From an uncultured Lachnospiraceae bacterium (GTDB lineage Bacteria > Bacillota > Clostridia > Lachnospirales > Lachnospiraceae): 64,000 bases of DNA. Every line of letters starts with the position of its first letter. Positions within the stretch are counted from its first letter, which is position 1. The notes below the pieces were generated by a model, which did no database searches, was not told where the DNA came from, and saw nothing but the letters and a program-made list of their open reading frames with translations. The position numbers and the translations under genes are program-made. The stretch lies in contig CANOFW010000017.1 of assembly GCA_947565425.1 (NCBI GenBank), positions 1 through 64,000 of the forward strand. The letters run 5' to 3'. This document shows, one piece after another, positions 1 to 64,000 of this stretch.

Positions 1-84
1 CCTTTTTATTTTAGGAATAATTCCTATATATGCCAATAATAATTATACACTAACGAAAGATTTACAGAGTTATCCTGTAATCAT

Positions 85-705
85 TCATTTCCCCAAAAGC
101 TCCTTGACCTTCTCCACCAACGCAAACTTAACCTCATAATTTTTATTTTCCATCAGGCTTTTATATTCCTCCGGGGTCAATACGCGCTGCAAAGATTCCT
201 TTGCCTCATCATCCACAACCTCATATACACTGTTAAAAAAGCATAGATTCGGGTACATCACGCACCACCAATTATGCCCGCCACCGTCTCCTATCACGAC
301 CTCCAAAGCCTCATATTTTCCTGCCGGAAACGTATAATCCCCGTATGTCTTTTCCGGAAAATCCGTAACCGTAAGCTCCGCTTGCACATCATATGTATAC
401 CCTTCCTGCGCAATCACTTTCTGCGCCGTTTTTTCAATACCTGGCAGATTTTCTTTGACTGCTCGACGACTGGCATTAATATCGGAAATCCCCGAAAGTC
501 TAGGCTGCATAAAACTGCCGACGGCATCCCGCACCTTGAGTTTCAAATCCTGGTCCGCCTGCGCATCGCTGTTTGCCAGCACATGGAAGCGAATGACTTT
601 TCCCGCAATCTCCTCAATCATTCGCTCCTGTCTGCACTGCCAGATTCCGCAGCAGGACAATACTGCCACTATCACCAAAATACCTGTTCTCATCCAAAAT
701 TTCAT
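85..705 (-). CDS. spoIIR: Stage II sporulation protein R (SpoIIR)
   Basis: A 206-residue protein with one N-terminal hydrophobic segment (about residues 7-23) followed by the SpoIIR domain, recognisable from the segments VIRFHVLANSD, LKVRDAV and GGGHNWWCVMYPNLCF. In the known family it is made in the forespore under SigF and secreted to the intermembrane space, where it triggers SpoIIGA to process pro-SigE in the mother cell. The start is supported by an AAGGAAGG Shine-Dalgarno. It lies just upstream of, and on the same strand as, nothing obvious at the window edge; gerAC ends 88 bases before it in the direction of transcription. The pairing with a germination operon fits a sporulation neighbourhood. 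Confidence 0.93.
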   Translation of the reverse strand: MKFWMRTGILVIVAVLSCCGIWQCRQERMIEEIAGKVIRFHVLANSDAQADQDLKLKVRDAVGSFMQPRLSGISDINASRRAVKENLPGIEKTAQKVIAQEGYTYDVQAELTVTDFPEKTYGDYTFPAGKYEALEVVIGDGGGHNWWCVMYPNLCFFNSVYEVVDDEAKESLQRVLTPEEYKSLMENKNYEVKFALVEKVKELLGK

Positions 706-793
706 GTTTCATACCTTCCTTAAAAATATTGCCGGCTAAGGAAAGTATTGCCAGAATATTTTTTTTTAGACAAAAATTTGTACTTCCATTTTT

Positions 794-1948
794 TTACCAA
801 TCGAGAATTTCAATATCTACCTCAAACACATGCTCCACACTCTGATTATATGCTTCTTGCCGGTCCTGATATTTCCAGTAGAGCTCACGGTTCAGCCCGC
901 CCAGAGAAACGTAGCTATTTGTGATATCAACGCCACATTCTTCCCGCAATTTTACGGCAGTTTCCTGCAAATTTGCAATAATATGCTTTTCCATCCTCTG
1001 CTCGACCTGATACTGCTGCCCGACCGAATGAATCTGCCCGGTCCTCATCCTGCCCTGTCCCTTGATGGACACAGTAACCACAGGCCTCCCTTCCGCCTCA
1101 TCCACTGACAATACCGTCTGAAGATTGGAAATCTCCGCCGCCTCATCCCAATCCGGTTCACACAAAAACGATTCCAGCAGATTTTGGCACAAAAACGTTT
1201 CCATCGCTTCCTCAACGGTGAGGATTTTGCAGTAATTAAAATTTTCTACAGCAGCATAACCGGTAATTGTCGGGCGATTGCCTTGCTCCATCAATACCGG
1301 AATCAACAAAAGCTCATCCTGATTGTGCCACTGATTGATAAGACTGCCGATGGTAGCAATTTTCTTCTGCCTAAAATCCTTCTGGCTCTCCAACATCTCC
1401 TCCAGATAAGTTCCCATGGAACCTTCCGTCTCCTGTGTTAGCGTAAGGATTTCTGCCGCCGAACTGCCGCCCACGAACAAGCTAATATTCCTGGCTGCTG
1501 CCTCCTGTTGTTCCCAAGCGAGGAGCAGACTGCGCAGATGTCGGGAATCTGAGAGCAGGCTCTTGCCGAGCACCACCGCTTTCATATGGTTGTAATCGAG
1601 AATGCGGTTCGTATTGTTCTCATAAGACTTATCCACATGATACATATCCACCCCCTCTAAAGACATGCCCATGGGAGTATCTGTGGTCTTGCCCTTCTCC
1701 GATATCTGCGCAAGGTCTGGAAAATCAAAACTGACTACAAGTTTCCGTTCTCTTGCTTCTTTGTCATTCCCTTCAAAGGGCTCCTGCAAATCTATGCCGA
1801 CTACCAGCGGAAAACTGCGCTGTTCAAGTTCTGCCGACTCACAGCCACCAAGAAAAACCATCCCTACAAATGCAGCCGTCAATACCTTGTGCTTAAAGGA
1901 CAAATATTTTCTTTGTCTTGCGATACTTGACACCTTATTCTTCTTCAT
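794..1948 (-). CDS. gerAC: Ger(x)C family spore germination lipoprotein (C subunit)
   Basis: A 384-residue lipoprotein with a lipobox ending in LGGC (Cys at about residue 36) after a basic, hydrophobic signal peptide. The rest matches the Ger(x)C fold: the mature N terminus starts with ELEQRSFPLVVGIDL and the C-terminal half contains the SVKGQGR-like and LREECGVDI segments typical of GerAC/GerKC. In this family the C subunit is anchored to the spore inner membrane as part of a germinant receptor. Its start overlaps the end of the gerAB-like gene by 14 bases, so it is the last gene of a gerAA-gerAB-gerAC operon. The nutrient recognised cannot be told from sequence. Confidence 0.92.
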   Translation of the reverse strand: MKKNKVSSIARQRKYLSFKHKVLTAAFVGMVFLGGCESAELEQRSFPLVVGIDLQEPFEGNDKEARERKLVVSFDFPDLAQISEKGKTTDTPMGMSLEGVDMYHVDKSYENNTNRILDYNHMKAVVLGKSLLSDSRHLRSLLLAWEQQEAAARNISLFVGGSSAAEILTLTQETEGSMGTYLEEMLESQKDFRQKKIATIGSLINQWHNQDELLLIPVLMEQGNRPTITGYAAVENFNYCKILTVEEAMETFLCQNLLESFLCEPDWDEAAEISNLQTVLSVDEAEGRPVVTVSIKGQGRMRTGQIHSVGQQYQVEQRMEKHIIANLQETAVKLREECGVDITNSYVSLGGLNRELYWKYQDRQEAYNQSVEHVFEVDIEILDW

Positions 1949-3056
1949 TGGACGCTGCCCCCTTTCCCCTTCTATTGCCCGCTTTGACCTGGTACAGCAG
2001 CAGTAACAGCAACAGAATCAGAAACATTCCCGGCAGTGCGATAAACCGCTGATATATCTCATAGATGTCTGCCAAAAAACGGTGCTCTGACAATCCCTTG
2101 CCTATGAAAAAAGCAGCCACGGCAACGGCATACAGACAGTAATGATGTTTTGATTCATGACAAAGTTCTTTGAAAATCAAAGTCCCCTGAAATACGCCTG
2201 TGTTTAACAGCGCAAACAAGGCAAAAAACCACACCGCGGTCATCAAGACATCCTGTCTGGTAAAAAAACCCCCCGGGAGATTTATCATACCCATCAACGT
2301 GAGAATGGGTCGTTCCAGAACACCCATCGCATTCTGCCCGAACGCCCCCAAAAGGATCAGATAAATAATCCCATTTAAACCTGTCGCCACAAACAATGCC
2401 TGCCTCCCGCAAGACGCCATTTTCTCCGGCTTCCTACTAAAAGGAACCAGAAACAGCATCGCACTAAATGGCAGCAAAAAAATTAGAACAGATGTACCGC
2501 CCCTTAAAAGCTGCGGGCCGCCAGAGCCTACAATCGGTGTCCAATATGCCGTATTTACCTCCGGTATGGCAAAAATCAGCATCAACAACAGCGGAACTCC
2601 CAGGAACCAAAAAATAATCTCATACACTCTCGCCCTGCCTTCAATCCCTCGGATGCTGCCATATACGGCGAGAAGCAAAAGCACGATACTGACGCCTGCA
2701 AAGGAGCCCTCTGGCAGAAGCCAGCTTAACGTCAACGCCGTAAGTTCATACACTACATAACCAGATAAAGTCACAAAATATAGGAAATAAAATACCATAA
2801 ACACATCGGCAATAATTTGCCCCGCCGTGTCTTTCATATAACTATAGTAATCATCTTCGATATGCTTTATATTGGCGCCCATCAGCCAGAGAAGCACGGC
2901 GCCCGCCGCCGCCCCTAGCAGCAGACAAAAAATCCCGTCTGCGCCTGTCAGAGCAGAAAAAATTCCTGGGAGCACGAGGCTGCTCATGCCAAAAATATCG
3001 AGGATAAAAAGCCTCCTTATCTGCCGTAACGATATTTTAAAATTATCTGCAAACAT
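1935..3056 (-). CDS. gerAB: GerAB/Spore germination permease family (B subunit)
   Basis: A 373-residue integral membrane protein with about ten hydrophobic segments, resembling GerAB/GerKB endospore germination permeases of the APC superfamily. It starts FKISLRQIRRLFILDIFGMSSLVLP, a typical start for the family, and ends in a basic tail. In GerA receptors the B subunit binds the nutrient germinant. It starts 8 bases after the gerAA stop and overlaps gerAC, so the three subunits are translationally linked. No truncation is seen. The substrate is unknown. Confidence 0.92.
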   Translation of the reverse strand: MFADNFKISLRQIRRLFILDIFGMSSLVLPGIFSALTGADGIFCLLLGAAAGAVLLWLMGANIKHIEDDYYSYMKDTAGQIIADVFMVFYFLYFVTLSGYVVYELTALTLSWLLPEGSFAGVSIVLLLLAVYGSIRGIEGRARVYEIIFWFLGVPLLLMLIFAIPEVNTAYWTPIVGSGGPQLLRGGTSVLIFLLPFSAMLFLVPFSRKPEKMASCGRQALFVATGLNGIIYLILLGAFGQNAMGVLERPILTLMGMINLPGGFFTRQDVLMTAVWFFALFALLNTGVFQGTLIFKELCHESKHHYCLYAVAVAAFFIGKGLSEHRFLADIYEIYQRFIALPGMFLILLLLLLLYQVKAGNRRGKGAASNEEE

Positions 3057-3064
3057 CTTGCCTC

Positions 3065-4576
3065 CTATTTTCCCTCTCTATTTCTTGTTTCCTCACCGCC
3101 AAATTTTAATCTGGTACGCGCACCCTGCCGGGTATATACCGGACGCTTCTTTAAGAAATCCAGCGGCAGGCGCAGGAATGTGTCGCGCTCATCCTGATAG
3201 CCATTTAAGTCCGCGCCCACAAAAGGCGCAAGGTAAGGAATGCCAAAGCTCTCCAAATGGGATAGATGAATCAACACCGTCAAAAGTCCGACGAGGAACC
3301 CGAAAAATCCCAGGGAACCGCACAAGAATATGAATATAAATTTGAGAATACGAAAAGCGGTGGCAAACTCTTCATTGGGCACGGCAAAAGAACACAATGC
3401 CGTCAGAGCTACCACAATCACGACAATTGGGCTGACAATATTGGCATCTACAGCCGCCTGTCCGATGATTAGGCCACCGACAATGCCAATCGTATTGCCG
3501 TTCGCCCCCGGCAGACGCACACCCGCCTCCCGCAATAGCTCAAAGGCGACTTCCATTATCAGCACTTCCACCATCGCCGGAAAAGGAACCCCCTGCCTCG
3601 CTGCTGCCAACGACAACAGCAAATCCGTAGGCAAAATTTGCGTGTGAAAATTCGTCACTGCAAGGTAAAGCCCAGGCAGCACCATCGCCAAAAAGGACGC
3701 CACATAACGCAGAACCCTGGTGAAAGAAGCAATCTCCCAACGGCTATAGTAATCGTCGCTAGTCTGAATAAAGGTGTTGTAGGTCGTGGGCAAAATTAAC
3801 GCCACCGGAGAATTATCAGACAGAAGAACAATCCGCCCCTCCAAAATTGCCATCGCCGCGCGGTCGGGACGCTGCGTAGTCTGGAACTGTGGAAACGGTG
3901 AATATTTGCGCCGTTCCGTGAGCTGCTCGATAATCCCGCTGTCCAGCGCGCCGTCTATCTCAAATTCCTGTAACCGTTTTTCAATCTGCTCTAATATCTC
4001 GGGATGAATTAAATCTTTGATATAGACAAGATCAACATTCGTATTCGTGCGCCTGCCCACAAAAGTCTCTCTCACTTTCACATGCGGACTGCGCAAGCGT
4101 TTACGGATTAAAGCCGTATTCAATTTAATAGATTCGGAAAATCCCTCGTTGGAGCCGCGAATGACCTTTTCCGATTCCGTTTCATACACGCCCCTCCCAG
4201 GATAACCCTTGTCCGGGATTTTGATTGCCTTGTTATAGCCATCCAGAAAAAAAATGGCGTCTCCGGTAAGCATGGCCTGCGCAGCATCTTCGATGGTCTC
4301 AAACGGCTTGGCGTCGGAAATATCATAGTAATTATCTCTCACATAACCGGCAAGCTGGCTCTCTGGCAGCGTACGCAATTTCTCCAACAACTTGCCCACC
4401 GCTGAATCCTTCCAGTCCACGTTGCTGATTGCCACCTCGATATAGGCAATGTAACACTCGCTCTCTAAATTTTTGCCGACCTTTATCTTGCGCTTTTTAA
4501 TATCTTCACTATCGGAAAACAATTCCTCAAAATTTGTGATATTTTCCTGCAAATCAGGGGTAATCTGTATTGGCAT
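3065..4576 (-). CDS. gerAA: GerA family spore germination protein (A subunit)
   Basis: A 503-residue protein with the two-part structure of GerAA/SpoVAF proteins: a soluble N-terminal half (about 1-285) and a membrane half with several hydrophobic segments. Family signatures include ESIKLNTALIRKRLR, EGRIVLLSDNSPVALILPTTY and the segment QGVPFPAMVEVLIMEVAFELLREAG. GerAA subunits form an oligomeric ion channel in the spore inner membrane that opens on germinant binding. The start ATG follows AGGAGGAACGT. A hairpin with a short T run lies about 20 bases upstream, so part of the transcription from upstream may end there. Confidence 0.94.
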   Translation of the reverse strand: MPIQITPDLQENITNFEELFSDSEDIKKRKIKVGKNLESECYIAYIEVAISNVDWKDSAVGKLLEKLRTLPESQLAGYVRDNYYDISDAKPFETIEDAAQAMLTGDAIFFLDGYNKAIKIPDKGYPGRGVYETESEKVIRGSNEGFSESIKLNTALIRKRLRSPHVKVRETFVGRRTNTNVDLVYIKDLIHPEILEQIEKRLQEFEIDGALDSGIIEQLTERRKYSPFPQFQTTQRPDRAAMAILEGRIVLLSDNSPVALILPTTYNTFIQTSDDYYSRWEIASFTRVLRYVASFLAMVLPGLYLAVTNFHTQILPTDLLLSLAAARQGVPFPAMVEVLIMEVAFELLREAGVRLPGANGNTIGIVGGLIIGQAAVDANIVSPIVVIVVALTALCSFAVPNEEFATAFRILKFIFIFLCGSLGFFGFLVGLLTVLIHLSHLESFGIPYLAPFVGADLNGYQDERDTFLRLPLDFLKKRPVYTRQGARTRLKFGGEETRNREGK

Positions 4577-4591
4577 ACGTTCCTCCTAAAC

Positions 4592-4616
4592 AAAAAGGAT
4601 AAGCATTCGCTTATCC
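4592..4616 (-). terminator. Intrinsic terminator or attenuator ahead of gerAA
   Basis: Read on the minus strand, GGATAAGC and GCTTATCC form a perfect 8-bp stem with a 4-base loop, followed by TTTTTG. It lies after the MNT-HEPN remnant stop and just before the gerAA Shine-Dalgarno. It could end the upstream transcript, or attenuate read-through into the germination operon. The stem is AT-rich, so strength is uncertain. Confidence 0.55.
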
Positions 4617-4656
4617 CTATACTCCATGATTATTATGTTTTCCCAAATTTTCCTTT

Positions 4657-5118
4657 TTATCCAATTTTATATAGGTTGTCAACATACTTCTTGATTCCAT
4701 TTAAAAAATAAGTTGCATGTTGTATCTGTTCCTCTACTTCCTCTTTCGATATTATATAGTAATCATCATAATCCGAATCACTTCTAATTTGAAATGCTTC
4801 TGTTATAATTTTTGAATATTCTTTTCCAAATACCCCTGTTTTAACATAATGCTTTTTATCTCGTAGCAAAACAGATAGAAAAACTTCATGTTCAAGAGAT
4901 ATATCACTTGCCATTTCAGCGGTTAATCCACGCAGCTTCTTTATTTCTTCAACGTCACAATTCAGAACAATCATAATGTCTATATCAGATTCTTCGCTAT
5001 TGTCCCCACGGGCATATGAACCATAGAGAATAATTCTATTTAATTTGTCCCCATAAAGCTGATGCGCAGAAATTTTCACCTTTTCAAGCACTACTTTTAA
5101 TTCAGATTTTGTACACAT
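4657..5118 (-). pseudogene. MNT nucleotidyltransferase fused to a HEPN tail (collapsed MNT/HEPN toxin-antitoxin pair)
   Basis: A 153-residue ORF that looks like two genes joined by an internal deletion. Residues 1-90 are a minimal nucleotidyltransferase (MNT) domain with the catalytic motif GSYARG (33-38) and SDIDIMIVL (44-52). From about residue 91 the sequence switches to the C-terminal part of a HEPN protein: VKTGVFGKEYSKII, then RSDSDYDDYYIISKEEVEEQI. In intact loci these are separate genes, an MNT antitoxin that modifies a HEPN toxin. Here the end of MNT and the first half of HEPN are missing, so toxin activity is probably lost. It is still an open frame with a good Shine-Dalgarno (TAGGAGGG), so a hybrid protein may be made. 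The fusion point is inferred from memory of the families. Confidence 0.72.
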
Positions 5119-5158
5119 ACGTATACCCTCCTAATCAATGTGTCGGCACACTCACCTC

Positions 5159-6028
5159 TCACCCTCTATTAAATATGCCTGTCAAATACACCTGCCTTGC
5201 CAGCGAACCCTCTCTGAGCTCACTGTAAGCTCTCTCCGCCAGCTCATCATCATCAAACAGTCCAAACACCGTAGGCCCGCTGCCACTCATCATGGCGTTC
5301 AAAGCGCCCAGCCGCATCATCTCCTCACGAATCTTTGCAATCACCGGATAATGGGGAATTGTCACCGTCTCCAGGACATTTCCCATATTGGCAGCAACCT
5401 TGTGCAGATCACCCTCATGAATACCCTCCAACAAAATATCAATATCAGGATGGGCAGCAACCTCGTCCAGTTTTAAATTCTCATAGACAAATTTCGTAGA
5501 TACGCTAATCTGCGGTTTTGCCACTACTACCTTACAGGATGGCATCGGCGGCAGCGGCGTCAGCTTCTCTCCAATCCCTTCCGCGAGCACAGTTCCACGC
5601 ATAATACAGTAAGGTACATCGGCGCCAATTTTCACCCCGCGCTCCATAAGCTGCCGTTTAGACAAATTCAAGCGGAACATCTGATTCACGCCATACAACA
5701 CTGCCGCTGCATCCGAACTTCCGCCCGCCATCCCTGCCGCAACCGGAATAAACTTCTGTAAGTCAATAAATATGCCCTGTGTTAGCTGAAACTCATCCGC
5801 CAGTATTTTAGCTGCGCGGTATGCTAAATTACTCTCATTTTCCGGCACATAGAACAAATTACTCTTTAGCTGGATTCCCGGCTCTTTCATTTTCCTTATG
5901 ATTATTTTGTCGTACATTTTAAGGGTCTGCATAATCATGCGCACCTCGTGGTAACCATCCTCCCTGCGGCGCAACACATCCAATCCCAGATTTATCTTCG
6001 CAAGCGCTCTCAATCTCATCTCGTACAT
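5159..6028 (-). CDS. ispE: 4-diphosphocytidyl-2-C-methyl-D-erythritol kinase (IspE)
   Basis: A 289-residue GHMP kinase that phosphorylates CDP-ME in the non-mevalonate isoprenoid pathway. The N terminus has the IspE signature AKINLGLDVLRRREDGYHEV, the ATP-binding GHMP motif is PVAAGMAGGSSDAAA and the C-terminal motif is MSGSGPTVFGLF. An upstream in-frame ATG would add 17 residues, but the start chosen here (MYEMRLRALAK) has an AGGAGA Shine-Dalgarno at the right distance and fits the usual family length. It stands alone, between the MNT-HEPN remnant and a repeat-containing spacer. Confidence 0.96.
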   Translation of the reverse strand: MYEMRLRALAKINLGLDVLRRREDGYHEVRMIMQTLKMYDKIIIRKMKEPGIQLKSNLFYVPENESNLAYRAAKILADEFQLTQGIFIDLQKFIPVAAGMAGGSSDAAAVLYGVNQMFRLNLSKRQLMERGVKIGADVPYCIMRGTVLAEGIGEKLTPLPPMPSCKVVVAKPQISVSTKFVYENLKLDEVAAHPDIDILLEGIHEGDLHKVAANMGNVLETVTIPHYPVIAKIREEMMRLGALNAMMSGSGPTVFGLFDDDELAERAYSELREGSLARQVYLTGIFNRG

Positions 6029-6109
6029 GGTATTTCTCCTATAATATCTTTGTCTTCTGCATATATTGGAAACGAACAAAGCGTTTACGTTTTGATTCGT
6101 TTCCTACGC

Positions 6110-6206
6110 CGGACGCACGCCGCAAGCGGCATATTTCCTATGTGCATCCGTGCGCATCCCCGCGGAGCGGTTATAGTAAACGCATTCATTTCATGCGTTT
6201 ACTATA
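6110..6206. repeat. Dispersed palindromic repeat, copy A
   Basis: A hairpin GCCGCAAGCGGC (6119-6130) is followed by CATATTTCC, TGTGCAT and GTGCGCAT, then by a 14-bp perfect inverted repeat (6172-6185 with 6193-6206). The same core order (small GC hairpin, CATATTTCC, TGTGC/TGCAA, GTGCGCAT) recurs at about 20861-20906 and 57894-57934, so this is a member of a dispersed family. It fills the gap between the XRE gene and ispE. Confidence 0.65.
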
Positions 6207-6255
6207 ATATTATACCCATTACAGGAAAGATTTTTCAACTGGAATTTTCATATCT

Positions 6256-6579
6256 TTAGACACAATCGCATATGTCGTATAAGACTTTTAACATATGCTG
6301 CATCTGGCACCTCTGGGCTGGACGCATGGATTCCAATGTACCGATGATTTTCTCACTTCCACAGTTTTCTGCCTTTTCTCCAAACATAATATAATCGCAG
6401 CTCACAGACAATGCTTTTGCGATGCGACAAAGCGTCTCCGCTGAAAAACCTTTCTTTCCTGTCTCTATCTCATACAGAAACTTCGCTGATATTTCTACTT
6501 TTTCAGAAAACGCCTCTCTGGTGTAATTTTCAATCTCTCTTAATTCCCGAATCCTTCTTCCGACTTGTACATCAAACAT
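6256..6579 (-). CDS. Small XRE-family transcriptional regulator
   Basis: A 107-residue protein whose first 70 residues form a Cro/C1-type helix-turn-helix domain (VGRRIRELREIENYTREAFSEKVEISAKFLYEIETGKKGFSAETLCRIAKAL). The remaining 35 residues carry no recognised domain. The start follows a good GGAGGAG Shine-Dalgarno. It is transcribed divergently from agrB, with 264 bases between the two starts, so a role in controlling the agr-like genes is possible but not shown. Its target is unknown. Confidence 0.9.
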   Translation of the reverse strand: MFDVQVGRRIRELREIENYTREAFSEKVEISAKFLYEIETGKKGFSAETLCRIAKALSVSCDYIMFGEKAENCGSEKIIGTLESMRPAQRCQMQHMLKVLYDICDCV

Positions 6580-6843
6580 AACACTCCTCCGTATGCAACA
6601 TGAGAAACAATTGCTCTAACGCAACCCAACTATAGTTCCATACCAAGCTTAACACGCAATATATCTGATATTTGTATCTTTTACAAACCATATAATTTTT
6701 TCATTAAAATTCTATATTTCTCTATTCTCTCATTAATTCGGTGTCGCTAACTTCATTAAATTAAGATAATTCGCAATTGACGCAAAAATATGCCTGAAAC
6801 GCAGGCATTTTGATATTCTGATACCGTTATAAGGAGGTTCCAT
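6580..6843 (+). promoter_or_regulatory. Divergent regulatory region upstream of agrB
   Basis: This AT-rich region separates the XRE gene from agrB. It holds three similar direct repeats, TCATTAAAAT at 6701, TCATTAATTC at 6730 and TCATTAAATT at 6753, which could be operator sites for the nearby LytTR or HTH regulators. A hairpin (ATGCCTG 6790-6796 with CAGGCAT 6802-6808) lies shortly before the strong agrB Shine-Dalgarno AAGGAGG. No convincing SigA promoter was placed. Function of the repeats is inferred only from position and repetition. Confidence 0.4.
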
Positions 6844-7392
6844 ATGCAAGCAATAAAAAATACACTTATGGAAAAATACGGGTTAAGCCCTTATCAGGTT
6901 GCACAGCTTTTCTTTCTCTGGAAAACAGTCGCCTCCGATTTTAGCAAAATGTGTATTATGGCGCTTCTTTTCCACCGTCAGTTCGCAACCTTTTTGTTTG
7001 CACTTATCTTAATGCTGATACTTAGATGCTCTACCGGTGGAATCCACTTCTACACATACCTTCAATGTTTACTAGGTTCTACGCTTTATATGTGGCTGGC
7101 TATAACGCTGCTGCCGCACATTACGCTCTCTCTTCCAGTAAGCGTAACAAGCTTGGTGCTCTGCGCCCTGGGCTGCTTTCTCATCGGGCCTGTGCCCTCG
7201 CGCTACCGTCTACCTTATTCGGAGACATTCAAACAGCGGTGCAAAGCCATCGTCTCCATTTCTATTTTGCTTTACGCCTTTCTGTTTTGTATAATGCCGG
7301 AATCTCCATATTTTATTGCTGGATTCTGGGTTATAATATTACATTTCTTGCAGCTATTGGTTGCAAAATACACAAGAAAGGAGAATGAATGA
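6844..7392 (+). CDS. agrB: AgrB-like autoinducer prepeptide processing endopeptidase
   Basis: A 182-residue membrane protein of the AgrB family. It carries the family core R-x3-GG-x-H-x6-C: Arg61, Gly65, Gly66, His68 and Cys75, the His and Cys being seven apart as in the staphylococcal catalytic pair. About five or six hydrophobic segments are seen. AgrB cleaves the C-terminal tail of AgrD and forms the cyclic peptide at the membrane. The start follows AAGGAGG with ideal spacing. The agrD-like ORF overlaps its end by 8 bases (or starts 2 bases after it), indicating coupled translation. Typical AgrB proteins are 180-200 residues, so it looks complete. Confidence 0.93.
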   Translation: MQAIKNTLMEKYGLSPYQVAQLFFLWKTVASDFSKMCIMALLFHRQFATFLFALILMLILRCSTGGIHFYTYLQCLLGSTLYMWLAITLLPHITLSLPVSVTSLVLCALGCFLIGPVPSRYRLPYSETFKQRCKAIVSISILLYAFLFCIMPESPYFIAGFWVIILHFLQLLVAKYTRKENE

Positions 7393-7510
7393 TATGGTAG
7401 CAAGCTTTTTAACAGTATGCCTTTCCTTTTCCTGGTGGATTAAAACTTCCATTGCCAGCACTTTTTTGCTTGGCGAATATCCTTACCCCAGGGAAGAAGA
7501 TTTCGAGTAA
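7385..7510 (+). CDS. agrD: AgrD-like cyclic lactone autoinducer precursor with Ser in the ring position
   Basis: A 41-residue ORF directly after agrB. It has an amphipathic/hydrophobic N-terminal part (FLTVCLSFSWWIK), a short core, and an acidic tail with YPYPREEDFE, which matches the AgrD layout of leader, autoinducer and charged C-terminal recognition tail. In most AgrD peptides the ring is closed by Cys four residues before the processing point. Here the core reads IASTFLL followed by GEYPYP, so Ser25 occupies that position and the ring would be a lactone. The only Cys (residue 12) is in the leader. Staphylococcus intermedius uses a Ser lactone, so this is plausible. A second ATG at 7394 would give 38 residues. 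Confidence 0.8.
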   Translation: MNDMVASFLTVCLSFSWWIKTSIASTFLLGEYPYPREEDFE

Positions 7511-7542
7511 GCCCTGCTATACAAAAACAAAACCTCAGCAGG

Positions 7543-7582
7543 AAAAAGTGCGGACAATCACTCTTGACTGCCCGCACTTTTT
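7543..7582. terminator. Bidirectional terminator between agrD and the agrC-like kinase
   Basis: AAAAAGTGCGG (7543-7553) and CCGCACTTTTT (7572-7582) form an 11-bp perfect stem with A tracts and T tracts on both sides, so it can work in both directions between two convergent transcripts. The stop codon of the kinase gene (7558-7560) lies inside the loop. Confidence 0.85.
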
Positions 7583-8829
7583 ATAATCAATGTAAACTGT
7601 ATCCAATTTTCCTGTCCCTCTTCTAAATTTTCACAGCGTATGCCCAACCCCCACTCATCACACAATATTTTCACATGGTGCAATCCCAGGCCGCGTCCCT
7701 CCCCTTTACTGCTGCCTCCCGGCTGAAACCACTGCTCTATTTCCGCATACGGCACATATGCGAATTGATTACGAATTTTAAAATAATAATTTTCTTCATC
7801 CGCTTCCATGGAAAAGAAAACTTTTTGTTGCTTTATGCTGTCATATGCTTCCACTGCATTGTCAATGAGAACGCCCAGAATTTCAATCAGATAATAATTG
7901 GGCACTTCCAACCGTTCCAGCTTCGTATGTATTGCATATTCCACGCACAGACCGCGTGCTTCCACCTCCTCAAACTTTCCGTACAAAAAACCTGCCAGAA
8001 CATCATTGCCAATAAGCGCCAAACCATTATACCGGTTCTCCCATGCCAGCTTATGACAATATTCTCTCTGCGCTTCCACAAGCTTATCATACGTTTTATG
8101 GGTATAATGGAATGAAAAAATTGCCGCTAAATGATTTTTAAATTCATGTTGCCGCAATCTCACTTTCTGCAAAAGCTCTCTGTACCGCTCCTGCAAACGT
8201 ATATTGTTATCCAACTCTTTTTCTATCTGCACTATCCTTTCCTGAGAACGGTTCCACTTGCCGACTAACACCACAATCATCAGAACTGCCGGAATAGCAA
8301 AAATAAACATTTCAACTTGAATCTGCCCAAACAGTTTACCTTGCAATAATAAAAATATGATAACTATCTCGACAAAACTGCAAACGCTTACAACATACCT
8401 ATTCCTCACAAATATATTTTTTCGCAGTCTATCTAATTTGTCTCCAGGCAAAAGGAAAATACAAAAACATAGCACCTCTAAACTGACTATAAAGTTTCTT
8501 AACTCTATATTATCAGGAACTATCACACTTGTTAGTAACAAACATATAAACTGCAACGCTGTCATAATCACATTTAACAAGAATAACATAGCCCCGGACA
8601 TAACAAGAGACTCCCGAAATTCGCTTTTACAATAGATAAAAATCAATATAAAGTTAAGAACAGTAGAAATCTCGCTTATTCCCAAATGATTTACCGTTAT
8701 CAGTACAACTATCATTAAAATGATTAAGGCGGCTGTCTTGAAATCAAATTTCACTTTTTTCCCATGAATCCGATAAATACAAACAACCGTTGTTATCGTC
8801 TCAATAACCAATGAAATCAGCGTAAACAT
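7558..8829 (-). CDS. AgrC-like GHKL sensor histidine kinase
   Basis: A 423-residue kinase with about six N-terminal membrane segments (residues 1-190), a coiled linker, and a cytoplasmic GHKL domain. The phosphoacceptor is His228 in RQHEFKNHLAAI; the N box is IGVLIDNAVEAYD-like (EILGVLIDNAVEAY) and the G box is GGSSKGEGRGLGLHHV. Such AgrC-type kinases sense the cyclic peptide made by AgrB/AgrD, which are encoded next door on the opposite strand. It starts one base after the stop of the LytTR regulator (TGATATG), so translation is coupled. Which signal it senses is inferred from context. Confidence 0.92.
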   Translation of the reverse strand: MFTLISLVIETITTVVCIYRIHGKKVKFDFKTAALIILMIVVLITVNHLGISEISTVLNFILIFIYCKSEFRESLVMSGAMLFLLNVIMTALQFICLLLTSVIVPDNIELRNFIVSLEVLCFCIFLLPGDKLDRLRKNIFVRNRYVVSVCSFVEIVIIFLLLQGKLFGQIQVEMFIFAIPAVLMIVVLVGKWNRSQERIVQIEKELDNNIRLQERYRELLQKVRLRQHEFKNHLAAIFSFHYTHKTYDKLVEAQREYCHKLAWENRYNGLALIGNDVLAGFLYGKFEEVEARGLCVEYAIHTKLERLEVPNYYLIEILGVLIDNAVEAYDSIKQQKVFFSMEADEENYYFKIRNQFAYVPYAEIEQWFQPGGSSKGEGRGLGLHHVKILCDEWGLGIRCENLEEGQENWIQFTLIIKSAGSQE

Positions 8830-8830
8830 A

Positions 8831-9559
8831 TCAGTTCAAAAGTTCTCTAAAATATTTCTTATACATCATGCCAATTTCCACCTGCTCCGTGCCTCCCTTC
8901 AGCCGAATGAGCTGATTGGGAATATCCACATTCGATATAAATTTTTTATTAATCACTGTGCTGCGGCTGCATTGAACGATATCCGGGTTGTCAGCCTCCG
9001 CCAGAAATTTCTTTAAAGTAACATAGGGAATACTCAAGACATCTCCCTGCTGTGTATGGATATCGAGCATATGGTTCCTGGCATTGACATATACAATGTC
9101 TTCCATATTCACCGACAATATAATTCCATCCTTGCGAAAATATAAGGTTTTTGGTAACTGCCTTTTTTCAGGGAATCTCAGGCACTGTCTTACCAACTCC
9201 TTTAATTTTTCCGGATCAAACGGCTTTTCCACAAAACTATAGCAATGCAGCTTTTCATAAGAACACAGTTTGGCGTCTTCCAATGACGTTACCATAATAA
9301 CCGGGGTAAAGGCATATCTGTCAATTTTACGAATGCTATCTACAAATTTTAACCCAGATGAATCCCCAGGGCTGTTTGGTTTCAGAATAATATCTACTAA
9401 AAATAAGTCAATATCTCGCTCCAATGCATACTGATATGCATCTTTAATATTATCACAGCGAAATAATGTATTTTGTATTTCCAGTTCATTTATCAGTGAT
9501 GCGAGGTGTTCCCTAGCCACATAATTATCTTCCAAAATTAAAATTTTTTTCAAAAACAT
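8831..9559 (-). CDS. LytTR-family response regulator (AgrA-like)
   Basis: A 242-residue regulator with an N-terminal receiver domain (acidic residues E10 and D11, phosphoacceptor Asp56 in LFLVDIILK, Lys in VEKPF) and a C-terminal LytTR DNA-binding domain (about 135-240; DIVYVNARNHMLDIHT and CSRSTVINKKFI). LytTR regulators of this kind bind pairs of short direct repeats at target promoters. It is the middle gene of an operon running HTH regulator, LytTR regulator, kinase. A likely target is the agrBD promoter region, by analogy with agr systems. Confidence 0.93.
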   Translation of the reverse strand: MFLKKILILEDNYVAREHLASLINELEIQNTLFRCDNIKDAYQYALERDIDLFLVDIILKPNSPGDSSGLKFVDSIRKIDRYAFTPVIMVTSLEDAKLCSYEKLHCYSFVEKPFDPEKLKELVRQCLRFPEKRQLPKTLYFRKDGIILSVNMEDIVYVNARNHMLDIHTQQGDVLSIPYVTLKKFLAEADNPDIVQCSRSTVINKKFISNVDIPNQLIRLKGGTEQVEIGMMYKKYFRELLN

Positions 9560-9574
9560 CTCTCCATCAAGCGC

Positions 9575-10255
9575 TCATCGAAGAATATCATGGTATGCCT
9601 TTAGGCGGTCAAACATCTTGTCTCTCGTACTGCTTTCAATCAGCTCAACCAGGTAAGACACCTCTCCTCCTAAGCCATTTATATCATTTAGCACAAGAGA
9701 AAATGGAACTCCTATTTTCTCCGATACTTTCCAGAGAATTTCACTGTCCGGAAACGCACAGCCATTTTCTATACTGCGAAGCTTTTTCACATCAATGTCC
9801 AATATCTCAGCCATCTCTTTCTGGCTGCAATCCATCCCACGCCGAAACGAATAAAAGATCGTTTTGTCATCTTTGCAAGGCGCCAATGAATACGGCATCA
9901 TCTCTATCTTTTTATAGACATCCCCACTTAAATCTAAAGCGTGTTTTTTGTACAAATGTCCCACCACAGGACAAAGCATGCCAAAATAACACTTTAACTC
10001 CTCATATGTACATTTTTTGAAATAATCCTTATATTCCGTCCTGCATCGGTATCCGGTAAAAATATAATAAATATCAAGATCCGTCTCACACAAACATTTC
10101 ATCTCATAGAAAGTGAATCTGCGACTGCCCATTTCCGCCTTGCTGTAATGACTTTGGGTCATTCTCATTTTTCGTCCCATCTGCTGCTGCGTCCATTGCA
10201 TGGATATACGTTCCTCTTTAAGCCTGTTTAAAAAATCCTGATATTTTGCACACAT
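9575..10255 (-). CDS. Double helix-turn-helix regulator upstream of the agr-like two-component genes
   Basis: A 226-residue protein with an N-terminal XRE-like domain (about 8-60; RISMQWTQQQMGRKMRMTQSHYSKAEMG) and a second XRE-like domain later on (about 130-195; MDCSQKEMAEILDIDVKKLRSIENG). The middle is rich in Cys and aromatic residues without a known domain. It lies 15 bases upstream of the LytTR regulator on the same strand, so it is probably cotranscribed with the agr-like kinase operon. Two HTH modules in one chain suggest pseudo-symmetric operator binding by a monomer. I do not recognise the exact family. Confidence 0.85.
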   Translation of the reverse strand: MCAKYQDFLNRLKEERISMQWTQQQMGRKMRMTQSHYSKAEMGSRRFTFYEMKCLCETDLDIYYIFTGYRCRTEYKDYFKKCTYEELKCYFGMLCPVVGHLYKKHALDLSGDVYKKIEMMPYSLAPCKDDKTIFYSFRRGMDCSQKEMAEILDIDVKKLRSIENGCAFPDSEILWKVSEKIGVPFSLVLNDINGLGGEVSYLVELIESSTRDKMFDRLKAYHDILR

Positions 10256-10602
10256 GGGTAATTTTCCTCGAGCTACGGTTCTTTTATAATACTTATACCC
10301 ATTTTATGACATTTTATTTGCCTATAACGCACCTTTTTAGGACTAAAGATAAATTTCCTAAATATTTGCCCAAAACAAACCTGCATAGTCAATCCTATCT
10401 TTCCGACTTCCTAAAAATTGCAGGGCATCCTTTCGTTTTAATATTACATGGGAAAACTTTTGAAGTCAACGGAATGGAAATCCAAGAAGGAAAAATTCAA
10501 AAACAGTGTTAATTTTTTCCTCTCCTTTCCGATATAAGTTGTGAGAACTATAAATATAATGGTTACGGATAACCAAATTATCATGCCAAGGAGGGATACA
10601 TC
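10256..10602 (+). promoter_or_regulatory. Intergenic region with a possible SigD-type promoter
   Basis: A 347-base gap. I see no convincing gene in it. On the plus strand TTAA (10509-10512) is followed after 16 bases by CCGATATAA (10529-10537), close to the flagellar/SigD -10 element CCGATAT. A SigA-like TATAAT lies at 10555-10560 but has no good -35. Either could drive the gene at 10603, whose Shine-Dalgarno is AAGGAGGG. Confidence 0.4.
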
Positions 10603-11181
10603 ATGAGTGTAAACAGTATAAACAGCACGACAGCTTATACCGCAACTTATCAGAACACTTATAATAATGATACCACGAAAGCAGCCGCAGAAGAGAAGAA
10701 GAAAGAAAGCGGCGTAGTATACGAAAAGGGCAGCGCTTCCACGAAGGGCATTTATGCTAAGGAAGACGTAGTTGCACGTTTGAAGAAAGACGCAGAGGAG
10801 AGAACTTCCCAACTGAGAAGCCTGGTACAGCAGATGATGGGCAACCAGGGGAACAGAATCGGACAGGCAGACGATATGTGGCGTTTCCTGGCAAAAGGCG
10901 ATTTCACTGTTACTCCTGATGTGAAAGCTCAGGCTCAGAAGGACATCGCAGACGATGGATATTGGGGTGTGAACCAGACTTCTGACCGCATCATTGAATT
11001 TGCAAAGGCGCTCGTAGGAGATGATCCTGAGAAGGCTGAGGAGATGCGCGCAGCTTTTGAAAAAGGATTTAAAGCAGCAACTAAGTCCTGGGGCAGAGAG
11101 CTTCCCGATATTTCTCAGAGAACATACGATGCCGTTATGTCTAAGTTTGATGATTGGGCAGGTGTAGAGCAGAAGGCTTAA
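10603..11181 (+). CDS. Conserved protein of unknown function (Lachnospiraceae type)
   Basis: A 192-residue soluble protein. Residues 1-50 are low-complexity, Ser/Thr/Tyr/Asn-rich and end in a SGVVYEKGS motif; residues 55-85 are charged and helical; the C-terminal 100 residues are a conserved-looking domain with DDGYWGVNQTSDRIIEFAKALVGDDP and TYDAVMSKFDDW. There is no signal peptide and no membrane segment. I recognise the style of protein from Lachnospiraceae genomes but know no function. The possible SigD-type promoter suggests a link with motility genes. The GV(V/I)YEK motif also occurs in the unknown protein at 45939-46637. It is followed by a strong terminator, so it is a single-gene unit. 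Confidence 0.85.
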   Translation: MSVNSINSTTAYTATYQNTYNNDTTKAAAEEKKKESGVVYEKGSASTKGIYAKEDVVARLKKDAEERTSQLRSLVQQMMGNQGNRIGQADDMWRFLAKGDFTVTPDVKAQAQKDIADDGYWGVNQTSDRIIEFAKALVGDDPEKAEEMRAAFEKGFKAATKSWGRELPDISQRTYDAVMSKFDDWAGVEQKA

Positions 11182-11251
11182 CTCTGTACGACAAGTAATG
11201 GAACAGCCATTGCATAAATAATGGAAGATGGCTATGAGCAACAGACAAGAC

Positions 11252-11293
11252 ACCCACTTTCACACATGATATGCGCGAAAGTGGGTATTTTTT
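11252..11293 (+). terminator. Intrinsic terminator
   Basis: ACCCACTTTC (11252-11261) pairs with GAAAGTGGGT (11277-11286), followed by a run of T. It lies about 70 bases after the stop of the gene at 10603-11181. Confidence 0.9.
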
Positions 11294-11378
11294 TCTTATA
11301 GGAAAGATCTTGTCACGCTAATGTGTGAAAGTGCCTTTCCTATAAGAGAAAAATAATATGCGCACTCGCACAATCGGA
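11294..11378. repeat. Dispersed palindromic repeat, copy D (inverse of the copy at 20893-20970)
   Basis: CTTATAGGAAAG and CTTTCCTATAAG are arms of an inverted repeat, followed by a segment that reads, on the other strand, GTGCGAGTGCGCATATTA. The same order, with the same sequence in the outer part, is found on the plus strand at about 20893-20970, upstream of secDF. The two copies differ mostly in the middle of the palindrome. Confidence 0.7.
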
Positions 11379-11413
11379 AAGATAATCACATCACATACAG
11401 AAAGGACGAAACT

Positions 11414-13003
11414 ATGGCAATCATGCTTCTTTTATGCTGTGCTGTCATCCTCTCTTGTATCATAGCAAACCGCTTTTCCAACAAATTCGGAATGCCCGCA
11501 CTGCTGTGCTTCATGGCACTTGGTATGATATTCGGCTCTGACGGACTGTTTAAAATTTCCTTCAACAATTACAAAATGACCGAGCAGCTCTGCACCATCG
11601 CGTTAATTTTTATCATGTTTTACGGTGGTTTCGGAACTAACTGGCAAACTGCACGCCCGATTGCAGCAAAGGCGGTTTTACTTTCTACTCTAGGTGTTGT
11701 GGCTACCGCGCTCCTTACTTGTCTCTTCTGCTATCAAGTATTGAATTTTTCCTTTTCTGAAAGTTTTCTTATCGGCGCAGTTTTGAGTTCCACGGACGCG
11801 GCTTCCGTATTTTCCATTCTGCGTTCCAAAAACCTCAATCTCAAACATTCGACCGCGCCACTTTTGGAAATTGAAAGCGGCAGTAACGACCCCATGGCAT
11901 ATATGCTTACCATGGTCGCGCTTGCTATGATTTCCGGCAATAGCAATACCTCCGTGCCTCTCATGCTTTTGACGCAGATTGGTATCGGAATCGTCATCGG
12001 CGTTGCCTGTGCCGGTATCGGCATTCTCGCGCTTAAAAAAGATGAGCTAATTACACTCGGCATGGACACAGTCTTTGTGATCGCGTTGGTACTCCTCTCC
12101 TATGCGCTGCCTACGGTGTTAGGCGGCAACGGTTACCTGAGCGTATACCTCACCGGTATTATCTTGGGAAATAGTACCATCAATAACAAAATTACACTGG
12201 TCCACTTTTTTGATGGAATAACCGGACTGGCACAAATTTTAATCTTTTTCCTGCTGGGGCTTCTATCCTTTCCGCATCTATTACCCCGGCTGTTTGTGCC
12301 AGCGCTGCTCATTGCGCTGTTCCTGACTTTTATTGCCAGACCAGCAGCCGTATTCCTGCTCCTCGTACCATTCCATTCGTCTCTCAGACAATGCCTGCTG
12401 GTATCATGGTCTGGACTGCGCGGCGCTGCATCCATTGTGTTCGCTATTATGGTAATTGCCGACGGCACCAGTTCTGAGCACGATTTGTTCCATATTGTAT
12501 TTTTTGTTTCCCTGCTCTCCGTCGCCGTTCAGGGGTCTCTGTTACCTCTCGTTGCCAGGAAACTAGATATGGTAGACGACAGCTCCGACATCCGCAAAAC
12601 TTTTAACGATTATCAGGACGACTCTGATCTGACGCTGATGCGCATGTACATTCCCCATGGGCATAACTGGGAGAACCGTAAAATCGAAGACGTCAACTTC
12701 CCCACCGGCTCGCTCGCCCTAATGATTAAACGCGATGGGGACACCTTAATTCCGCGAGGCAGCACGACAATCCTTGCTGGCGACACACTGATTCTCAGTG
12801 TTCCCTCTTATCGCGGAGAAAACGATGGCAAATTAAAAGAAATTCTGGTGGACTCCGGGCATAATTGGTGCAACGCTTCCATTGCTGAACTGAATCTCCC
12901 GGAAAATATCCTGATTGCTTTAATAAAGCGCGGAGATGAAAACATCATTCCTCAGGGCAGCACCGTCATCCATGCCAATGACCGGGTAGTTATCTATAAA
13001 TAG
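11414..13003 (+). CDS. K+ or Na+/H+ antiporter, NhaP2/CPA1 family with two RCK_C (TrkA_C) domains
   Basis: A 529-residue transporter with about 12 membrane segments (1-390) and a cytoplasmic tail. Typical NhaP/CPA1 features are GFGTNWQTARP, the unwound-helix region SSTDAASVF, and the ESGSNDPMAYML motif holding the carboxylates used in cation/H+ exchange. Residues about 410-529 contain two TrkA_C-type modules (each with PxGS-like and RGxxxxxPxG motifs), which bind nucleotides or cyclic di-AMP in relatives. NhaP2 proteins expel K+ or Na+ in exchange for protons. The start follows AAAGGACG. Its end overlaps the convergent lipoprotein gene by 14 bases. Confidence 0.9.
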   Translation: MAIMLLLCCAVILSCIIANRFSNKFGMPALLCFMALGMIFGSDGLFKISFNNYKMTEQLCTIALIFIMFYGGFGTNWQTARPIAAKAVLLSTLGVVATALLTCLFCYQVLNFSFSESFLIGAVLSSTDAASVFSILRSKNLNLKHSTAPLLEIESGSNDPMAYMLTMVALAMISGNSNTSVPLMLLTQIGIGIVIGVACAGIGILALKKDELITLGMDTVFVIALVLLSYALPTVLGGNGYLSVYLTGIILGNSTINNKITLVHFFDGITGLAQILIFFLLGLLSFPHLLPRLFVPALLIALFLTFIARPAAVFLLLVPFHSSLRQCLLVSWSGLRGAASIVFAIMVIADGTSSEHDLFHIVFFVSLLSVAVQGSLLPLVARKLDMVDDSSDIRKTFNDYQDDSDLTLMRMYIPHGHNWENRKIEDVNFPTGSLALMIKRDGDTLIPRGSTTILAGDTLILSVPSYRGENDGKLKEILVDSGHNWCNASIAELNLPENILIALIKRGDENIIPQGSTVIHANDRVVIYK

Positions 13004-14066
13004 GTGACAAAAACATATCTGAAATCCTGTAGTTATCATCCTTTTTTTCTCCAACCAGCGACTCGCCTAATTTCCGGCAAGAGCCGTCCGGCAAAAGCTC
13101 ATACTTGCAGACCAAAGCCTGCGGGTCCTGTTGCAGCATATAGTAGACTCCATCCTCGATATAGCTTTGCAGCACGCTTTCCGCAAAATGGTATTCAGCC
13201 TCTATCTCCTCTGTCTTTGGATTTAAACAGTAGACTTCCGTCTCGCCAAGGTGCTCCATATCGCAGTCTATGACATACACCTTCTCTTTATCCGAAACAA
13301 CCTGCGCCGCATATTGGCCAGGAAGGGGGATGTGGGATAGCGTATTCTCTGCCGGAGCATAGACAGATAACTTGTCACCGTTTGGTATGTACATCCTCCC
13401 GTCATGCCACAGCGTATAAGAAAGGGCACTGTCCTCCAGTTCTCCCGTCGTATCAAGAATTTTCTCCTGGCTTTGGTCTTTGACATTCACGCGATACAAA
13501 GAACCTTCTATCCCCTCTAAATCTTCATCCAGAAAATACACGTCATATCCATCCACACTGATGCTTACTCCCGAAACACCCTCTATTTTTATGGTGGCGT
13601 CTTCCCCGTCCTCAAAGGAATGGTAATCCACATAAGTGTCATAATTAATGTTACCCAGCATGAAGAGTCCATTTTCATTGATTCGAAAATCCTGTAGGCC
13701 GCCTTCCCCTTTATATGGATAATCCTTCCATTCTCCGGTCTTCATATCCATAGCTGTTACGGCACATTTATTGTATTTATTAATATCCCCGACAGACTTC
13801 TCATAAACCATACCATCTAACACCTGCACAGGTGCGGAGCCGAAGCTGCCCAGCGCATGGTAGGGGCTCTCCAAAACCTCTGTCTCCTTCAGGTTTTCAT
13901 CCATTAAATGGATATATGTCGTGCCGGCGCCATAATTGACGCTATCTATTACGCCTACGCGGTATGGCTGCTGTGGCACTTTTGTCTCCACCTTTTGGGA
14001 ACATCCTGCCACAAGAACATAGAACAAGAACAATACAACCCATATTCTGCATATTTTCTTTCCCAT
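12990..14066 (-). CDS. Lipoprotein with beta-propeller-like repeats, unknown function
   Basis: A 358-residue lipoprotein (signal peptide, lipobox VAGC with Cys22). The mature part is rich in beta strands with repeated patterns such as VSVDGYDVYFLDED, DGRMYIPNGDKLSVY and DKEKVYVIDCDME, each a tyrosine/aspartate-rich strand pair, suggesting a DUF5050-like or six-bladed propeller fold. It is the last gene of the minus-strand cluster that starts with the LytTR/GHKL genes and includes the subtilisin. The role may be binding or sensing at the cell surface. No enzymatic motif is seen. Confidence 0.8.
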   Translation of the reverse strand: MGKKICRIWVVLFLFYVLVAGCSQKVETKVPQQPYRVGVIDSVNYGAGTTYIHLMDENLKETEVLESPYHALGSFGSAPVQVLDGMVYEKSVGDINKYNKCAVTAMDMKTGEWKDYPYKGEGGLQDFRINENGLFMLGNINYDTYVDYHSFEDGEDATIKIEGVSGVSISVDGYDVYFLDEDLEGIEGSLYRVNVKDQSQEKILDTTGELEDSALSYTLWHDGRMYIPNGDKLSVYAPAENTLSHIPLPGQYAAQVVSDKEKVYVIDCDMEHLGETEVYCLNPKTEEIEAEYHFAESVLQSYIEDGVYYMLQQDPQALVCKYELLPDGSCRKLGESLVGEKKDDNYRISDMFLSPIYR

Positions 14067-14129
14067 GATAAGTCACCATCTTCCTTTCCAGAAAAGGCGC
14101 TGCCCTATCTAAGGGACAACGCCGCATCC

Positions 14130-14792
14130 TTACTTTTTATAAATCACCTTTGTTTTTTTGCTCCGAACCAATTCCATTGGATGAATTGGGTTACGCCCTC
14201 CAATGGAAAATGCTTTTGTATTTAAATCAATGCCATACAAATCTTTATATGCTGCATATATCAACTGTGAACAATAAAACTTCTTCCGCGTATTAATGTT
14301 AAAGTAATCATAATTATATTTTTTTCCAATCTGGGAAGCGCACCACTGCACTGCTTTCTTGTCTTGCGCTCTACTCGTTCCTTTTACTTTAAGCCCATAC
14401 ACTTTTTTCCTTGTTCTATTCCAGTTATTACGCCCCTTTAGCACGCCTTGCGAAACCGATTCTATGACATAATTCTTACTGTATACAATCGCTGCATGGC
14501 CTAAAGGAAGAAGCTTCCATTTATCCGGCGTCACAAGAATAACACCCGCTCTTGTCGGATACTTATTCTTTGCCTCCACTGTCACCGTCCCATCATCTGA
14601 CGGCTTATCAAAATCTATGCTCTCTTTATCAGCTTCCTTGGTTAATTCCTCTATCTTTTCCTCTGGAAAAATCTCGCTTGGATCAGGCGTTGCCGCCTTT
14701 ACTCCCAACGGAACTTCTACCAGCATCACTCCTGCCATGCAAAAAATCACCAATTTACGCAATAACTTACTTTTTAACGTCCTCTTATGCAT
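14130..14792 (-). CDS. Secreted YiiX-like permuted papain-fold hydrolase
   Basis: A 220-residue protein with an N-terminal signal peptide (about 1-33, ending VKAA). A flexible acidic stretch (35-70) precedes a domain of the YaeF/YiiX permuted NlpC/P60-papain type: RAGVILVTPDKWKLLPLGHAAIVY contains the catalytic His, and KKFYCSQLIYAAYKDLYGIDLN contains the catalytic Cys. Such proteins are thiol amidases or peptidases; the substrate is not known. It follows the FN3/Ig-like gene by 49 bases and is followed by the lipoprotein gene after 63 bases, so it belongs to the subtilisin cluster. Confidence 0.85.
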   Translation of the reverse strand: MHKRTLKSKLLRKLVIFCMAGVMLVEVPLGVKAATPDPSEIFPEEKIEELTKEADKESIDFDKPSDDGTVTVEAKNKYPTRAGVILVTPDKWKLLPLGHAAIVYSKNYVIESVSQGVLKGRNNWNRTRKKVYGLKVKGTSRAQDKKAVQWCASQIGKKYNYDYFNINTRKKFYCSQLIYAAYKDLYGIDLNTKAFSIGGRNPIHPMELVRSKKTKVIYKK

Positions 14793-14841
14793 CTTTTATC
14801 CTCCATTCCACGTGTAACCCTTAATTATTATTTTCTCGTTT

Positions 14842-15549
14842 CTATTGTACCACATTTATCCTCATACGAAATGTCTTTGACAACCCGCTTTTTAATGTAA
14901 CCTTTATGGTTGCCGTAGTTCTGCCTGCTTTCTTCCCAACAATAACTCCGGTAGGACTGGCGTTGGCAACTTCTTTGTTACGAATTTTACAAGAAATGCC
15001 CTTTATATATTTAGAGCCTCTTCCCCTCCTAGATTTTACGGCAATTTTCTTCTCTTGCCCCACTTTAACGATTAGCGATTTTGCCACAGATAAATCTTTG
15101 GGAAGCGGCTGTTTTTTCATATCAACTGTCGCCGTCACATATCTGCTGTACTTCTTTTCCCCGTCTAATATCTTGTAAGAACGCATGGCAAGCTTATATT
15201 TCTTATTAGGGGACAACCCCTTCACCGTATACTTTCTGGAAGATCTTGATTTTACTTCTTTCACCAGATGAAATTTTCCGTCATCTTTTTTTATATAAAC
15301 CTCATACCCGCTTACGGCTATTAAGCCCCTCCATCTTAATGTAACTTTTCGTTCCGCTGTCTTATATGCCTGAAAATCCTGCGGCGGCGCCGGCGGATCA
15401 TCAATAAACACCGTGGACATAACATACTTAGCAGACACAGGCATTTCTTCGTCACTGCCGACGGCAGCAAATGAAACAAAAGGTACTGCAAGCGACAATA
15501 TCAAAAGAATACTACATGCTGTCATGGCCTTTAATTTTAATTTTTTCAT
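14842..15549 (-). CDS. Secreted protein with FN3 and bacterial Ig-like (BIG2) domains
   Basis: A 235-residue protein with a signal peptide (1-28, ending SFAA). Residues about 52-140 form a fibronectin type III domain (PPQDFQAYKTAERKVTLRWR, SGYEVYIKKDDG, LSPNKKYKLAMRSY). Residues about 150-235 match a BIG2-like domain, with LIVKVGQEKKIAVK and the closing GRTTATIKVTLKSGL. No catalytic motif is seen; it probably binds or scaffolds at the cell surface. It starts 40 bases downstream of the subtilisin gene, whose own C terminus is also FN3-like, so the two may work together. Confidence 0.87.
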   Translation of the reverse strand: MKKLKLKAMTACSILLILSLAVPFVSFAAVGSDEEMPVSAKYVMSTVFIDDPPAPPQDFQAYKTAERKVTLRWRGLIAVSGYEVYIKKDDGKFHLVKEVKSRSSRKYTVKGLSPNKKYKLAMRSYKILDGEKKYSRYVTATVDMKKQPLPKDLSVAKSLIVKVGQEKKIAVKSRRGRGSKYIKGISCKIRNKEVANASPTGVIVGKKAGRTTATIKVTLKSGLSKTFRMRINVVQ

Positions 15550-15589
15550 AAAATAAAACTTCCTTTCGCATTTAAAAATCCTGTTACTA

Positions 15590-17581
15590 TTATTCTATGG
15601 CTTTCACCGATTTAATTTCCGAATAAGGCGTATATTTGTACCCGGAACCATATCTCATGGCAGCGCGCACTTTGTAATAATAAACCTTTCCAGCCCTCAA
15701 CCCGGAATCTGTATACGTACCGCTTAAAACTGCGTCACCCGAAATTGCCTTTATTCTTAAATACTTCCCACTCTTACTGTCCGCCCGGTAAACAATCACT
15801 TTCTCTGGCCCATATACCCTCAACGTATTCCATTTCAGCTTTACTCTGGAATTTGCCAATGCCGTCGCACCATTCAGCGTAACCGTGCTGTTTTTAAATT
15901 CCTGGTACTTCGCTTTCTGTACTGCCAACCCCGCATTTAAAAGACCACAATTAAAATAACTGCTATTGATATCCGTTGCAGCGCTGTAAAGGATGTTCTT
16001 TATCTGAGCCGGCGTTAAATCAGGATTGACCGACAACATCAGCCCGATAGCCGAAGATACCAGCGGAGCCGCCAATGACGTCCCTTCCAGAAAACCATCG
16101 TACGCTGTATTGCTCCAGGATGACGTAGATTTAAAATTTGTTGCCGGAGCTACGATATCCACCCAACTCCCAAAATTAGAATCACGGTATTTCTTATTCG
16201 AGGATGATTGGTCTGTCCCGCCGACTGCAATGACATAATCCAATACGGCTGGATATTTCCCTATATTCTTTCCATTGTTTCCGGCAGCAGCCACGACGAT
16301 TACTCCGGCTGTTTTAGCATAATCTACCGCCATCTCATAAGCTTTATGCGCCTGATATCCTCCCAGGCTGACATTTACCACTTCTGCTCCGGAATCAACT
16401 GCTTTTTTAATGCCTAAATATATATCGCTTTCCTTGAATTGTTCCTTGCCGTTTTTTTCTCCGAATGATACTTTGATGGGAATTGCCTTGCAGGAAGTGT
16501 TCTCCCAGCCTCTCGCCGCCCCTGCGATTCCTATGGAATTATTGGCTCTGGCAGCGATAATTCCGGTACACCAGGTCCCATGTTCCGAATCATACGGCTC
16601 CCTCATATCTTCCAGCTTCACATATTTTCCGCCTGCATCCTTTTGGGTAACGTCCACTGCATATCGGTTGACAATCCCATCTGCCAAATCTTTGTGCTTG
16701 ACCCGGCATCCCGTATCCACAACTGCTATCCAGATATCATCGCACCCCGCTGTCGATACGCTGTCCCATGCCTCCTTGAAATTACATCTGTCCAGATACC
16801 ATTGGGAATTTACATATTCGTCATTGAGTTTCGATGCCATGCCGCTGACTTCACATTTTCCATTCGGCTCCGCCTCCACGACGCAGTCATACGCCTCAAA
16901 TTCCTCCTCTGCACCCGCTACGGTCTGGTCCAGGTTCAGTTTTACTCTGACAACAATATCCCCCCTGTAGCTTTCCAAAGCTTTCAGCCTCTGCTGCTTT
17001 CTTTCACTCAAAGATGTATCCATTTCAAAATCATTATCTAATATGATATCGTATGATTCCGAAAGGTTGCTTACCACTGTGTCAATATCCTCTTTAGAAG
17101 TATCTTTATCAAAGATAACGAGTTCCTCACCGGCAACATAATCAAGGCTTTCTTCATTGTCCCGTTCTTCCCTTGCCTCTGTGTAATCCGCAACATCCTC
17201 TGTGATGTCTTCTTCAAGAGCTTCGCTGAAATCTGCTACCGCCTCTTCATCTACCGTCTCCGCGCCATAGTAAGTATCCAAGACTTCTTTGACGCCTACC
17301 GCAACCGCTTCGCCGCCTTCCAGTTCATTCAATGCCTCTCCTGCCGCCTCACCGCTTGCTTCTGCCTCTGAGACAGCCTTAGCAATCACTTCCTGTTCTT
17401 CCGACGGCAAATCCTCCAGTTCTGTAACCTCTGTCGCTTCCTGCACCGTCAACGGCGCTTCCTGCATACTGTCTTTGTCCTGCTGCAACGATTCTGCCAT
17501 CGCCGGCTGCATAGGCGAACTGCCAAACTCTGCGCCCATCAGTGAAACCATCAGCAGCAATACTACAAGTTTCCTTCTCAT
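15590..17581 (-). CDS. Secreted S8 subtilisin-like serine protease with C-terminal FN3 domain
   Basis: A 663-residue protease. It has a signal peptide (about 1-30), a very acidic, alanine-rich propeptide (35-155), a possible I9-like prodomain (155-240), the S8 catalytic domain with Asp289 (IAVVDTGC), His334 (SEHGTWC) and Ser502 (EGTSLAAP), oxyanion Asn in AAAGNNGKN, and an FN3-like domain (about 573-660). The catalytic Ser motif is GTSLAAP rather than the usual GTSMAAP. The start at 17581 is preferred because GAAAGGGG then sits at the correct distance; an ATG two codons earlier is too close. It is the first large gene after the Trp-rich peptide, 36 bases downstream, and is probably controlled by the LytTR-type promoter. 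Confidence 0.92.
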   Translation of the reverse strand: MRRKLVVLLLMVSLMGAEFGSSPMQPAMAESLQQDKDSMQEAPLTVQEATEVTELEDLPSEEQEVIAKAVSEAEASGEAAGEALNELEGGEAVAVGVKEVLDTYYGAETVDEEAVADFSEALEEDITEDVADYTEAREERDNEESLDYVAGEELVIFDKDTSKEDIDTVVSNLSESYDIILDNDFEMDTSLSERKQQRLKALESYRGDIVVRVKLNLDQTVAGAEEEFEAYDCVVEAEPNGKCEVSGMASKLNDEYVNSQWYLDRCNFKEAWDSVSTAGCDDIWIAVVDTGCRVKHKDLADGIVNRYAVDVTQKDAGGKYVKLEDMREPYDSEHGTWCTGIIAARANNSIGIAGAARGWENTSCKAIPIKVSFGEKNGKEQFKESDIYLGIKKAVDSGAEVVNVSLGGYQAHKAYEMAVDYAKTAGVIVVAAAGNNGKNIGKYPAVLDYVIAVGGTDQSSSNKKYRDSNFGSWVDIVAPATNFKSTSSWSNTAYDGFLEGTSLAAPLVSSAIGLMLSVNPDLTPAQIKNILYSAATDINSSYFNCGLLNAGLAVQKAKYQEFKNSTVTLNGATALANSRVKLKWNTLRVYGPEKVIVYRADSKSGKYLRIKAISGDAVLSGTYTDSGLRAGKVYYYKVRAAMRYGSGYKYTPYSEIKSVKAIE

Positions 17582-17617
17582 AGTCATCCCCTTTCGTAAA
17601 TAAAAACCTCCGCCTCC

Positions 17618-17674
17618 TTACTTCCAAAACTTACGAAACCAGTTCCAAAACCAAAAATCTTTTGACAACAACAT
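17618..17674 (-). CDS. 18-residue Trp-rich cationic peptide ahead of the subtilisin gene
   Basis: The ORF encodes MLLSKDFWFWNWFRKFWK. Four Trp and four Phe alternate with three Lys, one Arg and one Asp. It is preceded by a very strong Shine-Dalgarno (AGGAGGAGGTGA, six bases before the ATG) and closes with TAA. It is placed between a LytTR/GHKL two-component system and a secreted subtilisin, downstream of a promoter with a LytTR-like direct repeat. It has no Cys, no recognisable leader and no membrane span. It could be a pheromone, a membrane-active peptide, a ligand of the protease or kinase, or a leader peptide for the protease mRNA. I know no family for it. The translation signals, not similarity, are the evidence. 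Confidence 0.6.
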   Translation of the reverse strand: MLLSKDFWFWNWFRKFWK

Positions 17675-17689
17675 TTCCCTCACCTCCTC

Positions 17690-17770
17690 CTTTTCTCTAT
17701 CATAATACCTGCTGCCCACAACTTGCAAGAGAAGAGGAATGAACGGTCGTTTTTTGGAACAAACGGTCAT
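17690..17770 (-). promoter_or_regulatory. Promoter with LytTR-type direct repeat upstream of the peptide-subtilisin operon
   Basis: On the plus strand GAACGGTCGT (17741-17750) and AAACGGTCAT (17761-17770) are direct repeats exactly 20 bases apart; read on the minus strand they are ATGACCGTTT and ACGACCGTTC. Pairs of ACCGTT-like boxes two helical turns apart are typical of LytTR/AgrA-type regulator sites. Downstream on the minus strand are TTGCAA and, 18 bases later, TATGAT, a reasonable SigA promoter, with the boxes ending about 14 bases before the -35. The first box lies at the very end of the kinase gene, so regulator and target are adjacent. Confidence 0.7.
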
Positions 17771-19077
17771 TTTTCAGACAAATGAAAGATAACCTGCGCT
17801 GTAAACTTATCTTCTGTGCTTTCAAACATGACTTCACCATGATTCTTATGTACGGCGTCTTTGATATTCAGGATTCCATATCCATGATTTTTATCATCCT
17901 TTTTGGATGTAATACTTCCCAACTTGCCAACTTCAATCCTTTGACTGGCGGGATTCGATATCTCTATCAGCAAATTATCCCCAAGCCGGCGAATTTCCAG
18001 ATGGATATACCGTTTCTCTTCCTCTATCTGCATACATGCCTCTATGCTGTTGGACAGGAGATTGGAAAATATCGTGCACAAATCAAAATCTCCGACAGGC
18101 AGCTCCGGCGGCAGTATTCCCGCAATCTCCCACCGGATTCCCTGCCCTTCCGACTGCATTTGAGAGAGCACGGCGTCCACAATCTCATGCCCGACCGACA
18201 CCGTCTTCTTAATCGCCCGCTCCATATGCGCCTGCATCTTTGCCAGATATTCCTGCGCCTTTTGGTACTCGCCATTCTCCAACTGATACCTTAGAATGCC
18301 CATATGATTCTGTATGTCATGCCGTATCTTTTGGGTCTCCTTGGCATTATCCCGCACCGTCTTCACATAGTTACCGGCAATCTGAAGGTATTGTTCTTTC
18401 AACAGGCTCTCTTCCTTATACCTTTTACGGAAAATATCCAGAACTGCGCTGCCAACACCCAGAGTATAAAACATAATATTGACTAAAATCACACACACTG
18501 AGATAAAATTTGCAAACTGGACATTTTCATATTCTCTGCTGATGCTTTCTACAAAATGATGAATCATAGAAGCTGCAAATGCACAAACACTTCCAACAAT
18601 AAAATACCCTGATGGAATATCCCTTACGATTTCCTTATACTGCGCTATCTTTCTCTTCAAAATAATTACCAGCACAAGTTCAGCTACAATCGTAAGTATC
18701 CCCCGCAGAAACCGATAGCACACATCTTCACCTGATATTTCTACACCTTTCCCTAAAAACAAAGAATAAATTAAATCAATACATGTATAGGGCAGCCCCA
18801 GACACATTGTACTACATATATAAACTGCCAGTCTTCGGAACCACTTTCCTTCTGTCACAAATGTCCAAAAAATAACCGGAACTATCCCCACTCCCATCGT
18901 AAGAATAAATAAATCATCATATTTATACCAATCTCCTCCTGCACACAACACAATTAGACAGATTAAGCCCACAAAAAGCCGCCATTTTTTTCTGGTAATG
19001 GGGACGCAGAACACCCCGCATATCATGATGCCGACCTCCATCTCACCCATCACATTTAATACAACACCCTCTATCAT
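17767..19077 (-). CDS. GHKL sensor histidine kinase (AgrC/ComD-like)
   Basis: A 436-residue kinase with six or seven membrane segments (1-215), a helical linker, the phosphoacceptor His253 in IRHDIQNHM, an N box (CTIFSNLLSNSIEACMQ) and a G box (KKDDKNHGYGILNIK). Kinases of this class sense peptides at the membrane. It starts 7 bases after the LytTR regulator stop, so the two form a pair. The gene ends within the region holding the LytTR-like boxes of the next transcription unit. The ligand is unknown; the adjacent Trp-rich peptide or a product of the subtilisin are candidates. Confidence 0.92.
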   Translation of the reverse strand: MIEGVVLNVMGEMEVGIMICGVFCVPITRKKWRLFVGLICLIVLCAGGDWYKYDDLFILTMGVGIVPVIFWTFVTEGKWFRRLAVYICSTMCLGLPYTCIDLIYSLFLGKGVEISGEDVCYRFLRGILTIVAELVLVIILKRKIAQYKEIVRDIPSGYFIVGSVCAFAASMIHHFVESISREYENVQFANFISVCVILVNIMFYTLGVGSAVLDIFRKRYKEESLLKEQYLQIAGNYVKTVRDNAKETQKIRHDIQNHMGILRYQLENGEYQKAQEYLAKMQAHMERAIKKTVSVGHEIVDAVLSQMQSEGQGIRWEIAGILPPELPVGDFDLCTIFSNLLSNSIEACMQIEEEKRYIHLEIRRLGDNLLIEISNPASQRIEVGKLGSITSKKDDKNHGYGILNIKDAVHKNHGEVMFESTEDKFTAQVIFHLSEK

Positions 19078-19084
19078 ACCTCCC

Positions 19085-19783
19085 CTACCTCGCCTTGCGA
19101 ATAATATAAGCCAAATATGCTTCTTTTAACTCTTTCGCCTTCCTTCTGCTTACCGGAATGCTCTCCCCATTTTTCAGCCGAATGCTCTGGCTGGCATCCG
19201 AAACATTACCCAAATTAACAAGATAGCTCTTATGGCAGCGGAAGAATGATTTCTGCCCTAACATTTCTTCCAACTGCTGTAAGCTCATGTCACAAAAAGT
19301 TTCTCCTTCTCTGCCAACCACACGGCTGTATTTCTTTTCCGACGCAAAATAAAAAATATCCTTTTGCCTAAATGCCATATCCCCCTGGAGTCCTTTTAAT
19401 ATAAGGACCCTGTCTTCCTCAATATCCTCTATTACACGTGCCAGATATTTTTCCAGTTTCTGTGCATGCAACGGCTTTTCCAGGAACCCATAGACATTCC
19501 TTCCGAACGCCTCCGGCATCCCCTCCACATGACCTGTTACAAAAATGATTCTGATTTCTTCCTCTGCCTGAAGATATTCTTTCAACTCAATACCTGAGAT
19601 CCCCTCCATCTCTATATCCAAAAACAAAAGATTAATTTCTTCCCCTCTGTCCAGAAAGTCGACTCCTGACTCATATTCCCACAAATCATATTGCAGCCCT
19701 TTTTCTTTGAAATATCGTTCTAATAGACTTTTTATCTGTTCTCTACAGTCCTTCTCATCATCGCAAATACCGACTCTTATCAT
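19085..19783 (-). CDS. LytTR-family response regulator
   Basis: A 232-residue regulator with a receiver domain (D8, D9, phosphoacceptor Asp56 in LLFLDIEME, Lys in LEKPL) and a LytTR DNA-binding domain (about 130-228; IFYFASEKKYSRVV and FFRCHKSYLVNL). It is paired with the GHKL kinase downstream and preceded by a lipoprotein gene 50 bases upstream. The ACCGTT direct repeats at 17738-17770 are its most likely target, by proximity and by the known form of LytTR sites. Confidence 0.93.
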   Translation of the reverse strand: MIRVGICDDEKDCREQIKSLLERYFKEKGLQYDLWEYESGVDFLDRGEEINLLFLDIEMEGISGIELKEYLQAEEEIRIIFVTGHVEGMPEAFGRNVYGFLEKPLHAQKLEKYLARVIEDIEEDRVLILKGLQGDMAFRQKDIFYFASEKKYSRVVGREGETFCDMSLQQLEEMLGQKSFFRCHKSYLVNLGNVSDASQSIRLKNGESIPVSRRKAKELKEAYLAYIIRKAR

Positions 19784-19833
19784 TTATCCCACTCCTCGTA
19801 ACGAGTTCTTTTCTGTTAAAAATTGTTATCATT

Positions 19834-20703
19834 TTACTGCTCTAAAAACTGCAAAGCTTCTTCTTTGCTGAGGGCATCCTCTGCGCCAATCGTCTTGCTG
19901 TTTTCGGTAATTCTAAGGTCTGCAAGCCTTTCTTGGAACGTTGCCTCATCCGTTTCTTCTCCCCTATCGTAATAATTGGTAACGCCTTCCCCTGTATAAA
20001 CCCCTTCTTCATCATATATAGCATTATATGTAACATTCAATACCGGTTGTTCCTCATTTGTAAGCGTTTTATCTTTGGACACTTGATAATAAGACAGACC
20101 ATATCCACCCTCATCACCTCCGCCATTCCAGCTTGCAAACAACGCAATACTGCCGCTTCGCTCAAAATAAGTCATTTCTGTCGTACTCATAGCGTCGACC
20201 ATACAAAATAACGCATCCTCTTTCATAGTATAGATAGAATAAGTACCATAACCATTGTCGATAACAGCCAGTTCTGGAACGTCATCATCATCTAAATATG
20301 GAAACGCATACACAACACCATCTTCTGACATATCCGCAATCTTTTTCTTGTAAACGTCACGATATGTTGCAGATATATTATCATTTTGGGTATTTTCCGC
20401 CTGATTTGCCTCCACGTTAGGATTCTTCTCTTCTTCGTTTTCCGTCGCCGGCTCTGGTGTAGCGGCTTTCGCTTCTGTAGTTTTTTCCGTACCATCTTCC
20501 ACAGCTTTGGCATTCTCTTTCATTTCTGAATCTTCATCGCTATCCTGCTGTTCAATATCACTCCCTGCATCCTCTCCCTTTTGCTCATTTTCTGCACCCG
20601 CGCTTGATTGCGTTGTCTCCTCACTTGTGCTATTTGCTTCTCCACAGGCAGCAAACGCAGCCAACATAAAACAGAACATACCTACAATAAAAAACTTTTT
20701 CAT
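19834..20703 (-). CDS. Lipoprotein with acidic linker, unknown function
   Basis: A 289-residue lipoprotein (signal peptide MKKFFIVGMFCFMLAAFAAC, lipobox AAC with Cys20). Residues 22-115 are a low-complexity Glu/Ser/Thr/Ala linker; residues 118-270 form a globular domain (YKKKIADMSEDGVVYAFPYLDDDDVPELAVIDNGYG, then WNGGGDEGGYGLSYYQV) that resembles small domains found in clostridial surface lipoproteins. The start was set at 20703 because the signal peptide begins there and AGAGGT precedes it. It lies 50 bases upstream of the LytTR regulator on the same strand, so it may be an extracytoplasmic partner of that system. Confidence 0.82.
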   Translation of the reverse strand: MKKFFIVGMFCFMLAAFAACGEANSTSEETTQSSAGAENEQKGEDAGSDIEQQDSDEDSEMKENAKAVEDGTEKTTEAKAATPEPATENEEEKNPNVEANQAENTQNDNISATYRDVYKKKIADMSEDGVVYAFPYLDDDDVPELAVIDNGYGTYSIYTMKEDALFCMVDAMSTTEMTYFERSGSIALFASWNGGGDEGGYGLSYYQVSKDKTLTNEEQPVLNVTYNAIYDEEGVYTGEGVTNYYDRGEETDEATFQERLADLRITENSKTIGAEDALSKEEALQFLEQ

Positions 20704-21046
20704 CTTTTTAACCTCTTTTTTCTCTTTCATATAGAACAAAGTGGGCAAGCCCACTTCAGCTCCCCTAACCCCTCACTCATGAGGGTGCTGGACATCCGGT
20801 GGATGTCCGTTTAGCACAGACCGAAGCGAAGCGTAGACCTTGCACACTTTGACGCGCCGCGTGCAGTCGCTTTAGCGACATATTTCCTTTTGTGCGAGTG
20901 CGCATATTATTTTTGTCTTATAGGCAGATACTTTTGTACTTTAGCGCAGAAAGGCATCCGCCTATAAGATAAACTATCCCCGACTACCTGATATTCCTGG
21001 CTGTCGGGGATTTATATCCTAAATTCTAGCTCTCTATTTGATTACT
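20704..21046. repeat. Repeat-rich spacer, including palindromic repeat copy B
   Basis: A 343-base gap without a gene. It contains a GTGGGC/GCCCAC hairpin (about 20740-20753), a nested hairpin with GGACATCC and GGATGTCC flanked by GTGCT and AGCAC, then the dispersed core GTCGCTTTAGCGAC, CATATTTCC, TGTGCGAGTGCGCAT (20866-20905) and the palindrome CTTATAGG...CCTATAAG, as in copy D at 11294. ATCCCCGAC (20976-20984) pairs with GTCGGGGAT (21003-21011), a hairpin following the secDF stop that may end its transcript. Confidence 0.65.
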
Positions 21047-23194
21047 TTATTTCTTAGCAAATTTCACTTTAAATACATACCACAATGCGCCCGTGATACA
21101 TACGGAAGAGTAACCACCACAAATGATACCTGCCATCAACGGAAGCGCAAATTCGCGGATGGAGCTGACGCCTAAGATAAACAATACGAATACCATAATA
21201 AAGGTCGTCAATGAAGTATTGATACTTCTGGTAAGCGTCTGGGTAATGCTTCGGTTCGCAACTTCCATCAAACTCTCTGCATCCTTCTTCTTTGCAGTAC
21301 CTAAATTCTCACGAATTCGGTCAAAGATAACAATCGTGGCATTGATAGAATAACCTACAATCGTCAACATACATGCGATAAAGGTATTACCTACGGAAAT
21401 TCTTGCCACTGCGTAGAATGCAAGTACCACAAGTACGTCATGAACTAACGCGAACACTGCACTTCCCGCAAAACGAATATCTTTAAAACGGAACCAGATA
21501 TAAATCAACATACAGATTGTCGCAATAATTACCGCCCACACCGCATCAGATCTCATTTCCGAACTGATCGTTGAGCTGATATTCTCAGCGATAATGCCCT
21601 TTTCGTCTACGCCAAATTCTTCAATCAACGCCTGATTTAACGCCTCACGTTCCTCAAGCTCTAAGGAACGCGTCTTGATAACAACCTGATTGCTTCCCTC
21701 TATCTTCTGCGTCTGTGTATTGGGATCATTTGTCACTTTCTCAACCACTGGCACAATCTTCTGGTCTATCTCAGCAATGCTGTAATCTTCGTTGAACGTC
21801 ACTGTAGTAGAAGTACCGCCCACAAAGTCCAAACTGTAATTAAGCATATTGTTGCCCTGGCCGCCGTTGACACCCATAGCTACAAATCCACCAACAATCA
21901 AAACTGCGGAAATAGCAAAGAAAATTGCCTTCTTGCCAAGGAAATTGATCGTCTTCATCTCCTTTGTCTTACCGTAGAACTTCTCATCCTGCAAGCCTAA
22001 AGCGTAGAAACATTTCATCAGCCAACGTGTTACTACCAAAGCCGTAAACATGGAAAGTACGATACCGATTCCCAACGTGTAAGCAAATCCCTTTACTGGA
22101 CCAGAACCGCGCATTCCCAAAACAATGGCTGCAATCAAGGTCGTAATATTACCGTCTACAATCGCAGACAAAGCCTTCTCATAACCAATCTTAATTGCCG
22201 CATTAACAGTCTTGCCTGCCGCTATCTCCTCACGGATACGCGCAAAGATAATGACATTGGCGTCCACCGCCATACCGATGGATAAGATGATACCTGCAAT
22301 ACCAGGCAACGTTAATGTAATATCAAATATCCACAATGCATATATGGTCAGCGCTGAATATAATACCAGTGCTAGGCTGGCTGTAAATCCGGGCAACCGA
22401 TATACTATAATCATAAAAATCATAACCAGTATCAGACCGATAACTGCCGCCATCAAACTGGTTGAAATTGCCTCTTCTCCGAGCTGCGCGCCTACAACCT
22501 TGGAATTTAACTCTTCCAGCTCCAGAGACAGGGAACCGATACGAATCGTAGAAGCAAGATTCTCTGCTGCTTCCAGACTTTCCATTCCCTCTATCTGTGC
22601 ACGTCCACCGCTAATCGCAGAATTTACAGAAGGTGCACTGATAACTTCGCCGTCATAGACAATCGGCATCGTCTTGCCGACATTCGCTGCTGTTGCCTCC
22701 TCAAACTTGACAGCGCCCTCGTCTGTCAGTGTCAATTCCACCACATACTCTGTCTGGCCGGTTGTCTGGTCTTTGTAAGGAACACCCTTGGCACTCTGAA
22801 TATCTGTACCGCTTACCAGAACATTGCCATCTTCATCCTGGAACTCCATAGAGCCCGGCTTACCCAATTCCTCCAAAATGGAATTCGCATCTGAAACGCC
22901 AGGAATTTCAATGTTGATTCGGTCGCCACCCTCTTGATATACGCTGGCTTCCGTACTGTAACCCTCCACACGTCTCTGCAACTTGTAAATGGTGTCCGCC
23001 ATATCCTCATTTGACGGATTGTCCTCTACTGCTCTGTAGGTAATGCTGACACCGCCTGCAAGGTCAAGCCCCAGCTTAATATTACGGTTCTCTCCTACGC
23101 CAACCGTTGAGACAATGGTTCCGGCATACCAGGACATCCCTGTCATAATCACCAAAATCAGAACCAAAATCCCCGCTGCTTTTCCTTTTTTCAT
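21047..23194 (-). CDS. secDF: Fused protein translocase subunit SecDF
   Basis: A 715-residue membrane protein joining SecD and SecF in one chain. The SecD half (1-405) has the D1 motif GLDLAGGVSITY near residue 42, a large periplasm-like P1 domain and six membrane segments; the SecF half (from about 415) has its own SLDFVGGTSTTVTF motif and six more segments with SIREFALPL. SecDF uses the proton motive force to pull proteins out of the SecYEG channel. The gene is downstream of the SCIFF maturase by about 150 bases, an arrangement I recall from many Clostridia. The start follows GGAGAGGAAG. Confidence 0.96.
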   Translation of the reverse strand: MKKGKAAGILVLILVIMTGMSWYAGTIVSTVGVGENRNIKLGLDLAGGVSITYRAVEDNPSNEDMADTIYKLQRRVEGYSTEASVYQEGGDRINIEIPGVSDANSILEELGKPGSMEFQDEDGNVLVSGTDIQSAKGVPYKDQTTGQTEYVVELTLTDEGAVKFEEATAANVGKTMPIVYDGEVISAPSVNSAISGGRAQIEGMESLEAAENLASTIRIGSLSLELEELNSKVVGAQLGEEAISTSLMAAVIGLILVMIFMIIVYRLPGFTASLALVLYSALTIYALWIFDITLTLPGIAGIILSIGMAVDANVIIFARIREEIAAGKTVNAAIKIGYEKALSAIVDGNITTLIAAIVLGMRGSGPVKGFAYTLGIGIVLSMFTALVVTRWLMKCFYALGLQDEKFYGKTKEMKTINFLGKKAIFFAISAVLIVGGFVAMGVNGGQGNNMLNYSLDFVGGTSTTVTFNEDYSIAEIDQKIVPVVEKVTNDPNTQTQKIEGSNQVVIKTRSLELEEREALNQALIEEFGVDEKGIIAENISSTISSEMRSDAVWAVIIATICMLIYIWFRFKDIRFAGSAVFALVHDVLVVLAFYAVARISVGNTFIACMLTIVGYSINATIVIFDRIRENLGTAKKKDAESLMEVANRSITQTLTRSINTSLTTFIMVFVLFILGVSSIREFALPLMAGIICGGYSSVCITGALWYVFKVKFAKK

Positions 23195-23344
23195 GATCTT
23201 CCTCTCCTGTCTTTTCTCTTACCGGTATGTGCATGCCTTTTCACACCTTTCCCGGTTTTAATATCTATATTTAAAATGCTAAATGCACCTTGGCACTGCA
23301 TCAAAGCCTGAAACTCTTCCGACGAGAACAGACAACTGTTTCTC

Positions 23345-24703
23345 TCACGCCTCCATAGCCAGAGCCGCCTTTATCATAATGGCACACTCAATCCGCTTCT
23401 TTTGCAGCTCGCAGCCGATATCGTAAGCATCCGTAATGCTGCCATGAAAATTGTATGAATTTGCCGCACAACCGCCGCTGCAATAAAATTTTGCAAAACA
23501 ATTCCTGCATTTTTCCTTGGCATATACGTTGCAGGACTTAAATTCATCGCGTATCTGCGTATTCTTGATACCCTCCGTGACATTTCCCATCAGGAAATCT
23601 TCGTTCCCCACAAACTGATGGCAGGGATAGAAATCCCCCCAGGGCGTCACTGCAAGATACTCGGTGCCAGAGCCACAGCCCGACAAACGCTTTGCCACAC
23701 AGGGACCTCCCTCTAAATCTATCATAAAATGAAAGAAATGAAAAGCTTTTCCTTCTCGGTGACGCCTTATCATCTCCCGGGCAAGCTTATCGTATTCCTC
23801 AAACAGCCTGGGAAGATCTTCTTCACGTAGTGCATACTCTTCTTCCGGCTGAGCCACCACAGGTTCCACCGAAATCTGTTGAAATCCCAAATCCGCCAAA
23901 TGCAGCACGTCTTCCGAAAAATCCAGATTATTATGGGTAAATGTTCCCCGCACATAATATCTTTCCTGGTTCCTGCTCTCGGCAAGTTTCTGGAACTTAG
24001 GAACAATCAGTTCATAACTGCCTGCTCCTCCCCGGAATGGACGCATCCGATCATTCACTTCTTTCCTTCCGTCAATGCTCAGGACAACATTTGCCATCTC
24101 GCGATTTGCAAACTCCATAACGTCATCATTTAATAACACACCATTGGTAGTGAGTGTAAATCGGAACTTTTTATCGTGAAGCTTCTCTTGCTCCCTGCCA
24201 TATGCTACCAACTGTTTTACGACATCAAAGTTCATAAGCGGCTCGCCGCCAAAGAAATCTACTTCCAAATTCCGGCGATTGCCTGAATTGGCAATCAGGA
24301 AATCCAATGCCGCTTTCCCCACCTCGAAAGACATCAACGCCCTTCTTCCATGATATTCCCCTTCTTCAGCAAAGCAATATCGACAGGCAAGATTGCAATC
24401 ATGAGCAATATGTAAACACAATGCCTTTACTACCGTAGGCCGGTCCTTAAACTGCTCCATGTATGCTTCGTATTCATCCTTGGAAAACAACTCACCCTTT
24501 GTCACAAGTTCGTGAACTTCCTCGTAGCTCTCTACCACCTCTGCCTCTTGATATGTTGCTTTCAAGGTGTTTATGATCTCCTCTTTGGTATGAGCCTCAA
24601 ATAGTGAAATTACGTCATAGGTGACGTCATCCACCACATGAACCGCCCCGCTGTTCACATCCAAAACAATGTTATAGCCGTTGTTCTTATACTGGTGAAC
24701 CAC
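23345..24703 (-). CDS. scfB: SCIFF peptide maturase, radical SAM/SPASM thioether-forming enzyme
   Basis: A 452-residue radical SAM enzyme. The N-terminal part (1-90) resembles a RiPP recognition domain; the radical SAM motif is CNLACRYC (Cys103, Cys107, Cys110), and the C-terminal SPASM domain has CGSGTEYLAVTPWGDFYPCHQF and CRNCFAKFYCSGGCAANSY for auxiliary Fe-S clusters. It installs thioether bridges in the SCIFF peptide, a ranthipeptide. Translation starts at a GTG behind GAGAGGA. The precursor gene lies 116 bases upstream on the same strand, with a hairpin between them. Confidence 0.95.
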   Translation of the reverse strand: MVHQYKNNGYNIVLDVNSGAVHVVDDVTYDVISLFEAHTKEEIINTLKATYQEAEVVESYEEVHELVTKGELFSKDEYEAYMEQFKDRPTVVKALCLHIAHDCNLACRYCFAEEGEYHGRRALMSFEVGKAALDFLIANSGNRRNLEVDFFGGEPLMNFDVVKQLVAYGREQEKLHDKKFRFTLTTNGVLLNDDVMEFANREMANVVLSIDGRKEVNDRMRPFRGGAGSYELIVPKFQKLAESRNQERYYVRGTFTHNNLDFSEDVLHLADLGFQQISVEPVVAQPEEEYALREEDLPRLFEEYDKLAREMIRRHREGKAFHFFHFMIDLEGGPCVAKRLSGCGSGTEYLAVTPWGDFYPCHQFVGNEDFLMGNVTEGIKNTQIRDEFKSCNVYAKEKCRNCFAKFYCSGGCAANSYNFHGSITDAYDIGCELQKKRIECAIMIKAALAMEA

Positions 24704-24765
24704 GCTGATTCCTCTCTTTCTCTACTCGCAATCAGAAATGCCAAAGGCATTCTTGCAACGCACAA

Positions 24766-24795
24766 ATGACCGCTCGTCTAGCGAACGGTCCTTGT
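24766..24795 (-). terminator. Hairpin between SCIFF peptide and maturase genes
   Basis: GACCG-C-TCG and CGA-A-CGGTC form a stem of eight pairs with one mismatch (about 24769-24791). There is no T run, so it is more likely an mRNA-processing or attenuation hairpin than a full terminator. Its position would let the small precursor be made in excess of its maturase. The role is inferred. Confidence 0.45.
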
Positions 24796-24819
24796 AATAA
24801 TATAAATTATTGTCAGAAA

Positions 24820-24960
24820 TTACCTGTTCTCACAACTCTGGTTGCCGACTGTACAGCTTGTCTTGCAAGCAGACTGGCAAGAAGTCTGGCATTCGCCACA
24901 GCCGCCTTTTTTCACTGTGTTCTGTAACTTTCTAGTATTTAATGTCTTTACATGCTTCAT
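24820..24960 (-). CDS. scfA: SCIFF (six-cysteines-in-forty-five) ranthipeptide precursor
   Basis: A 46-residue peptide with exactly six Cys (positions 21, 24, 28, 32, 36 and 43) in its C-terminal half and the leader MKHVKTLNTRKLQNTVKKGG, which is the SCIFF hallmark. The ATG at 24960 follows AGGAAAGGAAG; a longer reading from 25041 is not supported. In the known family ScfB links Cys to nearby residues through thioethers, and the product has been linked with clostridial cell-cell signalling. The maturase follows directly, then secDF. Confidence 0.96.
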   Translation of the reverse strand: MKHVKTLNTRKLQNTVKKGGCGECQTSCQSACKTSCTVGNQSCENR

Positions 24961-25140
24961 AATTATTCTTCCTTTCCTATGCGCACTCCGGCGCGTATCA
25001 TATCTTGCGATATTACAGCATGATTTGCTTCGCAAAAGCATGCTGACCTATGCGCACTCCGGCGCGTATCATATCTTGCGATATTATACCATACTTCCCT
25101 CAAAATGCAAAGCATTTTTTATTTCATTTGTAACTGTAAG

Positions 25141-25431
25141 CAAGCTGACGTTACTTTTCACACAGCAGCCAGACACTTGCTGTCTGGTTGCGTAAGAACA
25201 TGATACAGTAAGTGATTTTTGCTTCGCGAAGCGAACTTTCATGCAAAAATCACCAGTTACTGGTCACGGAGTGAACAGTAACAAGCTGACGTTACTTTTC
25301 ACACAGCAGCCAGACACTTGCTGTCTGGTTGCGTAAGAACATGATACAGTAAGTGATTTTTGCTTCGCGAAGCGAACTTTCATGCAAAAATCACCAGTTA
25401 CTGGTCACGGAGTGAACAGTAACAAGCTGAC
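25141..25431. repeat. Tandem 141-bp repeat, two copies plus 9 bases
   Basis: The units start at 25141 and 25282 and appear identical; CAAGCTGAC starts again at 25423. Each unit has three hairpins: CCAGACA/TGTCTGG with a five-base loop; GTGATTTTTGC/GCAAAAATCAC, an 11-bp stem; and GTTACTG...CAGTAAC with an inner TCAC/GTGA. No ORF of note is inside. The identity of the two copies implies recent duplication or gene conversion. Confidence 0.9.
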
Positions 25432-25470
25432 CCGCACCCCGCAGCAAGAACGCCGACAACGTTCTTGAAT
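25424..25470. repeat. Dispersed repeat, copy 1 (AAGCTGACCCGCAC type)
   Basis: AAGCTGACCCGCACCCCGCA followed by GCAAGAACGCCGACAACGTT matches, on the opposite strand, the sequence at about 54650-54695, with few changes. Both copies lie in intergenic DNA next to minus-strand genes. Confidence 0.7.
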
Positions 25471-25485
25471 TTTCCAGTTATCACC

Positions 25486-26244
25486 TTACAAGTTGATATC
25501 CAACTCTACCGGGCAATGATCGGAACCGAGAACCTCCGTATGAATTTTGGCATCTTCTAATTTATCCTGCAATTCCTCGGACACCACAAAATAATCAATC
25601 CGCCATCCGGCATTTTTCTCCCTTGCCTTAAAGCGATACGACCACCAGGAATAGATTTGCTCTGCATCCGGGTAAAAATAACGAAATGTATCAATGTACC
25701 CATGATTTAATATTTCAGAAAATTTCTCTCGCTCCTCATCGGTAAATCCCGCGTTCCTCCGGTTGGTCTTAGGATTCTTCAAATCAATTTCCTGATGCGC
25801 CACATTGAGGTCACCGCAGAATATCACCGGTTTTTTCGCCTTCAGTCCGTCCAAATAAGCTAAAAATGCTTCTTCCCATTGCATACGGTAGGGAAGCCTT
25901 GCCAGCTCATTTTGAGAATTAGGTGTGTAACAGGTTACCAGGTAATAGGATTCATACTCCAACGTAATCACACGCCCTTCCTTGTCATGCGCTTCCTCAC
26001 CAATGCCATATACCACCGACAACGGTTCATGTTTCGTAAATATTGCCGTGCCAGAATATCCTTTTTTCTGCGCATAATTCCAGTAATCATAATACCCTTG
26101 CGGCAAATCTAGCGAAATCTGTCCTTCCTGTAGCTTCGTCTCCTGTACGCAGAAGAAATCTGCGTCCACTTCCCGAAAGAACTCCAGGAAGCCTTTCTGT
26201 ACGCAGGCGCGCAGGCCATTTACATTCCATGAGATTAATTTCAT
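25486..26244 (-). CDS. exoA: Exodeoxyribonuclease III (AP endonuclease, ExoA/Xth)
   Basis: A 252-residue endonuclease/exonuclease/phosphatase family protein. Seen motifs are WNVNGLRA at the start, QETKL with the metal-binding Glu, [12 protein letters not shown] with the catalytic Asp/Asn, SWWSYR and the C-terminal [11 protein letters not shown] with the catalytic His. It cleaves abasic sites in base-excision repair and degrades 3' ends. The length and end match ExoA of Firmicutes. It stands alone between repeats and a broken membrane gene. Confidence 0.95.
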
Positions 26245-26397
26245 ATTCGAGTGCTCCTTTACTTTTTTAATTTGAGATTGTAAAGATTATTATATCATTA
26301 CAAACACATGCAAAACAACGTCAATATGTTTTGAAGGAGAAATCTGAAAGACAAATTGGAAGTTCACGCTTTCGTACTCGAAATATTCTTGTCATTT

Positions 26398-26942
26398 CTA
26401 ACAAAGCAATGTCATTACAAACGCAACGATTATCAATATATGCAATACTATATGATATAAATCTGGAACATATCTTCCACTCACATCTATCAATTTAATA
26501 CAGTCCCAAAAATAAGCAATCTTTTTATCCATATCTCCCATAAATCCACTACCAAATATAGCATACCATTCATGACTCAAAAACTGGGTAGTCAAATACC
26601 CCGCAGCAAGCTACGGGGCATGACCTAGCTTGTTCTTTCCGCCCCAAGGGGCGGGGTATTTGACCCTCGCGGCATTCGCCAAATATCCGCGCAAGCGCGG
26701 CTGCTTGGCTCATTGCTCGCGGGAATAAACCACATTCCCAACCAAGCTAAATGTATGTTTCTTCCTATTTTTCCTACTATCAAGCATAAAACAAATGTAA
26801 TTGTTGGAATAAGCATAAATATCCATTCTTCCTTAAACGCACCTGTTACCAAGTATTTGTCTCCAATCTTCAATCCTGTCATTGAAAGAAAATACCACAG
26901 TAAAAGAATCACATTTCCAATTATTAAATGCGTTTTTTTCAT
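26398..26942 (-). pseudogene. Membrane protein gene interrupted by a palindromic element
   Basis: The 5' part (26942 down to about 26729) encodes MKKTHLIIGNVILLLWYF... with three hydrophobic segments up to LAWLGMWF. The frame then runs into a 138-base palindromic element (26591-26728) and out into an unrelated tail. The 3' part resumes after it with TQFLSHEWYAIFGSGFMGD and continues to VLHILIIVAFVMTLLC. Joining the parts gives a plausible protein of about 135 residues with four membrane segments. The function of the intact protein is unknown to me. The gene is most likely inactive. Confidence 0.7.
26591..26728. mobile_element. Palindromic insertion element (MITE/REP-like)
   Basis: GTCAAATACCCCGC (26591-26604) and GCGGGGTATTTGAC (26651-26664) are perfect 14-bp inverted repeats. 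Between and beside them are three hairpins with AA loops: AGC-AA-GCT inside CCCCG/CGGGG, CCGCCCC-AA-GGGGCGG, and CCGCGC-AA-GCGCGG. No transposase is encoded. Insertion inside the coding sequence of a membrane protein shows that the element moved. There is no clear target-site duplication, as would be expected of elements mobilised by an IS200/IS605-type (HUH) transposase. Confidence 0.65.
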
Positions 26943-27054
26943 ATATGACATCACTCCTAAATAACAAATTATCAACAAATACTATCCAAATTCAGACAAA
27001 CAAAAAACTCACAACTGATAAATATTTTCTATCAGCTATGAGCTTTCGACTACA

Positions 27055-27128
27055 TAGCGGAAGAGGGATTTGAACCCCCGACACCACGGGTATGAACCGT
27101 GTGCTCTCGCCAACTGAGCTATTCCGCC
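27055..27128 (-). tRNA. tRNA-Met (anticodon CAT)
   Basis: The minus strand folds into a cloverleaf: acceptor GGCGGAA with TTCCGCT plus A73, D arm GCTCAGTTGGCGAGAGC, anticodon loop with CAT, and T loop TTCAAAT. The 3' CCA is not encoded. G1 faces U72. The absence of CCA and the GGCGGAA start match elongator tRNA-Met of Clostridia; a tRNA-Ile with lysidine cannot be fully excluded by anticodon alone. It is 26 bases downstream of a tRNA-Val on the same strand. Confidence 0.94.
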
Positions 27129-27154
27129 AAAATAACAATTTTAAATATAAAAAG

Positions 27155-27227
27155 TGGGACCTACAGGGCTCGAACCTGTGACCCTCTGCTTGTAAGGCAG
27201 ATGCTCTCCCAGCTGAGCTAAGATCCC
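27155..27227 (-). tRNA. tRNA-Val (anticodon TAC)
   Basis: The minus strand gives a cloverleaf with acceptor GGGATCT pairing AGGTCCC, A73, D arm GCTCAGCTGGGAGAGC, anticodon stem TCTGC/GCAGA with loop CTTACAA (anticodon TAC), and T loop TTCGAGC. CCA is not encoded. It is transcribed just before the tRNA-Met, so both are likely cut from one transcript. Confidence 0.95.
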
Positions 27228-27338
27228 ACGCTCTTCGGTCTCTGACCGACTGCTTGTCTATTATAATACCATTTCATGCCAAATGTCAAGGTGTTTTTTT
27301 ATTTTTATAAAAAAAGCGCACTGAATTGTTACATTTGA

Positions 27339-27367
27339 TTGACTTTTCGCTTATTTAATGGTACTCT
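27339..27367 (+). promoter_or_regulatory. SigA-type promoter for the iron-containing alcohol dehydrogenase
   Basis: TTGACT (27339-27344), a 17-base spacer and TACTCT (27362-27367) form a good vegetative promoter about 78 bases before the ATG of the dehydrogenase gene. Confidence 0.7.
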
Positions 27368-27444
27368 TTTGTTAAGATGTTACAATATTTAGGCGTTATT
27401 TGCCTTTATTATTATCTTATAAAATATTATTCAAGGAGGTTTTT

Positions 27445-28635
27445 ATGGCACGTTTTACATTACCAAGAGACTTATATCACGGAAAAGGTTCTTTAGAGGA
27501 ATTGAAGAACCTGATTGGAAAAAAAGCAATTATCGTTGTAGGCGGCGGCTCCATGCGACGTTTCGGTTTTCTTGACCGCGCGGTTGATTATTTAAAGGAA
27601 GCCGGCATGGAAGTGGAATTATTTGAAAATGTAGAGCCCGACCCCAGCGTGGAGACTGTTATGAAGGGCGCAGAGAAAATGCGCGAATTTGAGCCAGACT
27701 GGATTATCTCTATGGGCGGCGGTTCTCCGATTGACGCGGCCAAGGCTATGTGGGCGTTTTATGAATATCCCGAGACAACCTTTGAAGATTTGATTACACC
27801 GTTTAACTTCCCCACATTGCGGACAAAAGCGAAATTCTGCGCAATCCCCTCTACATCTGGAACTGCTACGGAAGTAACGGCGTTTTCCGTTATTACCGAT
27901 TATGCCAAAGGCATCAAATACCCGCTGGCTGATTTCAACATTACTCCGGACGTTGCCATCGTTGACCCGGCGCTCGCTGAGACAATGCCTAAGAAACTGA
28001 CTGCGCATACCGGAATGGACGCTATGACACATGCGATTGAAGCCTATGTATCGACGCTCCACTGCGACTATACCGATCCTCTGGCATTACATGCTATTAA
28101 GATGATACATAGGGATCTGAAAGCTTCTTTCGACGGAGACATGGACGCGCGCGACCGTATGCACAATGCACAGTGTCTTGCTGGAATGGCATTCTCCAAC
28201 GCTCTGCTGGGAATCGTTCACTCCATGGCGCATAAGACCGGAGCTGCCTACAGCGGCGGACATATCGTACATGGATGTGCAAATGCCATGTACCTGCCCA
28301 AAGTAATCAAATACAATGCTAAGAACGCAGAAGCGGCAGAACGCTATGCGCAGATTGCTACTTTCATTGGCTTGAAAGGAGATTCCACGGACGCACTGGT
28401 AGACGCATTGATTGCGGAATTGAAATCTATGAATGCCTCCCTGGAAATCCCTGCCTGCATCAAGGATTATGAAGGCGGCATCATTGATGAGAAGGAGTTT
28501 ATGGATAAGCTGCCCGAGGTTGCAAAATTGGCAATTTCCGACGCTTGCACCGGCTCCAACCCCAGAATCCCCACACCAGAAGAAATGGAAAAGCTGTTAA
28601 AAGCTTGCTTCTATGATGAGGAAATTGATTTCTAA
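27445..28635 (+). CDS. Iron-containing alcohol dehydrogenase (butanol dehydrogenase-like)
   Basis: A 396-residue group III alcohol dehydrogenase. NAD(P) binding is shown by VGGGSMRRFG and SMGGGSPIDAAKAMW; the iron site is formed by Asp in VDPALAETMPKKLTAHTGMDAMTHAIEAYVS, then His residues in that segment and in GIVHSMAHKTGAAYSGGHIVHGCANA. These enzymes reduce aldehydes (acetaldehyde, butyraldehyde) to alcohols in fermentation. The start at 27445 has a perfect AAGGAGGT; the longer reading frame upstream is not supported. It has its own promoter and terminator, so it is a single-gene unit. Confidence 0.94.
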   Translation: MARFTLPRDLYHGKGSLEELKNLIGKKAIIVVGGGSMRRFGFLDRAVDYLKEAGMEVELFENVEPDPSVETVMKGAEKMREFEPDWIISMGGGSPIDAAKAMWAFYEYPETTFEDLITPFNFPTLRTKAKFCAIPSTSGTATEVTAFSVITDYAKGIKYPLADFNITPDVAIVDPALAETMPKKLTAHTGMDAMTHAIEAYVSTLHCDYTDPLALHAIKMIHRDLKASFDGDMDARDRMHNAQCLAGMAFSNALLGIVHSMAHKTGAAYSGGHIVHGCANAMYLPKVIKYNAKNAEAAERYAQIATFIGLKGDSTDALVDALIAELKSMNASLEIPACIKDYEGGIIDEKEFMDKLPEVAKLAISDACTGSNPRIPTPEEMEKLLKACFYDEEIDF

Positions 28636-28659
28636 CAAGCATTAAACCTAACACATACA

Positions 28660-28700
28660 AACGCTGTGCAAAAGGTTAGACCAATTGCACAGCGTTATTT
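28660..28700 (+). terminator. Intrinsic terminator after the alcohol dehydrogenase gene
   Basis: AACGCTGTGCAA (28660-28671) and TTGCACAGCGTT (28685-28696) form a perfect 12-bp stem followed by ATTTTCAT. Confidence 0.85.
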
Positions 28701-28743
28701 TCATCTAAGATAAAAATGATATGCCCACTTTGTTCTCTTACAC

Positions 28744-29442
28744 TTAAATCTGCGGCAGCATATGTTCCACCAAAGCTGCGGAATGCGCTGCCGCTGCCTT
28801 TTCAAACGTCGGATAATCCATCTCAGCGCTATCATCCGCTTTATCAGAAATTGCACGGATAATTACGAACGGTACATGGTTGAGATAAGCGGCATGAGCA
28901 ATGGACGCTCCCTCCATTTCCACACAAAATCCCTGAAAATTCTCAATGATGGTTTCTTTGATCTGTTTATCGCTGACAAACTGGTCTCCGCTGACCACTC
29001 TTCCCTCGTATACCTTAATATCGGGATTGACTTCTCTGCAAACAGAGGAAGCAAGTGCAGTCAAATGCTCGTCCGCCGGAAACGCCAGACACCCCATCTG
29101 CGGAACCTCGCCCAAGGGATAACCAAATACGCGCACATCCACATCATGGTGCAGCGCATCGGTAGACACGACAATATCACCGATGTTAATTTCATTTTTC
29201 AAAGAACCAGCAACCCCCGTATTGATTATATGGCTCACCTGAAAACAATCACACAGAATCTGCGTACAGAGCGCGGCGTTTACTTTGCCGATTCCACTGC
29301 GCACAATCACAACATTTGTACCGTTTAATGTCCCTTCCAAAAATTCCATGGAAGCTCTCTCTTCTTTGCGTTGGATTGTCATTTTCCCCTTCAATTCCTC
29401 TACTTCCAGCTCCATAGCGCCGATAATTCCTATTTTCTTCAT
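28744..29442 (-). CDS. mtnN: 5'-methylthioadenosine/S-adenosylhomocysteine nucleosidase
   Basis: A 232-residue nucleosidase. Motifs are GIIGAMELEVEELKGKM at the start, SGIGKVNAALCTQ, GVAGSLKNEINIGDIVVS, VEMEGASIAHAA with the catalytic Glu pair, and IRAISDKADD with the catalytic Asp. It removes adenine from SAH and MTA, giving S-ribosylhomocysteine for LuxS. The start follows GGGAGGAACAT. It lies 64 bases downstream of luxS on the same strand, forming the activated methyl cycle and AI-2 pair. Confidence 0.95.
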   Translation of the reverse strand: MKKIGIIGAMELEVEELKGKMTIQRKEERASMEFLEGTLNGTNVVIVRSGIGKVNAALCTQILCDCFQVSHIINTGVAGSLKNEINIGDIVVSTDALHHDVDVRVFGYPLGEVPQMGCLAFPADEHLTALASSVCREVNPDIKVYEGRVVSGDQFVSDKQIKETIIENFQGFCVEMEGASIAHAAYLNHVPFVIIRAISDKADDSAEMDYPTFEKAAAAHSAALVEHMLPQI

Positions 29443-29506
29443 ATGTTCCTCCCTAAGATGATTTTTGCCAGGCCCCGTTCGTCCGGCTAATAAGCTGCGC
29501 ACTCTC

Positions 29507-29986
29507 TCATTGCGGATAGACCAAATGCGCCTCGTCAATATGGTACAAGGTCTGCTTCAGATAGCGGTCAGCAAGATAATTTGCCATTCCCAGGTTCATA
29601 TCCAGATAATTCCCGCAATCCTTCGCACTCGCGCCCGGCACCTCATCCTTGAAATCCCGAATAAATTCAAACAGCTCTGTAATCAGTTTCACAATATCCT
29701 TCGACTCATAATCGCCTGCCAACAGCAGATAAAAGCCCGTGCGACATCCCATCGGCCCAAAGTAAATAGTTTTATCACCAAATTGCGGATGGTTGCGCAA
29801 ATATGTCGCCGCTAAATGCTCTATCGTATGAACTTCCGCCGTATTCATCACCGGCTCGTCGTTGGGGGAAGTCATACGCAAATCAAAAGTCGTAATTACC
29901 TCCTGCCCCACAGGATCCTTCCTGGACACATAAATTCCCGGCTCCAGCTTAATATGGTCGATTGTAAAACTTGTTATTTTTTCCAT
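29507..29986 (-). CDS. luxS: S-ribosylhomocysteine lyase (LuxS)
   Basis: A 159-residue LuxS. The zinc ligands are seen in HTIEHLAATYLR (HxxEH) and in ASAKDCGNY; the catalytic Cys is in GPMGCRTGFY. It splits S-ribosylhomocysteine to homocysteine and DPD, the precursor of AI-2. The start MEKITSFTIDHIKL matches the family and has GAGAGGAAG in front; a start ten residues upstream is not needed. Two copies of a GC-rich direct repeat lie upstream (30043-30122). Confidence 0.96.
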   Translation of the reverse strand: MEKITSFTIDHIKLEPGIYVSRKDPVGQEVITTFDLRMTSPNDEPVMNTAEVHTIEHLAATYLRNHPQFGDKTIYFGPMGCRTGFYLLLAGDYESKDIVKLITELFEFIRDFKDEVPGASAKDCGNYLDMNLGMANYLADRYLKQTLYHIDEAHLVYPQ

Positions 29987-30039
29987 CTTCCTCTCTCCTT
30001 TTCCCTCTTTGCTCATTTTCCTTCACTCATATTCGCCTG

Positions 30040-30124
30040 TGATTTTGCCCACGGCGCAAATCCGGCGTTCGCCTCTCATATACGCCATGCTTCCTATGAT
30101 TTGCCCACGGCGCGATCCGGCGTC
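30040..30124. repeat. GC-rich direct repeat upstream of luxS
   Basis: GATTTTGCCCACGGCGCAAA then TCCGGCGT (30043-30070) recurs as GATTTGCCCACGGCGCGATC then CGGCGT (30098-30122). The two copies are 55 bases apart. They resemble in composition the GCGCACTCCGGCGCG repeats near the SCIFF gene. The spacer has no gene. Confidence 0.7.
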
Positions 30125-30136
30125 CACATTATCCGC

Positions 30137-30784
30137 TCAATGCGGTGGCGCCATGTATTTATCTGCCACCTCTGGTAACTGAGGCAATTTTTCAATATAA
30201 GGAACCTCAGCTTCTACCGTCCCATATCCTGTTCTTGCGTGGATAAAGGGCAATCCAGCCTTTACTGCGGCAAGGTAATCCCCCTGTGTGTCCCCCACAT
30301 AAACGGCAACGTCCAAATGGTTCCGCTCTGTTACCAAACGGATATTATACCCTTTGTCCCTACCGGTTCCGCCAAAACTCTCAAAATCGTCAAAATATTT
30401 CCCCAGCTTATGATATTCCAAAAACGCTTCGATATATCCTACCTGACAATTGCTTACGATATACAGATGAATCCCCTGTTTCTGCAATTCTTGTAATGTT
30501 TCTTCAAGCCCCTGTAAAAGTTGTCCGCCATAACGGCGGATATATTCATTTTCCTCCTCGCAGCAATACTCCAACAGTTCCCTTCGTTTCGCGAAATCAA
30601 GCGTATCAAAAAGAATATCGGCAATCTCCGTCATGCTCTTTCCCATGACGCTCTGGATCATTTCGGTTGTTATTTCCATTTCCAGGTCTGCATGTTTTTT
30701 CAAAGCTTCCGACCAGGAAATTGCCACCTCTTCGGAAGAATCCCATAGCGTTCCATCCAAATCAAATAAAATTCCTTTTTTCAT
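30137..30784 (-). CDS. HAD-superfamily hydrolase (phosphoglycolate phosphatase-like)
   Basis: A 215-residue HAD phosphatase with motif I DLDGTLWD (Asp nucleophile at about 9), an alpha-helical cap (about 20-80), motif II VSNCQ, and motif III/IV with KGYNIRLV and YVGDTQGDYLAAVKAG. It hydrolyses a small phosphate ester; phosphoglycolate phosphatase or a beta-phosphoglucomutase-like role are possible and cannot be told apart. The start has AGGAGA seven bases upstream. It ends upstream of luxS on the same strand with the repeat spacer in between. Confidence 0.88.
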   Translation of the reverse strand: MKKGILFDLDGTLWDSSEEVAISWSEALKKHADLEMEITTEMIQSVMGKSMTEIADILFDTLDFAKRRELLEYCCEEENEYIRRYGGQLLQGLEETLQELQKQGIHLYIVSNCQVGYIEAFLEYHKLGKYFDDFESFGGTGRDKGYNIRLVTERNHLDVAVYVGDTQGDYLAAVKAGLPFIHARTGYGTVEAEVPYIEKLPQLPEVADKYMAPPH

Positions 30785-30847
30785 TAATTTCTCCTTCATG
30801 AAACAATATTTGGCAAATCACGAACACATACGCTCACATTAGAGCCG

Positions 30848-31477
30848 TCAACTCCTGGAATCCAAATGCGCCTGTGGGTTTTCATCTTCAAATTCAAAGA
30901 TACACCTGTGATACGCATTGATTACATGCGTGTCCAGATATTTGTCATACCGCTTATGATCTCTCCCATAGGTCATATGCACATGCCCATGAAGAAAAAA
31001 TTTGGGATGGTATTTTTTCATCAGCGATTTAAACACCTGAAACCCCTGGTGCGGCAAATCCCGCCCATCATTGAGCTGGTATGCCGGCGCATGCGTCACC
31101 AAAATATCAAAGCCCCGTTTCCAAAAAAGCTTCAAGCGCAGCTTTGCTACCCTCTGCTTCATCTGCCATTCCGTATATTGATGCGTTCCCTGCTTATAGC
31201 GCATGGAACCGCCAAGCCCTAAAATGCGTACGCCCTCATAGACGAAGATTTGATCCTCGATACAGATGCAGCCCTCCGGCGGAGCTTTCTGATATTTTTC
31301 ATCGTGATTCCCATGCACATACAATACCGGTACATGAGAAAATGTTGCCAGAAACGAGAGGTAATGCGGATCTAAATCACCGCAGGAAATAATCAAATCC
31401 GCTCCTTCCAGCTTGCTTTTATGAAAATCATTCCACAAATAATTTGATTCTTCGTCCGCAATTGCCAGTATTTTCAT
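30848..31477 (-). CDS. Calcineurin-like metallophosphoesterase
   Basis: A 209-residue protein with metallophosphoesterase motifs: ISCGDLDPHYL (GD), VHGNHDE (GNHD), VTHAPAY (H) and FLHGHVHMTYG (GHxH). The N-terminal D-x-H motif is changed to ADEES, so one metal ligand is unusual; a similar variant is known in YfcE-like members. The substrate is unknown. The start at 31477 has GGGAGA eight bases upstream. It is followed after 60 bases by the HAD phosphatase gene. Confidence 0.87.
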   Translation of the reverse strand: MKILAIADEESNYLWNDFHKSKLEGADLIISCGDLDPHYLSFLATFSHVPVLYVHGNHDEKYQKAPPEGCICIEDQIFVYEGVRILGLGGSMRYKQGTHQYTEWQMKQRVAKLRLKLFWKRGFDILVTHAPAYQLNDGRDLPHQGFQVFKSLMKKYHPKFFLHGHVHMTYGRDHKRYDKYLDTHVINAYHRCIFEFEDENPQAHLDSRS

Positions 31478-31509
31478 GTACAATTCTCCCATGCCATTGT
31501 ATGTAAATT

Positions 31510-33423
31510 CTATCTATCCTTCTTTACACCCTGCTGCTTAATCACAGGTTCCGCCTGCTCTTTCAATTCTGCTATCGTGGGAATAGAACCGATGATATTA
31601 TCTGCCAGCCAATCCATCGTCATGATTTCCTCCGGCAGCATACTCCTGTCCGGCTCCGCATTCGCCATTCCGGTCTGCGAGAACAGGATGCCGGAGAATG
31701 GGTTAAATTCACCCGCGCTAATCGTTGATTTCAAAAGCTCAATCAGGCGCCTAGTCTCCACTGGCAGATGCTTGGAACAGATGACGTCCACAACTCCTTC
31801 CGCCATTCCCCACCAATAATTAATTGCCTTGGTCGTCGAAGGATTGTCGTCATATTTCCAGGTGCCGTCCATAATCGTGCGGATTAACTGCTCGTAAAAT
31901 TTACCCCAATGATACAAGGGCATGGCAAGATTTTTCGGCGAATCTTTGTCCATATAATAGATACCAAAATAACGGGAAGCTTCCTCTGGAATTACCATAT
32001 CTCTGCCCGAAACACAAGAAGAGCCCGTCTTACGAATCTGTTCCTCTATATCTATATCTTTCTTCGTAGACCATTCCAGATACACCTTGGCGCGTGGATT
32101 TAACATCTTCGCCCCCAGAGCAAAAGCATTGATATTGGCAATTGAACCATAAATCGGATAATCTGCGATATAAGTCATACGGTTATTATCCGCCATCGCT
32201 CCGGCAATTGCTCCCATCAGAAATTTTGCCTCATGCATCCGTGAATAATAAGTACGGATATAACGATGAGACGTATTCAGCGAACAATTCAATATCCTTA
32301 TGCGAGGATTGGCAATCGCCGCCTTCACGCTCGCCTGCACAAACGGCGGCGACGTGGTGAAAATAAGGTTGCATCCCTTATCTATGGCGTCTCTTATCAA
32401 CTCCTCCACATTCTCCTGCGTACCATTTTCATAACAAATTGTGCTCACCTCTTCTGGGAATGTCTGTGCTAAATAGAGCCGTCCTAGTTCATGGGCATAC
32501 GTCCACCCGGACGTCTCTAACCGCTTCTCATGAATAAAGGCAATCTTGAGCTTGGGCGTGCTGGCGGAAAAGAGAATATTCAGCAGGGGAATCTTTTTCT
32601 TCTTCTGATTCGGCTTCATTTTGAGGTCAATTCCCGGCTTCTCCTCCAACAGCTCGAATTCCTCCCAGCTTTTTGCCATCAACTCTTGCAGTTCATCCGT
32701 CGTCTTTCGCTCTATCTCATCATATCCATATAAAGTAATGAACGACAGGAACGCGTCTGCCGGCGTAATTGCGAGCTTTGTGCCTCCCCGTGCCCGAAAC
32801 TCAGCGGCAAACCTTGAGTAGACAGAACTGAACATAAGCCGCTCTTCCTCCGACCATACCTCTTTGGGCTTCTTACCCACCGCCTCCTGCAATTTGGCGA
32901 AACTGCCCTCCTGGGAAAACCAAATGTAATTGATGGGCACAGCATCATAGAAGTCCAAAAACTCGTAATAAATTTTATTTTCCGTTTCCTGCGAACGCTT
33001 AGGGATAATGCGCGTCACATTTCCGGGAATAGAGACCGCCCCGAAATATTTCATAACGCTGACACGCTTATTTCCTTCCTCCACATAGAATTTATTCATA
33101 TATTCATATGCCTTAATCGGGTCGCGAATCCCCTCTCTCATATGAATATCGCTCAGGCTCTCCCATTTCTCAGCAAATTCCGAACTTTCCCTGAGAATCG
33201 GCATAAAATTGCCCGCAAATGAATTGCTCCTTGCTACGGTCTTCGTTCCCACAATCTGTTCTGTGGGAATCTGCACCAGTCCAAGCTGCACTTCCGAATA
33301 AGAGCCTTTTTCCGGTAAAATGTCGTCTAGGATTTGCAGCGTCGGCCTGATGCCGCGCAGCATCCGCGCCTGGTAATCCTTTTTTCCTGCCTTAAATGCC
33401 TTGCCATAATCCTCTCTTCCCAT
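31510..33423 (-). CDS. ParB-like domain fused to a BMP (basic membrane protein) ligand-binding domain, cytoplasmic
   Basis: A 637-residue protein. Residues about 35-150 resemble a ParB/Srx-type domain (LVQIPTEQIVGTKTVARSNSF, DIHMREGIRDPIKAYEYMNKF, EEGNKRVSVMKYF). Residues about 305-620 match the BMP/PnrA nucleoside-binding family (KLKIAFIHEK, GWTYAHELGR, CNLIFTTSPPF, MGAIAGAMA, IYGSIANINAFALGA). BMP proteins are usually secreted lipoproteins of nucleoside ABC transporters, but here there is no signal peptide and no transporter genes nearby. The start was set at MGRED because of AGGAGGT. It may be a cytoplasmic nucleoside sensor. This architecture is known to me only as an uncharacterised clostridial type. 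Confidence 0.82.
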   Translation of the reverse strand: MGREDYGKAFKAGKKDYQARMLRGIRPTLQILDDILPEKGSYSEVQLGLVQIPTEQIVGTKTVARSNSFAGNFMPILRESSEFAEKWESLSDIHMREGIRDPIKAYEYMNKFYVEEGNKRVSVMKYFGAVSIPGNVTRIIPKRSQETENKIYYEFLDFYDAVPINYIWFSQEGSFAKLQEAVGKKPKEVWSEEERLMFSSVYSRFAAEFRARGGTKLAITPADAFLSFITLYGYDEIERKTTDELQELMAKSWEEFELLEEKPGIDLKMKPNQKKKKIPLLNILFSASTPKLKIAFIHEKRLETSGWTYAHELGRLYLAQTFPEEVSTICYENGTQENVEELIRDAIDKGCNLIFTTSPPFVQASVKAAIANPRIRILNCSLNTSHRYIRTYYSRMHEAKFLMGAIAGAMADNNRMTYIADYPIYGSIANINAFALGAKMLNPRAKVYLEWSTKKDIDIEEQIRKTGSSCVSGRDMVIPEEASRYFGIYYMDKDSPKNLAMPLYHWGKFYEQLIRTIMDGTWKYDDNPSTTKAINYWWGMAEGVVDVICSKHLPVETRRLIELLKSTISAGEFNPFSGILFSQTGMANAEPDRSMLPEEIMTMDWLADNIIGSIPTIAELKEQAEPVIKQQGVKKDR

Positions 33424-33498
33424 AATACCTCCTGTGGTTCCTGTCATTCTGCTACTTTTCATTATTATGGATAAACCAACAAATGTCAATTATCTTTT

Positions 33499-35492
33499 TC
33501 AATCCTCATAAACCCGCAGCCTTTGGGCTACGCTGCCTTTGTCGTATTTCCGATACAAAATATATACAATCAGCACGCAGGAGGTGAACAATAATACGGC
33601 GCATGCCGCAAATTCAGCAATGGGGAAACGGAAGGCAAAGTAACCCATCCGCGCTTTCATCATGTTTCCTATAATGTAGAACATTCCGCTTCCCAAAATA
33701 CCTGTCAACACCGTGATACCAGAACTGAACATAACGCCTTCTAGCAACAGCATCTTCCTGAGCTGCTTTCCCGTCAACCCGATGCTCTCCATCACTGCAA
33801 ATTCCTTCCCTCTGCCAGTTGTTCCCCACTCAATTCTGCCGTTACAAATGTCGCCCAATCAATCCACCAAGGCCACTCATAATCTCTCATAAAAAGCGCA
33901 AGCGCTTCCTCATTCATCTTAACCTGCCCAAACCCGCCTCTTGTTACCGCGCTTTCCGCAATTCCCGGTAGAGCTTGTATCTTTTCTAAAAATTCTTGCG
34001 GAAAAATAGTAATCGTGCCGTCATCATTTTTCCTGTGGGAACCCAGCGAAATGTCATAGTAGTCCGTATTTAATATATCAGAATTTACCCACATGTCCCA
34101 ATAAACACTCTCGATTTCATTTGCCGTATCTACGCCATGAGATAACATAACCACTCCTAAAGATACTAGCAGCCCCAGCGTCAGACATACGGCGCTGACG
34201 AGAAACCGCCTCCGAAAACGCCACATATTGCGCCACGCCATCTGCCATAGGCGGAAACCTCCCCCCTTCTGTCTGTACACAGATTTTCCGGTATAAGCAG
34301 CTTCCAACTTCTGGTAATTCGCCGCCTCCACCGGCGTCAGATTCATAGTGTGCCGGATGGAAAGCGCAGAGCAAAGAAATGCCACACAACTCACAAACAA
34401 GACAGATAGTACCAAAAAAAGCGGACGAAACGTAATCATTCCAGCCGCACTGCCAATCCGATACAAATACATGCGGGACAATAAAAGCGGAAGTACCAAA
34501 AGCACAAGCATTCCACCTGCGAGCATTCCAAGTAAACTTCCCCGCAAAATAGTCACAGCAGTTTGCCAAAACACAATGGCACATAGCTGCTTTCTCGTAG
34601 TCCCAAGCGTCTTTAACAGTCCATATTCGCGAATTCTTCGCTCATAAAAAATATACTGCACATTGTAAATAAGCAGTCCGGCACTGAGCAGGATAACAAC
34701 CGTTATCATAAATAAGGTGTCAAAGCCGCCCACCATCGTAAATACTGCTACTTCCACCGACGTATTATTACCAAAAAAACGCTGTTTTATATCCCGCATG
34801 GCAATGTCCCGGTAAAGCTTCTGTTCCACCTGCCTGCCAGTAACGCGATCATCCTGCCTCATGAAAAGCGTTACATCCCATTCCTCCCCATCCGAAACGG
34901 CGTCCAGAAACGCCTGGGAAAAATACACGTCCGGCGGCCCATATTGAGAGGTGTCGATATATTCTGTGTAATACCCGGACAAGCGAAAGACAAATTCCTC
35001 CTGCCTTTCCTCGGAAAATTCAATAGCAACCGGCAGTTCCATCCCTATCTGCGGTTGGGAAATCCCCATCATCTCAAGCGCCCGTACCGGAAACATGATT
35101 TCCATTTTCCCCTCGGGATATGTCCCATGGATATCCGTGAACGCAGGGCTTTTTATTTTCTCCCAGGCAACATCATCTACCACTGCCGCCCGATTGCCAA
35201 ATACATTTCCAAACTGTATATACTTTCCGGTATGCCGGATATAGGATAGTTCCTGAATCTGTTCATACTGTTTTTGCGTGGCGCGCTCAAGCGTTGTGTT
35301 TGACACTGCTCCCCGCTGCCTGGCGCTGCGCAGCATATCGGTCTGAAGTTTTCCTGAAGCAAAACTAAACACGCTAAACAGCATCATAACTGCAAATGCC
35401 ACCGCACCCGTCAGAACGATACTCCGCCCTCTGTCGGAACGATATTCCTTCTTGGCAAGACATAATACGACCTTTTGATTGTTATTCCTCAT
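33499..35492 (-). pseudogene. FtsX-type ABC transporter permease, broken by an internal deletion and frameshift
   Basis: The 5' part (35492 to 33792) encodes a MacB/FtsX permease: an N-terminal TM, a large extracytoplasmic domain, a cluster of TMs with YERRIREYGLLKTLGTTRKQL, and a second TM plus extracellular start. It ends abruptly at LSGEQLAEGRNLQ. In another frame the text continues RGKEFAVMESIGLTGKQLRKMLLLEG with two or three TMs (to 33499). The middle of the second extracytoplasmic domain and one TM are missing, and the frames do not match. An intact relative would have about 800 residues. It is encoded after its ATPase, overlapping it by 11 bases. Confidence 0.82.
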
Positions 35493-36162
35493 CCTTACCA
35501 CCCCGCACTTTTCCATCTTCAATGCGGATGATATGGTCCGTCATCTGGGCAATTTCTTCATTATGCGTCACAACCACAATCGTCTGGTGTAATAAGGACG
35601 CGCTGGACTTCAAAAGCCCAACGACCTCCATACCTGTAACTGAATCGAGATTTCCCGTCGGCTCATCCGCAAGTATCACTGCCGGTTTCGCAGATAGCGC
35701 CCGGGCAATCGCCACCCGCTGCTGCTGTCCGCCAGAAAGCATATGCGGCATACTGTCCAGTTTTTCGCGCAATTTCAAGGTATCAATTATTTGTTCAAAA
35801 AACCGCTCATCCGGCCCTCTCCCATCTAGTTGCAGCGGCAGCATAATATTTTCATAAACATTGAGTACCGGAACCAGATTATAATTCTGAAATACAAATC
35901 CGATATTCCTTCTTCTAAACACCGTCAGTTCATCCACTTTTAATCTGCCAATATCTTCTCCCCGGACGAACACCACCCCATCCGTAGGGTTATCTAACCC
36001 TCCCAGCATATTGAGCAGCGTTGTCTTCCCGCTCCCGGAGGAACCGATAATCGCGACAAACTGCCCATCCTCCACCGAAATAGAAACGCCGTCCAACGCA
36101 TGGACTTCTCCCGACGGCGTATGATAAATTTTCCTTACGTTTCTGGTCTCTAATACCTTCAT
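35482..36162 (-). CDS. ABC transporter ATP-binding protein (MacB/LolD-like)
   Basis: A 226-residue ATPase with Walker [10 protein letters not shown] (about 40-48), Q loop FQNYNLVP, signature [15 protein letters not shown], Walker [10 protein letters not shown] and H loop VVTHN. It belongs to the group that drives FtsX-type permeases in antimicrobial peptide export or resistance and in lipoprotein release. It is followed by the broken permease and preceded by a two-component system, the usual BceRS-AB-like arrangement. Since the permease is damaged, the transporter is probably inactive unless another permease partners it. Confidence 0.93.
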
Positions 36163-36238
36163 CCTCTCAGCCCTCCTGTCCTTCCTGCCCGGAAATGATT
36201 CATTACTTACATTTTAACAGAAGGTTCTTACAATCTGC

Positions 36239-37081
36239 TTACATTCTGGGAAGAAAAATAGCGATTTCCAGTCCTGGTTCTTTTCGTTTTGCCTTGACAA
36301 ATCCCCTATGCAGCAGCACAATTTCACGGCAAAGATAGAGTCCCAACCCAAATCCCGGCTGTCCATGCGTCTCCTTACCACGGTAAAATCTCTGGAAAAT
36401 CAAAGCCTCCTCTCCCTCGCAGATCCCTGTCCCGCTGTCTGTCACAGAAATCCGCGTATACATTTCATTCTGACTGACAGACACCCAAATCACCGAATCA
36501 CAGGGGGAATATTTGATGCTGTTCTCCAAAACATTAAATATTGCCTCGCCTAACCAATTGGCATCATGCAACGCCTGCACCCCTTCCGCCACCGTGTATT
36601 CAATAAATATATTTTTAGCGTCCGCCGCATTCTTTACCTGAAGAATACTCTTTAGGATTGTTTCTGACAGCGCGGCTGAATCACGTCTAATCTGAATCAA
36701 TCTATTTTCAAGCCTTGCCATCTTGATAAAACTTTCCGTCAAAAAATGCATCTGCGACTGTGTACTCCGCAGAATCTCAAGATACGCTTGGCGTTCCGTC
36801 TTATCCTCCGCAGCCTGCAAGAGTTCCAGATAGCTTTCCATGTTTGCCAGCGGATTACGCATTTGGTGGGCAATCTCGGCAATCAATTCCCGGATTTCAT
36901 CGCGCTCTTTTTGCAACTTCTTTTCATTCCCGGATATTTTTTCCGAAAGACGTGCAAGCTGATAATGAATTTTGGAGGAAAGCTCGTCCTTGTATTCCAA
37001 AGAAAACTCTAATTCTTCCCCATTCAGCAAACGCTCTAACAGGAAAGAAACATCTTGCATTTCTTTTCTTCTGTGAAACAT
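36239..37081 (-). CDS. Soluble sensor histidine kinase of the ABC exporter operon
   Basis: A 280-residue kinase without a membrane segment. A coiled-coil (about 15-60) leads to the H box ELIAEIAHQMRNPLANMESYL, followed by N box NVLENSIKYSP, G1 SDSGTGIC-like and G2 GFGLGLYLCREIV motifs. Being soluble, it may take its signal through a partner, such as the ABC permease or the membrane-bound XRE protein upstream. Its start at 37081 has AGGAGA, and lies two bases after the response regulator stop codon. Confidence 0.88.
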   Translation of the reverse strand: MFHRRKEMQDVSFLLERLLNGEELEFSLEYKDELSSKIHYQLARLSEKISGNEKKLQKERDEIRELIAEIAHQMRNPLANMESYLELLQAAEDKTERQAYLEILRSTQSQMHFLTESFIKMARLENRLIQIRRDSAALSETILKSILQVKNAADAKNIFIEYTVAEGVQALHDANWLGEAIFNVLENSIKYSPCDSVIWVSVSQNEMYTRISVTDSGTGICEGEEALIFQRFYRGKETHGQPGFGLGLYLCREIVLLHRGFVKAKRKEPGLEIAIFLPRM

Positions 37082-37083
37082 AT

Positions 37084-37791
37084 TTATTCTCCTAGCGTAT
37101 ATCCCAGCCCGAATACGGTTTTGATGTAGAGAGGATTCGCGGAATCTGGTTCCATTTTTTTGCGCAGGCGGGAAAGCGTGACATGTACGGTATTTTTTTC
37201 TACATAGGAACCCTCGGCGTCCCAAATCTGCTCCAACATCATCTGCTTGGTGACAACCCTTTTTCGGTTGCGCGCAAGCAGTTCAAGCAAAATGTACTCT
37301 TTGGGAGTGAGCTTTACCTCCTCCCCGCAGAGCGTCACACGTTTACGTGCAAAATCCATACACAAATCCCGATAACAAAATTCCTGCGTATCATCTCCCC
37401 TTGTCCTGCGAAGAACTGCCTGCGCATGTTTCAATAGCACAGCCAGCGGAAATGGTTTTACGAGATAATCATCCGCGCCACAGTCAAACGCGCGCAGCAT
37501 ATCCGGCTCATCATCACGCGCCGTCAGGAAAATAACCGGCGTCTCCCCGCGCTCCCTCACCTTTCGGCAAAGGGAAAACCCCTCCCCATCCGGAAGCCCG
37601 ATATCAATAATCATCAGGACGGCGCCTTCCTCAAACGCGTGCAGCCCTTCCTTGACGGAACCGACGCCTATCGCTTCATATCCAGCATTCAAAAACACCT
37701 TGCACAAAGCCTTATTTAACAGGACGTCATCTTCCACAATGATAATTTTTTTGCTGTTTTTTATTGGTCCCTCACTATTGATATCTGCCAT
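37084..37791 (-). CDS. OmpR/PhoB-family response regulator
   Basis: A 235-residue regulator. The receiver domain has EDD, the phosphoacceptor Asp in LMIIDIGLPDGEG, Thr in FLTARDDE and Lys in LVKPFPL; the C-terminal winged helix (about 135-230) has VKLTPKEYILLELLARN and YVEKNTVHVTLSRLRKKM. It is paired with the soluble kinase downstream. The start MADINSEG is preceded by GAGGG. It is separated from the XRE gene upstream by 23 bases, so it is in the same operon. Confidence 0.92.
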   Translation of the reverse strand: MADINSEGPIKNSKKIIIVEDDVLLNKALCKVFLNAGYEAIGVGSVKEGLHAFEEGAVLMIIDIGLPDGEGFSLCRKVRERGETPVIFLTARDDEPDMLRAFDCGADDYLVKPFPLAVLLKHAQAVLRRTRGDDTQEFCYRDLCMDFARKRVTLCGEEVKLTPKEYILLELLARNRKRVVTKQMMLEQIWDAEGSYVEKNTVHVTLSRLRKKMEPDSANPLYIKTVFGLGYTLGE

Positions 37792-37814
37792 AAATAACCC
37801 TCGCCATTTTGTTT

Positions 37815-38708
37815 TTAACTCTCCTGTTTTCTCCCTTTGAGTATCAGCGTGGCAATCCCGCAGACCATGCCTCCCACCGGAAACACAACCCAACAAACTT
37901 CCCAGAGATTATAGACAAAGCCTGCCACCAAAAACACAATTGTCGCCACAATCATAATACAGCCACACCAGATTCCAATCTTTTCGTTTTCTTTCTTGGT
38001 TTCTTTGCTGTTTTCTTTATTATACGCCGCAATATCATACTTATCCTTGCCAAGCCCGGCATGCACAAAAATTCCTGCGGCAATGGCGACTAAAAACAGG
38101 AAAATACCATAATAAACTTCCTCACTCATGCCCTTCCCCAAAGGAAAATGTTCCGCATTCATGGCAATCAGCGTACCAATCAGAATCATACCAATAGCCG
38201 TGGCTATGCGAATAGGAAACTTTTCATTATAATATGCAATCTCTTCCGGCGTATAGAACTCTGCAATTACGGGGTGCATCTTGCGGTATGCTTCGTCCTG
38301 CATCCCTGCGACCACCAGCACCAGGATTGCCACGATTGCGATGGCAAAAAACAAGGTACCAGTAAAAGCTTCCTGCCATCCAAAGCCTGTAAGTAATTGC
38401 TGAATGGCAACTCCCAAAATCAGCAGCGTTACTCCTATCGTAATATTTTTGCGCCTTTTTTCCATATGGCGCTCATACCCCTCACTGTCCTCCATCTCCG
38501 ATTCTGCTGCATTCTTGCGCATCAATACATCCATGCTGCAAGAGAATATTTTGCATAGCTGTAGAATCTTTTCCATTTCCGGATAAGATGCACCTGACTC
38601 CCACTTGGAAACCGTCTGCCGGGAAACTTCCAGCTCTTCCGCCAACTGCTCCTGGGTCATATTTCTTTGTTTTCTGTAAAATTGTAAATTTTCTCCAAAC
38701 TCACTCAT
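37815..38708 (-). CDS. XRE-family regulator with C-terminal membrane domain
   Basis: A 297-residue protein. Residues 1-65 are a Cro/C1 helix-turn-helix (MTQEQLAEELEVSRQTVSKWESG), and about 85-297 hold six hydrophobic segments in three pairs. This type of membrane-anchored XRE regulator is common in Clostridia and often heads operons for antimicrobial resistance. It is the first gene of the operon with the two-component system and the ABC transporter. A palindrome pair upstream (38767-38811) may be its operator. Confidence 0.9.
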   Translation of the reverse strand: MSEFGENLQFYRKQRNMTQEQLAEELEVSRQTVSKWESGASYPEMEKILQLCKIFSCSMDVLMRKNAAESEMEDSEGYERHMEKRRKNITIGVTLLILGVAIQQLLTGFGWQEAFTGTLFFAIAIVAILVLVVAGMQDEAYRKMHPVIAEFYTPEEIAYYNEKFPIRIATAIGMILIGTLIAMNAEHFPLGKGMSEEVYYGIFLFLVAIAAGIFVHAGLGKDKYDIAAYNKENSKETKKENEKIGIWCGCIMIVATIVFLVAGFVYNLWEVCWVVFPVGGMVCGIATLILKGRKQES

Positions 38709-38766
38709 AACTGTTCTTCCTTTCTGTCATCCTCATGAATTCCTTCTGCGCTTTAGGTCAAAAAAT

Positions 38767-38811
38767 ACTGTTCTGAACAGTTATTACTTTACAATATCAC
38801 CCATGTAAAGT
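38767..38811. promoter_or_regulatory. Two palindromes upstream of the XRE-TCS-ABC operon (likely operators)
   Basis: ACTGTTCTGAACAGT (38767-38781) is a perfect 15-base palindrome. ACTTTACA (38786-38793) and TGTAAAGT (38804-38811) form a perfect 8-bp inverted repeat with a 10-base spacer. Both are 60-100 bases upstream of the XRE start codon, where autoregulatory sites of such regulators are expected. Binding is inferred. Confidence 0.5.
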
Positions 38812-38961
38812 CTGCATATTTCGTGTTGCTTTTGAAGATTTTCATGTAAACTTGCGGTTGCATTGCCCTATTTATCAGCATTTTCCATGCTCTTTGGCAT
38901 TTTTCTTTATCTGCAAAAAATTACAACGAAAGGTCATATCGCATACCATTTATTACAACGA

Positions 38962-39009
38962 AAAGCGTTCCCCAAAACCTTACCTCGTCCGGTTTGGGGG
39001 AACGTTTTC
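38962..39009. terminator. Strong hairpin terminator downstream of aspS
   Basis: AGCGTTCCCCAAAACC and GGTTTGGGGGAACGTT form a long stem with an 11-base loop, with A tracts and T tracts on both sides. It lies about 40 bases after the aspS stop and can end transcription from both directions. Confidence 0.85.
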
Positions 39010-39045
39010 ATTTCTCACTCTTAATATTTATCATAACATAAGGAC

Positions 39046-40851
39046 TTAAACGATCTTTTCCTCCTGAGCCGTGACTTGAATAGACAACGCCAGCTCTTCG
39101 AGCTGTTTGTCATCTACCACATTGGGCGCGTCTGTCATCAGACAGGACGCATCCTTAACCTTGGGGAAGGCGATGACATCACGGATGGAATCACATTTCA
39201 TCATCAACATTACCATACGGTCCAGACCATAGGCAAGCCCTGCGTGTGGCGGAACGCCGTAAGCAAACGCATCCAGCAGGAATCCAAACTGCTCGTGCGC
39301 GCGCTCCTTCGAGAAGCCAAGCACCTCAAGCATTTTCTCTTGGATGTCATTCTGGTGAATACGCACGGAACCGCCGCCCAGCTCTGTTCCATTCAAGACA
39401 ATATCATATGCCTTGGCGCGCACTGCGCCCGGATCGGAATCAATCTTACCCCAGTCCTCCTCCATCGGCATTGTAAAGGGATGATGCATGGCCATAAAAC
39501 GATTCTCCTCGTCTGACCACTCTAACAGTGGAAACTCTGTAATCCACAGAAAATTGTATTGGTTTTTATCCAACAATTCAAGCTGCTTTGCCAGTTCTAA
39601 GCGCAGCGCGCCCAGAACGTCCCAGACAACCTTATTCTTATCTGCCGCAAATAAAAGCAGATCTCCCAGCTCTCCCTGCATCTTTTCTACCAGAGCCTTC
39701 AATTCATCTTCCGTCATAAATTTGGCAAAGGAGGACTTATATGTGCCATCCTCGTTGACGGCAAGGTAGGCAAGTCCTTTCGCTCCATAACCTTTGGCAA
39801 ATTCCACGAGCTTGTCTATCTTCTTACGCGGCATCGCCCCCTGGCCTTTGGCATTGATACCGCGCACGGAGCCGCCCTGTTCTAAGGCTACGGTGAACAC
39901 GCCAAAACCGCATTCTTTCACGATATCCGAAACGTTTACCAACTCCATACCGAAACGTGTGTCCGGCTTATCGGAACCAAAACGATCCATTGCCTCCTGC
40001 CAGCTCATGCGCGGAATCGGTAGCTGCACGTCGATGCCTATCGCCTCTTTAAACACATATTGCAGCAGACGTTCATTGACATCAATGACGTCATCCACAT
40101 CCACAAAAGACAACTCCATATCCGCCTGCGTAAATTCTGGCTGGCGGTCTGCACGTAAATCTTCATCACGGAAGCAGCGGGCAATCTGGAAATACCGGTC
40201 ATAACCGGCACACATCAAAAGCTGCTTGAATAACTGCGGCGACTGCGGCAGCGCATAAAAGGTTCCGGGATGCACGCGGCTGGGCACAAGATAATCTCTT
40301 GCTCCCTCCGGCGTGGATTTCGTAAGTATTGGCGTCTCAACCTCCAGAAATCCTTCTTTCTCCATAAAATTGCGCAAAAGCATCGCCACTTTGCTTTTCA
40401 TCATAAGATTCCTTTGAATATCCGGCCTGCGCAGATCCAGATAACGGTAACGAAGCCGCAAATCCTCTTTCGTCTGTGAATGCTCCTCAATCGGAAACGG
40501 CGGCGTCTCAGATTCCGACAAAATTCGGATATCAGACGCAATCACCTCGATATCTCCAGTCTTTAAATTCTCATTGACCGCAGCCGTTCTCTTTTCCACG
40601 GTTCCTGTGACTGCCACTACGAACTCGCTGCGCAAGGTTCCTGCTTTTGCAAATCCCTCAACGCCCACTTTGGGTTCGTCAAACACAATCTGCAAGATGC
40701 CGGAACGGTCCCGCAAATCTATAAAAATCAAACTTCCTAAATTTCTTCTTTTCTGCACCCAGCCCATGACTGTGACAGTTTCCCCGATATTCGCGCTGGA
40801 AACTTCCGTACACCGATGACTTCTGTGCATTCCTTTCATTGACTCTGCCAT
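39046..40851 (-). CDS. aspS: Aspartyl-tRNA synthetase
   Basis: A 601-residue class II synthetase of the bacterial type. It has the anticodon-binding OB domain (MGWVQKRRNLGSLIFIDLRDRSG), motif 2 (FRDEDLRADRQPEFTQADME), the bacterial GAD insertion (about 290-410), and motif 3 (GLAYGLDRMVMLM). It charges tRNA-Asp (or tRNA-Asp/Asn if non-discriminating; this cannot be decided by eye). The gene follows hisS by 47 bases, forming the usual hisS-aspS operon. Confidence 0.97.
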   Translation of the reverse strand: MAESMKGMHRSHRCTEVSSANIGETVTVMGWVQKRRNLGSLIFIDLRDRSGILQIVFDEPKVGVEGFAKAGTLRSEFVVAVTGTVEKRTAAVNENLKTGDIEVIASDIRILSESETPPFPIEEHSQTKEDLRLRYRYLDLRRPDIQRNLMMKSKVAMLLRNFMEKEGFLEVETPILTKSTPEGARDYLVPSRVHPGTFYALPQSPQLFKQLLMCAGYDRYFQIARCFRDEDLRADRQPEFTQADMELSFVDVDDVIDVNERLLQYVFKEAIGIDVQLPIPRMSWQEAMDRFGSDKPDTRFGMELVNVSDIVKECGFGVFTVALEQGGSVRGINAKGQGAMPRKKIDKLVEFAKGYGAKGLAYLAVNEDGTYKSSFAKFMTEDELKALVEKMQGELGDLLLFAADKNKVVWDVLGALRLELAKQLELLDKNQYNFLWITEFPLLEWSDEENRFMAMHHPFTMPMEEDWGKIDSDPGAVRAKAYDIVLNGTELGGGSVRIHQNDIQEKMLEVLGFSKERAHEQFGFLLDAFAYGVPPHAGLAYGLDRMVMLMMKCDSIRDVIAFPKVKDASCLMTDAPNVVDDKQLEELALSIQVTAQEEKIV

Positions 40852-40898
40852 GATAATTCCTCCTACGATTCTGCTCTTACTTTTTCAGGAAATGCTGA

Positions 40899-42167
40899 TT
40901 AAATGCCTGTTTCCTTAAAGAACTCCCTAAATTCCTGATACCCTTGCGCGGTAAGCTTTTCTTTCTGGAATTTTTTATTCTTATTCATTCTTGCCACCAG
41001 CACCTGTTTGCCCAATGCCCGCTCTTTCTGCGCCTGCTCGATCACTTGCGCCAGCTTTTCACCTGGATAATTTTTCTCAATCAAATAAGCAATCTTTTCC
41101 GACTGTCCCGGAATCTCAAAACCTTGCTCCAAAAGAAGCAAAATGATGCGCTCAAAACCGATAGAAAATCCGCATGCCGGTACTTGATTGCCGGTAAACT
41201 TACCAATCATTTCATCGTAACGCCCGCCTCCGCCGCAGCTTCCGCCAAATTCCGGCATAGCAATTTCAAAAATTGTTCCTGTATAATAAGACATACCACG
41301 TACCAGCGTAGGGTCAAATACCAATGAGAAATCCGCCGCCTTTGTCGCATTGACGCTGGCCGCAATCTCTTTCAAATTCTCGGCAATCTCCGTATCCAGG
41401 TACTCTCCCAATTCTTCGGCAAGATACGCGACGCCGTCCGCTACTTCCTCTTTGCCTTGCAAATGCGCAAAAAGTGACAGATATTTATCTATAGACTCTT
41501 TCGCATAGCCGTTTTTGGCAAGTTCTTCTGCCACGCCGTCCATGCCAATCTTGTCCATTTTATCAAGAATAATAAAAACTGTGTCGTACGATTCTTCCGC
41601 AAAGCCACTGTACGCTGCCATCGCCTTTAAAATTCTTCGCTCATTGATGCGGATTTGGAAATTTTTGAAGCCTAATTTGCCGAGCGTTGTCGTGGTCGCA
41701 AGAATCAATTCAATTTCAGCAAGGTTGCTCGGTTCTCCTAAAATATCAATGTCGCACTGCATAAACTGGCGGTATCTGCCCCTCTGCGGGCGGTCTGCGC
41801 GCCAGACATTGCCCATCTGCAACGCCTTAAAAGGAGACGGCAAATCGTTGGCATTATTAGAATAAAAACGCGCCAACGGCACGGTCAAATCGTAACGCAT
41901 ACCGAAATCAACGACGTCGTTCTCCGTCTGCGCCGTTTCCAGTTTGAGCTTCTCTCCGCGCTTTAACACCTTAAAAATCAACTTTTCATTTTCTCCACCC
42001 TGTTTATTGCTGAGATTCGCAATATTCTCCATACACGGCGTCTCAATCGGCGTGAAGCCAAAACTGCGGTACGTTTCCTTAATCACATTCATTACATAAT
42101 CCCGAATCTGCATCTCTTCCGGTAAAATATCCTTCATGCCGTTTACCGGCTTTTTCGCCAGTGCCAT
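40899..42167 (-). CDS. hisS: Histidyl-tRNA synthetase
   Basis: A 422-residue class II synthetase. Signatures are GMKDILPEEM near the start, motif 2 with ALQMGNVWRADRPQRGRYRQFMQCDIDILGEPS, the histidine motif LVRGMSYYTGTIFEI, and motif 3 GFSIGFERIILLLLEQG. It charges tRNA-His. It is the first gene of the hisS-aspS operon and has its own promoter about 85-115 bases upstream. No T-box was found in the short leader. Confidence 0.97.
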   Translation of the reverse strand: MALAKKPVNGMKDILPEEMQIRDYVMNVIKETYRSFGFTPIETPCMENIANLSNKQGGENEKLIFKVLKRGEKLKLETAQTENDVVDFGMRYDLTVPLARFYSNNANDLPSPFKALQMGNVWRADRPQRGRYRQFMQCDIDILGEPSNLAEIELILATTTTLGKLGFKNFQIRINERRILKAMAAYSGFAEESYDTVFIILDKMDKIGMDGVAEELAKNGYAKESIDKYLSLFAHLQGKEEVADGVAYLAEELGEYLDTEIAENLKEIAASVNATKAADFSLVFDPTLVRGMSYYTGTIFEIAMPEFGGSCGGGGRYDEMIGKFTGNQVPACGFSIGFERIILLLLEQGFEIPGQSEKIAYLIEKNYPGEKLAQVIEQAQKERALGKQVLVARMNKNKKFQKEKLTAQGYQEFREFFKETGI

Positions 42168-42252
42168 ACTGTCTCCTCCATTTTCTTATCGTTCTATATC
42201 GCTTGTTCTCCGTCTGTTTGAGAACGCTGCAAAATGCTTTACCTAAGCATAA

Positions 42253-42281
42253 ATTATATTTTTGTATGGAAGAAAAGTCAA
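42253..42281 (-). promoter_or_regulatory. SigA promoter of hisS-aspS
   Basis: On the minus strand TTGACT (42276-42281) and TATAAT (42253-42258) are separated by 17 bases, a near-consensus promoter. It lies about 86 bases before the hisS ATG. The leader is too short for a T-box. Confidence 0.85.
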
Positions 42282-42316
42282 GAAGAAAGTGGAAAAGCCC
42301 GCCGAGGGTTGCTTTA

Positions 42317-43615
42317 CTATGTTTGTGGAATAACAAGCAAAACACTTAGGTGAAAAACGAAATCTTCCGCTTTGAAGTCCATAGCGCCGTGATACTTTTC
42401 CGCCACTGCTTTCATATTTGCCAGACCTGTCCCTGGGAGAAAGGAACGGTCCCCCGCAAAGCTGTTTTCAATTTCCAGCAAAATAAAATCCCCCTGTACA
42501 TTTCCCTTGACACAGATAAATTTATCTACTCCTTCCTCCATTTTCCTGCATGCATGCATGGCGTTATCCAATGCATTTGATAAAATAATCGCAAAATCAA
42601 TCTCCGCAATCGGACAGGGATAAGGCAGACGCAGAGAACATGATACCTTTACGCCCTCATTTTGCGCAAGCCCCAGCTTATTTCCCAGCAGGATATCCGC
42701 CACCGGATGATTCGTTTTGCTGGGAAAAGACATCTCTGCGTTCAAAAGCTCCATATCACCAAGATAATGCAACGCCTCCTCCAATTTTTCCTCCTGCAAG
42801 AGTTCGCCTACGACCGTCATATGATTCTTTATATCATGTCGAAAAGACACCGTGTTCTCATAGCGTGCTTTTGCCTCGTCCACATATTGACGCAACAAAT
42901 GTTCCTCCTGTTCCACAAGGGAAAGCCGTGTTTCCAGACGAAACTGCTCGCTCAGCTTCTTATAGGCATATAATACGCTGCATAAACTAGCAATCCCCAG
43001 AAAATGCACCGCCAGCATTTGTGAATACCATATGCTCCCCCTATCCCCGTCGCTTCCTACTTGCGTGACATTTCCATAAAATGCAAAACTGACATACTCT
43101 CCAACTAGCAAAATCATCAGCGTAGGTGTCAGAATCATCAAAGCATAACGGCTTTTTTCCATTTCACAAGGTAAAAAATACTCATACGCCATGTAATAGC
43201 AAAACACCGACGATACTAGTGCCGCTGCGCTCAAGACAACAGAAAGAAACATCCCCCCATTTTCCGATACTATCCCTTCATGCAAAACACCCGAGATGTC
43301 ATTGACAACACCAAAATTCAATTGTAAAATCTCAGCCGTCACCACCGCCAACAGCATTACCGTAAAACCATCTGCCTGGTATACAAAAATTCCTGCTGCC
43401 ACCAGCAGTAGGATATAGGTAACCAGACCCCAGACATCATATGAAACAAGGGAAAGAACGATTAGCGAAAGTATCGTAAACAGCGCTGACAAAACCGTAT
43501 ATCTCAGGGAACATATACTCAGATCTTTTCGTAGGGATTTCGTAAAAAAAAGAAAGCCAATTAGAACCTGGATGCCTCCGACTACATATGTATTGTAAAA
43601 ATCCAGCCATTCCAT
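42317..43615 (-). CDS. Orphan GHKL sensor histidine kinase (AgrC-like)
   Basis: A 432-residue kinase with about seven N-terminal membrane segments, a coiled linker, phosphoacceptor His260 in SFRHDIKNHMTVVGELL, N box IILSNALDNAMHACRK and a short G box FLPGTGLANMKAVAEKYHG. The start at the ATG (43615) is preferred; a GTG four codons earlier is also possible. No LytTR regulator is adjacent, unlike the two other GHKL kinases in this window, so it may signal to a distant partner or to the LytTR proteins encoded elsewhere in the window. It follows hemZ by 29 bases. Confidence 0.9.
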   Translation of the reverse strand: MEWLDFYNTYVVGGIQVLIGFLFFTKSLRKDLSICSLRYTVLSALFTILSLIVLSLVSYDVWGLVTYILLLVAAGIFVYQADGFTVMLLAVVTAEILQLNFGVVNDISGVLHEGIVSENGGMFLSVVLSAAALVSSVFCYYMAYEYFLPCEMEKSRYALMILTPTLMILLVGEYVSFAFYGNVTQVGSDGDRGSIWYSQMLAVHFLGIASLCSVLYAYKKLSEQFRLETRLSLVEQEEHLLRQYVDEAKARYENTVSFRHDIKNHMTVVGELLQEEKLEEALHYLGDMELLNAEMSFPSKTNHPVADILLGNKLGLAQNEGVKVSCSLRLPYPCPIAEIDFAIILSNALDNAMHACRKMEEGVDKFICVKGNVQGDFILLEIENSFAGDRSFLPGTGLANMKAVAEKYHGAMDFKAEDFVFHLSVLLVIPQT

Positions 43616-43644
43616 GGTTTTACACACTCCGTTCTTATTAGTTT

Positions 43645-45228
43645 TTAGGCTAAAAATAATATATGTTTTCTTTCTATCATCTCGTCAATTCTTGCGATAT
43701 ACTGCGCCACATCCTTCACATTCTCGCATCGCTCAATCTTCCTGCCTGGCTCCACACGTTTTGAAATGCTTCCGGCCCCCAGAGCCACGATAGACTGCAC
43801 TTCCTCCATAATTAAAATATTGTAAAGCCCTGCCTTCCCGGGACTGGCATAGCCCACGTTCTCAAAATTGCCCGCCATATTTTTCTGCCGGTAAAGATAA
43901 TAAGGCAAAAGTCCCATCTTCCTGGCATATGCAGCTGTCAGCGCAATAATCTCCCAGGTATTTTCCATTTTCATCCCTTGATAATCTTCCGGGAACATTT
44001 TCATCCTCGCCGCCCGCTTGAGCGCAAGCGAATGGACTGTCAGATTATCCGGCGACAATTTGGCCACCTTTTCCATTGTAATTCGTACGTCCTCTACCGT
44101 CTCCTCCGGCAATCCCACAATCAGATCCATGTTGATATTATCAAATCCCAAATCTCTTGCCAGATGAAAACTTTCTATCGTCTGTTTCACGGTATGACGG
44201 CGCCCAATCACGTCTAAGGTCTCCTGCTTCATAGTCTGCGGATTGATAGAAATGCGGGAGACATCATGTTCCCGCAACACTTCTAGCTTATCCTTGGTAA
44301 TACTGTCCGGCCGTCCGGCTTCCACCGTGTATTCCAGCAGATGTGAGAAATCAAAACTTGCCGCAATCTTAGCAAGCAGACGATGAAGCTGCCGCGGCGA
44401 GAGTGTTGTCGGCGTCCCTCCGCCAATATAGATAGCGTTCAATTTCTTGTGCCTAAAAGCCTGAGATGTGAAATCAATTTCCTTTTCTAACGCATCCAGA
44501 TAATCGTCCGTCCTATCCTCCCACAAGCCAATCGGGGAAGAGGAAAAAGAACAATAGGAACAAATACTTGGACAAAAGGGAATCCCTACATAAAGGCTGT
44601 AGCCGTCTTGGTAATCAATTTTATGTAGCAGTTCCATCTCCCGCCTGGCTATCTCTATACTGAGGTTAATTTTTTCTTCTGAGGCCAAATAAGTCTCTGC
44701 CATAAACGTGTGGATATTCGCTTCGCTCTGACCATTTTCCAGTCTGGTCATAGCAATCTTCGTGGGACGAATGCCCGTGAGCGTGCCCCAGGGTAATGTC
44801 CTGCCGCTATATTCCGACAACATGCGATACAGGCAGCGTTTGAGCCGGTTCTTTGTGTCTCCCCGGTCTGAAAAATCTGCCTGTATCTTAGCCTGGGCTT
44901 TCGCTGCGGTCCCCCTTCTATCTTGAGAACTTATCTTTGCCAAAAGCTGCTTTCCCTGTTCTTCACATTCCATTGCCAACGGCTGCTGCCCTTGCTCAAA
45001 ACCTTGTGTATTTTCTTCTTTAAGGAAGATTTCGATTGTGTCCCTGCAATCTTGCGTCCCCTGGTGGTAAAATATTTCCAGACGAAATATAGGTGCGCAT
45101 TGCTCTTCCAGCTTGTAAATCTTTTTTCTGTCTGCAAAAACTTTCACATCCTCGCCAGGATAAAATGCTTTTACCAGGGAATGTATATCGTATTCAAAAT
45201 TTGCTTCATTCAAACAAACGGTTATCAT
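43645..45228 (-). CDS. hemZ: Oxygen-independent coproporphyrinogen III oxidase-like HemZ (radical SAM)
   Basis: A 527-residue radical SAM protein. An N-terminal domain of about 180 residues, with LPWGTLTGIRPTKIAM, precedes the radical SAM motif FCPSICSYCSF (CX3CX2C), then YIGGGTPTTLSP, VEAGRPDSITKDKL, RISINPQTM and NMDLIVGLPEET. This combination fits HemZ rather than HemN/HemW. It is called a coproporphyrinogen dehydrogenase, though the role in organisms without full heme synthesis is unclear. It starts 60 bases downstream of the MBL hydrolase gene. Confidence 0.93.
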   Translation of the reverse strand: MITVCLNEANFEYDIHSLVKAFYPGEDVKVFADRKKIYKLEEQCAPIFRLEIFYHQGTQDCRDTIEIFLKEENTQGFEQGQQPLAMECEEQGKQLLAKISSQDRRGTAAKAQAKIQADFSDRGDTKNRLKRCLYRMLSEYSGRTLPWGTLTGIRPTKIAMTRLENGQSEANIHTFMAETYLASEEKINLSIEIARREMELLHKIDYQDGYSLYVGIPFCPSICSYCSFSSSPIGLWEDRTDDYLDALEKEIDFTSQAFRHKKLNAIYIGGGTPTTLSPRQLHRLLAKIAASFDFSHLLEYTVEAGRPDSITKDKLEVLREHDVSRISINPQTMKQETLDVIGRRHTVKQTIESFHLARDLGFDNINMDLIVGLPEETVEDVRITMEKVAKLSPDNLTVHSLALKRAARMKMFPEDYQGMKMENTWEIIALTAAYARKMGLLPYYLYRQKNMAGNFENVGYASPGKAGLYNILIMEEVQSIVALGAGSISKRVEPGRKIERCENVKDVAQYIARIDEMIERKHILFLA

Positions 45229-45288
45229 CTTAATCCCTCTGTCGCAAACATGCTCTTACGACTAAATAGCTTCTTCCTAAGAAAAAAT

Positions 45289-45915
45289 TTAGGAGATAAA
45301 CGGGTTGCCTCTGCGTTCCATGCCGATCGTCGTAACGCCCATATGCCCCGGATAAACTTTCACATCATCCGGCAGCGGAAGCAATTTGTCTTTGATGGAG
45401 TGGATTAACTGCGACATGCTTCCACGCGGGAAATCTGTCCTGCCCACAGACTGACAGAACAAGGTATCTCCGCTAAATAAGACCTTATCCTCTACCGAAT
45501 AAAAACAGCAACCGCCCTCGGTATGGCCCGGTGTGTGCAATACCTTTAAATCCATACCTGCAAGCTGCAACACTTCGCCATCTTTTACAAACACGTCCGC
45601 CTGATAGCTGTCCCTACGCCCAATCATACCGGAAGCGTTAAGCCCGGACTGTTCTAAAGTTTCCTTCTCCGCCTCATGCGCATAAATCTTAACGCCAAAC
45701 ATTCCGGCAAGCTCCCCTGCCGCCATAGCATGGTCAAAATGTCCATGCGTCAATAACACAGCCTTGGGCTTTAAGCCCTTCTGTTTGATCTTTTCCGCAA
45801 GTAACTGCGCGGAATCACCTGGATCTATCACCAAAACTTCCTGTGTCTTTTCATTTATTGCAAAATAACAATTCGTCTGCACCTGTCCTACACAATATTG
45901 CTCAATCTTCATCAT
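45289..45915 (-). CDS. MBL-fold metal-dependent hydrolase (glyoxalase II-like)
   Basis: A 208-residue metallo-beta-lactamase fold protein. The zinc motif is LTHGHFDHAMAAG, further ligands are in VLHTPGHTEGGCCFY and LFSGDTLF, and the last His is in VYPGHMGVTTIG. Such small YcbL-like proteins hydrolyse thioesters or similar compounds; the substrate is unknown. It ends 60 bases before the hemZ start and begins after a gene of unknown function, all on the minus strand. Confidence 0.9.
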   Translation of the reverse strand: MMKIEQYCVGQVQTNCYFAINEKTQEVLVIDPGDSAQLLAEKIKQKGLKPKAVLLTHGHFDHAMAAGELAGMFGVKIYAHEAEKETLEQSGLNASGMIGRRDSYQADVFVKDGEVLQLAGMDLKVLHTPGHTEGGCCFYSVEDKVLFSGDTLFCQSVGRTDFPRGSMSQLIHSIKDKLLPLPDDVKVYPGHMGVTTIGMERRGNPFIS

Positions 45916-45938
45916 CTGCGTAATCCTTTCTTATACTC

Positions 45939-46637
45939 TCAAAGTTTAATTTCATTCTTATTACCATGCAGAATTAAATTCTTATCCGAACGGTCAACTC
46001 CTACAATCATTCCCGTCTTATCATACTGCGTCAACAAGTCGGAATTCTTCACAAGATGCCTTCTGCCATTGTCCGAGAGGAAATTTTCGATCTCCTTCTG
46101 ATTCCCTCTACGGAAAATCGCCCGGATCTCCTCCTTCGTATAATTGGGCTGTGTAACGTCTACAGGTCCCGGAAGCAGAAATTCGTCCGCCCGCACTCCT
46201 TCCGCAGAGTACATGTCCGCAGGAACCTCGGCATGTTCCATGCGCTCTTCTAAAATCTCCGGGAATTCCATCTGCTTTTCACCTTCCGGTTCATTCCAAA
46301 TCTTATTCCATAGAGATTTGAGAAACGTGACGGCAGCCTGCGCAAATTTGCGGACCTGCCCGGTAAAATCTGCGCGCATAGCCTCTCGTTGCGTCTGCTC
46401 TCTCCCCTGGCGGGAAATTTCTATCCGCACACCGGAAGAAACGCTCTCCTGCGCCGTCTTCGGGGCGTCTTTTTCCGTCTCCGCTTTGGCGGCCTTTTTC
46501 TTCTCTTCGCTCTTCTCATAGATGACGCCCTGTTTCTCAGCATCTAAATGGAATTCCGGCGAGTCTACGCTTTTTCTCTTTGTCTGGTTGATTTTCGCAT
46601 ATTCATAATATTTCTGCCCATTTACTTTATCTACCAT
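45939..46637 (-). CDS. Protein of unknown function with GVIYEK motif
   Basis: A 232-residue hydrophilic protein without signal peptide. The N-terminal third is charged and low-complexity with HLDAEKQGVIYEKSEEKKKAA; a helical stretch with FAQAAVTFLKSLWNKIW is in the middle; the C terminus has YTKEEIRAIFRRGNQKEIENFLSDNGRRHLVKNSDLLTQYD, which looks conserved. The start at MVDKVNGQKYYEY is preceded by GAGG. A GVIYEK-like motif following a low-complexity head is also found in the unknown protein at 10603-11181, suggesting a shared location or partner. No function known to me. Confidence 0.82.
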   Translation of the reverse strand: MVDKVNGQKYYEYAKINQTKRKSVDSPEFHLDAEKQGVIYEKSEEKKKAAKAETEKDAPKTAQESVSSGVRIEISRQGREQTQREAMRADFTGQVRKFAQAAVTFLKSLWNKIWNEPEGEKQMEFPEILEERMEHAEVPADMYSAEGVRADEFLLPGPVDVTQPNYTKEEIRAIFRRGNQKEIENFLSDNGRRHLVKNSDLLTQYDKTGMIVGVDRSDKNLILHGNKNEIKL

Positions 46638-46723
46638 AAGTGCCTCGTTTCCCAATCTTCTTCTCAAATGATTTCAGCTCTATCATAACAAGAGGGCATT
46701 GCCGCGTCAATCATAACTTTTTC

Positions 46724-46752
46724 TTGCAATCTTGCAATAAGCATAGTATAAT
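46724..46752 (+). promoter_or_regulatory. Promoter of the queL-yhhQ operon
   Basis: TTGCAA (46724-46729), a 17-base spacer and TATAAT (46747-46752) form a near-consensus SigA promoter. It leaves an untranslated leader of about 170 bases, long enough for a riboswitch. Confidence 0.85.
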
Positions 46753-46758
46753 GACATA

Positions 46759-46932
46759 GCTGTTTAAAGCTCCACGGTTTTGAACCGCGAAAAATCACAT
46801 AAGACAGTTCGTGACCATCCTGTCTCTAAACAAAACTAGGGATTTGAGAAACGGTTATTTTGCATGCCTTTGTGCCGAAGTATACCGTTTTTTGTATGCA
46901 ACATGCGTAACGTACTGTCGGAAAGGACAAAC
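46759..46932 (+). promoter_or_regulatory. Structured leader of the queL-yhhQ operon, possible preQ1-type riboswitch
   Basis: The leader contains hairpins CGGTT-TTG-AACCG (about 46775-46788) and AGACAG/CTGTCT with a 12-base loop (about 46802-46830), followed by an A-rich tail CTAAACAAAACTAGGG. A small hairpin with a C-rich loop and an A-rich tail ending in CTA is the general form of preQ1-I riboswitches, and the operon is for queuine salvage. The loop does not clearly contain the consensus TAGC, so the assignment is weak. A different ligand-binding leader is equally possible. Confidence 0.35.
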
Positions 46933-47667
46933 ATGAATGATTTTAACCCTAACCGTTACGCCGTTATCCATGAGAAAAACCCCAGGGAAATCGTGATGCT
47001 CCGGGGAAAAGGGTGCAGTTGGCGGCGCTGCCGCTTCTGCGACTACCATCTGGATTCTTCGCCGGACGAAAATGCAAATTTTGCTTTGAACCAAGAACAA
47101 CTCTTAAAAGTCACCGGTATTCACCACAAACTGGAAGTCATTAACTCCGGCAGCTTCGTGGATTTAGACGAGCCAACGCTTGCTCTGATTGAAGAAGTCT
47201 GCCGAAAACAGCAAATCCATCAAGTACATTTCGAGTGCCATTGGCGGCACCGCGGCGCCATTGGCGATTTTCGCAAACGATTTGAAGCGCAAGGTATCGA
47301 ACTGAAAATCAAGACGGGTGTTGAGACGTTCGACGCTTTGTTCCGCGAGAGCTATCTGGATAAAGGGATTGACACGGATAATCCGCAAGAAATCGCCGCA
47401 TATTTTGATGAAGTCTGCCTGTTGTTCGGCATTCCCGGACAGACCGCTGAAAGCATGGAACAGGACATACAGACCGGGCTCGCCCATTTTGAGCGCGTAT
47501 GCATCAACATCATGCAGGAAAACTTAAAACCCATTAAACCAGATCCCAGAGTGATTGCCTCATTTACCAAAGAACTTTATCCCAAATACATAGAAAATTG
47601 CCGCGTAGATATTTTAATGGAAAATACTGCGTTCGGTGTAGGAGGTGTCGTAGAACATGCAAAATGA
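46933..47667 (+). CDS. queL: Radical SAM protein, likely queuine lyase QueL
   Basis: A 244-residue radical SAM protein with an unusual cluster motif GCSWRRCRFC (Cys28, Cys33, Cys36: CX4CX2C rather than CX3CX2C). Later segments are EVINSGSFVDL, HFECHWRHRGAI, KTGVETFD and LLFGIPGQTAESM. It overlaps the queuosine-precursor transporter gene yhhQ by 11 bases. In Clostridioides difficile and relatives a radical SAM enzyme next to yhhQ, QueL, cuts queuine to preQ1 for use by a preQ1-specific TGT. The identification rests on this neighbourhood and on the short radical SAM core. The start has GGAAAGGAC. Confidence 0.75.
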   Translation: MNDFNPNRYAVIHEKNPREIVMLRGKGCSWRRCRFCDYHLDSSPDENANFALNQEQLLKVTGIHHKLEVINSGSFVDLDEPTLALIEEVCRKQQIHQVHFECHWRHRGAIGDFRKRFEAQGIELKIKTGVETFDALFRESYLDKGIDTDNPQEIAAYFDEVCLLFGIPGQTAESMEQDIQTGLAHFERVCINIMQENLKPIKPDPRVIASFTKELYPKYIENCRVDILMENTAFGVGGVVEHAK

Positions 47668-48364
47668 AATACTTTTACTCATATCGTTAGTTATCACTTA
47701 CGCTGCCGTCTTGGCTTTATTTGCACTTTTTAAGGAACAGGGGCTTTATCTGTGGACGGTTATCGCCACAATTGCGGCAAATGTCGAGGTGTTGATTGTC
47801 GTCAATGCCTTCGGTATGGAAATGACCCTGGGAAATATCCTTTTCGCCTCCACGTTCCTGGTGACCGACATCCTGAGCGAGCTGTACGGCAAAAAAGCCG
47901 CACAGACGGCTGTGTGGCTCGGTATTGCAACTTCAATATGTTTTATTGTAATCAGCCAGTCCTGGATGCTCTATATTCCCAACGAAAATGACTTTGCCTC
48001 ACCCAGCATCCGCACCGTATTTTCCAATACTCCGCGTCTGATGGCTGTAGGCATTCTTGTATACGTTATCGTTCAGCTTTTTGACGTATGGGCCTATCAT
48101 AGATGGTGGGCGTTCACCGAGCGGAAATTTAAAGACCGCCAGAAATTCTTATGGCTGAGAAACAACGGCTCCACGCTGCTCTCACAGCTTTTAAATACGA
48201 TTCTCTTTACCTGGGGCGCTTTCCTTGGCACCCACAATACACAGACGTTACTGTCCATCGCTATCTCAAGCTATCTCATATTTATTGTCACAAGCCTTGC
48301 CGATACGCCTTTTGTTTATCTTGCGCGGCGCTTACAACGCACCATGGCCCAGCGCTCAAGCTAG
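47657..48364 (+). CDS. yhhQ: Queuosine precursor transporter YhhQ
   Basis: A 235-residue membrane protein with six or seven hydrophobic segments and the YhhQ/DUF165 features: LFASTFLVTDILSELYGKKAAQTAVWLGI, VQLFDVWAYHRW and TLLSQLLNTILFTWGAFLG. It imports queuine or preQ1/preQ0. The start overlaps the end of the queL-like gene by 11 bases. The stop codon TAG (48362-48364) lies inside the left arm of a MITE-like element, so the last codon or codons may have been changed by the insertion. Confidence 0.93.
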   Translation: MQNEILLLISLVITYAAVLALFALFKEQGLYLWTVIATIAANVEVLIVVNAFGMEMTLGNILFASTFLVTDILSELYGKKAAQTAVWLGIATSICFIVISQSWMLYIPNENDFASPSIRTVFSNTPRLMAVGILVYVIVQLFDVWAYHRWWAFTERKFKDRQKFLWLRNNGSTLLSQLLNTILFTWGAFLGTHNTQTLLSIAISSYLIFIVTSLADTPFVYLARRLQRTMAQRSS

Positions 48365-48527
48365 TGTATTGTCTCGTTGATATTTGATAAAATCACGCAG
48401 GATATTTGTTCATCTGCCTCGTTGAATTTTCGACGGCGTAGCGGTGGCTACGGCTAGAAAATTCAACGAGGCAGATGTGCGAATAGACAAGTGAGTTTAA
48501 CTAATTATCAATGAGACATTACACTAG
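48361..48527. mobile_element. MITE-like element with 23-bp terminal inverted repeats
   Basis: CTAGTGTATTGTCTCGTTGA (48361-48380, extending to 48383) is the inverse complement of 48505-48527 with two mismatches. Inside is a second palindrome with a perfect 21-bp stem (48411-48431 with 48457-48477), whose loop holds a CGTAGC/GCTACG hairpin. The whole is 167 bases, encodes nothing and lies between the yhhQ and nadA genes, supplying the yhhQ stop codon. The ends are CTAG...CTAG. Confidence 0.75.
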
Positions 48528-48576
48528 ACGCCCTCTGTGCTCATTGTCTCAGCGCTCCAAGAAGCGCTCTTCATGC

Positions 48577-49482
48577 TTATTGCCCCAGCGCAAGCATTCT
48601 CTCTAAGGGTTTAGAGGCACGAATCCGCGTCTGTTCATCCATTTCAACCGTATTCGTCATCTGCTCCAACGCATCCGCTACCTTCTGCAACGTGATCCGC
48701 TTCATGTTCGGGCAGAACTGCTGGTGCCCTGCGGGATAGAAACGCTTGTGCAGGTTCTTCTGCTGAAGTTCGTATAAGACGCCAACTTCTGTGCAGATGA
48801 TAAATTCCTGCGCTTCACTTGCCGTTGCATAATCAATAATCCCAGAGGTACTGCCAATATAATCCGCCAATTCTACCACATCCGGTGTACATTCCGGGTG
48901 TACCAACACTTGCGCGTGGGGATGGGCTTGCCTGGCTTGCTTTATGTGTTCTGCTGCAATGTCCTTATGTACATGACAGAAACCATCATTAAAAATAAAA
49001 TCTTTCTCCGGCACCTGTGACGCCACATAACGCCCCAGGTTTTCATCTGGAATAAAATAAATATGCTGATTCGGCAGCTTTCTGACAATCTTTAAGGCAT
49101 TCGATGAGGTCACGCATACATCGGAATACGTCTTTAACTCCGCCGTGGAATTGATATAACAGACAACCGCAAGATCTTCATATTCCTCACGCAGCTTTTG
49201 AATCTTCTCGATATCTGCCATGTGCGCCATGGGACAGTCCGCCTGCATATCTGGCATAATCACCGTCTTTTGCGGACTTAAAATCTTCGCGCTTTCTCCC
49301 ATAAAGGACACGCCGCAAAAACAGATAACATCCGCTTGCTCCTTTGCGGCAATCTTGCTGAGATAAAAGGAATCTCCAACATAATCCGCTATCGCCTGCA
49401 CCTCGTCCTCCACATAATAATGCGCCAAAATTACTGCATTTCGCGCTCGTTTCAATTCCTTGATTTTATCTATCGTTGACAT
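48577..49482 (-). CDS. nadA: Quinolinate synthase A
   Basis: A 301-residue protein of the NadA family. It has three similar domains; seen motifs are ILAHYYVEDEVQAIADYVGDS at the start, CFCGVSFMGESAKILSP with a cluster Cys, CVTSSNA with a second Cys and HQQFCPNMKRITL with the third. It joins iminoaspartate and DHAP to quinolinate using a 4Fe-4S cluster, for NAD synthesis. The start at 49482 is preceded by GGGAGC. Its usual partners nadB and nadC are not here. Confidence 0.95.
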   Translation of the reverse strand: MSTIDKIKELKRARNAVILAHYYVEDEVQAIADYVGDSFYLSKIAAKEQADVICFCGVSFMGESAKILSPQKTVIMPDMQADCPMAHMADIEKIQKLREEYEDLAVVCYINSTAELKTYSDVCVTSSNALKIVRKLPNQHIYFIPDENLGRYVASQVPEKDFIFNDGFCHVHKDIAAEHIKQARQAHPHAQVLVHPECTPDVVELADYIGSTSGIIDYATASEAQEFIICTEVGVLYELQQKNLHKRFYPAGHQQFCPNMKRITLQKVADALEQMTNTVEMDEQTRIRASKPLERMLALGQ

Positions 49483-49603
49483 ATTGCTCCCGCTTTCTCT
49501 ATCCCATCTCACAGGAATAGTTCTACTATTTCCCTTTTCTGCTTACTATCTCACAAGAATGACATTCTGTCAATCCCCAAACTTACCGTGTGAAAGGTTA
49601 TCC

Positions 49604-50815
49604 TCATGAAAGACTTCTGTATTTCAAACACGCTTCAAAGCACCTCTTCACACCCTCATAATCAAACTGTTTTCGTGCCCCGGCCATCTGCGCACCCAAC
49701 AAATCCGCTTGCTGCTCAAAATACTTTGACGCTTCCTGACAAGAATATTCACGCCTGCTGCTTTCTGCATCTTCACCCAACAACAAACGCACGCTGCACT
49801 CGCCGTTTCCGTCCATCATCTTAAAATAAACATACCAGCACAGCAACCAATACAGACTGTCCAGAGGCGTCTCCTTATGCTCTCTTCGGTCCCGATCATC
49901 CTGCTCCGCCAGCAAAAGCCGCTCTTTCTTCTGCGACCAGTCGCCTGCCAGCGCATGGAAAAATACATTATACGTATCGTCCGCTTTTTCCTGTTTGGGC
50001 TTTTTGTAAAGCGGCTGCCACTCGTCAAAAAGCTTGCCAAACATTTCACTTTCTCCCAACTCCAAGCAATGCATAAGCGCAATATCTTTCATTTCTTCTT
50101 CATCCGCCTGTAAGCATTGGTCAAAACACCAGCGGTATCTAAGAGGAATCGACTGTTCACAGACCCGCGTGACCAATTCTTTTGCCTCCTCCAGTTGTCC
50201 GTACAAAATATGATAACCAACCATCGGCCTGGCATATGTGCAGACATAGCAAAAGCATTGGTCGGAAAAAGTGGCCTTTTTTAATTTATCTGCCGCTTCT
50301 TTCGCCAATTCCTTATCCCGGTTAAGGAGCGCCAGATTCATCACGGACGTATAATCCCCATAATTCCAGTCACTGCCGTAGCGCGCTTCGCATTCCCGGA
50401 ATATCTGTAACATACGCGCAATTTTGCCGTCGTCAATTTGTGGATATTCACAATAAAAGCTGAGAATTTTTGCAGCAAGATCAACGCGCCATTCCCTGGC
50501 AAAAGGTCCGACGCTTTCCCCTAGACGCTGCTCAAAATCATGGTGAAACATCTCTGAAATCTTAAAAGACAGCGGAATATTGTTGACGGAAGAACGCCGG
50601 ATATACCAAAACAGCTTTGCCATATCGTAGAAATAAACCTGCCAATCCTCACGCTCCCTGGCTAACGCCAGAATCCGTTCCATCAACGGCACCAGCGCGG
50701 GCGCATTATCATCCCAGCTCTCATAACCACCCTGCGTCAAATGATTTGCCCGGTCAACCATCTCCCATAATTTATCATCCGCCACATTTCTTCTTTTCAG
50801 TGATTCCAGAATCAT
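49604..50815 (-). CDS. Unknown helical-repeat protein coupled to the Hsp90 gene
   Basis: A 403-residue, almost entirely alpha-helical protein with TPR-like segments (DKELAKEAADKLKKATFSDQ, YGQLEEAKELVTRVCEQ, MKDIALMHCLELGESEMFGKL) and no signal peptide. Its start codon overlaps the stop of the Hsp90 gene by four bases (ATGA), so translation is coupled. This strongly suggests that it works with that chaperone, perhaps as client or co-chaperone, but I know no function. Ending bases are ordinary. Confidence 0.85.
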   Translation of the reverse strand: MILESLKRRNVADDKLWEMVDRANHLTQGGYESWDDNAPALVPLMERILALAREREDWQVYFYDMAKLFWYIRRSSVNNIPLSFKISEMFHHDFEQRLGESVGPFAREWRVDLAAKILSFYCEYPQIDDGKIARMLQIFRECEARYGSDWNYGDYTSVMNLALLNRDKELAKEAADKLKKATFSDQCFCYVCTYARPMVGYHILYGQLEEAKELVTRVCEQSIPLRYRWCFDQCLQADEEEMKDIALMHCLELGESEMFGKLFDEWQPLYKKPKQEKADDTYNVFFHALAGDWSQKKERLLLAEQDDRDRREHKETPLDSLYWLLCWYVYFKMMDGNGECSVRLLLGEDAESSRREYSCQEASKYFEQQADLLGAQMAGARKQFDYEGVKRCFEACLKYRSLS

Positions 50816-52610
50816 ATTTCTCCTCCCAGTCCGTACCCGATCAATTTCATCAAACCTGTATTGAGAACTTCCATTTCCCGCTCGGAAAGCGTATAATGGC
50901 CTGCAAGCATGGCATGGATATATAACACCTGTATCATATGCTCTGTCATTTCCGCATCCTCTACCCGCGCCAACCGCTGTATCAAAGGATTGGCAGCATT
51001 GAGATATAATTTATTACCGTAGCCCCCGGCATCCCCGAAATCAAATCCTTCCAGGAACCCGGAAGCTTTGCCGCCCCAAAAAGAGCTGTCCAGAAAGCCG
51101 TCCGCCCCCGCCACATATAAAGCTGGCACATCTGCTGGTTCAAACTGGCGCAGTAAAACCCCGCAGCGAAACTTATCCAAGGCTTGCGACGACGCCGTCA
51201 CCAAGTACGCCATCTCCTTCTTTCTGCTATCCGAAGGCTCCTCCAAAAGTTCCGCATAAGAAGCCTCGTCAAACATCTCAACCCGCACGCCCTGAAAATA
51301 ATGCTTTAAAAGCTGCAACAGCTTCGTATCATAAATATACCCGGCATTGACAAGCACTCGCGCGCTTCCCACCAGCGGGCGCGCTCTGCGAAAATCATCC
51401 ACTTCCGCACAGTAATAGACTGGAAATCGCTTTGCTGCCTCCAAAAGCTGAAATCCCGTTAGATCTCCTATACTGGTGACAAACGTGAGAAATGGGAAAA
51501 ACAGTTTATAAATCTGCTCATTTTCTACAGCAAGAGATTTGATCGCTACATTATGTATGCTTGTCAGCCGTTTCAATTTGTTCACATCAAATTTAGAAAG
51601 GCTTACAAAGTAATCAAACAGTGATTTCTCAATCTCATTTCTCGCTTTTGCCAGCGCATGGTCCACGGCAAATCCTTCGCGAGAAGCCATGGGCGTTAAA
51701 TGTTCGGCATTGACGATGCACCTTGTAAAAAAGCCCATTTGGGAATCAAATCTTTGCCGTCCTCGGTAATCAGCATATCTTTTAAATAGATTTTATGCCG
51801 CCCCATAGTAGCCGCGCTAGTCTGGCGTTCCGAGATAAACGCATACCCTTTGAGCCCCTCTCCCAAAATCCGAACTACACCAAAGAACTTCTCACCAAAC
51901 ATTAACTCACCAAACTGTAAAATCTCCTCGCCGCTGCAAAAGGACTGCCGCCAGGGAATGAACCCATCGTTAATCCGACAAACATTGCTGCCCTCCTCAA
52001 AGTCCACTGGAACCTTAATCAGAAAACCGTATTCCTTCAAAAGTTCCATGACACGCTCTTTACAATAGCGGCGCGCCATCTTTTTGTCTAATTTTATTTC
52101 TATACGCGTTCCCGGCGCAAGCTTCAACGTTTCCGCTGTCACTTGATAGGTGCCGTCGCTTCTGCCTAGCCATCTAAAGCCTTGTTCCTCACGCACGGAA
52201 CGGCTTCTCACTACAATCTCATCCGTCACCAGAAAACAGGACAACAGACCAATGCCAAACTGTCCAATAAAACTATTCCGCTGCATCTCTCCCCGCTTAG
52301 AAGACTGTCCAATAACCGACAGAAACGTGTGAATCTCCTCACGCGTAAGTCCAATTCCATTGTCCGAAAACACCAAGCTTGCCTGTCCATCCAAAGCCCC
52401 ATGATATGTAACCAATATCCTGCCATCCTTAAAATCCGGCTCCAGTTCGCGCCGCGCCGCGATAGCGTCCACAGCATTCTGTAAAAGCTCCCGCAAAAAT
52501 ACATCTCCACTGGAATACAAGTTCTCACTGAGCAAGCGGATAATGCCCTTTAAATCCACCTGAAAACTAAAATCTTCTTCCTTTTTCGTCCTTTTTGCTC
52601 CATTGCCCAT
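50812..52610 (-). pseudogene. Hsp90-family chaperone gene split by a frameshift at a T run
   Basis: The first frame (52610 to 51696) encodes the ATPase domain: LRELLQNAVDAI, FSDNGIGLTREE and GQFGIGLLSCFLV. It ends with IPKWAFLQGASSMPNI. The following frame (from about 51726 to 50812) continues as TRCIVNAEHLTPMASREGF, the usual Hsp90-like continuation, to the end. The join is a -1 shift at TTTTTTA (51732-51726), where zero-frame codons are GCT TTT TTA. Combined length is about 599 residues, normal for the family. This may be a base deletion, programmed -1 frameshifting or an assembly error. Confidence 0.85.
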
Positions 52611-52669
52611 AATCTATCTCCCATTCAGATCCACGACGAAATTCATGTTGTGACTTCACCGAATATCGC

Positions 52670-53770
52670 TTATCCCTCTTTCAACTCCACACCTAATTTT
52701 TTAAGCGTACGCCACAAAGCTTCCATCGTCTCTGCCATATCTTTTTCATTGGCGTTACTGCCCATATGCCCGATGCGAACAACCTTTCCGGCAAGGCTGC
52801 CAAAGGAACCGGAAAGGAGGATGTTATGTTCCTCACGCATGGTATCTAAGATTGCCTGCGCTGTCGTTTCTTTGGGCACCTCAAACACAGTGACCGTATT
52901 GGAAAATCCGCTCTCTAAATACAACTTTACTCCTGCCTGCGTCAAAGATTGTCGGCACGACCCAGCAAGCCTTGCATGGCGCGCAAGTATATCCGTATCC
53001 GCAGCAATATTATCCATAGCTGCGCGCAAGCCATAAATATCGCTAATGGGCATCGTATAGGGGAACCACTGTGCCTCATAGTAACCTTCAAACAGTTTCA
53101 AATTGGCATAAAAAGAGGCTATCGGTGTTTTGCGCTCTGCCATGGCTTTTTTGGCCTGCGCGCTGACTGTCACAAAAGTCAGTCCCGGCGGTGCGGAAAC
53201 TGCCTTTTGCGAACCTCCGCAGAGAATATCAATTTGAGCGTCATCTACACGCACTTGTTCACCAAACATCGAGGAGACGGCGTCTACCACCGTCAAAATA
53301 CCATATTTTTTTAGAAGTGGACACAAAACGGCAATATCATTTAAGATACCGCTGGGCGTATCACAGTGCACCAAAGTTGCATATTTGTAATCGTGGTTGT
53401 TCTGTAAAAATTTCTCTAACTCCTGTGCATCAATGGGATTCTTACCGTCCACTGTATATAATTGGGGCACGCCGCCGTACAGAGACACGAAATCTGCAAA
53501 TCCTTCTCCAAAAATACCATTGTTCAACACCAAGACTTTATCTCCCGGCTCCGTCAGGGAAGCACAAGCGGCTTCCAATCCCAAAATCCCTTCCCCGCCT
53601 AAAATCAACGTCTCATTTTCGGTATGCAGCAGCCGGCTGATTAATTCGCATGTTTCCTTATAAAAATCAAAAAATTCCTTATCAATATCCGGGTTGCCGC
53701 ATTCTCTCGCCCGCGCCAGGCGAACATTTTCTTTCACTTGCGTAGGACCCGGCGTCATCATTTTGTACAT
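52670..53770 (-). CDS. PLP-dependent class V aminotransferase (alanine-glyoxylate/serine-pyruvate type)
   Basis: A 366-residue aminotransferase of the alanine--glyoxylate family. It starts MTPGPTQVKENVRLARA, has the segment LGGEGILGLEAACASL, the PLP-binding Asp in LTVVDAVSSMFGE and the PLP Lys in GGSQKAVSAPPGLTFV. The C terminus has HNILLSGSFGSLAGKVVRIGHMG. It follows dapB by 44 bases in a dapA-dapB-aminotransferase order, so it might supply or use amino donors related to that pathway. The substrates are unknown. Confidence 0.9.
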   Translation of the reverse strand: MYKMMTPGPTQVKENVRLARARECGNPDIDKEFFDFYKETCELISRLLHTENETLILGGEGILGLEAACASLTEPGDKVLVLNNGIFGEGFADFVSLYGGVPQLYTVDGKNPIDAQELEKFLQNNHDYKYATLVHCDTPSGILNDIAVLCPLLKKYGILTVVDAVSSMFGEQVRVDDAQIDILCGGSQKAVSAPPGLTFVTVSAQAKKAMAERKTPIASFYANLKLFEGYYEAQWFPYTMPISDIYGLRAAMDNIAADTDILARHARLAGSCRQSLTQAGVKLYLESGFSNTVTVFEVPKETTAQAILDTMREEHNILLSGSFGSLAGKVVRIGHMGSNANEKDMAETMEALWRTLKKLGVELKEG

Positions 53771-53814
53771 TGCAGCCCTTCCTTTCTCTGTCTTACTATT
53801 ATGAATTGCCGAAT

Positions 53815-54585
53815 TTATTTTCCGCTAGACGCTGCAATCACATCCCGCATCTCATATCTACCTGCTGGCTTGCCGGCAAGGAACTTTGCCGCCTCCACAG
53901 CGCCTTTCGCAAAAACCGCCTTGGAATAAGCCGTATGCTTATATTCAATGACCTCGTCTGTTCCGGCAAAGATTATCTCGTGTTCTCCGACTATGCTGCC
54001 GCCGCGAACTGCCTGAATACCAATTTCATATTTCTCACGCTTCTTCCTATCCTGTGTCCTGTCATATTGATAAGCATAGGCATTGTCCAATGCCTCATTG
54101 AGGGAATCTGCGAGCGCAAGCGCTGTCCCACTCGGCGCGTCCACTTTCTGATTGTGATGCTTTTCCACAATTTCCATGTCGAATCCCGCTGGGGCAAGCG
54201 TCTTTGCCGCCTGTTTTAACATATCCAATAACAAGTTGATGCCCAAGGACATATTGGCTGATTTAAGTACTGCCGTCTGCTTTGCTGTTTCTTCTACTTT
54301 GGCAAGCTGCTGCTCGCTGAGCCCGGTGGTACATAAAACTACCGGCAATTTATGTGCCACGCAGTAGTCTAACATTCCATCCACTGCCGGCGCCGCAGCA
54401 AAATCTACCACCACGTCCGCCTCTACCTGACACTCCGCAATATTGGCAAACACCGGATAATCATTCTCCAAACCGGTATAAGGGTCAACGCCTGCTACAA
54501 TCTCAATCTCACTGTCCTCCCGGCAGATTCCCGAGATAACTTGTCCCATTTTGCCGTTACAGCCATGCATAATCATTCTAATCAT
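53815..54585 (-). CDS. dapB: 4-hydroxy-tetrahydrodipicolinate reductase (DapB)
   Basis: A 256-residue reductase. The nucleotide-binding motif is MHGCNGKMGQVI at the start, with DFAAAPAVDGMLDYC and LCTTGLSE; the catalytic motif is EKHHNQKVDAPSGTALALADSL. It makes tetrahydrodipicolinate for lysine, peptidoglycan and, in sporulating cells, dipicolinic acid. The start at 54585 was chosen because AGGAGGAG then lies seven bases upstream; an ATG two codons earlier is too close. A spacer with a hairpin repeat separates it from dapA. Confidence 0.96.
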   Translation of the reverse strand: MIRMIMHGCNGKMGQVISGICREDSEIEIVAGVDPYTGLENDYPVFANIAECQVEADVVVDFAAAPAVDGMLDYCVAHKLPVVLCTTGLSEQQLAKVEETAKQTAVLKSANMSLGINLLLDMLKQAAKTLAPAGFDMEIVEKHHNQKVDAPSGTALALADSLNEALDNAYAYQYDRTQDRKKREKYEIGIQAVRGGSIVGEHEIIFAGTDEVIEYKHTAYSKAVFAKGAVEAAKFLAGKPAGRYEMRDVIAASSGK

Positions 54586-54599
54586 TTTCATTCTCCTCC

Positions 54600-54710
54600 T
54601 GGATGTAAAATTTGACCCCGCCGCCAATGCAGCAGGGTCCATCTTTTTTCAAAAACGCCATCGGCGTTCTTGCTGCGGAGTGCGGGTCAGCTTTGCTGAC
54701 AGAAACAAAT
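54600..54710. repeat. Dispersed repeat, copy 2 (between dapA and dapB)
   Basis: GAACGCC-type hairpin AACGCCATCGGCGTT, then TTGCTGCGGAGTGCGGGTCA and GTCAGCTTTGCTGAC form a set matching, on the opposite strand, the repeat at 25424-25470. A further stem with GACCC and GGGTC lies at 54612-54640. They sit in the dapA-dapB intergenic region and may form the terminator or attenuator between the two genes. Confidence 0.65.
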
Positions 54711-54727
54711 CCACTTCATTCTGAACA

Positions 54728-55612
54728 CTATAAAATCCCGAACTCCTGCATTGCCTTTTTCAGTTTTTCTAAATTATTTGGCTCTATTTCGCTTAGGGGA
54801 GCCCGCAGAGGACCCACTTCCCAGCCCATAAGGTTTAAAGCTGCTTTCACTGGGATCGGATTCACCTCACAAAACAGCGCGTCTACCAAAGCAATCGCTT
54901 TGCACTGCATCTTCAACGCTTCCTGTTGATTGTTGTTCAAATAGTTCATCACCATATCATGGGTAAATTTTGGAGCTACATTGGAAAGCACGGAAATTAC
55001 GCCAATCCCACCGCAGGCAAGCAGCGGTATCACCTGTCCGTCCTCACCAGAATACAAATCAAAATCACCCTGCGTCTGCTCCATCACGCGCAAAGTATAG
55101 GAAATATCCCCCACAGCATCCTTCATGCCGACAATGTTCTCTACATCGCGCGCCAAAGCAGCCGCCGTCTCCGGTGCAATCTTACACCCGGTCCTGCCGG
55201 GAACATTATATAAAATTACCGGGAGATCTACATTCTTGGCAATCTCGGTGTAATGACTGATCAGTCCCTTCTGCGTGGCCTTATTATAATACGGCGTTAC
55301 CACAAGAAGTCCATCCGCCCCTGCCTCCTGCGCCTGACGCGATAAATAAACCGCCGTCCTCGTGCAGTTAGAGCCAGTTCCCGCAATCACCGGAATTCGT
55401 TTATTCACAATGGAAACTGCCGCCCGTATCACTTCTAAATGCTCTTCTTCCGTCAGCGTGGACGCCTCCCCCGTAGTCCCGGTAATAATAATACTATCTG
55501 TTTCATTCTTAATCTGGTCTTCCAACAACTCTGCCAATTTATCATAATTTACTTCCAGATTGTCTTTCATCGGCGTTACAAGCGCAACACCGGCTCCCTT
55601 GAAAATCGCCAT
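54728..55612 (-). CDS. dapA: 4-hydroxy-tetrahydrodipicolinate synthase (DapA)
   Basis: A 294-residue aldolase of the DapA type. It has GAGVALVTPMKDN, IITGTTGEASTLT for pyruvate binding, VVTPYYNKATQKGLISHY, the Schiff-base Lys in IVGMKDAVGDI and ILYNVPGRTGCKI. It condenses pyruvate with aspartate semialdehyde. The start MAIFKGAGV has AGGAGGAT. It is upstream of dapB and the class V aminotransferase on the same strand. Confidence 0.97.
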   Translation of the reverse strand: MAIFKGAGVALVTPMKDNLEVNYDKLAELLEDQIKNETDSIIITGTTGEASTLTEEEHLEVIRAAVSIVNKRIPVIAGTGSNCTRTAVYLSRQAQEAGADGLLVVTPYYNKATQKGLISHYTEIAKNVDLPVILYNVPGRTGCKIAPETAAALARDVENIVGMKDAVGDISYTLRVMEQTQGDFDLYSGEDGQVIPLLACGGIGVISVLSNVAPKFTHDMVMNYLNNNQQEALKMQCKAIALVDALFCEVNPIPVKAALNLMGWEVGPLRAPLSEIEPNNLEKLKKAMQEFGIL

Positions 55613-55723
55613 GCAAATATCCTCCTTAAAAAGCCGACTACTAATGAGCCGGCTTAAAATCCTGAAATGTTTCAACTGAACATAATATAGCATTTTCTGT
55701 ACGCAAAGTCAACCATGTTATCA

Positions 55724-56206
55724 TCAGTTCTCATGAATTTCATAAGCTTTCCCGACATATTTGCGCAATCTGTCATCCATAACTCTTCCGGTAAAAATAA
55801 TCTCTGTATCTTCCGATGCTGCATTCAGAAGAGTTTCCATATCTTCTTCTGTGACCATTTGATGCTCCAACAGTCCCAGAAATTCATCTAAAATCAGCAG
55901 GCTGCACTCGCCTGTCACCAATACTTTCCTTGCAAAATTAAATCCATTGCGGATATTGATTGCTTCTTCCTCCTGTTCCTCGCGGGAGAGCTCTGCAAAA
56001 TTCTTCTGTGACTTTGCAAAACTGAAAAACTTCACCTCAGGCTCCAGCCTCCGCAGGAATTCCAGTTCCTCTTTCTTCTTTCCTTTGAGGAATTGAATGA
56101 TGATAACGCTTTTTCCCTGTCCCGCAGCCTGCAATGCATATCCAAGCGCTGCTGTTGTCTTACCTTTACCATCTCCGCAATAAACAGTAACCTTTTCCTT
56201 ACACAT
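55724..56206 (-). CDS. cobO: Cob(I)yrinic acid a,c-diamide adenosyltransferase (CobO/BtuR type)
   Basis: A 160-residue P-loop protein of the CobA/CobO/BtuR family. The P-loop is CGDGKGKTTAALGYAL, followed by QFLKGKKKEELEFL and LLILDEFLGLLE. It adenosylates corrinoid for coenzyme B12. The start at 56206 has GAAAGGAAAA; an upstream extension is unlikely. It lies upstream of dapA with about 110 bases between, so may be independent. Confidence 0.93.
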   Translation of the reverse strand: MCKEKVTVYCGDGKGKTTAALGYALQAAGQGKSVIIIQFLKGKKKEELEFLRRLEPEVKFFSFAKSQKNFAELSREEQEEEAINIRNGFNFARKVLVTGECSLLILDEFLGLLEHQMVTEEDMETLLNAASEDTEIIFTGRVMDDRLRKYVGKAYEIHEN

Positions 56207-56367
56207 GCTGTTTTCCTTTCTTTTTACAAAAGCTTTTCTTAAAATACCACAAAGCCGCGGAAAATGCAACCGACAGTTCAGCCAGACGCAATCATAATGA
56301 GGAGAATCATGCTAAGTGCCCTCTGGACACGCATGAATTTGACGATGGCTGAATTGTTACAGGAAAA

Positions 56368-56991
56368 TCATAAGTATTCTATTTTACTGACAGATACTTC
56401 GTAGGCTACTCTATGCTCCACTTCTGTCTCGGAAAGTTTTTTCACATACTCTCTGCTCTGGATTCTGCCATAAACCTGTACATGGCCGCCAATCTCAAAT
56501 CCCGAGGCAAATCTCGCATTTCTGCCCCAGCAGATGCAGGGTATGTAATCTGACTTCCCATAAGAACGGTTTACAGCGATGAGAAGATCTGCTATTTCTC
56601 TGCCAAGCGGTGTCTTGCGGTAAATTGGCTCCTTACAGATATAGCCGTCCAGAAAGATTTGGTTGCTCTTCTCACCTTCTGGAATCTCATCTACAAATTC
56701 CATCTCCCGCACAAAAACCGATAAGACAAGACGGTTCTTCTTCTCCTCATGCCGGTTATAGGAGCGGAACTGTCCGTCAACTCGAATATACTGCCCGATA
56801 TAGCTGCATTGCGTGTCGATCAGACGCTCCGAAATCATCATGGGAATGACGTCCGCAAAGTTACTCAAACGGTTCACAGACACTTCCACCATATAGAACC
56901 CTTCGCCAAAAACTTCGTGGCTGTACTGAAAATCGGAAATGATTTCCCCTGTAATAGTAACCTGGTTGTTTTCAAATATTTTATCTGCCAT
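56368..56991 (-). CDS. Single-stranded DNA-binding (OB-fold) protein with two SSB-like domains
   Basis: A 207-residue protein with two SSB/PriB-like OB folds: residues about 8-95 (NQVTITGEIISDFQYSHEVFGEGFYMVEVSVNRLS) and about 115-205 (NQIFLDGYICKEPIYRKTPLGREIADLLIAVNR with YIPCICWGRNARFA and GGHVQVYGRIQSREY). The second domain resembles SSB. No acidic C-terminal tip is present, unlike standard SSB, so it is not the main replicative SSB. It may be a paralogue for recombination or for mobile DNA. The start MADKIFENN is supported by GGGGAAC. Confidence 0.85.
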   Translation of the reverse strand: MADKIFENNQVTITGEIISDFQYSHEVFGEGFYMVEVSVNRLSNFADVIPMMISERLIDTQCSYIGQYIRVDGQFRSYNRHEEKKNRLVLSVFVREMEFVDEIPEGEKSNQIFLDGYICKEPIYRKTPLGREIADLLIAVNRSYGKSDYIPCICWGRNARFASGFEIGGHVQVYGRIQSREYVKKLSETEVEHRVAYEVSVSKIEYL

Positions 56992-57130
56992 GAGTGTTAG
57001 TTCCCCTTTCGTATATCGATGGCACATCGATGAAGTAAAATTTTTTTAAAGAATATCATTGGATTTCTGAAAATATTCGCAGTTCGTGTCGATAGTATTC
57101 CTGCTTTACGAATTGTCATTTCTGCGATAT

Positions 57131-57260
57131 AATTTGACCTAAGGAGGGACCCAGCAAAGCTGGGAGGATGCCTTAGGTCTCTTAACGGAGCCAATAACGT
57201 AATTTGGCATGAGGAGGGACCCAGCGAAGCTGGGGAGAGCCCTGATGCCTCCTATCGGTT
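57131..57260. repeat. Tandem hairpin repeat (GACCTAAGGAGGGACCC type), two copies
   Basis: Copy 1 has GACCTAAGG (57136-57144), CCCAGC-AAA-GCTGGG (57150-57164) and CCTTAGGTC (57171-57179). Copy 2 (about 57206-57255) has GGCATGAGG, CCCAGC-GAA-GCTGGG and CCTGATGCC. Both are followed by a similar tail, CTTAACGGAGCC and CCTATCGGTTCC. The same structure is at 63838-63886. They occupy the 341-base gap between the SSB-like gene and the cyclophilin gene, which holds no other gene. They may be a noncoding RNA or a mobile hairpin. Confidence 0.8.
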
Positions 57261-57332
57261 CCAAATAAGGTAAATTGAAAAGAACTATTAAACACACTTA
57301 TACCAAAATCACTAGAAAAGAGGTAAATGATA

Positions 57333-57857
57333 ATGGCGCAAAATCCAATTGTAACATTTGAAATGGAAAATGGGGACGTTTTTAAGGCAGAACTTTATCC
57401 TGAAATCGCCCCCAACACCGTAAATAATTTTATTAGCCTGGTAAGCAGCGGATATTACGATGGTCTGTGCTTTCACCGTGTGATCAAAGGGTTCATGATC
57501 CAGGGCGGATGCCCGGATGGAACCGGCACCGGAGGTCCCGGCTACAGCATTCGCGGAGAATTCACCCAGAACGGATTCACCAACGACCTAAAGCACAGCG
57601 CCGGCGTACTCTCGATGGCACGCACCATGGCGCCTGACTCTGCGGGTTCTCAGTTCTTTATCATGCACAAAGACTCTCCACATTTAGACGGGGCCTATGC
57701 CGCCTTCGGAAAGATTACAGAAGGCATGGAGTTTGTGAATAAAATTGCTGAAACTGCTACCGATGTCTATTCCGACCGTCCCCTCGAGCCGCAGGAAATG
57801 AAAAAAGTTACCGTAGAGACTTTCGGAGAGACTTATCCGAAGCCGGAAACTTGTTAG
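57333..57857 (+). CDS. Cyclophilin-type peptidyl-prolyl cis-trans isomerase
   Basis: A 174-residue cyclophilin. The fold shows FHRVIKGFMIQGGCPDGTGTGG, MARTMAPDSAGSQFFIMHKD and LDGAYAAFGKI, with the catalytic Arg in FHRVIKG. It has no signal peptide, so acts in the cytoplasm on proline bonds. The start at 57333 gives correct spacing to AGAGGT; an ATG two codons earlier is too close. It stands alone on the plus strand. Confidence 0.95.
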   Translation: MAQNPIVTFEMENGDVFKAELYPEIAPNTVNNFISLVSSGYYDGLCFHRVIKGFMIQGGCPDGTGTGGPGYSIRGEFTQNGFTNDLKHSAGVLSMARTMAPDSAGSQFFIMHKDSPHLDGAYAAFGKITEGMEFVNKIAETATDVYSDRPLEPQEMKKVTVETFGETYPKPETC

Positions 57858-57982
57858 GAAAACGCTAATTAAAGCGTTTGCCGCGCCGGATTTGTGCCGA
57901 GAAGCGACATATTCCCCTGCAAATCCGTGCGCATCCGCCGGAGACTCTAAGGAAATGCTGATTTAATCAGCGTTTCCTTAGT
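57858..57982. repeat. Dispersed palindromic repeat, copy C, downstream of the cyclophilin gene
   Basis: AAACGC...GCGTTT (about 57860-57880) is followed by GCGCCGGA, GCCGAGAAGCG, CATATTCCCC, TGCAAATCCGTGCGCATCC and then a long hairpin TAAGGAAA...TTTCCTTA (57949-57981). The middle part shares order and sequence with 6119-6157 and 20866-20905. The final hairpin could end transcription of both converging genes. Confidence 0.65.
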
Positions 57983-57991
57983 AAGCATTTT

Positions 57992-58843
57992 TCAGGCGAC
58001 CAAACCTGTCATTTTAAGGATCAGGTTGGTCGTCCTAACTAATTCTTTCTCAAACTCTGTATCTTTCTCTCCTGCCATCTGACCGACATAGTTCTCAATA
58101 AAACGATCTATTTTGCCCGTTTGTTCTGCTGCATGGAGCCTTGTATTATAAGGAATTGCACCCAATCTACTCTCTTCCATACGATAGATTCGCTGTACGT
58201 TCTGGCGATTATACAATGCATTACCAAAATATTTTCCCAGCAAGAAAAAGATCTCTCCACGGAATTGCGGTGAATTCAAGTAGAAATCACCGATACCATC
58301 CGCCCCCTGCTCAATATTCAACACACATACATCCGCCTCACTTAAAATTTTTCTTGCATAGTCATCCTGCCGACTCCCGCAATCAATGAACACAACATCA
58401 AAAAATGTTTCTATTGCACTCATAACACGATCCATACGCACAAACCGATAGTCACGGTACCACCATTCATACTCCTGCCCCACATTCGCCGGCAGACAGT
58501 ACATCCTGTCCTTGATTACCTGGCGCATATTTGCCTTGACTACGGATTCCGTCAAATCTTCCGGCTTTTCCTTACAAAGCAGACATTCTAAGCCGCTGCT
58601 TATAAAAAATTCCTCCGTTTCCGCAGCCAACAACGACTCTTGCCCAACATCTGCCGCTATTGTCGTAAATTTAGGGATATTGCCGGTCTTTCCAAAAAAC
58701 TTATTCTCTAGTTTTTCATCGCGGTATCCTCCGGAAACCACTGCAACAGACAAAGGGTACAGGCACACAGATGCACAGGCAATTACTGCCAGGTTAAATG
58801 TCGTCCCCGCCCCTTTATTTTCGCTCCAAAATGCTATTTTCAT
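57992..58843 (-). CDS. TadZ/MinD-like P-loop ATPase with degenerate Walker A
   Basis: A 283-residue protein of the MinD/ParA superfamily: MKIAFWSENKGAGTTFNLAVIA is a deviant Walker A without the usual GKT Lys (signature Lys kept in NKGAGTT), VVFIDCGSRQDDYA is the Walker B with Asp, and VLNIEQGADG follows. This is like atypical TadZ and some chromosome or pilus positioning proteins, which bind but do not well hydrolyse ATP. No pilus or flagellar genes are adjacent. The start has GGAGAG. The binding partner is unknown. Confidence 0.8.
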   Translation of the reverse strand: MKIAFWSENKGAGTTFNLAVIACASVCLYPLSVAVVSGGYRDEKLENKFFGKTGNIPKFTTIAADVGQESLLAAETEEFFISSGLECLLCKEKPEDLTESVVKANMRQVIKDRMYCLPANVGQEYEWWYRDYRFVRMDRVMSAIETFFDVVFIDCGSRQDDYARKILSEADVCVLNIEQGADGIGDFYLNSPQFRGEIFFLLGKYFGNALYNRQNVQRIYRMEESRLGAIPYNTRLHAAEQTGKIDRFIENYVGQMAGEKDTEFEKELVRTTNLILKMTGLVA

Positions 58844-59054
58844 GGCTTTCTCTCCTTTACCGGAGGAAACGCAAAACAATCTAATACTTTTCAAAACGAG
58901 TATCTTCCCGCTCTATTCATTTTATCCTTGGGATTACGCACAGATTTCGTGCCGACTTCATTCTTATTCAGATAATTACATTCAACAAAAGATACACTCA
59001 TCATACAAAATCTCATTTAGAATGTAAACCCTTTTTCGTTAGTTTATGAAAATT

Positions 59055-59813
59055 TTATAAGGTTACAACAAGAGTATCATATCCATCTTGCCTGAGTTGA
59101 TCCTGAAGCGATTTTGCATCTTCCAATGTAGACTCGCGCCCCACAACTACCGCATAATAGGGACCGTCCCTGCGCACCGTTACAAAATATCCCTGGTTTT
59201 CTAACTGCTCCCTGAGATATTGTGCATTCGGTTCATGACGGAACAGACCTACCTGAACTCCATACCGCCTGGGGGTAGTTTCCAGGGGAATGGCTCGCTC
59301 CACGCCATCCACAATCGCATCAACCATTTCATCAAAGCGATCGTCAAACATCTGGTTATCCATGTCGTTATTGATAAAGCCAAGTTCCATCAGCACAGCC
59401 GGCATCTGGGTACGTCTCAACACGACAAGGCCCGGACGCTCGACCACGCCCAAATCCTTAAATCCAAAATCTACTAATTCCTGATTGATAGCCTCCCCCA
59501 CGCGTTCTGCCTCCGTATTGGCAGCATAGACCAATGCCTGGGTTCCATTGTAGGTATTTGGATTGGGCCCCGAATTTCGGTGAAAAGAAATAAAGTAATC
59601 AGCGCCGGAACGGTTCGCTATCCTTGCCTTCTCAATCGGAGAATCATAACGATCGGTCGTTCTTGTATACAGCACATTATAGCCCGCGTCCTCCAGTTTC
59701 TGTCCGACTGCAAGCGTCACCCGCAGCGTATCATCTTTTTCTTTTCTTCCCTGGTAGGAGGCTCCATTGTCGTAACCGCCGTGACCGGCATCCAAAATAA
59801 TTGTTGCAGCCAT
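59055..59813 (-). CDS. N-acetylmuramoyl-L-alanine amidase with SPOR domain (CwlC-like)
   Basis: A 252-residue Amidase_3 protein without signal peptide. It starts MAATIILDAGHGGYDNGAS with the zinc-binding His, has ARIANRSGADYFISFHRNSG with the second His and VLMELGFINND with the catalytic Glu; residues about 180-252 form a SPOR domain (YGVQVGLFRHEPNAQYLREQLENQGYFVTVRRDGPYYAVVVG). A cytoplasmic amidase plus SPOR matches CwlC of Bacillus, which dissolves the mother-cell wall at the end of sporulation. This fits with spoIIR and gerA in the window. Confidence 0.9.
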   Translation of the reverse strand: MAATIILDAGHGGYDNGASYQGRKEKDDTLRVTLAVGQKLEDAGYNVLYTRTTDRYDSPIEKARIANRSGADYFISFHRNSGPNPNTYNGTQALVYAANTEAERVGEAINQELVDFGFKDLGVVERPGLVVLRRTQMPAVLMELGFINNDMDNQMFDDRFDEMVDAIVDGVERAIPLETTPRRYGVQVGLFRHEPNAQYLREQLENQGYFVTVRRDGPYYAVVVGRESTLEDAKSLQDQLRQDGYDTLVVTL

Positions 59814-59883
59814 AGCTCCTCCATCGTTTTTCTTTTATTCTATGCAGAGGAGGCAAATTCGTTCGTCTGACATGGTTCTTCTT

Positions 59884-60849
59884 CTATCGTCTGATATGCA
59901 TTGCCGGCACGACCGCCAGCCCGCCGTAACTTACCCTGCCCCCTATATCAACGCACCCGTTATAAGGAACTCTTGCGGCGCTATATGTTTCATCACCGGG
60001 CGAGCGCAGCCAATAGTCGCAGGCGCCCTTGTAATCTCCAAACATATCTATCCGCACTCCCCGCGCATTTGCATAATCGCTTGCCTGCAAACGACGGCTT
60101 GCCGAAGATACAGTATAAGCATCACAAAATCCATAGGCCGGATTTGTCATCTCCCTAATTGACAGAAGATACAACTTATCATTGGTATTCACTCCACCCG
60201 CCGTACCATAATCTGGATTATCCTCATTTATTACGTCCTGCTCCACAATCGCCTCCTGTTCCCTGACACTGAACGCCATATCATAGAAAGAAGTGTTCAG
60301 CCAGTTTCGGAGCGTGCAACACTCCCAGGTAATGGGATTCAATTCTATCATCATATCGGGAAGCACATATTGCTCATGGTAATCCCGACAGTCCAATCCT
60401 TTGTCCGCTGCAACAAACAACGTGGAACCGTTATCCTGTAATACTCTCCATTTGATACGTTCCCATTTGAAATAGCGATACGCCTGATTACCAAAATCGC
60501 CGTCGAAATTCGTATCGCTCTTACTAATTCTCCGATATTTTTGACCATTTACCCAGGCGTCTCCATTTCGATTATACGTTGCTCCTGTAATCGCCAACGT
60601 AAGCGCTATCCCGGTAACTTCTGTTTGGGGATAGCTACCAAAATAGATATAACTCCACTCTGTGATATCCGCATCACCATCTCGTTTTGCACAGTGATGT
60701 TGGGGATTATCAATGATTATCTTCCATGCGCTTGCTGGCTGTTTCGTCGTCTCGGCAGAAACCGAAACTCCTTGTATTGTAAAGAGCATTGCACTTGCAA
60801 ACAGCAATAATACGAGCCTTTTTCCGATTTTTATTCTTGGCGCCTTCAT
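59884..60849 (-). CDS. Secreted DUF6273-like protein, unknown function
   Basis: A 321-residue secreted protein with signal peptide (about 1-33, ending VSVSAE). The rest matches the DUF6273 type common in Clostridia: IYFGSYPQTEV, RIKWRVLQDNGSTLFVAADKGLDC, TLRNWLNTSFYDMAFS and the closing YWLRSPGDETYSAARVPYNG. It probably binds cell-surface or extracellular components; no enzymatic function is known to me. The start MKAPRIK is preceded by AAAGGGG. It lies between hflX and the CwlC-like gene, all on the minus strand. Confidence 0.85.
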   Translation of the reverse strand: MKAPRIKIGKRLVLLLFASAMLFTIQGVSVSAETTKQPASAWKIIIDNPQHHCAKRDGDADITEWSYIYFGSYPQTEVTGIALTLAITGATYNRNGDAWVNGQKYRRISKSDTNFDGDFGNQAYRYFKWERIKWRVLQDNGSTLFVAADKGLDCRDYHEQYVLPDMMIELNPITWECCTLRNWLNTSFYDMAFSVREQEAIVEQDVINEDNPDYGTAGGVNTNDKLYLLSIREMTNPAYGFCDAYTVSSASRRLQASDYANARGVRIDMFGDYKGACDYWLRSPGDETYSAARVPYNGCVDIGGRVSYGGLAVVPAMHIRR

Positions 60850-60862
60850 CTCATTTCCCCTT

Positions 60863-62122
60863 TCACTGCAACATTTCATTCAAGTTCGGATACAATTCTA
60901 CCGGCACAAACGCCCGCACATAGATACCATTGTCCCGGTACTCTTCCTCCAAAAGTTCACCATATTTGCGAATTGTTGATATCTGCCCGCCCAAATCATA
61001 GGAGAACGTACCTTCCAGTAACTGTTTATCTTCACGCAGAACCTCTTCAAGCGTTTCCTTAACCTGCGCTAACCCCTCACCAGTCACGGCAGAGATTTTA
61101 AGCGTAACATCCGCTCTCAAATCTTTGATGACCTCTTCCTGATCCAGCTTGTCTTGCTTATTAAACAACGTGATAATTTTCTTTCCTTCAACCCCTAAAT
61201 TTCGCAGCGTTTCATAAACAATATGCATTTGTTTTTCCCTCTGTGGATGCGAGGCGTCGACCACATGGATGATAAAATCCGCATACTTAGCCTCCTCTAA
61301 GGTACTGCGAAATGCCTCAATCAGATGATGAGGCAGCTTGCGGATAAATCCTACGGTATCGGTGAGCAATAGTTCCTGTCCGCTGTCCAATTTCAAATTA
61401 CGTGTTGTGGGGTCTAAAGTAGCAAACAGCTTATCTTCTTCCAGGACATTAGCGTCTGTCAGACGGTTCAACAATGTGGACTTTCCGGCATTCGTATAAC
61501 CTACAATTGCCGCCACTTTCGTGTGGTTGCGGCTTCTCTGCCCTCTGGTAATTTCACGGTGCTGACGCACTTCCTCCAATTCTCTTTTTAACTGGGACAA
61601 ACGAGTCTTAATCAGGCGCCGGTCCATTTCCAGCTTCTTCTCTCCCGGCCCTCTGGTGCCAATACCGCCGCCAAGCCTAGACAGCGAAGTCCCAAGACCT
61701 GTTAGACGGCTCAAGCGGTAACGCAGTTGCGCCAGTTCCACCTGAATCTTCCCTTCACTGGTAGAGGCCCTCGATGCAAAAATATCCAGGATCACCAAAG
61801 TCCTGTCCATCACTTTGCAGTCCAGCTCTTTCTCCATATTTCTAAGCTGGGCAGGAGACAATTCATCATCACAGACAATTCCCGTTGCCTGCAAGTCAAA
61901 AATCATTTGACGGATTTCCTGCAATTTGCCGCTGCCAACATAAGTCCCCGGATGAATACTGTCTCTATTCTGCACAGTCATTCCCACAACCTCTGCTCCC
62001 GCCGTCTCGACCAGTTGTGCCAATTCAATCATAGAATCCTCGGTGTCATCTCCCTCGTGAAAGCTCACTCCTACAAGGATTACTTTTTCCTGGACTTGTT
62101 CTATCGTAAAAGCTTCTGCCAT
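60863..62122 (-). CDS. hflX: Ribosome-associated GTPase HflX
   Basis: A 419-residue HflX GTPase. The N-terminal HflX domain has VGSGKLQEIRQMIFDL and the glycine-rich LGGGIGTRGPGEKKLE; the G domain has G1 VGYTNAGKSTL, G3 DTVGFIRKLPHHLIEAF, G4 NKQDKLD and a C-terminal domain. It splits or rescues stalled ribosomes. It starts with a normal Shine-Dalgarno and runs into the secreted DUF6273-like gene with a 13-base gap. Confidence 0.95.
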   Translation of the reverse strand: MAEAFTIEQVQEKVILVGVSFHEGDDTEDSMIELAQLVETAGAEVVGMTVQNRDSIHPGTYVGSGKLQEIRQMIFDLQATGIVCDDELSPAQLRNMEKELDCKVMDRTLVILDIFASRASTSEGKIQVELAQLRYRLSRLTGLGTSLSRLGGGIGTRGPGEKKLEMDRRLIKTRLSQLKRELEEVRQHREITRGQRSRNHTKVAAIVGYTNAGKSTLLNRLTDANVLEEDKLFATLDPTTRNLKLDSGQELLLTDTVGFIRKLPHHLIEAFRSTLEEAKYADFIIHVVDASHPQREKQMHIVYETLRNLGVEGKKIITLFNKQDKLDQEEVIKDLRADVTLKISAVTGEGLAQVKETLEEVLREDKQLLEGTFSYDLGGQISTIRKYGELLEEEYRDNGIYVRAFVPVELYPNLNEMLQ

Positions 62123-62295
62123 AACTTGCCTCCTGTTATTTCTGAATCTATAATACTTTCATTTCCTATTCTCAACGCCAAATACTTCATATATACCATA
62201 GTATCACATATTTTGTAATATTTATAGCAAAAGAGAGCTGCAAAAACTGCTGCTCTCTCTCAAAATCGAATGATATCGTATGTAAAATCTATCGC

Positions 62296-63795
62296 TTAAT
62301 TTAAACTCTGCACAAACCGGTCAAATGCCTTCTGCCCTTCTTCGTCTCTCTTATACACACCTGCATGTTCTAGTACCTTGCTGAATACTTGGGCAACCTC
62401 ATTCTGTAAAATATCCATCACATTCTCACGCGTCACACATTCGTATCTCGGCAGGAATTCCTCTACCCAATCGGCATGCTTTTCAATACTCTCGTCTGCA
62501 CGAATATCCTTTTTATCCACAATCGCATCAGCAAGCGTCTCCAACTCCTGCTTGAGACGCGCCGGAAGCACAGCAAGACCCATCACTTCAATGAGACCGA
62601 TATTCTCTTTTTTGATATGATGAAGCTCGGCATGCGGATGGTACACGCCCAATGGATGCTCCTCGGTCGTAATATTGTTGCGCAGCACAAGATCCAATTC
62701 GTAGTTATCTTGACGTTTTCTGGCAATCGGCGTGATGGTATTGTGTGGCTCCCCATCCGTCTTTGCATAGATAAATGCTTCTTCATCCGTATATCCCCGC
62801 CAAGCCGTGAGAATCTTATCTGCAAGCGCTATCAGCCTATCGCTGTCCGGCGCAGATAGCCGAATGACAGACATTGGCCATTTGACAATACCCGCCTTAA
62901 CATCCTCAAATCCTTGCACGTGAAATTCACGCTCAACGGGAGCCTTAGCCATCGCAAACTCGTAGCTGCCGCCCTGGAAATGATCGTGGCTCAAAATGGA
63001 ACCGCCTACAATCGGGAGGTCTGCATTAGAACCCACAATATAATGCGGAAACTGCTTCACAAAGTCAAACAATTTACAGAATGTTCCGTGCTCTATTTTC
63101 ATCGGTATATGCTGAGAATTAAAAACAATACAATGCTCATTGTAATATACGTACGGAGAATACTGAAATCCCCAACGGCTTTCTTGAATCGTTACCGGAA
63201 TAATTCGATGGTTCTGTCTTGCCGGATGATTGATGCGTCCAGCATATCCCTCGTTCTCCACGCAAAGCAAGCATTTGGGATAACCGCTCTGCTTGGCATT
63301 TTTTGCCGCCGCAATCGCTTTGGGATCTTTCTCCGGCTTAGAGAGATTGATGGTAATATCCATCTCCCCATACGGCGTCTGCGATTTCCATTTCACATCC
63401 TTTGCAATGCGGTAACGTCGGATATAATCGCTGTCCTGACTCAATTTATAATAATAGTCCGTTGCCGCTTTCGCCCCTTGCTCCTTATAAATCTGCCAGA
63501 ATCTAGCAATTACTTCACTGGGACGCGGCATCAGCTTTGCCATCAGCTTCGTGTCAAACAGGTCACGGTACACCACGCCGTTTTCTTCCAATACGCCATT
63601 CTCATATGCGTAATCTAAAAGCTCTTTTAATACCGGTTCCAGCGCAACATTTTCGTACGTACCTGCCGGCTCCTCGTACTCTTCTATCTGCAATATTTCC
63701 AGCAATTGATTGGTTGTAAAAATGATATCTTCCTGCGCAATCAGATTGTTCTCCAACCCATAGCATACAAGTTTCTTGATTGCCTCGTTAATCAT
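62296..63795 (-). CDS. galT: UTP-hexose-1-phosphate uridylyltransferase (GalT, Firmicute type)
   Basis: A 499-residue GalT of the large Firmicute type. Seen are PRPSEVIARFWQIY, the YPYHVPAF-like region with GGSILSHDHFQGG (the HxH active-site motif area) and YHPHAELHHIKKENIGLIEVMGLAVLP. It converts galactose-1-phosphate and UDP-glucose to UDP-galactose in the Leloir pathway. The start at 63795 has GGAGGG. It follows galK by about 87 bases with a hairpin repeat in between. Confidence 0.95.
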   Translation of the reverse strand: MINEAIKKLVCYGLENNLIAQEDIIFTTNQLLEILQIEEYEEPAGTYENVALEPVLKELLDYAYENGVLEENGVVYRDLFDTKLMAKLMPRPSEVIARFWQIYKEQGAKAATDYYYKLSQDSDYIRRYRIAKDVKWKSQTPYGEMDITINLSKPEKDPKAIAAAKNAKQSGYPKCLLCVENEGYAGRINHPARQNHRIIPVTIQESRWGFQYSPYVYYNEHCIVFNSQHIPMKIEHGTFCKLFDFVKQFPHYIVGSNADLPIVGGSILSHDHFQGGSYEFAMAKAPVEREFHVQGFEDVKAGIVKWPMSVIRLSAPDSDRLIALADKILTAWRGYTDEEAFIYAKTDGEPHNTITPIARKRQDNYELDLVLRNNITTEEHPLGVYHPHAELHHIKKENIGLIEVMGLAVLPARLKQELETLADAIVDKKDIRADESIEKHADWVEEFLPRYECVTRENVMDILQNEVAQVFSKVLEHAGVYKRDEEGQKAFDRFVQSLN

Positions 63796-63837
63796 AACAA
63801 TTTCCCTCCTTAGGTTATCAACTTTATTGGCTGCTCT

Positions 63838-63886
63838 AAGAGACCTAAGGCATCCTCCCACTTCGTGGGTCCCTCCTTAGGTCAAA
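63838..63886. repeat. Hairpin repeat (GACCTAAGGAGGGACCC type), third copy
   Basis: On the minus strand GACCTAAGGAGGGACCCACG then AAGTGGGAGGATGCCTTAGG (63842-63883) is nearly the same as the copies at 57131-57260. It begins at the galK stop codon, so it is at the galK-galT junction. It may limit or process the transcript between the two genes, or be a mobile hairpin. Confidence 0.78.
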
Positions 63887-64000
63887 TAATAACTTTAATT
63901 CCGCCAAACGGCCGCACTTTCAACACATGGCAGGAACCTTCCCCATATACGCCGTCTAACGTTTGACGATAAGTTTCCACAAAATCGTCGGCAACAAATG
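63882..64000 (-). CDS. galK: Galactokinase (GalK), 3' end only
   Basis: The last 38 codons of a gene running off the window. The peptide ends FVADDFVETYRQTLDGVYGE then GSCHVLKVRPFGGIKVII, which is the known end of galactokinases of the GHMP family (CHVL then PxGG). The TGA stop (63882-63884) lies in the left end of the hairpin repeat. It is upstream of galT, forming galK-galT. Earlier motifs are outside the window. Confidence 0.85.
   Translation of the reverse strand, partial: FVADDFVETYRQTLDGVYGEGSCHVLKVRPFGGIKVII

What the first reader, a model, noticed from the sequence alone, without database searches (positions are those of the whole stretch)
12990..20703. Candidate signalling module: LytTR/GHKL pair, Trp-rich 18-mer, subtilisin and secreted partners
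On the minus strand, in order, lie a lipoprotein, a LytTR regulator, a GHKL kinase, a promoter with LytTR-like boxes, an 18-residue Trp-rich peptide, a secreted subtilisin, an FN3/Ig-like protein, a YiiX-like thiol hydrolase and another lipoprotein. Regulator, target promoter, tiny peptide and secreted proteases in one cluster fit a peptide-sensing or peptide-processing system that I know no name for. Seen: gene order, motifs, boxes. Inferred: that the parts act together.
Basis: partly seen in the sequence, partly recalled or inferred. Interest (0 to 1): 0.85.

Follow-up and report, generated by a model that had tools for sequence, protein, structure and literature searches.

The report
Kinase-paired tryptophan-rich tiny peptide module
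A gut bacterium carries a sensor kinase and regulator that appear to switch on an 18-residue tryptophan-rich peptide, and many related bacteria keep a similar tiny peptide right beside the same kind of kinase, which looks like an undescribed peptide-signalling family.

Summary
In detail: LytTR regulator, GHKL kinase, promoter with two ACCGTT-type boxes 20 bp apart, an 18-mer (MLLSKDFWFWNWFRKFWK), secreted subtilisin, FN3/Ig-like protein and C92 peptidase, then a terminator. Comparison changes the meaning. The conserved unit is regulator-kinase-box-peptide; the protease is exchangeable cargo. Of 11 same-genus genomes with the kinase ortholog, 10 keep the peptide, but only 2 have a subtilisin as next gene. 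A kinase profile run over 397 family genomes gave 42 testable loci; 22 (20 of 40 without the two loci used to build the profile) have a Trp/aromatic ORF of 14-26 residues just downstream, against 3.3% of shuffled segments. Three genomes lack both kinase and peptide but keep regulator and box. AgrB was not found in 7 of the 11 genomes. In seven relatives the same promoter would drive a 400-613-nt RNA carrying the peptide ORF, with ends that pair, an RNAIII/VR-RNA-like layout. Best reading: a leaderless peptide-GHKL-LytTR feedback loop without AgrB or double-glycine leader. That the peptide is the kinase's ligand is inferred; its export is unknown.

The parts
19085..19783 (-). LytTR-type response regulator (receiver + LytTR DNA-binding domain)
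   Evidence: Pfam PF00072 4.3e-14 and PF04397 1.3e-23
17767..19077 (-). GHKL sensor kinase, about 7 hydrophobic segments then catalytic domain
   Evidence: PF14501 4e-22; seven hydropathy peaks at residues 17-200; with profile A3 the only PDB match at E<=0.01 is the S. aureus AgrC kinase module, 3.9e-4
17756..17767 (-). LytTR-like box 1, ACCGTTTGTTCC
   Evidence: the box pair is the only match in the genome at up to 3 mismatches, and perfect
17736..17747 (-). LytTR-like box 2, ACCGTTCATTCC, 20 bp from box 1
   Evidence: a 20-bp direct repeat is the commonest spacing across the family
17699..17728 (-). promoter-like -35 TTGCAA, 18-bp spacer, -10 TATGAT
   Evidence: consensus match only
17618..17674 (-). 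18-residue Trp-rich peptide ORF MLLSKDFWFWNWFRKFWK
   Evidence: ortholog MMLSNGYIFWHWFRKFWK in G004 and family members in other genera
15590..17587 (-). secreted subtilisin-like protease; VDTG, HGTW and GTSLAAP motifs present; cargo
   Evidence: PF00082 1.2e-41; thermitase 1.5e-30 with alignment
14842..15549 (-). secreted FN3 / Ig-like protein; cargo
   Evidence: PF00041 5.8e-9; homolog directly behind the same kind of box pair in G011
14130..14792 (-). secreted C92 (YiiX-like) permuted papain-fold peptidase/amidase; cargo
   Evidence: PF05708 3.6e-9; no homolog in the other kinase loci held
14096..14123 (-). intrinsic terminator, probable end of the peptide operon
   Evidence: 10-bp stem, 7 GC pairs, T run
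12990..14066 (-). lipoprotein beyond the terminator; membership doubtful
   Evidence: no Pfam family over cut-off; no homolog in the other kinase loci held
19834..20703 (-). lipoprotein upstream of the regulator; membership doubtful
   Evidence: no homolog in the other kinase loci held

Best explanation
This is a peptide-kinase feedback switch. The GHKL kinase phosphorylates the LytTR regulator, which binds the two boxes 20 bp apart behind the kinase gene and turns on one promoter. That promoter makes the 18-residue, leaderless, amphipathic Trp peptide and, in this lineage, a secreted subtilisin, an FN3/Ig-like protein and a C92 peptidase. The peptide acts back on the multi-pass membrane domain of the neighbouring kinase, most likely as an exported autoinducer, so that secretion of the hydrolases becomes all-or-none. 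In relatives the same switch drives other outputs: a structured RNA, other secreted proteins, exporters. Shown here: the anatomy, the recurrence of kinase-box-peptide, coding constraint on the peptide, joint absence of kinase and peptide, and persistence of the pair in genomes where no AgrB was found. Inferred: binding of the boxes by this regulator, translation and export of the peptide, its action on the kinase, quorum-type behaviour.
For: Adjacency: 10 of 11 kinase-ortholog genomes carry an intact peptide. Twenty-two of 42 profile-found loci qualify (20 of 40 without the window and L175, both used in the profile), against 137 of 4200 shuffled segments; among 948 ORF ends in all held loci only 13 hits were not beside a kinase. 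With a stricter rule 698 ends called non-kinase gave 12 hits: 10 were kinases the regexp had missed, 1 lay just before a kinase (L157), 1 was chance. Selection: over the four pairs aligned without gaps 14 of 35.4 synonymous and 24 of 177.6 replacement sites differ (0.40 vs 0.14); last 10 codons, five pairs, 0.43 vs 0.09. Regulation: best 12-mer repeat between kinase and peptide at lag 20 (25 of 38) or 21 (5.25), against 2.5 at lags 20-22 in shuffles; one box pair per genome at 0-2 mismatches in 15 genomes, before the peptide, before its lost or cut site (G007, G009, G018, G016) or, in G011, before the FN3 gene. Joint absence: G009, G018, G007 keep regulator and box but lack kinase and peptide; the tree needs two changes. 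Peptide and kinase distances correlate, r 0.54-0.56. Cargo is swapped. AgrB not found in 7 of 11 ortholog genomes.
Against: Twenty of 42 kinase loci have no such peptide by the rule. G016 keeps a full-length kinase but its peptide ORF stops after 9 codons. No exporter lies in the cluster, and no C39 peptidase was found in the genome. Peptide divergence does not track the sensor domain beyond the catalytic domain (partial r 0.08, p 0.10). Some kinases have boxes but only cargo (L158, L178). The A3 profile was built mainly from peptide-bearing loci and as a rule only four candidates per genome were scored, so 22/42 is not the rate for GHKL kinases at large. For the window's own pair G000/G004 pS (0.15) does not exceed pN (0.18). 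Only one joint loss is forced by well-supported branches. No expression data.
Confidence: 0.5

Rival explanations
1. The peptide is an output, not a signal: a PSM / delta-haemolysin-like membrane-active amphipathic peptide made together with secreted hydrolases, with the kinase sensing something else.
For: Peptides are amphipathic (moment z mean +1.48, se 0.19) and the window's is cationic, net +3. LspU, a PSM-like peptide upstream of a secreted S. aureus lipase, is a precedent (PMC12607899, abstract and outline seen).
Against: Net charge in the family runs from +3 to -6, odd for a lytic peptide. Adjacency follows the kinase, not the cargo. Kinase and peptide are absent together while regulator and box stay.
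Confidence: 0.27
2. The peptide never leaves the cell: it is a membrane-bound feedback modulator of the kinase (activator or brake) made by its own target promoter.
For: No leader; no exporter in the window's cluster and no C39 peptidase found in its genome; amphipathic Trp-rich helices suit the membrane surface; one strong box pair in the genome.
Against: An ABC transporter gene directly follows the peptide in G042 and L155; in L194 the next start reads like the same C39-ABC family by eye.
Confidence: 0.15
3. The short ORF is a regulatory leader: Trp-codon attenuation, or translational coupling to the subtilisin.
For: Four Trp codons in 18; the subtilisin starts about 30 nt after the stop.
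Against: No room for an attenuator between stop and start; the last 10 residues are under amino-acid constraint in relatives, not just Trp codons; in seven relatives the next gene called lies about 300 nt or more away.
Confidence: 0.05
4. The ORF is a by-product and only the RNA matters, as for VR-RNA of C. perfringens.
For: In seven relatives the ORF sits in a predicted 400-613-nt RNA whose ends pair; in VR-RNA the protein reading frame was not the active part (PMC4963840, passages seen).
Against: The window, G004 and the sampled other genera have the peptide without that leader; coding constraint.
Confidence: 0.03

Closest known systems
Agr quorum sensing (AgrBDCA) and VirS/VirR
   Same: GHKL multi-pass kinase (the one PDB match is AgrC), LytTR regulator, direct-repeat boxes before the target; the VirR motif CCAnTT-n15-CCAGTT has a similar period, 21 (PMC4963840 passages)
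   Different: AgrB not found in 7 of 11 ortholog genomes; no sign of a Cys lactone precursor (3 of 40 peptides have a Cys); the peptide lies behind the kinase on its own promoter
S. aureus RNAIII / C. perfringens VR-RNA / C. difficile SpoZ (regulatory RNAs switched on by LytTR systems)
   Same: In seven relatives a LytTR-box promoter would drive a 400-613-nt RNA whose ends pair and which, like RNAIII (delta-haemolysin, recalled), encodes a small amphipathic peptide; VR-RNA is 386 nt with 5' and 3' ends predicted to pair (passages); SpoZ is a direct RgaR target (PMC10602386 passages)
   Different: No Rfam match over these RNAs (six of the seven loci at gathering; G021 at E<=1); no target known; the window itself lacks this RNA leader
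ComC/BlpC-type double-glycine pheromones with HPK10 kinases (class recalled)
   Same: Short peptide, kinase, LytTR regulator and exporter/GG-leader-like cargo in L155
   Different: No leader or GG site in the 18-mer; no C39 peptidase found in the window's genome
Phenol-soluble modulins / LspU
   Same: Leaderless amphipathic peptide next to a secreted enzyme (abstract and outline)
   Different: 15-25 residues with a Trp core and often an F/L-G tail (26 of 40), paired with a kinase

Membership tests
Agr-type quorum sensing | AgrB processing protease in the system | tested here: not met
   No PF04647 hit in 7 of 11 kinase-ortholog genomes (3 of these 7 are 99% complete, 4 are 82-88%); none beside the kinase; the window's one AgrB-like gene lies about 10 kb away beside its own GHKL/LytTR pair
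Agr-type quorum sensing | AgrD-like precursor with (thio)lactone Cys/Ser and acidic tail | tested here: not met
   3 of 40 peptides contain Cys; NCBIfam and Pfam scans of 10 of the 40 found no family (best Pfam E 0.083, unrelated); a Ser lactone was not tested
Agr-type quorum sensing | Polytopic GHKL kinase plus LytTR regulator with direct-repeat boxes | tested here: met
   binding not tested
Double-glycine peptide pheromone systems | GG-leader peptide and C39 ABC exporter | tested here: not met
   No GG leader in the 18-mer; no PF03412 at E<=0.001 in the own genome, 92.9% complete
RNAIII-like peptide-encoding regulatory RNA (relatives only) | LytTR-controlled stable RNA with paired ends and an internal small amphipathic ORF | tested here: inconclusive
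   Sequence features in 7 of the 11 genomes with the leader; leader-helix covariation weak; no transcript data; not applicable to the window
RNAIII-like peptide-encoding regulatory RNA (relatives only) | Acts on target mRNAs | not testable with these tools
   needs RNA-seq and mutants
Phenol-soluble modulins | Amphipathic leaderless surfactant peptide | tested here: inconclusive
   Amphipathic; surfactant activity not testable here
Peptide pheromone (functional class) | Secreted peptide that activates its cognate kinase | not testable with these tools
   needs reporter and synthetic peptide

The most novel reading that the evidence does not exclude
Lachnospiraceae use a large, unrecognised class of leaderless 15-25-residue Trp peptides as kinase-specific autoinducers, with no AgrB, lactone ring or double-glycine leader. 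In one lineage the signal ORF is embedded in an RNAIII-like regulatory RNA, and in the window's lineage that RNA output was replaced by a secreted-protease operon behind the same promoter.
Probability: 0.35. Interest if true: 0.9.

Novelty: new variant of a known kind. Interest (0 to 1): 0.75.

Why it matters
Lachnospiraceae are major gut commensals (recalled). A peptide-kinase pair that can be read off the genome, present beside about half of the sampled loci of one kinase subfamily, would give ready candidate signals to synthesise and test, and could explain what controls some secreted proteases, peptide exporters and candidate regulatory RNAs in these bacteria. ORFs this short are usually left out by routine annotation (recalled), so such systems would be missed.

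Tried and rejected
Trp attenuation: rejected, no space for an attenuator and constraint beyond Trp codons. AgrD-like processing: rejected, AgrB not found in 7 of 11 ortholog genomes. Protease as core partner: rejected, next gene in 2 of 11. The RNA leader outside the genus: 52 of 397 family genomes had a match at E<=0.01, but apart from the training genome G021 (81 bits) none exceeded 29.5 bits, taken as chance (stricter filters); in the genus only the 11 training leaders exceed 31 bits. The Trp peptide outside Lachnospiraceae: none seen, reading the output by eye, beside the kinases of 13 out-of-family class genomes. Sensor-domain coevolution: not found. Covariation of the leader helix: weak, 40 of 500 shuffles paired as well. 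Structure excess of the RNA sits mostly in terminator and end helix: whole-RNA z -1.98 to -5.18, but +0.22 to -4.22 after cutting the last 50 nt, which also cuts into the end helix in some (60 shuffles each). The first genome-contig scan with the single kinase found nothing. The regexp missed most kinases; one search used coordinates instead. In some searches my script ran past the natural kinase stop in G004; one search shows that kinase intact. In one search the pair G005b/G006 was compared without the one-residue gap it needs, so I leave it out of the full-length figure. The kinase structure prediction (ticket) was unfinished at its last collection and is not used; no fold search was run.
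Full report
Check of the observation. The window lies in a 3.36-Mb draft genome (contig C17, 92.9% complete). All named genes are present on the minus strand with the stated domains. The kinase stop codon (17769-17767) runs into two direct repeats, ACCGTTTGTTCC and ACCGTTCATTCC, spaced 20 bp, followed by TTGCAA-18-TATGAT, a strong ribosome site and the 18-codon ORF MLLSKDFWFWNWFRKFWK. The subtilisin starts about 30 nt after its stop. A terminator follows the C92 gene at 14123-14096, so the likely operon is peptide-subtilisin-FN3/Ig-C92, and the last lipoprotein is outside it.

What is conserved. Kinase orthologs (46-61% identity) occur in 10 of 28 other genomes of the genus. Reading the DNA behind each kinase shows a box pair and a short Trp ORF in 10 of the 11 genomes (window included), for example MMLSNGYIFWHWFRKFWK (G004), MLRSNNEDLWEWLKRLFGW (G043), MFYESGETLWELLKRLFGW (G019), MLLGTGDMFWDWFKRLFGVKP (G001). 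The exception is G016, where the ORF stops after 9 codons. The box pattern has one match at 0-2 mismatches in 15 of 29 genomes; three more genomes have one match at 3 mismatches, with one and the same sequence, which is chance-level since the reversed control pattern gave 34 hits in the 29 genomes. A weaker second target would be missed.

The peptide family is wider than the genus. A named-genome scan gave 30 loci, 10 of them the genus's own orthologs and 20 more distant, most titled as uncultured Lachnospiraceae or Eubacterium. Four of the distant loci carry a Trp peptide behind the kinase, one a Roseburia sp. (MLLSASSEIWEWIWGLLRN, L155), and a fifth (L157) has one before the kinase. A profile of 14 kinases over 397 family genomes, with four candidates scored per genome as a rule, gave 44 hits at E<=1e-60 in 32 genomes; 43 have sequence held, of which 42 have enough downstream DNA. 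Under a fixed rule (14-26 residues, at least one Trp and three aromatics, ribosome site, within 350 nt) 22 of 42 qualify; without the window and L175, which are in the profile, 20 of 40. Dinucleotide shuffles qualify in 137 of 4200; among 948 ORF ends in all held loci (kinase ends included) 13 hits were not beside a kinase. The profile was built mainly from peptide-bearing loci, so this rate applies to this kinase subfamily only. Over the class (391 genomes) no Trp peptide was seen beside the kinases of 13 out-of-family genomes, and one more was seen in the family (read by eye). The 40 collected peptides are 15-25 residues, average 2.3 Trp, 3 contain Cys, net charge runs +3 to -6, and the hydrophobic moment exceeds shuffles by 1.48 sd on average. 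Their core reads roughly W-x-x-[hydrophobic]2-x-x-[LIF]-F-G (alignment of 33). Scans of 10 of the 40 against NCBIfam and Pfam found no family (one unrelated Pfam match at E 0.083); PHROGs and PADLOC were not scanned, and peptides under 20 residues, the window's among them, cannot be.

Coding and regulation. In the four pairs that align without gaps (G003/G043, G002/G012, G019/G021, G000/G004) 14 of 35.4 synonymous sites and 24 of 177.6 replacement sites differ; over the last 10 codons of five pairs pS is 0.43 and pN 0.09 (figures, whose own pooled value of 0.50 vs 0.21 includes the misaligned pair G005b/G006). For G000/G004 alone the two are about equal (0.15 vs 0.18), so the constraint rests on the other pairs. 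Between kinase and peptide the best 12-mer direct repeat (38 of 40 loci reach 9 of 12) has lag 20 in 25 and lag 21 in 5.25 (ties shared); in mononucleotide shuffles 20.5 loci reach 9 of 12 and 2.5 have lags 20-22. This is close to the period of the VirR motif (PMC4963840, passages).

Joint absence and co-inheritance. G009, G018 and G007 keep the regulator gene and the box but have no kinase ortholog there, and the peptide ORF is gone or reduced to ATGTTTTAA; their kinase hits elsewhere are at most 35% identical or absent at E<=1e-25. On the regulator tree this takes two changes, G009 and the G018/G007 ancestor, of which well-supported branches force one (root by midpoint, two forks open). G009 is 63% and G007 74% complete, but the regulator-box junction itself is read through in all three. 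Across 33 loci peptide and kinase distances correlate (r 0.54 sensor, 0.56 catalytic, p 0.0005), but the sensor domain adds nothing beyond the catalytic domain (partial r 0.08, p 0.10). So the two travel together; specificity coevolution is not shown.

Cargo is exchanged. Behind box and peptide lie: a subtilisin (window; G016, where only 1.8 kb is held), genes that by eye encode membrane or secreted proteins (G001, G004, G008, G014, G023, L156, L183, L196, L203), an ABC transporter (G042), a C39-type ABC transporter with GG-leader-like peptides (L155), or no called gene for about 300-800 nt (G002, G003, G012, G015, G019, G021, G043). In G011 the box stands directly before a homolog of the window's FN3/Ig protein. 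In G021 homologs of the subtilisin (65% identity) and the FN3 protein lie side by side about 6-9 kb behind the kinase, with no second box at up to 3 mismatches in that genome; G019 holds an FN3 homolog only, and no other locus in that comparison holds the C92 gene or either lipoprotein. Subtilisin is thus one output among several.

RNA form. In seven relatives (G002, G003, G012, G015, G019, G021, G043) the transcript from the assumed start to the terminator would be 400-613 nt. A leader element CTTTCCGA is matched by TCGGAAAG (TTGGAAAG in G019) just before the terminator, with mean pairing probability 0.55-1.00 in the seven; the leader element is absent from G001, G009, G018 and G007, and so is the 3' one apart from one TCGGAAAG-type match in G018. 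Between ORF and terminator an A-rich motif C-N-AA-R-GA recurs; over the whole RNA it occurs 1-8 times (0.26-0.86 in shuffles; not above chance in G021). Rfam gave no match over these RNAs at gathering thresholds in six of the seven loci (the G002 locus was not scanned) nor at E<=1 for G021. A second, different LytTR-boxed RNA of about 150 nt with a long terminator follows the peptide in G005, G006 and G041; Rfam gave only matches far below their cut-offs for G041. LytTR systems driving regulatory RNAs are known: VR-RNA (386 nt, ends predicted to pair; PMC4963840 passages), RNAIII (PMC4691137 passages), SpoZ (PMC10602386 passages). On the regulator tree the RNA-bearing genomes lie outside the clade that holds the window, which suggests (root uncertain) that the protease operon replaced the RNA.

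Agr. The window holds a separate Agr-like set: an AgrB-like protein 6844-7392 (PF04647 3.3e-16), an AgrD-like ORF 7385-7510 (by eye; no NCBIfam match), a GHKL kinase 7558-8829 and a LytTR regulator 8831-9559. AgrB was not found in 7 of the 11 kinase-ortholog genomes, three of them 99% complete, so the Trp peptide does not seem to depend on it. No C39 peptidase was found in the window's genome, so the exporter, if there is one, is unknown.

Conclusion. Best explanation: a leaderless Trp peptide that acts on its neighbouring GHKL kinase in a LytTR feedback loop, with exchangeable output. Main rivals: a PSM-like effector and an intracellular membrane modulator. Literature: searches listed no description of such a family; I saw listings only, apart from passages of PMC4963840, PMC10602386, PMC4691137 and PMC9426450 and the abstract and outline of PMC12607899. 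Subscription papers and preprints are mostly not in that library.

Noticed in passing
window 6844-9559: A separate Agr-like set: AgrB-like protein (+), AgrD-like ORF ending STFLLGEYPYPREEDFE (+), GHKL kinase (-) and LytTR regulator (-); a Ser in place of Cys would give a lactone (label recalled).
   Followed up: partly
window 23345-25041: Six-Cys short peptide of SCIFF type with a radical-SAM maturase-like gene, next to a SecDF-like gene (labels recalled).
   Followed up: no
window 20883-20905 and 11358-11380; also own-genome contig C1 (L214, by eye): Dispersed intergenic repeat containing ATGCGCACTCGCACAAAAGGAAA (two copies in the window at up to 3 mismatches, none expected).
   Followed up: no
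L081, L082, L083 (G005, G041, G006), behind the peptide: A second LytTR box pair (CAACGTTNNNGGGGTTA, period about 20) and promoter before a conserved RNA of about 150 nt with a long terminator hairpin and no shared ORF.
   Followed up: partly
L155, L161, L162, L164: Same kinase type followed by a C39-type ABC transporter; GG-leader-like peptides follow it in L155 (Roseburia) and L161 (Butyrivibrio); L162 and L164 were read only as far as the transporter start.
   Followed up: partly
L157 about 5820: Trp peptide MYYSADPIWIRIWEIIAGKR lies upstream rather than downstream of its kinase, with the regulator after the kinase: same family, other gene order.
   Followed up: no
L052 / L075 (G012) and L041 (G016): G012 kinase carries an in-frame stop while its peptide is intact; G016 keeps the kinase but its peptide ORF is cut to 9 codons.
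   Followed up: partly
L182, L187: Genes behind the Trp peptide look like leader-binding parts of peptide-modification clusters (impression from sequence only).
   Followed up: no
L153 about 1.9-2.5 kb behind the kinase: A subtilase-like stretch (by eye: IDSGVD ... GHGTGIASV) behind the Trp peptide in another genus, perhaps an independent peptide-protease pairing.
   Followed up: no
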